A stretch of 28,995 nt of DNA from a virus: positions 1 through 28,995 of the IMG/VR virus record IMGVR_UViG_3300009537_000127; one strand, written 5' to 3'. Below are positions 1-28,995 of the stretch, one piece after another. Every line of letters begins with the position of its first letter. Position 1 is the first letter of the stretch. Below the pieces are notes generated by a model that searched no databases, was not told the DNA's origin, and saw only the letters and a program-made list of their open reading frames with translations. A program made the translations under genes and the position numbers.

Positions 1-2
1 AA

Positions 3-77
3 ACAGACAGGGTCACAGCCACGCTGCGACTTCTCTCCTTGGCCGGTCAGTCCGTGACCATTCCTCTCGAGCTGTAG
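3..77 (+). CDS. 3' end of an unidentified gene upstream of the baseplate J-like gene (partial)
   Basis: An open frame runs from the window edge to a TAG at 75-77, giving about 24 residues that end in ...SVTIPLEL. It stops 6 nt before the next ATG on the same strand, the spacing seen throughout this virion operon. The visible tail is too short to identify. In phages the gene before a baseplate J-like protein is often another baseplate component such as a gp25-like wedge, but that is only positional inference. Confidence 0.6.
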   Translation, partial: TDRVTATLRLLSLAGQSVTIPLEL

Positions 78-83
78 GTCAAC

Positions 84-2660
84 ATGTCTCAAGACCAGGT
101 TCTACGACAACTACTCATCGAGCTCATGGAGGAGTACGACCCGGATATCGATACCGCAGACGGTTCGACCTTCGATACCGGGGTCATGACCCCGTTCTTG
201 GAGCGGATTGGTGGGAGTCCTCTGGATGTGGACTTCGAGTCCTTTGCGGTCGAGAGACTCGAGACCGAAATTGAGGACATCGACGTATCTCAGTTCTCAG
301 GTATCCGAGAACTGCTCGTTCGCGGTGCGGTCGTGATTCTAGACCCGGTTCGACGCGAAATTCGGTCAGTCAAACTCTCTCAGAGCTTGAACAACTATGA
401 GCAGCTCACGCGCGACGAAGTCAACGTCCTGCTGGGTAACCTCTTCCTGTCCTTGCGTGAGGGGGACAAGTCAACGGGTACGGTAAGGGTCTACTTCCTT
501 TCCCCCCAGTCTGTGGTTGTAACTCCGTTGCAGCAGTTCTCGACCGGCTCTGGCTTGAACTTCTTCCCCACGACCGTTCAGTCAATCTCGCAGACTGCGA
601 TGTCGTTTAACTACGACGGTTCTCTCTACTACTTCGACGTGACGGTCGAGTCCGAGGAAAGCGGGGAGGCATACAACGTCGATATCGGAGACATCAACGG
701 CGTTACCGGTATTTCTGGCGCAGTGAGGGTTTCAAACCTTGTGGCCTTTGACGACTCGGTGGCCGAGGAGACCAAGGAAGAGGGCATTGTCAGGGCACAA
801 GAGTCCATTACGGTCAGGAACCTGTCTGTAGAACGGGGTATTTCGGTAGTGCTCTCCGAGGAGTTCAGCTTCATCAACACCGTGCAGGCTGTCGGTGCCG
901 GTGACGAGGAGATGCAGCGCGACGTGATTGTAGGCCCGGTCGCCATCTCGGATGTTCCTGGGGGATTTGCGAGCGTCGACCTCCCCTCCTTGGGTTCCGG
1001 TCAGGAGGTACACATCGGAGGGAAAACCGATGTGTATGTTTACCAAAAGTCTTTGGTCGAGAAGACCTTGGACTTCGAAAACCTGGCTGACCGGGGTGTC
1101 TTGGTCTACAGAGGGGCCCACGGGTACACCACGGCCGTAGGCATTGATACCATCAACTTCAAGGATGACTACGGGCATTTCCTTACCCGTGGAATCCAGA
1201 TTGGTGACCTTCTCTATGTCGGTGAGTACGAGCGCACGGTCGTGGACGTGTCCACCGACCAGTTGACGGTCGACACGGTTCTGCCCACAGGGTTGTTCGA
1301 GCTGCCCTACGAAGTCACTAGACCCTTTAGCGGACAAATCTCGGTTCCGTTGCACAACCGCATCGCAGTAGAGAATGGCGAAGAGGTCTTTGACGTTGAC
1401 GGAGACCCGGTTCAGCCCAAGCCTGGGTCGCTGACCAACGAACCCTTGCTTGATAGCGGAAGTGTGTATGTCAAGCAGGACGAGAACTTCGCAAACGAGA
1501 ACATGTCCTTGCCCGTGGTACAGGTTTCTGCGGTCGAGTTTCTAGACCCCATCACGCTCGAAGCTTCGGGCGTCGAAATCCCGATGCGGGACATCCTGTT
1601 GGCGAAGAACCTCTCTGCTTTCTCTGGCGGGGGAGTCGGGACATACGCGACCGGAGCTATTCGCCTGTACTTTCGGGATGCAGTCAGTTCCTATGCGCTC
1701 ATTCACACGTTCGGTTCGGACAAGACATTGTTCACCTACCAGACGTTGTCCTTCCACGTTGTTGCATTTAACGGGGATGGTACCGCTCGAGTGGATGGAG
1801 CGGGCAATACGCTCGTACTCGAAGGTACTGACTACACAAGTAACGTAGGCCCCGGGAACCGTGTCTACTTCTTGGGCCAAGTCGTGGTCATTCAAGATGA
1901 AGGGACCTACAGCGCCCCAGACACGTCGTACACCGTGCGTGAGATCTTCTCTGGAGCTATCGGTTCTACTGCGTTTAAGGCTTACGAGGGGAACCTCGAG
2001 GCAGATATGGCGCAGGATATGGAAACTGGCCTGTATTACGTCGACATCCCAGTGCAGGCCACGACCACGGGAACGGCGAGCAACCTTGTGGCCGAAACCG
2101 AGTTCGCGGTCACGAACATGCAGGTCGAGGGCTGGACATTCAAGCCTATGAATTCTGTGCTCTCGTACTCGACCAGGGAACTCCCGTACATCCAGTTCTC
2201 GCGTTGGGTCAACGACACGACTGACCTCGAGGACTCGGGTACGGCCTATGCACTGCGTGTTACCTACGACCACGCATCCAAGTTGGGGGATGTCCAGGAC
2301 TACGTAGATGACCCGCAGTACCGGATTACGGCCGACGACATTCTGGTCAAGCACTTCCAGCCCGCGTATGTACGAGGCACATTCCCGGTTCGGGGGCTGA
2401 CTCAGTCTGTGGCCGAGACCGCGATCTACGACTTCATCAACGACCTCGACCCAACAGCGGACTTGGAAGTCTCCGACGTCGTTAGTGAGCTCTACGACGT
2501 CGGTGCTACCAAGGTGACCCTGCCGGTATCGCTCGTGGTCCTGGTGCAAGACGCCGAAAGGAGCTGGAAGGCCATCATTACCGAGGACTCGTTGACTTCG
2601 AATCGGGTACAGCACTTCCTGGCAGACCAGAACTTCCTCACTGTCTCTGTGCTTTCGTAA
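84..2660 (+). CDS. Baseplate J-like protein (baseplate wedge)
   Basis: This 858-residue protein is probably a baseplate wedge component of a contractile tail. Residues about 130-250 follow the baseplate J pattern: a TGTVRVYFLS strand, a 'sG.nFFptt' segment, a strand pair, then E..GEAYNVDIGDINGVTGI and a 'VSNLVAF...S..EETKEEGIVRAQES' stretch. The C-terminus also fits the family: a hydrophobic pair around 'RGLTQSVAETAIYDFI', then 'LEVSDVVSELYDVGATKV' and a final domain ending in SVLS. It is longer than many J-like proteins (about 350-500 residues). The extra middle part (about 300-700) includes a 'gDll.vg...r.VvdVs.dqLtVdt' type strand module also seen in the 1080-residue protein at 5373-8615. 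The ATG has only a weak AGG upstream, but it lies right behind the preceding stop. Its 3' end overlaps an opposite-strand small gene by 23 nt. Confidence 0.82.
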   Translation: MSQDQVLRQLLIELMEEYDPDIDTADGSTFDTGVMTPFLERIGGSPLDVDFESFAVERLETEIEDIDVSQFSGIRELLVRGAVVILDPVRREIRSVKLSQSLNNYEQLTRDEVNVLLGNLFLSLREGDKSTGTVRVYFLSPQSVVVTPLQQFSTGSGLNFFPTTVQSISQTAMSFNYDGSLYYFDVTVESEESGEAYNVDIGDINGVTGISGAVRVSNLVAFDDSVAEETKEEGIVRAQESITVRNLSVERGISVVLSEEFSFINTVQAVGAGDEEMQRDVIVGPVAISDVPGGFASVDLPSLGSGQEVHIGGKTDVYVYQKSLVEKTLDFENLADRGVLVYRGAHGYTTAVGIDTINFKDDYGHFLTRGIQIGDLLYVGEYERTVVDVSTDQLTVDTVLPTGLFELPYEVTRPFSGQISVPLHNRIAVENGEEVFDVDGDPVQPKPGSLTNEPLLDSGSVYVKQDENFANENMSLPVVQVSAVEFLDPITLEASGVEIPMRDILLAKNLSAFSGGGVGTYATGAIRLYFRDAVSSYALIHTFGSDKTLFTYQTLSFHVVAFNGDGTARVDGAGNTLVLEGTDYTSNVGPGNRVYFLGQVVVIQDEGTYSAPDTSYTVREIFSGAIGSTAFKAYEGNLEADMAQDMETGLYYVDIPVQATTTGTASNLVAETEFAVTNMQVEGWTFKPMNSVLSYSTRELPYIQFSRWVNDTTDLEDSGTAYALRVTYDHASKLGDVQDYVDDPQYRITADDILVKHFQPAYVRGTFPVRGLTQSVAETAIYDFINDLDPTADLEVSDVVSELYDVGATKVTLPVSLVVLVQDAERSWKAIITEDSLTSNRVQHFLADQNFLTVSVLS

Positions 2661-2823
2661 GGGCACAGACCGGACAGAAGGTCTGAATCCCTTGACCTCC
2701 TTCTACAACAGCAACGAGCAACGAACCGCACGAGCAGCGCGGAGGGTCCGGGTCCCATGCTCGTTGTTCCTGTTCTTCCCTCTTAAGAAGAGTCAGGACT
2801 TCATCTTCGCTGAGGGTTTTCAT
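2638..2823 (-). CDS. Small Cys-rich zinc-ribbon-like protein
   Basis: This 61-residue leftward gene lies within a stretch of rightward virion genes. It has an acidic/basic helical N-terminus (residues 1-22) and two cysteine pairs, C30-x-C32 and C50-x2-C53, separated by a glycine-rich turn, as in a small zinc ribbon. The start is well supported: AAGGAGG lies about 7 nt upstream of the ATG, one of the best ribosome binding sites in the window. It overlaps the end of the upstream leftward gene by 23 nt, suggesting coupled translation, and its own end overlaps the baseplate gene on the other strand by 23 nt. The function is unknown. Small zinc-ribbon proteins in phages are often nucleic-acid or host-protein binders, but nothing here shows which. 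Confidence 0.62.
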   Translation of the reverse strand: MKTLSEDEVLTLLKREEQEQRAWDPDPPRCSCGSLLVAVVEGGQGIQTFCPVCALTKAQRQ

Positions 2824-3076
2824 CCTTCCCTCCTTCCACTACCCAAAGACGTGGGGGACCCTCGACGGGGTAAACCAAGGATCGTAGCGCCTGACGCATC
2901 AGGTAGTCAAAGTAACTTGGGTCGGCTGCCTCGCCCTTTGGCACTTCCTCCTCGAGCCTCGAACGGATGAGTAGGAGGTACTCTGCATGTGCATGGCATA
3001 GACTGACACCAGAAATACCAAGACCCTCCGGGGGGTCTTCGCCAAGCCCTTTGCAATGGGTGACTACGCAACGCAT
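2801..3076 (-). CDS. Small protein with a C..C / CxxH zinc-finger-like N-terminus
   Basis: This 91-residue leftward gene precedes and overlaps the zinc-ribbon gene at 2638-2823. The N-terminus carries C3, H7, C8 and then C27-H28-A-H30, a treble-clef-like 'C..C ... C..H' arrangement common in short phage proteins. The rest is charged and helical (LIRSRLEEEVPKGEA) and ends in a basic tail. I chose the ATG at 3076 because it sits just before the cysteine motif and leaves room for the rightward gene starting at 3115. Its ribosome binding site is poor, and in-frame ATGs further upstream (3154, 3187) would overlap that gene on the opposite strand. The function is unknown; it is possibly co-expressed with the downstream zinc-ribbon protein. 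Confidence 0.5.
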   Translation of the reverse strand: MRCVVTHCKGLGEDPPEGLGISGVSLCHAHAEYLLLIRSRLEEEVPKGEAADPSYFDYLMRQALRSLVYPVEGPPRLWVVEGGKDENPQRR

Positions 3077-3114
3077 CTTTGCGCTCGATAATAGCAGGAA
3101 CCAAGGAAGTCTAG

Positions 3115-3705
3115 ATGAGGCAAGAGACCCAACATTGGGATGCGATTCGCGCATCGTTCGAAGTCGTGTTCGGAGGTACGGGTACAACAGGCCTCAGTCC
3201 AACCGCAACCGTCTATCGAGTGAGTGACGGGAAATGGTGGGTTTCTGGCTCTGGATGGGTTGGGTCCCCGGCCGCAAATGCCATGTCTGAGATCGACAGC
3301 ACCAACCTACCTGGCTTCTACTCGTTGGCCATCACACCTGCGGACCTGGACTACGATGCAGGTATCGAGGGCTACGTAGCCGTGATTACGGAGAGCACGT
3401 ACTCGATTCTGGAATATGTGGGCATCACTCCTCTTCGCCGCTCTTCTCACGATGATGTGCTCACAGACCATGTGGCGGCCAGTACCTTCGGTGAACTCCT
3501 CAAGGTCGTGAAGGGCCTGGCCCAGGGCAACCAACGTCTCAAGAACCTGGTGTACGACTCCGAGGGCAGGCTCTCAACGGTAGACCTCGTGGTCTACCCT
3601 ACAGGGACGGATGCGGACTCGGATACGAATGCCATCTCCACCTTCTCTATGACCATGACCTACGATGTGGACGGCAACCTCGACTCGCTCGTCTCTTCGG
3701 AGTAG
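3115..3705 (+). CDS. Virion structural protein, tail/baseplate-associated (unknown role)
   Basis: This 196-residue protein has an AGGAA ribosome binding site about 8 nt before the ATG. The N-terminal half reads as a beta-sandwich: 'GTGTTGLSPTATVYRVSDG', then a Trp/Gly loop, then 'EIDSTNLPGFYSLAIT', a 'tG.sPtv.v.r.sDG ... PGfYsl.l' pattern I associate with structural proteins in tail gene clusters. A short helical segment about residues 125-145 is followed by a 'VYDSEGRLSTVDLVVYPTGTDADSDT' strand region. It precedes the propeller-like gene with a 3-nt gap, so the two are probably translated together. No enzyme motif is visible. I did not recognise a named family; assignment to the tail rests on fold pattern and neighbours. 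Confidence 0.6.
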   Translation: MRQETQHWDAIRASFEVVFGGTGTTGLSPTATVYRVSDGKWWVSGSGWVGSPAANAMSEIDSTNLPGFYSLAITPADLDYDAGIEGYVAVITESTYSILEYVGITPLRRSSHDDVLTDHVAASTFGELLKVVKGLAQGNQRLKNLVYDSEGRLSTVDLVVYPTGTDADSDTNAISTFSMTMTYDVDGNLDSLVSSE

Positions 3706-3708
3706 TCC

Positions 3709-5373
3709 ATGGCCGCTGCCTACGGCTCGTTGATTGGATTGAGGAGAGCCACTAGAGGCCTCGCCCAGTCTCCGCCCGAGCAGGGCGTCTCGCGCGCCAC
3801 GCTCGGGTTGGTGAACGGCCTGGTACAGGAAGAAGTCGTTGTCAGCGACGAGGACCTGTATGAGGGTCTGCTGGATGCGAACGGCCTGCAGCTGCTCTTG
3901 AGCGGTGAAGTCAGGGACGTGCGCTTCGTCGAGGTCTCTCAGCAGCTATTCGCAAACCCAGATAGGGAATTCACGGGATACGCCGCGGACGGGTACTGGT
4001 ATACCTCTGGGCAAAAAGACCCCTCGCATGTTCCATTCCAAGCAACCTGGGCAACCGAGGCTACATCTGCTCATCGAGGACCGGCCACAGCTTTTCCAGA
4101 CAGGCTTCTGGTCTTCACCACGAGAAAGGAAGTCGTCCTCATCGACGCAGACAACATCACGGTTTGGATGCGGTTCTACCTGTTGGCGACCACGACCTCT
4201 CCCGGGAATCTTCTTGGAGACGTGAACACGTACCTACGTCAAACGGACTTCTCGAACGGGGTCTTGGTCGTAGCTACTGATATCGGTCTCTGCGTTGCAG
4301 ATTTCATACAAGACATCCCAACCAGGTCGACCGACGTAAGCTTCCGAAGAGGCGAGAACTGGGGAGACGACCCGATAAAGGGCTTGGTCAACCGAAACGA
4401 CAACGGTGTGCTCTCCATCGTGTTCTTTGACCCTTCTGGGAGGAAGGTGGTCAATACCGACTGCTTGTCGGTGAGTGTGACCACGCTCTCGTCTGTGAGC
4501 GGGAGTTCGAAAGACAACCGGGTCGTAGCCGCGGTAGGTCACGAAGATGGATTGACCGGTGTTCGCCTGCGTTACCCCGGTCAATCCTACTTGGAGACCC
4601 TAGAAACCGGCGCGTCGGCATCTTACGGAAGTTGGTTCGCAATTAACACTGGAGGGCCTGCAACGGACAGAATTGGTGTGGTGGACAACTTGGTCGACAT
4701 CGCCTATGCCGGGGATACGTTGGTCTTGGACATCGGGAGCTCTCATACGCTCCAGGAGGTAGGGACAGACTTCCTGGTCTTTGACCCCCCGATTGGGGTC
4801 GCCGAGAGTGGAGTCAATTTCTCCATTGAACGGGTTGTTCGCTCCGTGTACGCGACGCCCGAGGGGGACCTAGTCTTCTCCAATGGGACCGCGTTCGTCA
4901 CTCGTGTAGAAGGAGATGCCTGGTATCTTTTGGGTCCCAGCTCGTTGGACATCCTGGGCAGGTCGCACCAGACCATTCCTCTGCCAAAGAATGCAGGCTA
5001 CTCGGTCAACGACATCGAGCTTCATGAACAGGATTGCTACTTCGCGACCGACATCGGGGTCTACCACGCCACGCTCGACACGTTTGATGACCAAGCTGCA
5101 GCGGACTTCGCGTACTCAAGCGCGGCGCTTTCGAGCCCGGTTGCACTCTACCGTATCCTCGAGGGTGATATCATCCCCTGTAAAGCCGTGGTTGTGGACC
5201 CCGAAACCAAGCACGTGTTGGTAGCTACCTCGGATAACAGCCAGGGCGTTCTCTCCGAAATCGACACAAGCATCCAACAGACGTTCAGGTTCTTCAACAA
5301 GAGCTCCGAGGTTCACGCGCTTGTCGCGTATCGTAATGTCCAAGGCCCCCCGGATACCCCTCTGGAGAACTAG
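3709..5373 (+). CDS. Beta-propeller-like virion protein (putative tail/baseplate)
   Basis: This 554-residue protein lies between two tail genes. After about 90 mixed residues it becomes almost entirely beta. Recurrent short strands have the form 'gvLVVATDiGL', 'rvLVFTTRKEVVLID', 'VRSVYATPEGDLVFSNGTAFV', 'YFATDIGVYHATLD' and 'KHVLVATSDNSQGVLSEID'. This looks like blades of a beta-propeller (about 40-50 residues each). GGAG lies upstream of the ATG at 3709. The stop TAG shares its last base with the GTG start of the next gene (TAGTG), implying coupling. Propeller domains in tail proteins can bind host surface sugars or proteins, but receptor binding here is only a guess. No hydrolase signature was seen. 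Confidence 0.55.
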   Translation: MAAAYGSLIGLRRATRGLAQSPPEQGVSRATLGLVNGLVQEEVVVSDEDLYEGLLDANGLQLLLSGEVRDVRFVEVSQQLFANPDREFTGYAADGYWYTSGQKDPSHVPFQATWATEATSAHRGPATAFPDRLLVFTTRKEVVLIDADNITVWMRFYLLATTTSPGNLLGDVNTYLRQTDFSNGVLVVATDIGLCVADFIQDIPTRSTDVSFRRGENWGDDPIKGLVNRNDNGVLSIVFFDPSGRKVVNTDCLSVSVTTLSSVSGSSKDNRVVAAVGHEDGLTGVRLRYPGQSYLETLETGASASYGSWFAINTGGPATDRIGVVDNLVDIAYAGDTLVLDIGSSHTLQEVGTDFLVFDPPIGVAESGVNFSIERVVRSVYATPEGDLVFSNGTAFVTRVEGDAWYLLGPSSLDILGRSHQTIPLPKNAGYSVNDIELHEQDCYFATDIGVYHATLDTFDDQAAADFAYSSAALSSPVALYRILEGDIIPCKAVVVDPETKHVLVATSDNSQGVLSEIDTSIQQTFRFFNKSSEVHALVAYRNVQGPPDTPLEN

Positions 5374-8300
5374 TGGCTTTCGCCATCGGAACAGACACGG
5401 GAACCTCGTTCATTGCTTCGGTGGTGTCCAACGAGCTCTATGACCCGGTTACCGACACGGACGTAGATGCCAGCTTTGTTTGGCAGGTCATCAACTCCTG
5501 GTACCGCCAGTTCATGGAAGACCCGGAAATCTTCGAAACGTTCTGGGAATCGGTTCTGCAGTATGCAGGAGCAGAGCTACTTGACCTGTGGCAAGGTGAC
5601 TACGCAAAAAGCTTGCGGGACATCCCCGTCATCTCCCAGCGGAAGTGGGTGAAGTACTCGTTGCTCGAGCAAGTCGACTTCTTGCTCGACCCCGAGTTGT
5701 CGGTGTTGGGCGAAGAAAACAAGTTTGTCTACGACCCGGACTTGGACCTCCTCGCCTGTACGTGGAAGAGTCGTGGGGGTCTAGACCGTGCCTACCTAGA
5801 CCTGCGAGGCGAAGCCACGGAAGAGGCGTCTTTGCGGTGGTCCTTTCGGGTGACCTTGAGCTCGATTGAGGCGAAGGCTTCAACTATCTGGGGGTACTTC
5901 AACTCTCAAGAGACTCTGCTCAAGAACGCGTTGGTCGTTGGTCTTTTGGGAGATACCTCGGCCAATAAGTATGCAGGTATGCCAAGGCTGTTTCTGGCGC
6001 ACTACGCGCCAGACGGAGCAGCCGCCGTGTCTGTTGGCTCGGTCATCTTGTCCATGGATACCGAGTATCGGGTCGATGCCACGTACACAGCCAGAACCGG
6101 CGCCCTGGTCGCCACCCTTACCGAGACCGAGTACGAACGAGTTTCCTCCTCGACAGGACAGACCGGGGAGAGCGCTGCGAACGATGCCTATACGTCGGAG
6201 TTCAGCGACCTGAGTATCGACTTCGACGCGGCTGGCGTGGTGGTTGGAGACACGCTGGTCTACAACGGAACTTCCTTCGAGATTCTGAGCGTGCTGGGCT
6301 CTGTACTCGTGGTGACACCTGCGACCCTGCCCGCAGAGGCAACGAGCCTGACGTACCAGATTCTTGGGGAGGAAGAGCTCTTCAGCTTGTCCATGGACTT
6401 GCCCGGAGACGCGCTAGACCCATCCTTCACGGTCGACCAGTTTGGGACCGCAAACATGGACATTCGATCGGTTCCGGCCACGTTGTATACGCCTGCGGGG
6501 GAAGCGAATCAGAAGAAGTGCGTGGGTACGACCTCGGATTGGGAGTACACGGACCCGACACTAGCCGAGACCGCGCTCTCGATTCCACGGCTTCAAGACC
6601 AGGTCACAAATCCCACTCTGGTGCTGTACGAAGGCACTGACTACCTGCTTGTCTCTTCACTCGAGACCGGAACCGAGCTCTGGTTTCAGGAGCCGCCTCC
6701 CGATTCACTCTGGGCTGAATATTCGGGGTACGACGAAGGGCAAATCTACCAGAACTTTGGGGCAAACGTCGGTTTGCTCGAGAAATCCTCTGACTCGTAC
6801 AAGGCCAAGGTCAGGGGCCTGTACTACGCGTACTTCCAAGGCCCCAGAATCGTTGCGATGGAAATCGGAATACACATCCTGCTAGGACTTCCCATCGCGG
6901 ACAGGGCAGGCACCGTCGAGTCCATCAACCCAAACTACTCAGGAACAGTCGGACAGATTACGGTTGCGGGTTTGGACTATCTCTACCCACTTTCGGTGGG
7001 AACCTCGTTGAACGTAGGCGACCAGGTCTCGTTGTTCGAGCCTCTCTCCGATGGAGTGGAAATCAAGGACTACCTCTCCGACCCACTTTGGTGGGAAGGA
7101 CTTAGCGGTTTCAACGAGCTCCAGAAGTACCACAGCTTCGGGGTCCTCTTGAACGCGGATGCGTTCGACATCGAGTCGTTGCAACTCGCAGGCTCGTTCG
7201 TAAACACGGTCAAGCGTACGAACAAGGAGCCCTACTTCATCGTCTTCAAGAGTGTTCAGGACCAGTTTGGGCCAGTCGACCTCTTTGACCTAGACGATGT
7301 TCTGAGCTTTGTTCTGGTCCTGAACTTGTGGGACGTTCCGTGCGACGCGGTCATTGTTCGCTACGACAGCATGGACTTCGAAGGAACGGAAGCTGACTGG
7401 AAGTACTCGCAGGGGGTCACCGACTGGGACGAGACCAGCGCGGCGATGCGCTCGACGTCCGTGGAGCTATTGGGTACGGCCTCGATTACAGCGAGTTCCA
7501 CGGCTGCGTCCGGAACGGGTACGTCTTGGCTCTCACAAATTGGCGGACCAGGCGCTGTCGCCGACAAGTACGTGTCCCTGGCCAGGTATGTGGCAGGCAC
7601 GGCGGGCGAGACCGCGGCCGGGCTGAATACGTTCGTCGACCAGACAGCTGGTGCATTCGATGACCTGGAGGTCGGAGGGACCATCGACATCGATGGTGAG
7701 GGTGTGTTTGAAATCCAGAGCGTTGACACATCGAACCAGATTACGGTCGATGGCTCGATGTCTGGTACTGCAACAGGAGTTTCCTGGGCAGCGACCGGTC
7801 TACAGAATGTCTGGGCGGAGGTAGGGTCGGTCACCGACGACAATGACCTAGACTTCTCTACAGCCGTACCCAGCGGTCTCACCGGGGATTACGTGCTCTA
7901 CCTACTGGACACGGCCTACAAGGATGTGTTCTATGACCAGTTCCTTGAAGGTTGCCCGGACGAGCGCTTGGTCTTCGAAGGTCAGATTGCGGTTGGGTAT
8001 CAGGAAACGCTGCTAACCGGGACCCTGTCCTTCACAGACAGCTCTACGGCCGTGACCGGAATCGGAACCGACTTCGTGAACGAGATTGGCGGACCAGGCG
8101 CGGTCACCGACAAGTTCATCTCCACATCGGACGGGGCTTGGCTACAGGTCGCCAGTGTTACGGACGCGACCAATCTGGTGCTGAACGCGACCTGTCACGA
8201 CGACTTCCCCGATGTCTCGTCGTTCCTGGCCTCTGCCATCATGGCAGGGACGTTCACGTTCACGAACGGGAGCGCCACGGTCACAGCCTCGAGCAGTCAG

Positions 8301-8615
8301 ACCGGAGTAGTCGCGGCAGGAGACTGGATTCAGGTTGTGCCCGTTCAAGACACAGCAGACCCGGTTGGCAGTACACCCGTTGTTCAAGTGCAGTCCATCG
8401 ACGGACCAGGAACAACCATCACGCTCTCTTCTACCTACTCGGGGGACGACGCATCGGGAGTGAAGGCCAATCATCGTGGGACTAGCTCGGTCTTGCCGCT
8501 GGCCCAAAACCTTCCTGTTTCCCAAACTGGGGTATCGTCATACAACTTCACCGGCTGGTATGGGCAAGGCATCGGGGACACCATCTCCAGTACTGTTGCC
8601 GAGCCAACCCCCTAG
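5373..8615 (+). CDS. Large baseplate/tail protein with C-terminal fibre-like repeats
   Basis: This 1080-residue protein starts at GTG overlapping the previous stop (TAGTG), with GGAGA just upstream. The N-terminus (about 30-95) is helical: a 'W...Yrqf.edpe.fe.fWesvLqyag..Ll.LWqgDyakSL..iPvisQRkWvkY' pattern. I associate this pattern with large baseplate proteins of myoviruses. Residues about 475-575 carry 'YkakvrgLYyAyfqGPriv..EiGihiLLGLPiAdraGtVesI' and then 'DYLSDPLWW', another recurrent baseplate pattern. The last third (from about residue 700) contains repeats of a small beta module starting GT(A/L/F)(S/T)(I/F)T, with GGPGAV.DK in two copies. The protein therefore looks like a baseplate subunit fused to a fibre-like stalk. 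Its exact position in the virion is not known. Confidence 0.65.
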   Translation: MAFAIGTDTGTSFIASVVSNELYDPVTDTDVDASFVWQVINSWYRQFMEDPEIFETFWESVLQYAGAELLDLWQGDYAKSLRDIPVISQRKWVKYSLLEQVDFLLDPELSVLGEENKFVYDPDLDLLACTWKSRGGLDRAYLDLRGEATEEASLRWSFRVTLSSIEAKASTIWGYFNSQETLLKNALVVGLLGDTSANKYAGMPRLFLAHYAPDGAAAVSVGSVILSMDTEYRVDATYTARTGALVATLTETEYERVSSSTGQTGESAANDAYTSEFSDLSIDFDAAGVVVGDTLVYNGTSFEILSVLGSVLVVTPATLPAEATSLTYQILGEEELFSLSMDLPGDALDPSFTVDQFGTANMDIRSVPATLYTPAGEANQKKCVGTTSDWEYTDPTLAETALSIPRLQDQVTNPTLVLYEGTDYLLVSSLETGTELWFQEPPPDSLWAEYSGYDEGQIYQNFGANVGLLEKSSDSYKAKVRGLYYAYFQGPRIVAMEIGIHILLGLPIADRAGTVESINPNYSGTVGQITVAGLDYLYPLSVGTSLNVGDQVSLFEPLSDGVEIKDYLSDPLWWEGLSGFNELQKYHSFGVLLNADAFDIESLQLAGSFVNTVKRTNKEPYFIVFKSVQDQFGPVDLFDLDDVLSFVLVLNLWDVPCDAVIVRYDSMDFEGTEADWKYSQGVTDWDETSAAMRSTSVELLGTASITASSTAASGTGTSWLSQIGGPGAVADKYVSLARYVAGTAGETAAGLNTFVDQTAGAFDDLEVGGTIDIDGEGVFEIQSVDTSNQITVDGSMSGTATGVSWAATGLQNVWAEVGSVTDDNDLDFSTAVPSGLTGDYVLYLLDTAYKDVFYDQFLEGCPDERLVFEGQIAVGYQETLLTGTLSFTDSSTAVTGIGTDFVNEIGGPGAVTDKFISTSDGAWLQVASVTDATNLVLNATCHDDFPDVSSFLASAIMAGTFTFTNGSATVTASSSQTGVVAAGDWIQVVPVQDTADPVGSTPVVQVQSIDGPGTTITLSSTYSGDDASGVKANHRGTSSVLPLAQNLPVSQTGVSSYNFTGWYGQGIGDTISSTVAEPTP
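7473..8460 (+). repeat. Intragenic repeats encoding fibre-like beta modules
   Basis: At least three diverged copies of a module begin at about 7473, 8019 and 8247 (codons 701, 883 and 959 of the 1080-residue protein). The pattern is 'GT.sfT..St.vtg.GT.f...IGGPGAV.DK.is....' followed by '.v.sVtd...l.l'. The first two share an exact 17-bp direct repeat, ATTGGCGGACCAGGCGC, at 7539-7555 and 8085-8101, with close similarity continuing for another 17 or so bases. The third copy is more diverged and lacks the GGPGAV block. This is domain duplication within a tail gene, not a mobile repeat. Confidence 0.7.
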
Positions 8616-8625
8616 GAGTGCTAAG

Positions 8626-8808
8626 ATGAAGCACGTTGACCAGTTCGGAGATTCCGGGAAAGGCGTAAGAGACGCGCTTCAGCTCGTGTTGAAGAAGAAT
8701 GGGAAGCCTGTGGCTGGAGTCCATGTGGACAAGGACAATACGGAAATCAGGTCACCGACCCTTCAACGGGATGAGCGAACAGGAAGCGATGATGCGGTTG
8801 GTCGATAG
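8626..8808 (+). CDS. Small hypothetical protein (60 aa) in the tail operon
   Basis: The start ATG at 8626 has AGGAG at a good distance and sits 10 nt after the stop of the large tail gene. The product is 60 residues, starting MKHVDQFGDSGKGVRDAL, with a helical first part and a charged, polar C-terminus. No transmembrane segment, signal peptide or cysteine motif is present. Its 3' end overlaps the next gene by 20-38 nt in another frame, depending on which start that gene uses. The strong ribosome binding site and operon position argue that it is translated; no function can be given. Confidence 0.5.
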   Translation: MKHVDQFGDSGKGVRDALQLVLKKNGKPVAGVHVDKDNTEIRSPTLQRDERTGSDDAVGR

Positions 8809-9361
8809 TCTGCGACGTTGGTGGAACAGTCTGTGGAAGACCGCAGACCGGTTCTTCGACCACTTCAATCCTGATGGGCGGGTAGAGCTTCGTCTCTACC
8901 ATGCGCATGGTCCGAAGAGAGGACAACTCCACTGCAAAATCCGGGGCCGGAACATCATTACGAGTTGGCTATCGGTAGGGGGTGCAGCTCCTACTTCGGG
9001 CAGGGATATGATGAGACGCATCTTGGTCCCTGCTACGTTCTCCGGGAGTCTGGCGTCGGATGCTGATGCAACTGTTCAGCAATTTCAGTTGGGCTCGGGG
9101 ACCACGCCAGAGAGCTCGAGTGATGCAGCTCTAGCATCGCCCATTGCCGCGTCGTTGAAGGACGTGAGTTCGGTCGAGTACGACGCATCGAACCCGTACG
9201 TCACGTTCATTACCGAATACGATGCGGGTGAGGTGAACCAGTCACTTTCCGAGGTTTGCCTTTTCTCGGGAAGAGGGGACTTCTTGTCCAGAAAGACCTT
9301 CGGGGCCTTCACGAAGACCAGTGACTTCACGCTCCAAGTGCGCTGGGAGTACCGGTTTTGA
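8771..9361 (+). CDS. Tail-end structural protein (putative tail fibre/collar-type)
   Basis: From the ATG at 8771 the protein is 196 residues. It opens with an amphipathic Trp-rich helix (RLVDSLRRWWNSLWKTADRF). A beta domain follows with 'LGSGTTPESSSDAALASPIAAS', 'ITEYDAGEVNQSLSEVCLFS', 'FLSRKTFGAFTKTSDFTLQV' and a final RWEYRF. This 'GtGtt....D.aL..Pi ... EvnqsLsEvcLF..r..fLsRktF....Kt.dftLqvrWeyrF' order recurs in phage tail proteins encoded next to fibre genes. The start is uncertain: the ATG at 8771 has almost no ribosome binding site, whereas ATGs at 8789/8792 follow AGGAA. The stop TGA overlaps the TTG start of the fibre gene (TTGA). Confidence 0.62.
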   Translation: MSEQEAMMRLVDSLRRWWNSLWKTADRFFDHFNPDGRVELRLYHAHGPKRGQLHCKIRGRNIITSWLSVGGAAPTSGRDMMRRILVPATFSGSLASDADATVQQFQLGSGTTPESSSDAALASPIAASLKDVSSVEYDASNPYVTFITEYDAGEVNQSLSEVCLFSGRGDFLSRKTFGAFTKTSDFTLQVRWEYRF

Positions 9362-11841
9362 GCACGTCCGACAAGTTCAAGACCCATACCGAGATGGTCA
9401 CGGACCTGGAATTCATCCAGTTGCTCGATCACCTCGAGTCTGGGTCTCCGGAAACATCGGGAACCAATCGTCCCTTGGGGAGAATTGCCAGGAACACGGA
9501 CGCGCTCTTGGACGTGTTGCAGGCCTCGAGGTTGCTCCCCTTCTCATTGGGAGGCGGCACCATCAGCTGGAATGGGTCCCAGCTTGCGTGGTCTTCCGAT
9601 ATCACAATTCCGTTGGCAAGCGAGGTCGGTACAGGCGTCTACAACACGATTTCGGCTGGCAACGTCACGCTTGCTTCTGGAGAACTGGCTTACGTCCAAC
9701 TCGATCGAACCACTACAGGCGCCACGGTTACGGTCTCGACCGCTGCAAGCTTTGCGGCCTATCGAACCGTGGTTACGGGTAGCGCTGACCGTCTTGACTT
9801 CATGGTTATTGCCGTACGTGAGGGTACGAGCGTCATCCTTTTCGACGGTCGACGTCTACGAACGGGCGAGTCCTACTCGAACAGCGGCTTTACAGATACC
9901 CAGTACGGCCAACAACTCGAGCTCACGACAGTCCACGACAATCAGAAGGAGAACTTCCGTATCACGCTGACGGGGGGCGGAACCCTGACCTGGGACGAAG
10001 GCACTACGACCTTCACTTGGAGCTCGGATTTGATTGTCGAGTTTCCGAGCTCTGCCGGCGACAACGCGATTACCGCCGGCTCGAAGGTCATTACCGCAGG
10101 GCAGGTTGCGTACATTACGCTGACTCGCTCTCCAGGAACGAGTCAGGCCAAGACCCTGACCGCGGTGGCAAACGGAAGTCTGCCCACAGGCGACGACATC
10201 CTGGTCGTCGCCACGCACAATGCAACGGACGGTCGCCTGTACCTTTGGAACGGGACCGCGCTCTCGGACGGGGACTCCGTTGTCTTGGGTGGGGTACAGG
10301 CTGGGTTGCAGTTCTACTTCAAGGGGGATGGTACAGCAGTTCAGGTCACGGACCTGACGGAAGGAGGTACGTACCCGAACCGTGCATATCGGGTCGGTAC
10401 CGGTCAGCTCATGGTGTACAAGAACGGGGTGAAGGCCAAGGCCTCGGCCGAGCACTGGCAGGGCGGTACGTACCCGACCGGGTCGATGACCGGCGGTGGC
10501 ATTTCCAACGACGACGAATACGTCGAAGAGGATTCGGGAGACGGAACAGGTACCCGCATTATCTGGTTGGCGGATGGGCAGGCCGTGGCTGAGCCGCTCT
10601 ACCACGCAGCTGCCACTCACGACCCAGAGTTTGAGTGGCCTCAGGCCGATGATTACCTCGAGGCCTTTGTAGGCTTGCAAGGAGAGGGCCCTAGTCCGGT
10701 CGAGAGCATCGAGGCCGTGGACAGTGGAGATATACCCAAAGCAGGAGGTCCGCTAGAGGGAGCGGTCAAGCTGAAGGAAGGCACGAACGTCACGCTCACA
10801 CATGACGGAGCAGGTAATGCGGTCGTCATCTCCGCAAGCATCACCGCAGGCGTGAGCTCGTTCGAGGTCTCGGGTGGCGGGCAGGGCGCACAAACCGGAG
10901 CGATGCTCCTCATCGGCGGTACGGGCATCACCCTTGACGATACCACACCCGGCGAAGTCGACATCAGTGCGGATGTCCAAGACCTCGAGGACCTGGGCGA
11001 TGTCTCAGCCGACTTGGCCAACGCGGTCAAGGGAGCAGAGGTTGCGGACGCTACGAACGTGATGGTCACGAAGTTCGACTTGATGAAGGTCGTCGGCTTC
11101 GACAAAATTTGGACTTTCCAGGACGATGTACTGGCCGTGGGAGGCGGTGCGCTCCGACTTGGGGACGAGACCTACGTTCATGACACGGGGTCTCCGCTGT
11201 ACATTCAAGACTCGGACCTGTATGGCTCCGAGGTGCTCTCTTCAAGCAGATGGTACGGTATCTACATCGGACCCGGAGGTACGCCCGGAGGCTCCCCCGT
11301 AGGGGTGATTTCCAGGCACTTCCCGAATTCAACCACTGGGAAGTACGGAGTTCATCCTGATGACGAGGATTACGCCTACATTGGGTGTGTCTATGTCGAC
11401 TCCTCAAGCAAGTTCCGTTCCTTCTCCAAGGTAGATGGCCGGACGGTCCTGGGTGCCGGATATGACGTCACATCCGCATTCTCGTCCTTCCCCTCGGGCT
11501 CCTATGTCAGCGTACCGCTGACGGCACTGGCACAGCTTGAGGGCCCTTCTCCTGTGTACTACAAGCTGCGCCTGCTCCTGCAGGGTGACGGTACGGGACG
11601 AGGGGACATGTCCAGCTTCAAGTGCAGAGGGTACTCTGGATTCACTGCCAGCCAGACAGTCTATGTCATCATCTCTGATGATGACCTCGCCGTTGCCGAT
11701 GTCGAGATTCCGGTTGGTACAGATGGAGGTCGCGCCGAGTTCCTGATTTCTGCCGTCGACAAGTGGGATGGCGTGGTTGGCGCCTGGATTGTCGGCTTTG
11801 GCGACGGGCGCTACTCTGCTGATGAGGAGATGCCGGGCTGA
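9358..11841 (+). CDS. Tail-fibre-like protein with two copies of a shared beta domain
   Basis: This 827-residue protein is read from TTG in a TTGA overlap with the previous stop; GGGAG lies about 8 nt upstream, supporting this rare start codon. After an N-terminal helical attachment region (1-58), residues 61-171 and 201-320 are two copies of one beta domain. Its pattern is 'GGGtisW....l.WSSDi.v ... i.aG.v.la.G..AYi.L.R ... d.l.v.A.....r..LfdG..L..G'. Next comes a fibre-type module (about 330-430; 'GTGQLMVYKNG'). A Gly/Asp-rich stretch follows, with 'LEDLGDVSADLANAVKGAEVADATN', and the C-terminus (about 690-827) is beta-rich and may be the receptor-contacting tip. It is paralogous to the following gene. 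No enzymatic motif was seen. Confidence 0.68.
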   Translation: MSTSDKFKTHTEMVTDLEFIQLLDHLESGSPETSGTNRPLGRIARNTDALLDVLQASRLLPFSLGGGTISWNGSQLAWSSDITIPLASEVGTGVYNTISAGNVTLASGELAYVQLDRTTTGATVTVSTAASFAAYRTVVTGSADRLDFMVIAVREGTSVILFDGRRLRTGESYSNSGFTDTQYGQQLELTTVHDNQKENFRITLTGGGTLTWDEGTTTFTWSSDLIVEFPSSAGDNAITAGSKVITAGQVAYITLTRSPGTSQAKTLTAVANGSLPTGDDILVVATHNATDGRLYLWNGTALSDGDSVVLGGVQAGLQFYFKGDGTAVQVTDLTEGGTYPNRAYRVGTGQLMVYKNGVKAKASAEHWQGGTYPTGSMTGGGISNDDEYVEEDSGDGTGTRIIWLADGQAVAEPLYHAAATHDPEFEWPQADDYLEAFVGLQGEGPSPVESIEAVDSGDIPKAGGPLEGAVKLKEGTNVTLTHDGAGNAVVISASITAGVSSFEVSGGGQGAQTGAMLLIGGTGITLDDTTPGEVDISADVQDLEDLGDVSADLANAVKGAEVADATNVMVTKFDLMKVVGFDKIWTFQDDVLAVGGGALRLGDETYVHDTGSPLYIQDSDLYGSEVLSSSRWYGIYIGPGGTPGGSPVGVISRHFPNSTTGKYGVHPDDEDYAYIGCVYVDSSSKFRSFSKVDGRTVLGAGYDVTSAFSSFPSGSYVSVPLTALAQLEGPSPVYYKLRLLLQGDGTGRGDMSSFKCRGYSGFTASQTVYVIISDDDLAVADVEIPVGTDGGRAEFLISAVDKWDGVVGAWIVGFGDGRYSADEEMPG
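9538..9870 (+). repeat. Shared tail-fibre domain, copy 1 of 3
   Basis: This segment encodes residues 61-171 of the 827-residue fibre-like protein. Landmarks are GGGTISW, LAWSSDI, ISAGNVTLASGELAYVQLDR, DFMVIAVREG and LFDGRRLRTGES. These align in the same order with copies 2 (9958-10320) and 3 (11919-12242). Conservation is at protein level; the DNA is clearly diverged, so the duplication is old. Confidence 0.7.
9958..10320 (+). repeat. Shared tail-fibre domain, copy 2 of 3
   Basis: This segment encodes residues 201-321 of the same protein as copy 1. Landmarks are GGGTLTW, FTWSSDLIV, ITAGSKVITAGQVAYITLTR, DDILVVATHN and LYLWNGTALSDGDSVVLGG. It is closer to copy 3 in the GT.L.DGDS segment and to copy 1 in the WSSD segment. 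Confidence 0.7.
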
Positions 11842-13121
11842 TGGGCGGAGGAATCAACCGAAGTCAGGGTAAGGACCTGGCGTCCCAACTTGCGGCTCGG
11901 CAAGACCGCAACACGTTCCTCGAGGGCGGAGGGAGCTGGAGCTGGGATGACGGAACCGATACCCTCGCTTGGAGCGCAACGTTCTACGTCCGAACCGGAG
12001 GTATTACCACTCACAGCATCACGACCAACAGCGTTGTACTTTCTTCGGCCGGTGACGGCGCGTACATCACGCTGGACCGTGCTTCAGGAGGAGCAGCTTC
12101 GGTTTCGACCCGAGCATTGGATTCGGCTGCGAATGACGACGACGACGTGTTCTTCATCGCGGTAAGGGGTTCAGACAACCGTATCTACCTCTTCGACGGC
12201 ACAATCCTCACGGACGGGGACTCCAAGACCCTGGGTACCGGAGTTTCTGCCACTGACCGAGGGAACGTGACTGCGGACGGTGCGGCTGCCCAAACCGTTC
12301 CCTTCAGCTACGCCACAGGCACAGACCAACTTCAGGTGTTCGTTGGTGGTATCCTCCAGCGCTTGTCTGTTGATTACGTCGAGACCGATACCACGACCGT
12401 GACGTTCCAGAGCGGACACATCCCTAGCAACGGAGAGGTCATCACGTTCTTGAACGTGGTAGGCGGGCAGGGCCCGGCCGGTACGGGTGTGGCAGACCTG
12501 CAGGAAGCCTATGACGCAAATCAGGATGTCGACACATCAACGAACGGACCCATTCGGGTTTACGGCTCAACGCCCGCCAATCCGGTTTTCCAGGGGGGAA
12601 CCGGCGGCCCATCCGACTATGACCACTTCGAGGTCTATGCTGCTGGTGATGCCAAGGTCACGGACAAGGTTCTTCTGGTACCAACCGGAGGCTCGCTTAC
12701 TGACGCTTGGTACATCAAGAACGAGGGCGGCGACCTGGTCTTCTACCACAACAATACGGGAAAGGCCGTACGCATTCCCAGCACGGGAGGGCTCGAGCAC
12801 GGGGCTTGGTCTTCAGGCTTTACCGGAGGCGGTGAGCTCAAGTGGACTGAGTACACGGGAACCTTTAGCTCAACGGGGGTCACATCCATCGCAACAGGTA
12901 TCGCGGCCGCGGATATCAAGGGCGTGGCCCTGATTGCAACCAGTGCGCTAGGCCGTGATGTGCTATTTGAGATGCTCTCTGCCCCCGGAAGTGCTTCAGA
13001 CCGGTTGGTGGTGACCCAGAGTGGAGGGACTATCCGGTTCTCGGCCACGGCCGCGGCCGCGGCGGCTGTGGGCGTCAATTTCCAGGGCCAGGTCTACACC
13101 TTGATTGTCTTCCACGAGTAG
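11841..13121 (+). CDS. Second tail-fibre-like protein, paralogue of the preceding gene
   Basis: This 426-residue protein has an ATG sharing a base with the previous stop (TGATG). Residues 27-134 are a third copy of the beta domain found twice in the 827-residue protein: GGGSWSWDDGTDTLAWSA, AYITLDR, DDVFFIAVRG, LFDGTILTDGDSKTLGTG. Residues about 150-210 are a fibre module, 'fsYATGTDQLQVFVGGILQ....DYVETDTTTVTFQSGHIPSNGEVITFLN', a pattern widespread in phage tail fibres. It is followed by a single collagen-like GQGPAGTG hinge. The C-terminal part (about 270-426) is beta-rich with an Ala-rich 'TAAAAAAVGV' strand near the end. It is probably a fibre or adhesin working with the preceding protein. 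Confidence 0.68.
   Translation: MGGGINRSQGKDLASQLAARQDRNTFLEGGGSWSWDDGTDTLAWSATFYVRTGGITTHSITTNSVVLSSAGDGAYITLDRASGGAASVSTRALDSAANDDDDVFFIAVRGSDNRIYLFDGTILTDGDSKTLGTGVSATDRGNVTADGAAAQTVPFSYATGTDQLQVFVGGILQRLSVDYVETDTTTVTFQSGHIPSNGEVITFLNVVGGQGPAGTGVADLQEAYDANQDVDTSTNGPIRVYGSTPANPVFQGGTGGPSDYDHFEVYAAGDAKVTDKVLLVPTGGSLTDAWYIKNEGGDLVFYHNNTGKAVRIPSTGGLEHGAWSSGFTGGGELKWTEYTGTFSSTGVTSIATGIAAADIKGVALIATSALGRDVLFEMLSAPGSASDRLVVTQSGGTIRFSATAAAAAAVGVNFQGQVYTLIVFHE
11919..12242 (+). repeat. Shared tail-fibre domain, copy 3 of 3
   Basis: This segment encodes residues 27-134 of the 426-residue fibre-like protein and aligns along its whole length with the two copies in the upstream gene (9538-9870 and 9958-10320). 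It places the same domain close to the N-terminus of a separate protein. That suggests a gene duplication followed by loss or gain of one copy. Confidence 0.7.
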
Positions 13122-13125
13122 AACG

Positions 13126-13488
13126 ATGGCGCACTACCGTTACCTTGTAGATACCAGAATTGGTGAGGTCCTCGTTCGTAGTACCGGTACGTTGGGTATG
13201 ACAGACCCGGCCAACCAGAAGCTCGTCACGTCCAAGAACAGGTACGACCCGAAGTTTGTCAAGTACGACGTTAAGAACGACGAGTTTGTGCGCAAATCAG
13301 ACGATGAGCTTCAAAACCTGGAACGAAAGACCAGGAACCTGAGATCATCCAAGGCCGCAGAGCTCGAGAGATTCGTTCAACTCTGGGAGCGACAAGACCC
13401 GGAGTATCAAGAGCTCTTGAGTTTGATGCTTCAGCTCTCGTTTGGGGACATGCTCGAAGCGCTTGATGGGCGAAAGAAAAACAAGTGA
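13126..13488 (+). CDS. Small helical protein at the end of the tail operon
   Basis: From the ATG at 13126 this is a 120-residue protein. The first third is beta ('HYRYLVDTRIGEVLVRSTGTLG'). The rest is strongly helical and charged, 'SDDELQNLERKTRNLRSSKAAELERFVQLWERQ', likely a coiled coil, ending in basic GRKKNK. It starts 5 nt after the fibre gene and is the last rightward gene before the convergence hairpin. Small helical proteins in this position are often fibre-assembly chaperones, but there is no recognisable signature, so this is only a positional guess. The in-frame upstream ATG at 13105 lies inside the fibre gene and is less likely. Confidence 0.6.
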   Translation: MAHYRYLVDTRIGEVLVRSTGTLGMTDPANQKLVTSKNRYDPKFVKYDVKNDEFVRKSDDELQNLERKTRNLRSSKAAELERFVQLWERQDPEYQELLSLMLQLSFGDMLEALDGRKKNK

Positions 13489-13489
13489 A

Positions 13490-13511
13490 GCGAGGCCCCG
13501 AAGGGCCTCGC
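13490..13511. terminator. Hairpin between convergent operons (putative bidirectional terminator)
   Basis: A perfect inverted repeat GCGAGGCCC-CGAA-GGGCCTCGC has a 9-bp G/C-rich stem and a 4-nt loop. It lies exactly in the 29-nt space between the rightward stop (13486-13488) and the leftward stop (13518-13520). Read leftward the loop is UUCG closed by C-G, the very stable tetraloop class. In the leftward direction a T-rich stretch follows about 7 nt after the stem. In the rightward direction no U-tract follows, so termination in that direction may need other factors, or the hairpin may protect the 3' end. Confidence 0.65.
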
Positions 13512-13517
13512 GCAAGG

Positions 13518-14528
13518 TCACTCGATGTACCCGACTTCCTTGCAAATCTTGCGACGAAGGACTGCTGGGTAGGGAATTCGGCCTGCATTGGCGATGCCAA
13601 TGCGTTCTGCCAGCTCTACGAGCTGGGGAAGTTCCATCTCTTCGATGGTCTCTTGAGACGGGATTTCACCGTCGACGCCGTTTGTCCCCTTTGTAGTGTG
13701 CTCCTCATCTTCCTCTTCGGATTCTGAGTCTTCCTGTTGCTGCAGCTGCTCTTCTGCGACTGGACGACTCGGCACTTCGGGCGCTACCTCGAGGTCGAAA
13801 GCCTGCTGCAGGTCTGCAACCACTTCGTCCGACACCTCGACCAGCGGCGGAAGCTCGGCATCGTTGCCGTCGTCGAGGTAGGGTACGATGTTCTCGAGGA
13901 GGACCTGCTGACGAGCCGCGACCACGTCCAGGTTGTCGCGTACGTTCTCGACGAATCCTACGAGGCCACGGACGGCCAACAGCACCCTGTTCTCCGAACT
14001 CGATACCTGTTCGAGAACCTGTTCGAGTTTGGTATCGAGTTCTTGGAACGCCTCAGACAAGGCGTCCAGGTTGAGGGTCTCGCCTTCTTCCGCCTTCTTC
14101 TCTTCCTTCGTTGCCACCTGTTCCTCCTCCTGCTTCTTCTTCGTTCGACGACGGGACTTGGTCTTTTCTTTCGATGGTTTGGTCCCACCCATCGTGACCT
14201 TGGACAGGTTCTCAGCCGTGGGCTCCAGTCCGAGGTCTTCCAGGTCCTCTTCAGTGAGCTCACCGCTCACTGCCTTGCGGAGTACGGCGAGGACCACGTC
14301 GCGACTTGGCCAAGCGTGTCCGGTTTCGGTCTCGACGATGCACGCGCCATAATCGAAGACCTGGTCCCTCTTGGCTTGAATCAGGTCGACGAGCTCTTGT
14401 GCCTTGGGGAACTGAGACACGGCTTTGAGAGCATTGATACCCTGAATGCCGAACTCGTCCTTTGCGAGCGCAACGATAGTTGGCCGCTTCTTCCGGGCTT
14501 CGTCAAGAGACATTCTTTCTGCTTCCAT
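13518..14528 (-). CDS. Charged multi-segment protein with C-terminal SAP/Rho-N-like motif
   Basis: This 336-residue protein is the last gene of the leftward block. Residues 1-110 form a helical domain. A Lys/Arg/Glu-rich linker (about 115-150, with SRRRTKKKQEEE) is followed by a long helical, probably coiled-coil part (about 155-225) and a very acidic stretch (SESEEEDEE, about 263-275). The last 40 residues, 'MELPQLVELAERIGIANAGRIP...LRRKICKEVG', resemble the SAP / Rho N-terminal helix-extended-helix fold that often binds nucleic acid. GGGAAG precedes the ATG, 10 nt after the upstream gene's stop. A DNA- or RNA-binding role is inferred from composition; the family is not recognised. Confidence 0.6.
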   Translation of the reverse strand: MEAERMSLDEARKKRPTIVALAKDEFGIQGINALKAVSQFPKAQELVDLIQAKRDQVFDYGACIVETETGHAWPSRDVVLAVLRKAVSGELTEEDLEDLGLEPTAENLSKVTMGGTKPSKEKTKSRRRTKKKQEEEQVATKEEKKAEEGETLNLDALSEAFQELDTKLEQVLEQVSSSENRVLLAVRGLVGFVENVRDNLDVVAARQQVLLENIVPYLDDGNDAELPPLVEVSDEVVADLQQAFDLEVAPEVPSRPVAEEQLQQQEDSESEEEDEEHTTKGTNGVDGEIPSQETIEEMELPQLVELAERIGIANAGRIPYPAVLRRKICKEVGYIE

Positions 14529-14538
14529 AGGTTCTTCC

Positions 14539-14868
14539 CTAACTATCTACGTAGTCTCGGTTGGTTGTGTAGCACTCTACGACCTTGTGGTGGGGACACC
14601 CAGGGCAGTAGAGGTCGCAGCTTAGCTGTGAAGCCATGATTCGTCGATTGCCCTGTACGAAGTCGTAGGTTCGCTCACGTACTTCTTGAAGTGGGTCCTC
14701 TACGTGCGCGGCTTCCCCCAAGAGCAAGGCAATGATGTCCTCCTCGAGGACTTGTCGAGACACGTCCGGATAGCCTGCCTTGTGTGCAAGCTGTACGAGT
14801 TCGGTGTGACTGGCTTCATGCAAGCGCGTCACATCCACGTCAGGTTCCTTTCTTCGTCGTCTCACCAT
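14539..14868 (-). CDS. Small protein with SAP-like N-terminus and Cys/His cluster
   Basis: This 109-residue protein begins with a basic stretch (MVRRRRKE). Residues about 16-50, 'LHEASHTELVQLAHKAGYPDVSRQ...EDIIALLLG', resemble the SAP/Rho-N helix-loop-helix seen at the end of the following gene. The C-terminus has C84-x3-C88-x2-C91-x-H93-H94 and C99, a likely metal-binding knuckle. Its start overlaps the end of the RusA-like gene by 7 nt and has only a weak ribosome binding site, suggesting coupled translation. Nucleic-acid binding is plausible but unproven; the function is otherwise unknown. Confidence 0.6.
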   Translation of the reverse strand: MVRRRRKEPDVDVTRLHEASHTELVQLAHKAGYPDVSRQVLEEDIIALLLGEAAHVEDPLQEVRERTYDFVQGNRRIMASQLSCDLYCPGCPHHKVVECYTTNRDYVDS

Positions 14869-15329
14869 GGCGACACCGGGGGCGGATAGGGGTCCTCCTC
14901 TTCGAGGTCGAGGGGCTGAAGCACCGCGACCAGACAGCGGGTCGGAGCTTCCCTCTTATGCAGACAAACCGTGAAGTTATTCCTGTCTCGGATACCTACC
15001 AAGGCCGCGATGCAGTCGAGGGCGAGCTTGGCCATGTTGTCGACATCTACGTCCTTGAACGGAGACTTTGTGCGCTTGTCCTTGCCATAGCCGACGTTGT
15101 AGAGTTCCGAAAAGGGTAGGAAGTACCAGAGATGAACTTGATACTTCTGGTCGTTGTCTGCATTGAAGAACGCTAACTCGGTCTTCTTGAGCCCTCCTCC
15201 CGAGGCGATGAACTTGTTCCTGAAGGCCTTGCCTTTCTTCGAGAGTACCTTCCTTCCCTGGTAAACCCGGTACAGGTTGTTCACCGAGACCGGGAGCTCC
15301 GGGAACTGGAAGACCAGGTCATTCATCAT
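14862..15329 (-). CDS. rusA: RusA-like Holliday junction resolvase
   Basis: This 155-residue protein is of RusA-family size or slightly larger (E. coli RusA is 120). Family features are visible. The N-terminal strand is 'LPVSVNNLYRV', then 'GRKVLSKKGKAFRN'. The core is 'KDVDVDNMAKLALDCIAALVGIRDRNN', with acidic residues D93, D95, D97, D105 and D115, and the conserved lysine is K125. RusA dimers cut four-way DNA junctions using clustered aspartates and Mg2+. The usual DD pair after the core is D115-R116 here. The C-terminus is Pro-rich (PYPPPVSP). Two tandem ATGs (15329, 15326) overlap the end of the ThyX-like gene by 11 or 8 nt. In phages RusA resolves replication or recombination intermediates before packaging. 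Confidence 0.82.
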   Translation of the reverse strand: MMNDLVFQFPELPVSVNNLYRVYQGRKVLSKKGKAFRNKFIASGGGLKKTELAFFNADNDQKYQVHLWYFLPFSELYNVGYGKDKRTKSPFKDVDVDNMAKLALDCIAALVGIRDRNNFTVCLHKREAPTRCLVAVLQPLDLEEEDPYPPPVSPW

Positions 15330-17124
15330 TCAACCCCAGATAGGGTTCGTATGAGAGCGGAAGTTCGGCAATCAGGAGTGCGAGTGCCTTCTTGGCCTGG
15401 GCCTCGTACTCGAAGTTCGCGCCCCGGGCGTTCGCTCGTAGACGGAACATGTACAAGGCTTTGGACAACCCGCCCTGCCCCGAGGCGTAGACCGCGGCGC
15501 CGAATGGAATGGCCAGCATCGCACGCGGCAGGTCTCCCTTGTTGATGAAGTTCCGATAGACCGCCCAGGAGTCCTCCAGCAGCTTCGGAACCTCGGCCTT
15601 TCCAAGGTCACTCAACGGCGTGTACCTTGGGTGTAGAACGAAGCTACTCCGCCCCATCTCCTTTACGGGGCTGAACGCCCAGGGTGCGAAACTCCGGTGG
15701 CGATGCCAGTCCCGGAGTACTGCCAGGGAGCATACGACCTTGAACGTGACGCGCGCAGCTCGGTCGAGCCAGGCGTCTACGTACGTGCGCTCATTCGGTG
15801 GCGTGTAGGGACGAATGAGCGGGTCGATGCCATGTGTATCGACTACGAGCTCGACCTCGTTTTCGATGTAGTAAGGAGAGAGGGCTAGGGCTCGTCTGGG
15901 CGTGAGCACAGCTCCAGGAACAACTGGGTCCTCGCCGTGCACGGCATCCCGGAGGCCCAGACCGGACAACCCAGGCAACGCTTGTTTGTACGCGTTCTCA
16001 ACGTGTTCCCAGACCTTCAAGGCCTCGTCGCGCGAGATGGCCTTACCGACCTGGATGCTCCTGGCCATGACCCTCAGGTTCGCCGTGTGCGAAGACCCGG
16101 ACGCGACAGTACCGGGGATGGCAAACCTGGCTCGGTCGAGTGCAGGCCGGAAGGCCTGTGGGTCGGTGATGAACGGGTACTTCTTTCCCGTACCAGCGCA
16201 GGAAATGCATGGTCCACTCTCATGAGAGTGCTCGAACGAGTCTGGAGGAACGTAGTTGCCAGACCCCTGGCAGGTAACGCAATCGCTCCGCAGCTCGGCA
16301 GCCCAGGCTGGAACCTCGTGTTCGAAGACGTCGAGCCATCGTTGATGCAGGTCTTCGAGTTCGAGTATCGACCTGTGCGTGACCAGAATGTCTCCTTTTT
16401 CAACACCGCCTGCCTGGTAGTCGTAGATTTGGTCGTAGTGACTGCGTTCGGTAGTTACCCCCAGAGGTTCCACTGTGAGGGTGGAGCCCTGGACGTTCAC
16501 GACCTTGTGCTTCTCGCTCTCATAGGCTTCTGAGCACATAGGCCAGTTCTTGCGTCGGATGGCCCGAGTGCTGAACTCCTGACCGGCGCAGAGAGGCTGG
16601 TCGAACAGCAGGTAGTTGGTGAACCAACTCACGTTCTCGACGTAGATGCTGGGTGAGCCTGTGAGCTCCAGGATGCTGGAATGCCCGTACTTGCCGACAT
16701 GCTCGTCGAAGAATGCCTGGACCCGCGGGTGGAGAGGGTAGACCGTAAGTAGGTCTTCTGCGGGACCTATGAACTGGCTGAACGTGTGCGTTGCCCATTC
16801 TCGAAGCGTGATGGGTGGGTCGTTGCTGATGTGGTTTGGGGATTCCGGGTCTACGTCCTGTCCGCCTGGGTGGTAGAGCGTGTCCCGGTCTTCGAGAGCT
16901 TCCGCCAAGGAGGGGTTGCCCAGGGATTCTAGGACTTTGGCATGTGTCTCCGCCCACAGCGCGGCTACGATTTCTTGAACGACCTGGTTGTAGCGAGCGT
17001 AGATACCTCCTTCGGGAAGCCTCGAGGCCATGGCGCAGAACATGGCGCGGACCTCGGGTGTGAGCCGGTGGTCCAGGTACCAGCAGTTCGAGTTGGCTCG
17101 GTGTAGGTACTTGTACTGGTTCAC
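15319..17124 (-). CDS. Two-domain ThyX-like protein (FAD-dependent thymidylate synthase superfamily) with zinc-motif insertion
   Basis: This 601-residue protein is about twice a normal ThyX (220-250). The first Thy1-like half shows 'KYGHSSILELTGSPSIYVENVSW' and 'LFDQPLCAGQEFSTRAI' (E183, S185, R187), then 'ARFAIPGTVASGSSHTANLRVMARSI' at 332-357. The second half has 'LRDWHRHRSFAPW' (RHR at 475-477), 'RYTPL' and a long helical end. This order matches the duplicated Thy1 family. ThyX methylates dUMP using folate, NADPH and FAD. The first half lacks the RHR signature (DQP instead). Two insertions are odd: a beta-rich piece at about 203-255 and a DnaJ-type motif C282-x2-C285-x-GSG ... C306-x2-C309-x-GTG. 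ATG overlaps the previous stop (ATGA). Activity, or use of a modified pyrimidine, is not shown by sequence. Confidence 0.7.
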   Translation of the reverse strand: MNQYKYLHRANSNCWYLDHRLTPEVRAMFCAMASRLPEGGIYARYNQVVQEIVAALWAETHAKVLESLGNPSLAEALEDRDTLYHPGGQDVDPESPNHISNDPPITLREWATHTFSQFIGPAEDLLTVYPLHPRVQAFFDEHVGKYGHSSILELTGSPSIYVENVSWFTNYLLFDQPLCAGQEFSTRAIRRKNWPMCSEAYESEKHKVVNVQGSTLTVEPLGVTTERSHYDQIYDYQAGGVEKGDILVTHRSILELEDLHQRWLDVFEHEVPAWAAELRSDCVTCQGSGNYVPPDSFEHSHESGPCISCAGTGKKYPFITDPQAFRPALDRARFAIPGTVASGSSHTANLRVMARSIQVGKAISRDEALKVWEHVENAYKQALPGLSGLGLRDAVHGEDPVVPGAVLTPRRALALSPYYIENEVELVVDTHGIDPLIRPYTPPNERTYVDAWLDRAARVTFKVVCSLAVLRDWHRHRSFAPWAFSPVKEMGRSSFVLHPRYTPLSDLGKAEVPKLLEDSWAVYRNFINKGDLPRAMLAIPFGAAVYASGQGGLSKALYMFRLRANARGANFEYEAQAKKALALLIAELPLSYEPYLGLNDE

Positions 17125-17564
17125 GGCGCCTCCCCGTGTTTTTGGCAGAACAGGATGCTGAACGGGTAGGGCAGAGTTCCGTTTCCGACGATGGTACAGC
17201 CGCAGGTGTTGTGGGCGTAGGTTCCATCGGTATGGGATTCAGGCTCATCCAGGTCCCAAGTCCTTGGGTCTACTGGACTGTGTCCGATGCGTGTTCTGTA
17301 CTGAAGCGGAGTCTCTCCAGGAAAGTACTTGTGGTTCGGCCAGTTTCTGCGCATGAACTCATTTCGAGAAAGTCCAGCGTCGTTGAAGACCACGGCTCTG
17401 GGTTTCTCGTTCTCGAAGACGCGTTGAAGCTTGACCTCGTACTCGCTATGGATTTCGCCCAAGCTCCCCAGAGCTTGATTGGCAAGTATTCTGGCGTCAG
17501 GGTTATCTAGAGCCGTAAACCGAAGTCGTAGGGTGAGTAGGTATGTACGTTCGTCGTCACTCAT
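17121..17564 (-). CDS. Hypothetical protein with C-terminal CxC...CxxH motif
   Basis: The chosen ATG at 17564 gives 147 residues. It is preceded by GGAGGGG at good spacing and overlaps the upstream stop by 8 nt. A longer in-frame version from 17816 has unbiased, arginine/serine-rich sequence and is rejected. The N-terminal 50 residues are helical ('LTLRLRFTALDNPDARILANQALGSLGEI'). The middle is polar with 'RRNWPNHKYFPGETPLQYRTRIGH'. The C-terminus has C121-x-C123 and C140-x2-H143, likely a zinc site. It ends with an ATGA overlap onto the ThyX-like gene. No family was recognised. Confidence 0.6.
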   Translation of the reverse strand: MSDDERTYLLTLRLRFTALDNPDARILANQALGSLGEIHSEYEVKLQRVFENEKPRAVVFNDAGLSRNEFMRRNWPNHKYFPGETPLQYRTRIGHSPVDPRTWDLDEPESHTDGTYAHNTCGCTIVGNGTLPYPFSILFCQKHGEAP

Positions 17565-18207
17565 CGCTCTTTCCCCTCCGCCTGGAAAATCTTGTTCCTC
17601 TAGTCCATGGGCCTGCTTTGGTACGACCCTCCGGGCTGTGACGCTCTCGCTGCATTTCCTCGGCTCGGCGCGTCTGCTCTCGGCTGATGTTGTTGAGCGT
17701 GCGTTTGAACTGTTCGTAGCGTGAGTTCGTCTGGATGTAGTACACGCTTGCACGCAAGAGCGAGGCGTCGACATCGACATATCTCTTGTCGGTGTTGACC
17801 TTGTCGGGCACGGCATTGGCCGGGATTTCCAGCTCTTCTTTGTAGTAGACGTTCAATGCGGACTCGATGACCTTGGAATCGCGCTCAAGTACGAGCTTGA
17901 TACACTTGGCACGAGTGGCCTCAGCCTGCAGGTAGTTGGCCCAGTTGGTGAACAAGCTGAAGAGCTTGCCCGTGTCCTCATCTGTGAGGACCGTGAGGTC
18001 ATCGGGCATACGCGGGTCGCCGTTCTCTTCGAACTCGAGCATGTTCTCGAGCCCATCGGGGCAGGAAGGAACGGGTAGGACGGTACTGACCGCGGCTTTC
18101 TGGAGCTCCTCTTCTACCTCCGGTATGATACCGTCGTAGATTTCGATGAGCTCCTCGACGCGTACTGCGTGAGGAACTGGAAACCTCTGGGCGGGTTCGT
18201 CGCTCAT
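17557..18207 (-). CDS. Conserved-looking phage protein of unknown function in the recombination operon
   Basis: This 216-residue protein overlaps the Cas4-like gene upstream by ATGA and the next gene by 8 nt. Residues 15-40 and 75-115 are helical ('GKLFSLFTNWANYLQAEATRAKCIKLVLERDSKVIESAL'). They are followed by a helical 'DKRYVDVDASLLRASVYYIQTNSRYEQFKRTLNNISREQTRRAEEM' and a very basic tail (RTKAGPWTRGTRFSRRRGK). The pattern of a helical body and basic tail next to RecA and a RecB-like nuclease suggests a recombination accessory or DNA-binding factor, but this is inferred from context only. GGGGAGG lies upstream of the start. Confidence 0.6.
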   Translation of the reverse strand: MSDEPAQRFPVPHAVRVEELIEIYDGIIPEVEEELQKAAVSTVLPVPSCPDGLENMLEFEENGDPRMPDDLTVLTDEDTGKLFSLFTNWANYLQAEATRAKCIKLVLERDSKVIESALNVYYKEELEIPANAVPDKVNTDKRYVDVDASLLRASVYYIQTNSRYEQFKRTLNNISREQTRRAEEMQRERHSPEGRTKAGPWTRGTRFSRRRGKSDE

Positions 18208-19562
18208 CTTGCTCTAATCCTCCCCTGTACAGCGGCCTGTTCTTTCCTGCGGAAGAGCTCGGGTCTGCAAATCCACCCGAACTTGCACTTCCTACACTGG
18301 TACTCGTTGTCAATCCGGTCCGGGAGCTCTGCCTTACCCTGTAGGTAGTCGTCAACTATCTGGATGATGCGTTCCGCCCGCCCAGCCATGGCGTGCCACT
18401 GCTGTTTGCTGGGCGGCTGTAGGAAGCTCCGGAGTTCCCCCGTCTCCTTGTTTACGTACAGGTATTCGACCTTACTGACATCGAGCCCGACGCCATAGAG
18501 CGTGGCTTGCTTCTTGTGGTCCTTCTTTGGGCTGCGTAGGGTCTCAAAGCCCTTGGACCCGATACTCTTGATTTCGAAGCCGTGGTCGGGGAGAAGGCCA
18601 TCGCATGAGCCGCGAACTCGATATTGCTTGAGCCAGACCTTGACCTCTTCTTTGAAGTCGGGGAATGCCCATTGAAGCGCATTCTGGACCACGTCGTGGA
18701 AAGCGTACCCTGCATCGAAGATACGACGGAGCTTCGGGTCATGATTTTCTCGCTGCTTGGTTCCCATCAGTCCGTAGGCAACAGCACGGTCGCACTCCGT
18801 GACCGCGAAATGAGAAGGGCTGATACGCTTGTCCCCTTTGAAGCGGAAGCGCTCGTTCTTCGACCATAGATACTTCTCGAGCTCCTTGACCAACCGAGGC
18901 TCAAGCTTCATCACCAGGTTCTCGCCGAACGGTTCTGGGTCGTCCATGAGCGTGGCATCACACGCGTTGTTGAACGGGCAACGTCTACACGTGGTCTCGC
19001 CAGCGGTTCCCATCCTATGGGAGGTCCCGTCAAGAAGCCCGTGAATGAACTGGGCTTCTTGAGCAACGATCTCGCCAACAGCCTCGAAGTCCCCTCGGAG
19101 AGTCCAGCTCGACCAGTCCAACTTGTCCCGGTCGAGCAAGATGACCCAGGCTCGGTCCATGCCAGCCAACCAAGCCTTGGCTGCGGTAATCAACCGTGCC
19201 CGTTTGGTCATTCCTCCGTTTTGGAACAAGCCTGTAGGTGTGGGCACGACTTCGACGAACGCGTTCTCCCACACGCCAATGTTGCTGACCACGACCACAT
19301 CATGAAGCATGTTCGTGGTCCCGACTTTGAATGTGTCAGGAAAGGCTTTTCGTAGGTAGCGTTGGACCATCGCTCGCAGGTTGTATCCAGCCTCTCGAAG
19401 CAGGATGTCTGGTCCCGGTTCGGGCTCCGTCGGCTCCGTTCCCAAGAGCTGCAGGTAGTGGCGAAACCCACAACCCTTGTCAATCAAGTCCTCGAGGTAG
19501 ACCTCCTGGGGGTAGCTACGATTCTCCTGGAGTGCCTGGTAGACAGCCTGTACGGTGCTCAT
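18204..19562 (-). CDS. Tandem-duplicated Cas4/RecB-like Fe-S nuclease (PD-(D/E)XK)
   Basis: This 452-residue protein is about twice a usual Cas4 (around 200). The C-terminal half has C257, H279 in 'AGYAFHDVVQNAL', D321 in RGSCDGLL, E330-I-K332 and C403-x2-C406-x5-C412. This is the full Cas4/AddB-type nuclease with four-cysteine Fe-S site. The N-terminal half repeats the plan: C31, 'AGYNLRAMVQRYLRKAFPD', a 'VVSN....AFVEVV' strand pair, 'AAKAWLAG.DRAWVILLDRDKLDW' and C192-x2-C195-x5-C201. The nuclease H is replaced by R and the ExK lysine by V, so this copy is probably inactive but may keep its cluster. Such enzymes resect DNA ends for recombination. It overlaps its neighbours by ATGA on both sides. 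No CRISPR genes or array are nearby. Confidence 0.78.
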   Translation of the reverse strand: MSTVQAVYQALQENRSYPQEVYLEDLIDKGCGFRHYLQLLGTEPTEPEPGPDILLREAGYNLRAMVQRYLRKAFPDTFKVGTTNMLHDVVVVSNIGVWENAFVEVVPTPTGLFQNGGMTKRARLITAAKAWLAGMDRAWVILLDRDKLDWSSWTLRGDFEAVGEIVAQEAQFIHGLLDGTSHRMGTAGETTCRRCPFNNACDATLMDDPEPFGENLVMKLEPRLVKELEKYLWSKNERFRFKGDKRISPSHFAVTECDRAVAYGLMGTKQRENHDPKLRRIFDAGYAFHDVVQNALQWAFPDFKEEVKVWLKQYRVRGSCDGLLPDHGFEIKSIGSKGFETLRSPKKDHKKQATLYGVGLDVSKVEYLYVNKETGELRSFLQPPSKQQWHAMAGRAERIIQIVDDYLQGKAELPDRIDNEYQCRKCKFGWICRPELFRRKEQAAVQGRIRAR

Positions 19563-20194
19563 GTCGTTTCTTCCCGGTCCTCGAGCAGGAGCTCGAAGTC
19601 TCGTTCATGCAGAATTGCTCCAGGCGGGTCAAGCTGGAGGAGCTTGGCTTCGACCAGGTGTGAAAAGGGTTTGAGCAATGCGGTCTTGCCCGGGTCGTAC
19701 TGCTCGTTTGGGGACCAGGGGCCGCCTCGCAGGCCTTCGTACATCTCTTTGCGGATGACTACATAACGGCCAGGTCTACGTGTCTTGGTCTGTCCCAATC
19801 GAATATGGAGTAGCGGCTCTTCTCCGTTGCGGAGCGCTCCTTCGACTAGTTTGTGCCACGTCTTTTGGTGAAGACGGTATGTCGGATTCCTGGTCTGTTT
19901 GGACTCTGTACGCCAGGCACCGAACACACGTCCATCTCCGTCTTCGTTGACTGCTCCAGACATCAGGGTCTCCCTTGCACCAACCAAGGCGTTGGCCCTG
20001 GCCTCCTGTTTCTGCCAGCGTTTCTGGCGTAGGTGTCTGGGCTGAGCTCGCTTGAATAGCGAGCAAGTAGATGCGTGTTCGATGAAGTCGCGCACGCGTA
20101 CCCGTCCATGAGAGAGCTCGCGGACGATTTGTACCTCGCCTTCGACACCACACTCTTTGCAGGTCGTGGTGCGGAAACCAGGTTCGATATTCAC
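19559..20194 (-). CDS. Hjc-like PD-(D/E)XK endonuclease with N-terminal zinc finger
   Basis: This 211-residue protein follows RecA with an ATGA overlap. The N-terminus has C12-x2-C15 and H40-x3-C44, a probable zinc finger, then a basic region ([22 protein letters not shown]). The core reads '[34 protein letters not shown]' and then 'EEPLLHIRL' and '[13 protein letters not shown]'. Residues D85/D87, E97-S-K99 and the following strand fit the PD-(D/E)XK fold of Hjc-type Holliday junction resolvases and related phage nucleases. It probably cuts branched or recombining DNA. Another junction resolvase candidate, RusA-like, lies at 14862-15329. A related restriction-like nuclease function cannot be excluded. 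Confidence 0.65.
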
Positions 20195-21243
20195 TTGTTC
20201 CCTTGAATCTGCTTGAGCGCAGCCTTCGTGATTTGCTCGACGAGTTCGGGATGCTCGATGACCTGCTTGGCAGTCGAGCGCTTACCCTGACCGAGGCTCT
20301 TGTCGCCGAAGCTGTACCAAGACCCGCTCTTGGTGATGATGCCCAACAAAACCCCGTAGTCCAGGAGCTCGCCCGCCAAGTCCGTTCCCTTACCGAAGAG
20401 CAGGTCGACCTCGCATTTCCTGAAAGGAGGAGCAAGCTTGTTCTTCACGACCTTGAAGCGAACTCGGTTTCCTATGTGGTCTTCGCCCTTCTTGATTGAG
20501 CCGATGCGACGTACATCGATGCGCACCGAGGCGTAGAACTTCAAGGCATTTCCGCCCGAAGTGGTCTCCGGGCTTCCGAACGTGATGCCAATCTTGTGGC
20601 GAATCTGGTTGATGAAGATGAGACAGGTCTTCGAGTGATGCACGATGCCCGCGAGCTTGCGAAGAGCTTGACTCATCATCCGCGCCTGGAGACCGGGGTG
20701 AGAGTCTCCGGTCTCGCCATCGAGCTCGGCTTGTGGAACCAAGGCCGCGACCGAATCAATGACGATGACCGTAAAGTCCCCGGAGCGAATAAGGGCTTCA
20801 GCGATGTTCAGCCCTTGTTCCCCTGAATCGGGTTGACTGAGCAACATCTCCTCGAGGTTGATCCCCAAGGCCTCGGCATAGACCGGGTCGAGTGCGTGCT
20901 CAGCATCGATGAACGCCGCAGTACCTCCCGTTTTCTGCGCACGGGCGATTATCTGCAAGGCGAGTGTGGTCTTACCCGAAGCCTCGGGGCCGTAGATTTC
21001 GACCACGCGGCCTCTGGGCACTCCGCCAATCATCAAGGCTGCATCCAAGCTCATGCAGCCCGTGGAGACGACATCCACGGGCTCGACCTTGAGCATGTGC
21101 TTGCCCTTCAGCGTTCCTACCGTGCCTTGGCCGAAGCGCTTCTCGATTTGGGCGATGGCCTCGTCCAGTTTTTTCTGTCTCTCTTCAGCAGTCGCACCCA
21201 AGGCCAAGGCCTCCGGGGACTCACCCTTCTTTCTGCGGGCCAT
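20191..21243 (-). CDS. recA: RecA recombinase
   Basis: This 350-residue protein has an unmistakable bacterial RecA sequence. Walker A is GPEASGKTT (85-93), the catalytic E115 lies in DAEHALD, Walker B is [12 protein letters not shown] (D163), loop L2 is around [20 protein letters not shown], and 'INQIRHKIG' and '[10 protein letters not shown]' follow. It forms ATP-dependent filaments on single-stranded DNA and catalyses strand exchange. It ends in QIQGNK and lacks the strongly acidic tail of many cellular RecAs; that tail restrains activity in E. coli. The ATG shares a base with the stop of a 44-residue gene (TAATG), and GAGG lies upstream. Downstream nuclease genes overlap it, so it heads a recombination set. 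Confidence 0.97.
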
Positions 21244-21377
21244 TACTTTTTCCTCGGTTGCGGGTCGGGGTCCTGGCCTGCCTTCTTTGCTCCTTGTTCG
21301 TGAGCGCGCTTTTCCTTCTCGGAGAGGACGACAGCGCGCTTTTCCATTTCAGGCTGCTGCTCTTTCTTGTCGGGCAT
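21243..21377 (-). CDS. Tiny Lys/Glu-rich protein between polymerase and RecA genes
   Basis: A 44-residue reading frame starts at ATG 21375-21377, 2 nt after the polymerase stop, with GGAAAG just upstream. It ends at TAA, sharing a base with the RecA start. The product begins [20 protein letters not shown] and ends PDPQPRKK. It is highly charged, with a short helical middle ([17 protein letters not shown]). Exact fit between two overlapping or abutting genes and a reasonable ribosome binding site support translation. It could be a leader that couples RecA translation to the polymerase gene, or a small accessory protein. No homologue is recognised. Confidence 0.55.
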
Positions 21378-21379
21378 GG

Positions 21380-23233
21380 CTACTTTCCTTCGTACCAGCT
21401 GGGTACGACTTTGGGTGAAACCTTGAGTGAGACCTGAAGTGGAATCGCCGTTTCCATGTATTCCTTGATGACAGGTAGGACCGCTTCCACGTTCTGGGTC
21501 GGTACCTGCATGACGAACTCATCGTGAATCTGGATGAGGAGCTGCAGGCCCATGGTCTTGGTAAGCCATGCATCGTTATCGATGGTCACCATCGCCTTCT
21601 TCACGATGTCAACGGCCGAGCCCTGGATGGGCGCGTTCATGCCCTGACGTTCTGCGTGCCGGCGCTCCTTCCAGTTCCCGCTGTGGACCTTGGAAATCCT
21701 GCGGAACCGGCCCATGATGGTTTGCACATACCCGTTCTCATGGAGCGAGTGGATGCAGTACTCCATGTAGTCGCGTACACCCGGGAATGAATCCAGGAAC
21801 AGGTCGAGGAGTTCCTGTGCTTCCTCAACCGAGATGTTCAGGTCTTCGGAAAGGCCATATGCGGTCTTGCCATAGACGATGCCAAAGCCGATGGCCTTTC
21901 CAGCTGCTCGCTTCTCTACGTACTCTGGGTCCTCTTCAACCTTGGCCTTCTGGTATATCTCGTCGTAGGGAATACCGAACATGACCGAAGACGTATAGCA
22001 GTGGATGTCCAACCCGGACTCAATAGCTTCGATCATCGACTTCTCATCCGCGGCTGAAGCCAGGATGCGCATCTCCAGCTGTGAGTAGTCGGCAACAATC
22101 ATCGAGTACCCGGGGTCGGGTACGAACGCAGCGCGAATGCGGTGAGTATCTCCGCTCGGGCGTGGGATGTTCTGCAGATTCGGCTTCTGAGAACTCAGGC
22201 GTCCAGTGACCTTCACTGCACTGTAGGTCGTATGAATGTGCCCGTCCTTGTACAAGTGCTTGAGCATGCCTTCGCAGTACGTGCCCTTGAGCTTGCTTGC
22301 CTTCTTGTAGCGAAGAATCAGGTCACACTCTTCGACTCCTGTTCGCGCATAGTGAGTGAGCACTGCTTGGTCAGTCGTAGGCCTTCCGGTTCCAGTCTTG
22401 GACAGGATTTCCAAGCCCATTTCGTCGAACAACAAACGAGCAATCTGTGGGCCGCTGTTGGGATTGATAGGCCAACCACAAAGCTCGTTCAGCCGTGCAG
22501 CGAGTTCGTCCATCTCGTTCTGCAACGACTCGCTCACACGTTGGAGTCGTTCGACGTCAATGCGGATGCCCCGGCGCTCCATCCCATACAGGGTGCAGAG
22601 TTGGGGTTCCTCGATGTCCCAGTAATGGTCTTTGAGCGTGAAGTCCTCGTCGTGCCAGAGACGGATGTTGCTCAGCTTCTCAAGCAGGAAAAGTGCAAGC
22701 TTTCTACTTGCCCAGGGGTCGAGCGAGGCGTAGTCCAAGAACTGGTCCCACTTCTCGTGACCAGGCAGGATTTTCGTGATGTCTTCGTTTCCAAACAGCT
22801 CGCCATAGCTTGCCATCGGGATTCCGAAGTAATCGAACACGCACTCTTTGAGGCCGTGCCGGTTCTCTCGCGTGTCCTCGTCGTGTAGGAAGTCCAGTAC
22901 CACGGTGTCAGCGAATTGCCCTTGGAGGAAGATGCCGGCGTTCTCTAGACGATGCCGGTCGAAATTGAGGAACGTGAGTGCCTTGGGCACGCGAGGGTTT
23001 TCGAGTACGGGCTTGAAGTGGTGAACGTACTTTCGGGGAACGAGGTAGCGCGTGCTCTCGTCTGGACAGAGACCCATGACCACGACCTGGTCGGTCATGT
23101 TCGTGTATTTCTTACCCAAGGTCTCGGTATCGACACCGAGCATGGTCGAGGCACGACATCTGCGAAGTGCGGGCTCGACCATGCTCGGGTCATGGATGTA
23201 AGTTGGCGGTGGTGCCGCCATTACGAAGCGCAT
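21380..23233 (-). CDS. polA: Family A DNA polymerase (Pol I-like) with 3'-5' exonuclease
   Basis: This 617-residue replicative polymerase lacks the 5' nuclease domain, as is usual in phages. Exonuclease motifs are intact: D35-x-E37 (GVDTET), D92 in 'NFDRHRLENAGI', and Y168-x3-D172 (YASLD). Polymerase motif A is VADYSQLEMRI with D392. Motif B is R452-x3-K456-x3-F460-x3-Y464. Motif C is IQIHDEF with D551-E552. 'TGRLSSQKPNLQNIP' matches the conserved fingers/palm segment. Residue F460 sits at the E. coli F762 position, which affects ribose selection. The start at 23233 follows GAGGAGG closely and overlaps the previous gene by 13 nt; a second ATG at 23221 has poorer spacing. Confidence 0.96.
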   Translation of the reverse strand: MRFVMAAPPPTYIHDPSMVEPALRRCRASTMLGVDTETLGKKYTNMTDQVVVMGLCPDESTRYLVPRKYVHHFKPVLENPRVPKALTFLNFDRHRLENAGIFLQGQFADTVVLDFLHDEDTRENRHGLKECVFDYFGIPMASYGELFGNEDITKILPGHEKWDQFLDYASLDPWASRKLALFLLEKLSNIRLWHDEDFTLKDHYWDIEEPQLCTLYGMERRGIRIDVERLQRVSESLQNEMDELAARLNELCGWPINPNSGPQIARLLFDEMGLEILSKTGTGRPTTDQAVLTHYARTGVEECDLILRYKKASKLKGTYCEGMLKHLYKDGHIHTTYSAVKVTGRLSSQKPNLQNIPRPSGDTHRIRAAFVPDPGYSMIVADYSQLEMRILASAADEKSMIEAIESGLDIHCYTSSVMFGIPYDEIYQKAKVEEDPEYVEKRAAGKAIGFGIVYGKTAYGLSEDLNISVEEAQELLDLFLDSFPGVRDYMEYCIHSLHENGYVQTIMGRFRRISKVHSGNWKERRHAERQGMNAPIQGSAVDIVKKAMVTIDNDAWLTKTMGLQLLIQIHDEFVMQVPTQNVEAVLPVIKEYMETAIPLQVSLKVSPKVVPSWYEGK

Positions 23234-24366
23234 GCCGCCTCCTCGAGACGAGTGACGAGTTCCTGTAGGGACGTAAGGTCTGGTTCGAGACCCGTTGCGT
23301 CTTCTAAGACCTCGAGTTGGTCACATAGTTGCTGCGCCTCTGTTTGCATGTACTCGCAACGAGTCTTGGACAGCGGGCTCTTTTCGGTCTCGTAGCGGTC
23401 GAGCTCGTCAAGACGTTCGCTGACTGTTTTCAAGATGTCTTCGACCAACCAGGCTTGGCACTTGGGTCTGGCTTTGAACAACTCGACTTCGATGTCGCCA
23501 TCTTCCCAGCCGTTCCAGCGTAGAACACTGACAGCCAACAACAGGCCTACGCCCCAGTTCAACCATTGGTTCTGGGATGCCTTCTTGACCAGACCGGCCA
23601 GGTCTTCGTCCAGGTCGAGGTTGGAGGGGTCGTGTAGGGCCGGGTTGTACAGCCTCTTTCTTGCGTGCTCTTCGCTCACCCACGATACTGAAGCTGCATC
23701 GTGGAATAGCTTACGGCCCCGTTGGTCCTTCCTTCCGCCCCCGTTGGTTTGTGGTGCAATCAGACCGAAGACCGCGTCCCCGTACTCGTCTTCGGTATAG
23801 GCGCCAATTGTTGGGGGGAGTTGTTGGTCGTCCTCTTCTCTCTTGTCAGGAATTCGGACAGCGAGGCCCAGGTCATAAAAGGCCTGAAACCAAGAACCGT
23901 CCACAGACAAGACTCGGTTTTCGAGCCTGAAGATGAACTGCTCTGGTACCCGGTTCGGTGTGCGGACACCGTGTGCCCCGTAGACAGGGCGAGCCCTCCC
24001 CGCTTCGAATTCAGCGGTCAGGTCGTATCCCGGGGCATACAGAGCGTAGGCACTACGCTCGAGTAGTTCGCGTAGTGCCGAGACGTTGGTGTTCGTGTAC
24101 ACGAACAGGGGTCGAGCGGTCTTTGCTCGGGCCGGGATGAACTTCTCTTCGGGGAAGAAGACCTTTCGAGCATTCAACGCAGCCCAATCCAAGGCCTTGT
24201 AGTTGTCTGTGCTCTCAATCAGGCGTAGTACATGCTCGGGGAAATGGTGTTGGGCTACGGTGATGGCGAGGGCCCAGTGCTTACCGTTCGTAGCGTAGAC
24301 AGCGTCGCCATCAGATATCAAGTACGCGTCGCCCAAAAGGTCTTGTACCTCTTCGGTAAACCGCAT
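23221..24366 (-). CDS. Unknown replication-module protein (381 aa)
   Basis: This protein lies between the SSB-like gene and the polymerase gene, overlapping the latter by 13 nt. The first 60 residues look alpha/beta ('DAYLISDGDAVYATNGKHWALAITVAQHHFPEHVLRLIES'). The middle has beta segments including 'EQFIFRLENRVLSVDGSWFQAFYDLGLAVRIP' and a Gly-rich 'APQTNGGGRKDQRGRK'. The last 130 residues are helical and acidic, with heptad-like leucines, 'LVEDILKTVSERLDELDRYETE' and 'LCDQLEVLEDATGLEPDLTSLQELVTRLEEA', probably a coiled coil. No catalytic motif is seen. Position suggests a replisome accessory such as a clamp, loader or processivity factor, without direct evidence. It starts after a hairpin with GGGGG before the ATG. 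Confidence 0.6.
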   Translation of the reverse strand: MRFTEEVQDLLGDAYLISDGDAVYATNGKHWALAITVAQHHFPEHVLRLIESTDNYKALDWAALNARKVFFPEEKFIPARAKTARPLFVYTNTNVSALRELLERSAYALYAPGYDLTAEFEAGRARPVYGAHGVRTPNRVPEQFIFRLENRVLSVDGSWFQAFYDLGLAVRIPDKREEDDQQLPPTIGAYTEDEYGDAVFGLIAPQTNGGGRKDQRGRKLFHDAASVSWVSEEHARKRLYNPALHDPSNLDLDEDLAGLVKKASQNQWLNWGVGLLLAVSVLRWNGWEDGDIEVELFKARPKCQAWLVEDILKTVSERLDELDRYETEKSPLSKTRCEYMQTEAQQLCDQLEVLEDATGLEPDLTSLQELVTRLEEAACAS

Positions 24367-24377
24367 GTTGCCCCCGA

Positions 24378-24403
24378 GCGGAGGAGCCCGAAGGCTCCTC
24401 CGC
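24378..24403 (-). terminator. 11-bp stem UUCG hairpin between two leftward genes
   Basis: On the leftward transcript the sequence is GCGGAGGAGCC-UUCG-GGCUCCUCCGC, a perfect 11-bp stem with UUCG loop. It lies in the 44-nt gap after the zinc-rich gene (stop at 24411) and before the 381-residue gene (start 24366). No U-tract follows; the stem is followed by the GGGGG ribosome binding site of the next gene. It may be a partial terminator, an RNA-processing or mRNA-stability element that sets relative expression, or a barrier for 3' exonucleases. It closely resembles the hairpin at 13490-13511 in loop and design. Confidence 0.55.
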
Positions 24404-24410
24404 TATGTTG

Positions 24411-25631
24411 TCAACGTCGACGGAAGCGCGAACGGTTGAAGGCCCGCGACCGTTCGGTAGTTGGCTGCTCTTCGAATGGGTTGTCTCGCTCCAGCACCTT
24501 GGCCTGGGCCTTGAGCACGGCCTGGACGTAGGCTTCGTCGTTGTCGAACTTGTCCCGGTCCACGTACTCGGGCCGGAGCAGGTGCTCGAAGTCGACGGGA
24601 GTCAGGAGCTCGTCGATTTCCTTTTCATCGCACCCGTGCTCTTCGAGCTCGTCGATGAGGCTCATACTCGGGAACGCGTCGGCGTTGAAGTTGTAGTCTC
24701 GGTAGGTCTTCGACCCATCGCGTGACAACTTGCCACTGCACGTGATCTTCAGCGACATGTCGAACATGGTGCGCCGACGAATCGGGTTCTCGTCCGTACT
24801 CTGGACTTCGTTGTCCGCATCGTCGATGGCAATCCAGACCTCGAGGGGCAGAGCCGTGCGCTCACACTTCGGGCACAGGTACTCTTCTTGTGTCCACTCC
24901 TCGAGGCGCAAGCCCTCTTCAGCGTTGACGATGGTTGTAATCAAGTCCTCGTCAACGTCTCGCTCCTCCCCGTCCCACTCGAGGATGCAGTACTCACCAC
25001 ACTCAGCGCAGAGGAAACCGATGGTGATGGCCGTATACAGGTTGCCCTTGGAGTCAATAGCCGAAGCCATGAGCTCTTCATTCAGGGTGACCAGCGGCTC
25101 CATTCCCTTGTCCGACTGGTCCCACTTCTTCCGGCCACCGAAGTACCGGGCTGAGACCTCACGGTCCTTGCTCGAACAGTACTTGCAAGAACGACCGCGT
25201 CGAAACTTGGGCACTCGGTCATCCGAGGCGCAGCGCTTGCCCACCTTCCTCTTCTTGTTGTTCTTTCCGGTTTCCTCCACAATGTGAAAATACCGGTAGT
25301 CCATCATCTCGAGATAGGACCGGAAGCGTGGGTACAGGTTCTTTCGGTCCTCGTCGTCGCGACCTGCACGGTCGTAGAAGTAGCAGTAGACACACTTGCC
25401 ATCAAAGACCGGGATGTCGGACGTGCATCGACGGTCCCTGGACTTCACGCGGTGATGGTTGGCCATGAAGAACCCGTTCTCGCCCGGATCGATGATCCGA
25501 CCTCGGGCAGAAGGTTCGTCGATGTCCATCTTGTAGTTGTCAAAGTCCCAGGGGTCGCGGTCTTCCCACTCGGGGGTCTTCTTGACTTCAGCGGCCTTCT
25601 TGCGGAAATTGCGAAATGCGTTGGGAGGCAT
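24411..25631 (-). CDS. Multi-zinc-site protein, candidate single-stranded DNA-binding protein
   Basis: This 406-residue protein lies between the primase and polymerase genes. Residues about 55-85 contain H59/H60, C69, C80 and C83. That gives H-x8-C-x10-C-x2-C, close to the H-x12-C-x9-C-x2-C zinc site of T4 gp32-type SSBs. More cysteine sets follow: C134 with C149-x2-C152, C208-x2-C211-x3-C215, and C253-x2-C256. The N-terminus (FRNFRKKAAEVKK) is basic and the region about 330-390 is acidic. Unlike gp32 and bacterial SSB, the C-terminus is basic (FNRSRFRRR). The SSB assignment rests on position and the first zinc site only; an RNA/DNA-binding accessory is the alternative. The start overlaps the primase gene by 44 nt. 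Confidence 0.55.
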   Translation of the reverse strand: MPPNAFRNFRKKAAEVKKTPEWEDRDPWDFDNYKMDIDEPSARGRIIDPGENGFFMANHHRVKSRDRRCTSDIPVFDGKCVYCYFYDRAGRDDEDRKNLYPRFRSYLEMMDYRYFHIVEETGKNNKKRKVGKRCASDDRVPKFRRGRSCKYCSSKDREVSARYFGGRKKWDQSDKGMEPLVTLNEELMASAIDSKGNLYTAITIGFLCAECGEYCILEWDGEERDVDEDLITTIVNAEEGLRLEEWTQEEYLCPKCERTALPLEVWIAIDDADNEVQSTDENPIRRRTMFDMSLKITCSGKLSRDGSKTYRDYNFNADAFPSMSLIDELEEHGCDEKEIDELLTPVDFEHLLRPEYVDRDKFDNDEAYVQAVLKAQAKVLERDNPFEEQPTTERSRAFNRSRFRRR

Positions 25632-26700
25632 GGTTCTCTCTTTTCCAGGCGGTATTCAGCGTTCTTGTTGCTAGTTGTGCGAGGGTCTTTGCGTTTTTGA
25701 CCATGTAGTCGACTTCTTCTCTCGTCAGGTCATCTGGGCTCGTGCCGTTAGGCTTTTGAGTGTATGGGTCTTCGTCAGTCCACCCCGGGTACAGACAGAG
25801 GTAGGTTCGGCCAAGCTTGAACAGGTGCTCGCTAATCTTCACAGCTGCGCAGTACCCGCGTTCGTCTGGCCAGCTCTTCCCAGGCTCGTGGTCCAGCATC
25901 ACGTAGTAGGGACCGCGGAGCTTCCCGAGCAGCAAGCGCTGTGAACGAGTCAGCGAGTAGCCCATGAGGGCGACTACATCCTCGAACCCGAGCTGCCGAA
26001 GCCACATGCGGGCCTTGAAGCCCTCCACGATGATGAGTGGACCACGTTCGGTTGGCTTGTAGAAGCGTTTGGGGAACACTTCGTCGTAGCCATACAAGTG
26101 CTCTCGGTTAGCTGGTCTGTAGCTGTCAACCAGGTCACAGAGCTCACCGCCCGTACCGTTCTTGGCACGGTCTTTGTCGGTGTCGTACACCTTATACCGG
26201 GGAATCGCGCCGTCTTCACAAGCACGTCCGCTAATGGCGACCAGTCGGCCCATGTAGTCACGAATAGGGAAGGTGATTCGGTCGTGTACTTGGTCGTACC
26301 CGACGTCGTGTTGTCTGAGTGTTTCCTCCGTGAATCCCTGTTCTAGGAGTTGCAAAGGGCAACGGTCGTACGCGGCGAGTATGTACTCAGGAAGGGTTGT
26401 TACTTCTGGAGGTCGAACAACCTTTTCTCGAACTCTGTACTTGCGAGAGACTGGTGGTTGGAGGTTGAGCTCCTTGACCAGTCTGTCAACCTGTTTCCGT
26501 GTAAGGCCCAGATGACCTAGGAGCCGGACGATGCCGCCCCCCGTGTGGCAGGCAAAGCAAGTCCAGACTCCGTAGCGGAGGCTGATGACAAACGTGCGAC
26601 CATGTCCGCAGAGCGGACAATCAGCCCGGAGGTCATCGTCTCCCGTAGCTTTCGTGTTCTTGAGGTACTTATCGGCGAGTCGCCGTACCTGCGCTTCCAT
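25588..26700 (-). CDS. dnaG: DnaG-type primase (CHC2 zinc finger and TOPRIM)
   Basis: This 370-residue protein makes RNA primers for lagging-strand synthesis. The zinc-binding domain has C28-x2-C31 ... C48-x2-C51 with 'GVWTCFACHTGGGIVRLLG'. The catalytic core shows 'RITFPIRDYMGRLVAISGR', the DnaG 'FPI.d..G..vg..gR' signature. TOPRIM follows: LIIVEGF with E226 and VMLDHEPG with D270 and E272. The second TOPRIM acid is therefore E where D-x-D is normal. There is no helicase domain, in contrast to T7 gp4; the helicase is the adjacent gene, whose stop shares a base with this ATG (TGATG). It is shorter than cellular DnaG (about 580), lacking the helicase-binding domain. Confidence 0.9.
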   Translation of the reverse strand: MEAQVRRLADKYLKNTKATGDDDLRADCPLCGHGRTFVISLRYGVWTCFACHTGGGIVRLLGHLGLTRKQVDRLVKELNLQPPVSRKYRVREKVVRPPEVTTLPEYILAAYDRCPLQLLEQGFTEETLRQHDVGYDQVHDRITFPIRDYMGRLVAISGRACEDGAIPRYKVYDTDKDRAKNGTGGELCDLVDSYRPANREHLYGYDEVFPKRFYKPTERGPLIIVEGFKARMWLRQLGFEDVVALMGYSLTRSQRLLLGKLRGPYYVMLDHEPGKSWPDERGYCAAVKISEHLFKLGRTYLCLYPGWTDEDPYTQKPNGTSPDDLTREEVDYMVKNAKTLAQLATRTLNTAWKRENHASQRISQFPQEGR

Positions 26701-28073
26701 CAGCGAACCTTCATTGCCGCCCGACGTCTCTTGAAGTCACCTGGACGGAACCCGCCTCGGTGGATTGAGGACTTCTCTGCCTGAGGATGTTTGACTCCAT
26801 TTCTCTTCTTGCTTTCTTCGGATTCCTCCTCAGCTTGTTCGTAGCCTTCGACCCAGTCGGCCTTGGTGTCTAGTTGGACCCCAAAGTCTTGGCAGAGTTT
26901 GCCGTTGATGGTCATTGCTAGTCCTCGTCTGACATTGCGGCCTTCATTGACGATGATCGCAATCTTGTCTTCAGCGTCGTTGGCAATGACTCGGAGGGCT
27001 AGGTCAACGCGACGAGTGATGTGGTCACTCCAAGCGTGCTCGGTTGATGACTTGCCGCGCGACTTGTCCCCTTCACGATTTGCATGACCGCACATGATGA
27101 GTGGTTTCTTGAGCTTCTTCTTGTGGTAATCGCAGAGTTGGTCGACTGCTCGGGCGACGAACAGATGTTGCTTCGAGAGACTTCTGCTCTGAGCCGCGGC
27201 CGCATCAGCCAAGGCCTTGAAGTAGTCGTGAATGACTACGTCCGGGTTGTACTCCTCGACCTTGGCCTTGTATGCATCGATTTCTCCGCTTACGTCTGTG
27301 ATGATGAACTTCCCGGACTTGTACAGCTCGTCGATCACCTCTTCGAGGGCAGCCAGGTCTTCGTCTGAGACCTTGCCTCCTGTGAAGTCGGACCAGTCGA
27401 GCTGTGCTTCCATCGCGAGCGCTCGAAGCTCGATTTCCTCGATGGTCATCTCGCTGGTAAAGAACAGGACACGCAATCCCATCCTGACCAGGTAGAGGGC
27501 GATGCAGAGCAAAATCCAGGTCTTGCGGCTCTTCTGGCGACCGTAGAAGTAGATGACGTTTCCGGGACAGATACCCCAGGTTTCGTTGTTGAAGTGCTCC
27601 CAAGGCCACCTGTAGCCGAGTAGACCCGCGCCCTCGCGGAGACGTTCTACCAAGCGCAAGGTTCGGTCTTTGTCTGCTCCTACGACGTAGTCGTTCGCTC
27701 CATCTTGGTTACTGACGTTGACGCGGTCTGCAATTTTGACCAGCAGGCTCTTTGCTTCCCATGGGTCGATGGCGTTCTTCTCAGCAATGCTGGTCAGGCC
27801 TCCGTCGATCTCTCCTCCGAGCTTGATGGTCTTCAGCTCGTGAACAATGGCGTCGACACTGTCACCGGATGGGTTGTGGTCGTAGCCAGGAGCAAGGGAT
27901 GAGAAGTGTTCTAGTGTCGGGACTTCGTGAAAACGTTCGTGATGGTCACTGATGAGGTCCCAATAGACGCCCGCTTCGTCGTCTAGGAGTTCTGGTCGGG
28001 CCCCACAGCGAATTGCCTCGAGGTAGTCACGAGATTCCAGCACGGCCGCAACCAGTGCCAGACCATGATGCAT
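26700..28073 (-). CDS. dnaB: DnaB-like replicative helicase
   Basis: This 457-residue protein has an N-terminal helical domain (about 1-100, MHHGLALVAAVLESRDYLEAI), then a RecA-like ATPase. Walker A is G178-R-Q-K-S-R183-K184-T185. The usual glycine before KT is arginine, a variation within phage DnaB-like proteins of the 'SMKTW' kind. 'FFTSEMT' (E208) fits the DnaB catalytic motif, 'PDVVIHDYFKAL' (D283) is Walker B, and 'KKPLIMCGHANREG' and 'RRVDLALRV' follow in order. It unwinds DNA at the fork and works with the adjacent primase. GGAGG lies 4 nt before the ATG in a palindrome. It is the first gene after a 125-nt gap with a promoter candidate. The C-terminus is basic (FKRRRAAMKVR). Confidence 0.88.
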   Translation of the reverse strand: MHHGLALVAAVLESRDYLEAIRCGARPELLDDEAGVYWDLISDHHERFHEVPTLEHFSSLAPGYDHNPSGDSVDAIVHELKTIKLGGEIDGGLTSIAEKNAIDPWEAKSLLVKIADRVNVSNQDGANDYVVGADKDRTLRLVERLREGAGLLGYRWPWEHFNNETWGICPGNVIYFYGRQKSRKTWILLCIALYLVRMGLRVLFFTSEMTIEEIELRALAMEAQLDWSDFTGGKVSDEDLAALEEVIDELYKSGKFIITDVSGEIDAYKAKVEEYNPDVVIHDYFKALADAAAAQSRSLSKQHLFVARAVDQLCDYHKKKLKKPLIMCGHANREGDKSRGKSSTEHAWSDHITRRVDLALRVIANDAEDKIAIIVNEGRNVRRGLAMTINGKLCQDFGVQLDTKADWVEGYEQAEEESEESKKRNGVKHPQAEKSSIHRGGFRPGDFKRRRAAMKVR

Positions 28074-28077
28074 GGGT

Positions 28078-28087
28078 CCTCCGGAGG
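28078..28087 (-). promoter_or_regulatory. Self-complementary ribosome binding site of the helicase gene
   Basis: The sequence CCTCCGGAGG is a perfect palindrome, and its second half is the GGAGG Shine-Dalgarno element 4 nt before the helicase ATG. A second short inverted repeat, CTCCG-N7-CGGAG, lies at 28103-28119 in the same 5' leader. Either could let the leader hide the ribosome binding site by pairing, including between the two CTCCG/CGGAG units. This is a structural observation; regulation is inferred. Confidence 0.4.
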
Positions 28088-28152
28088 CAGCTCTACACCA
28101 AACTCCGCTGTTGTCGGAGAGGTGAAACAGGTTGTAGACAGTCAGCCTACCT

Positions 28153-28182
28153 AGCCTAATGTGAGGTGGGCGTGCAGGTCAA
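28153..28182 (-). promoter_or_regulatory. Candidate sigma70-type promoter for the leftward replication genes
   Basis: Read leftward, TTGACC (28177-28182) is followed after 18 nt by TAGGCT (28153-28158). A second TAGGCT follows at 28144-28149. TTGACC matches the -35 consensus in 5 of 6 bases; TAGGCT keeps only the TA...T positions of the -10. It is in the largest intergenic gap of the leftward block (28074-28198), upstream of the helicase, where a promoter would be expected. The -10 is weak, so phage-modified or other host sigma recognition is possible. Confidence 0.4.
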
Positions 28183-28198
28183 CGCTTGTGCTGGAAGT

Positions 28199-28534
28199 CT
28201 AGGTGTTTCCCGGAAAATCAATACCGAGATCATCGTCTAAGCCGGCCTCTCCATTGAACAAATCCTCCTCTGGGAACTCATCTAGGCCGGCTTCGTCTGG
28301 TCGAAGAGTGTACAACTCGATCAAGTCCTGCTCGAGTGAGCGAGAGAGCATCTCGAGCAACTTGAGGCTTCTCGGACTCCAGGTCGCGAGGATGCATGTG
28401 GCGTAGGATATACCTCCCCGGTCCATCAACGAGAGACGGGCCATGGTTCTGGGTTCGGGGCCGATGAGCACGGCACGAACCTCACCAACCGCTACGCGGT
28501 CACAGACCAGAGGCTTCGGGATCTTCGTGCTCAT
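28199..28534 (-). CDS. Hypothetical protein with acidic C-terminal tail
   Basis: This 111-residue protein starts 3 nt after the stop of the previous gene with GAGG upstream. The first 75 residues are a compact alpha/beta-type sequence ('DRVAVGEVRAVLIGPEPRTMARLSL', 'SLKLLEMLSRSLEQDLIELYTL'). The last 35 residues are very acidic, with two similar pieces (AGLDEFPEEDLF and AGLDDDLGIDFPG). Acidic tails of this kind occur in DNA-mimic or protein-interaction partners, but the family is not recognised. It is the last gene before the helicase leader region. Confidence 0.55.
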   Translation of the reverse strand: MSTKIPKPLVCDRVAVGEVRAVLIGPEPRTMARLSLMDRGGISYATCILATWSPRSLKLLEMLSRSLEQDLIELYTLRPDEAGLDEFPEEDLFNGEAGLDDDLGIDFPGNT

Positions 28535-28537
28535 CGA

Positions 28538-28921
28538 CTAGTCCTCGACCAAGTGAGGGAAGAAGCGTTGAAGAGTTTCTTCCAACGCGGTCGCAGCTTC
28601 TTCGATGGAAATTCTCTTCGCTTCTTGGAATGCGTCCGCACGTTCTTCGACCGAGAGGCCGCACGGAAGACTGCACCAGGCTGTGGCCTCTGCTTTTTCC
28701 ATCGCGTACTGGGTTGACATCCCGGCGCTGATGGAGATGCCAACATAGGCGGGGTGTTCAGGAAGAGCCAAGTCGTTGATGGCACGTTCGTGCCGTTTCT
28801 CATGTAGAGGGATCTCCTCGCCGCGAGGATGGTCTTTGACCGAGGCTCGTGTGATCGAACCGACTGTTCCTCCGCGAAGGCGTCGGACCCTCGGCGGCTT
28901 TCCGTCGTCATTTCTGCTCAT
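28538..28921 (-). CDS. Hypothetical phage protein (127 aa) of the early region
   Basis: GGGAGA lies before the ATG, which overlaps the previous stop by ATGA. The N-terminal 45 residues are basic and Gly/Pro-containing (GKPPRVRRLRGGTVGSI). The conserved-looking core is 'AYVGISISAGMSTQYAMEKAEATAWCSLPCGLSVEERADAFQEA', a strand, then a helix, then 'slPC...ee...af'. A C-terminal amphipathic helix (ISIEEAATALEETLQRFFPHLV) follows. The 'Vgis.g.t..y..e...a..slPc' pattern recurs in small phage proteins near replication genes, but I know no assigned function. A parallel frame of similar length at 28531-28911 has Ser/Arg-rich, non-protein-like composition and is rejected. Confidence 0.6.
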   Translation of the reverse strand: MSRNDDGKPPRVRRLRGGTVGSITRASVKDHPRGEEIPLHEKRHERAINDLALPEHPAYVGISISAGMSTQYAMEKAEATAWCSLPCGLSVEERADAFQEAKRISIEEAATALEETLQRFFPHLVED

Positions 28922-28995
28922 GACTCGTTCTCCCGGATAGACACGCCTGGATTGCGGGTCTTGACTTCGGTTCGGTACTTGAGTGCGGTTTCTTC
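28918..28995 (-). CDS. 3' end of a leftward gene (partial, runs off the window)
   Basis: The complement of the window end is open in one frame for 25 residues, with 'ALKYRTEVKTRNPGVSIREN' near the end. The stop TGA overlaps the next ATG as ATGA. The overlap type matches the rest of the leftward block, so this is likely a real gene of the same operon. Too little is present to identify it. Confidence 0.55.
   Translation of the reverse strand, partial: EETALKYRTEVKTRNPGVSIRENES

Follow-up and report, generated by a model that had tools for sequence, protein, structure and literature searches.

The gene at positions 24411 to 25631 of the window, by which we mean the whole stretch of DNA analysed here (a virus record of 28,995 bases), very probably encodes the replicative and recombination protein that would bind single-stranded DNA (ssDNA) in an uncultivated phage. 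The best reading of our data is that the ssDNA-binding protein (SSB) of these phages represents a distinct family with the fold of gp32, as judged from a structural model. By the same model, its members would be SSBs of the gp32 fold to which metal modules have been added; their tails vary, and the family is unnamed in the libraries searched. The protein encoded in the window is predicted to carry three metal sites, a fourth site found in relatives having been lost.

Replication operon and identification of the family

The SSB gene lies in a minus-strand replication operon that comprises, in order, genes for a helicase, a primase, the SSB, a 381-aa protein, PolA, RecA, a resolvase and a Cas4-type exonuclease. 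The neighbors of the SSB gene are as follows.

26700..28073, minus strand: DnaB-like replicative helicase (PHROG 19, E 4.7e-28)
25588..26700, minus strand: DnaG-like primase, overlapping the start of the SSB gene (PHROG 47, E 6.6e-37)
23221..24366, minus strand: product of 381 aa encoded between SSB and PolA; unmatched in Pfam and PHROG, and found at the same position in L002, L004 and L013
21380..23233, minus strand: PolA with 3'-5' exonuclease domain (PF00476, E 2.3e-111; PF01612, E 5.8e-12)
20191..21243, minus strand: RecA/UvsX-like recombinase (PF00154, E 4e-124)
19559..20194, minus strand: Holliday junction resolvase (PHROG 2002, E 2.8e-19)
18204..19562, minus strand: Cas4-type exonuclease (PHROG 1706, E 4.6e-27; PHROG 1990, E 5.2e-19)

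By its size, the 381-aa protein may suit the role of a sliding clamp. Elsewhere in the window, the gene at positions 15319-17124 (minus strand) has a product of 601 aa in which a ThyX domain (PF02511, E 4.7e-8) lies close to the C-terminus and two CxxC pairs lie internally, around residues 283-315.

Relatives of the window protein were collected by way of the neighboring genes. The polymerase led to L002 (a 43% identical homologue), a profile to L004, and helicase and primase profiles to L013, then to 18 loci and then to 80 loci, some of which are duplicate contigs. These primase-anchored scans of viral contigs yielded 74 further distinct members, such that the resulting alignment (A15) holds 75 distinct sequences, the window's included; L093, which is near-identical to L097, was omitted.

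The window protein on its own had no match among viral contigs, none by phmmer among PDB sequences, and no SSB match in Pfam or PHROG. A tblastn search with six members against 50,697 phage records likewise gave no match, and a scan of genome contigs returned 50 pattern matches, none of which was a relative. When all 75 members were searched against Pfam and NCBIfam, no SSB model was matched at E 0.01. Where single members gave weak matches in PHROG, Pfam or NCBIfam, these were set aside as short, confined to the zinc region or due to chance. A literature search revealed no description of the family by title or abstract start, within a coverage that leaves out all bioRxiv preprints and most subscription papers. 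The first-pass annotation, made from the sequence of the window, had suggested that the protein might represent a distinct SSB class. This proves right at the level of the family, of which 0/75 members match a PHROG at E 0.001.

Features of the window protein

The gene and the regions of its protein, including the predicted metal sites (Z1 to Z4), are located as follows.

24411..25631, minus strand: SSB gene, ATG start, 406 aa, coordinates including the stop; assigned by family and predicted fold
25560..25631, minus strand: N-terminal basic arm, residues 1-24; low model confidence (pLDDT about 41-46)
25383..25454, minus strand: Z1, gp32 type, H60, C69, C80 and C83; kept in 63, 63, 74 and 64 of 75 members
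25176..25286, minus strand: Z2, H116, C134, C149 and C152; H116 kept in 53, C149 in 52 and C152 in 52 of 75
24864..25010, minus strand: Z3, zinc ribbon, C208, C211, C253 and C256; kept in 75, 75, 75 and 74 of 75
24819..25061, minus strand: place of Z4 (site lost in the window and L044), near residues 191, 199, 268 and 271, by aligned columns
24414..24476, minus strand: C-terminal tail, residues 386-406, with aromatic F398 and a basic end; recognized by the aromatic column and the charge in the clade

Four cysteine clusters and a basic C-terminus had been pointed out at 24411-25631 in the first-pass annotation, which gave no strand (it is minus), and both are present. The cysteines fall at 69, 80, 83 / 134, 149, 152 / 208, 211, 215 / 253, 256, with two more at 298 and 334, and the final 20 residues hold 7 K/R versus 3 D/E. 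The protein as a whole is acidic, with an isoelectric point of 5.2. At the other end, a net charge of at least +3 over the N-terminal 30 residues is found in 56/75 members. The N-terminal arm of the window protein, which is modeled as a low-confidence helix, is a candidate counterpart of the gp32 B-domain.

Predicted fold and relation to gp32

AlphaFold2 run on the 75-sequence alignment produced a model with a mean pLDDT of 88.1 and a pTM of 0.82, in which residues 1-28 and the tail are uncertain; the single-sequence run reached a pLDDT of 34. A gp32-core (OB) fold is predicted over residues 24-384. The first-pass annotation had proposed an SSB and had named structure prediction for an OB fold around residues 50-330 as a check, and the gp32-type OB core found in the model supports that proposal.

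When the model was compared with the PDB by VIA-align, T4 gp32 (1gpc) ranked first with a Z score of 9.8, an rmsd of 4.5 and 199 of 218 residues aligned. The other leading entries are all gp32 cores as well (2a1k, Z 9.7; 8gme, 8.8; 2atq, 8.5), and the fifth entry falls to 2.4. Foldseek also places gp32 at PDB ranks 1-4, with probabilities of 0.95-0.99 and E values of 2.2e-3 to 3e-2, none of which reaches E 0.001. The aligned span covers 361 residues of the model, of which about 160 are unpaired in gp32; most of these probably belong to the added metal modules. T7 gp2.5, N4 SSB and bacterial SSB do not appear among the VIA-align rows with Z of at least 2, and may still be distant kin. In BFVD, the predicted structures nearest to the model include one from an uncultured phage that is annotated as SSB and one of Pseudomonas phage SM1 that is uncharacterized.

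Profile comparison with gp32-like families, another check that had been proposed, gave a divided outcome. On one side, gp32 was recovered at borderline strength: hhalign places residues 25-85 on gp32 28-94 with a probability of 47.6% (6.2% for a primase-alignment negative control), and a profile search of all PDB sequences gave 21 matches, only two of which lie wholly in the core, both to gp32 (E 0.025 and 0.027, positions 38-157). The remaining PDB matches fall in or around the zinc-ribbon region and are nearly all zinc fingers or ribbons. On the other side, neither the gp32 sequence model PF08804 nor the bacterial SSB model PF00436 matched any of the 75 members at E 0.01. The SSB proposal would have been contradicted by homology to a known non-SSB family. 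None was found over the core; the matches obtained were to generic models of zinc ribbons or zinc fingers, or were short and due to chance. We keep the family apart from gp32 (PF08804) on the outcome of two comparisons: the sequence model is unmatched, and an acidic gp32-type A-domain is absent from the window tail, with acidic tails occurring in some relatives.

Metal sites

The first cysteine cluster had been likened to the zinc site of T4 gp32, and this likeness extends to all four Z1 ligands, since the hhalign register pairs H60/C69/C80/C83 of the window protein with H64/C77/C87/C90 of gp32. The latter are named as the zinc ligands of gp32 in a passage of a review on T4 replication (PMC3012046). 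Each of the first two cysteine clusters is accompanied by an upstream histidine (H60 and H116) that was absent from the earlier description. The cysteines of all four described clusters are present, but the third and fourth clusters are two halves of one zinc ribbon rather than separate sets. Within the third cluster, given as C208/C211/C215, the first two cysteines are ligands throughout the family (75/75 each) and C215 is no family ligand. We judge the clusters to be beyond chance because the ligand positions are conserved across the 75 members, as illustrated by C208, C211 and C253 (75/75) and C256 (74/75). The third cysteine of Z2 is less fixed in position: 9 sequences have it at the C134 column, and another 41 have it in a shifted column.

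The ligands of Z4 are present in 72, 69, 72 and 66-67 of the 75 sequences, and none remain in the window protein or in L044. Losses of this kind tend to strike whole sites. At least three of the four Z1 ligands are gone in 9 sequences, versus a mean of 0.29 (maximum 3 in 2,000) in column shuffles, which ignore kinship. By the same measure, Z2 is lost as a set in 23 sequences (shuffle mean 6.4, maximum 13) and Z4 in 2 (shuffle mean 0.06). On a quick tree, in which long branches are flagged at L120 and L113, the minimum numbers of changes are 5 for Z1, 9 for Z2 and 1 for Z4. In L046, a near neighbor of the window, the four Z1 positions are occupied by V, A, D and N. Such set-wise loss is as expected of ligands that share one metal.

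Zinc is the presumed metal at Z1-Z3. Four-ligand Cys/His sets by themselves leave the identity of the metal unfixed, and one or more of the sets (Z2 or Z3) might instead be iron-sulphur cluster sites or redox switches. We regard this as improbable given that Z1 aligns on the gp32 zinc site and that the Z3 region matches zinc-ribbon and zinc-finger chains.

A repeat of the form RC.SD...C.YC between Z1 and Z2 was considered as a duplication and set aside as unproven, as it is not family-wide. Separately, the gp32 homologues of Caulobacter phage Cr30 and Synechococcus phage S-RIM2 (L128 and L129) are without the zinc-site Cys ligands, which indicates that metal loss also occurs within gp32 proper.

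Gene order and role in replication

The order of genes in the family is DnaB helicase, primase, SSB-family protein and PolA. Using a family HMM, we found a member as the next gene after the primase in 79/80 primase loci, the sole exception (L073) being a locus that stops 223 bp past the primase. Closeness to the primase is built into these counts because the primase served as search bait, and the result lies in the constant identity of the neighbor. A DnaB-like helicase is located upstream in 79/80 loci and PolA downstream of the member in 77/79, and both loci that lack PolA (L102 and L123) stop just past the member. The spacing between the SSB gene and PolA is about 1.2-1.4 kb in several loci of the window's clade and almost none in many others. 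The same replication module, including the family protein, is present in L019 and L020 on 74- and 110-kb contigs from different samples. In L038, a 797-aa PolA (7123-9516, plus strand) bears an apparent intein in its polymerase domain, read by eye, with an N-terminal Cys and a C-terminal His-Asn followed by Cys.

Exactly one family member was found per record in 20/20 records (the window and 19 others), which may be fragments, such that another SSB type could lie beyond them. PF00436 was found in none of the 20 records, with a control match in 10/14 genomes; PF08804 was found in none of the same 20 at E 1, with its control below the cut-off in cellular control genomes. A comparable gene arrangement is found in the Streptomyces phages Gilson and Coruscant and the Rhodococcus phage Francesca, where an annotated SSB lies between primase and polymerase in the order helicase, primase, SSB, polymerase, RecA and resolvase, with an HNH/endonuclease gene interposed in some. 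The helicase identity in this comparison is only about 20-23%.

The replicative SSB reading draws on the predicted fold, on the gene order, and on the presence of one member, with neither PF00436 nor PF08804, in the 20 records. A constant place between primase and PolA would also suit a zinc-dependent accessory of the gp32 fold instead of a general SSB, for instance a recombination mediator or a loader of helicase or primase, whose binding to ssDNA is local only. The extra metal modules, and a window tail that is basic, unlike the acidic SSB type, could be taken in the same sense. Nevertheless, no PF00436 or PF08804 SSB was found in the 20 records, the annotated SSB of Stanwilliamsviridae occupies the same place, and other members bear acidic SSB-like tips, all of which makes this explanation very unlikely. 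The alternative raised in the first-pass annotation, a different zinc-dependent replisome factor, is the less likely one. That the protein is a zinc-ribbon regulator of transcription or translation merely located in a replication operon is hardly credible, because the weak similarity that some members show to zinc-ribbon proteins and to ribosomal zinc proteins is restricted to the ribbon, the predicted fold elsewhere is that of gp32, and gene placement is strict.

The C-terminal tail

An aromatic residue is kept at the F398 column in 63/75 members. The tail is basic (net charge of at least +3 over the last 20 residues) in 9/10 members of the window's clade, several of which carry F-G-G and an Arg-rich end, and it is acidic in L119 and L106, the sister rows of this clade. 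By a fixed rule, an acidic [IVL][PAK][FYW] tip ends 7/75 members (for example EEDIPY, DDDSIPF and EEEDVPY). Among the 1,584 other ORFs of 150 aa or longer in these loci, antisense frames included, just one has such a tip, and it is a duplicate family member. Bacterial SSBs end in an acidic motif that the ends of these acidic-tip members resemble. The bacterial-SSB-type acidic ...[IV]P[FY] tip is absent from the window protein. On the quick tree, the tail class shifts at least 16 times.

The lack of an acidic tail had been remarked on in the first-pass annotation as unusual for an SSB. This assessment agrees with a passage of the phage Enc34 SSB paper (PMC5686142), which compares the T7, E. coli, T4 gp32 and N4 types and describes an acidic tail as characteristic of all prokaryotic and phage SSBs; going by that passage, the basic tail of the window protein is unusual.

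The helicases of the window's clade also have basic tails, with net charges of +2 to +7 over 15 residues in 9/9 loci (L044-L053, the window not among them). Helicase tails of at least +3 are found elsewhere in the family's loci as well (29/69), and a link between basic SSB tails and basic helicase tails in this clade is suggestive only. We tentatively propose, as a possibility that we hold to be somewhat doubtful, a charge-switched interaction tip that is acidic and SSB-like in sister lines and a conserved basic aromatic tip in the window's clade, paralleling the basic helicase tail. A 216-aa protein of the window (17557-18207, minus strand) with counterparts in L002 and L004 also has a basic, Arg/Lys-rich end.

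Comparison with known SSBs and a proposed mechanism

The window family resembles T4 and RB69 gp32 (PF08804; 1gpc, 2a1k and 8gme) in its predicted core fold, in the H-C-C-C site that lies in register, in its flexible C-terminal tail and perhaps its basic N-terminal arm, and in its probable replisome role. Unlike gp32, it has about 160 extra residues within the core that probably hold two more metal modules, the window tail is basic, PF08804 is unmatched, and the genes alongside are DnaB, DnaG and PolA. The SSB of Stanwilliamsviridae and kin (PHROG 9721; Gilson, Coruscant and Francesca) shares the place between primase and polymerase, and those of Gilson and Coruscant have an H..C..C..C set. These proteins differ in their length (236-269 aa), in being without the zinc ribbon and in a conserved terminal Trp. 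PHROG 9721 is matched by 0/75 members, and its hhalign probability is 22% over residues 31-111. Bacterial SSB (PF00436) is likewise an OB-fold protein, and the tail tip is acidic in some members of the window family, which is set apart from it by the lack of a PF00436 match, the extra metal sites and the gp32-type core. A further H..C..C..C set, read by eye, is present in the uncharacterized gp42 of phage SM1 (PHROG 17226), the profile of which shows no significant similarity to that of the window family (probability 1%). The SM1 protein found in BFVD, a weak neighbor of the model (E 7.1e-3), has the same length as gp42.

In the mechanism we propose, a gp32-type OB core stabilized by the metal site Z1 would hold ssDNA. 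The disordered basic N-terminal arm might join neighboring proteins and thereby allow cooperative binding. Z2 and the ribbon Z3, both inserted in the core, could shape or extend a face that binds DNA or partners. Finally, the flexible tail with its aromatic, basic tip would presumably recruit partners in the replisome, replacing the usual acidic tip.

Implications

Reading these proteins as SSBs assigns a function to a gene that occurs in many uncultivated phages and has no name in Pfam, PHROGs or NCBIfam. The same reading brings the gp32 fold into a replisome of the PolA type. The presence of acidic, neutral and basic tails within one family constitutes a natural test of the role of the tail, and members that have lost whole metal sites make it possible to ask which sites an SSB core really needs. 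If the charge switch is true, the docking code of the replisome would have changed over from acidic to basic, and this in a family that loses or gains its metal sites as sets.
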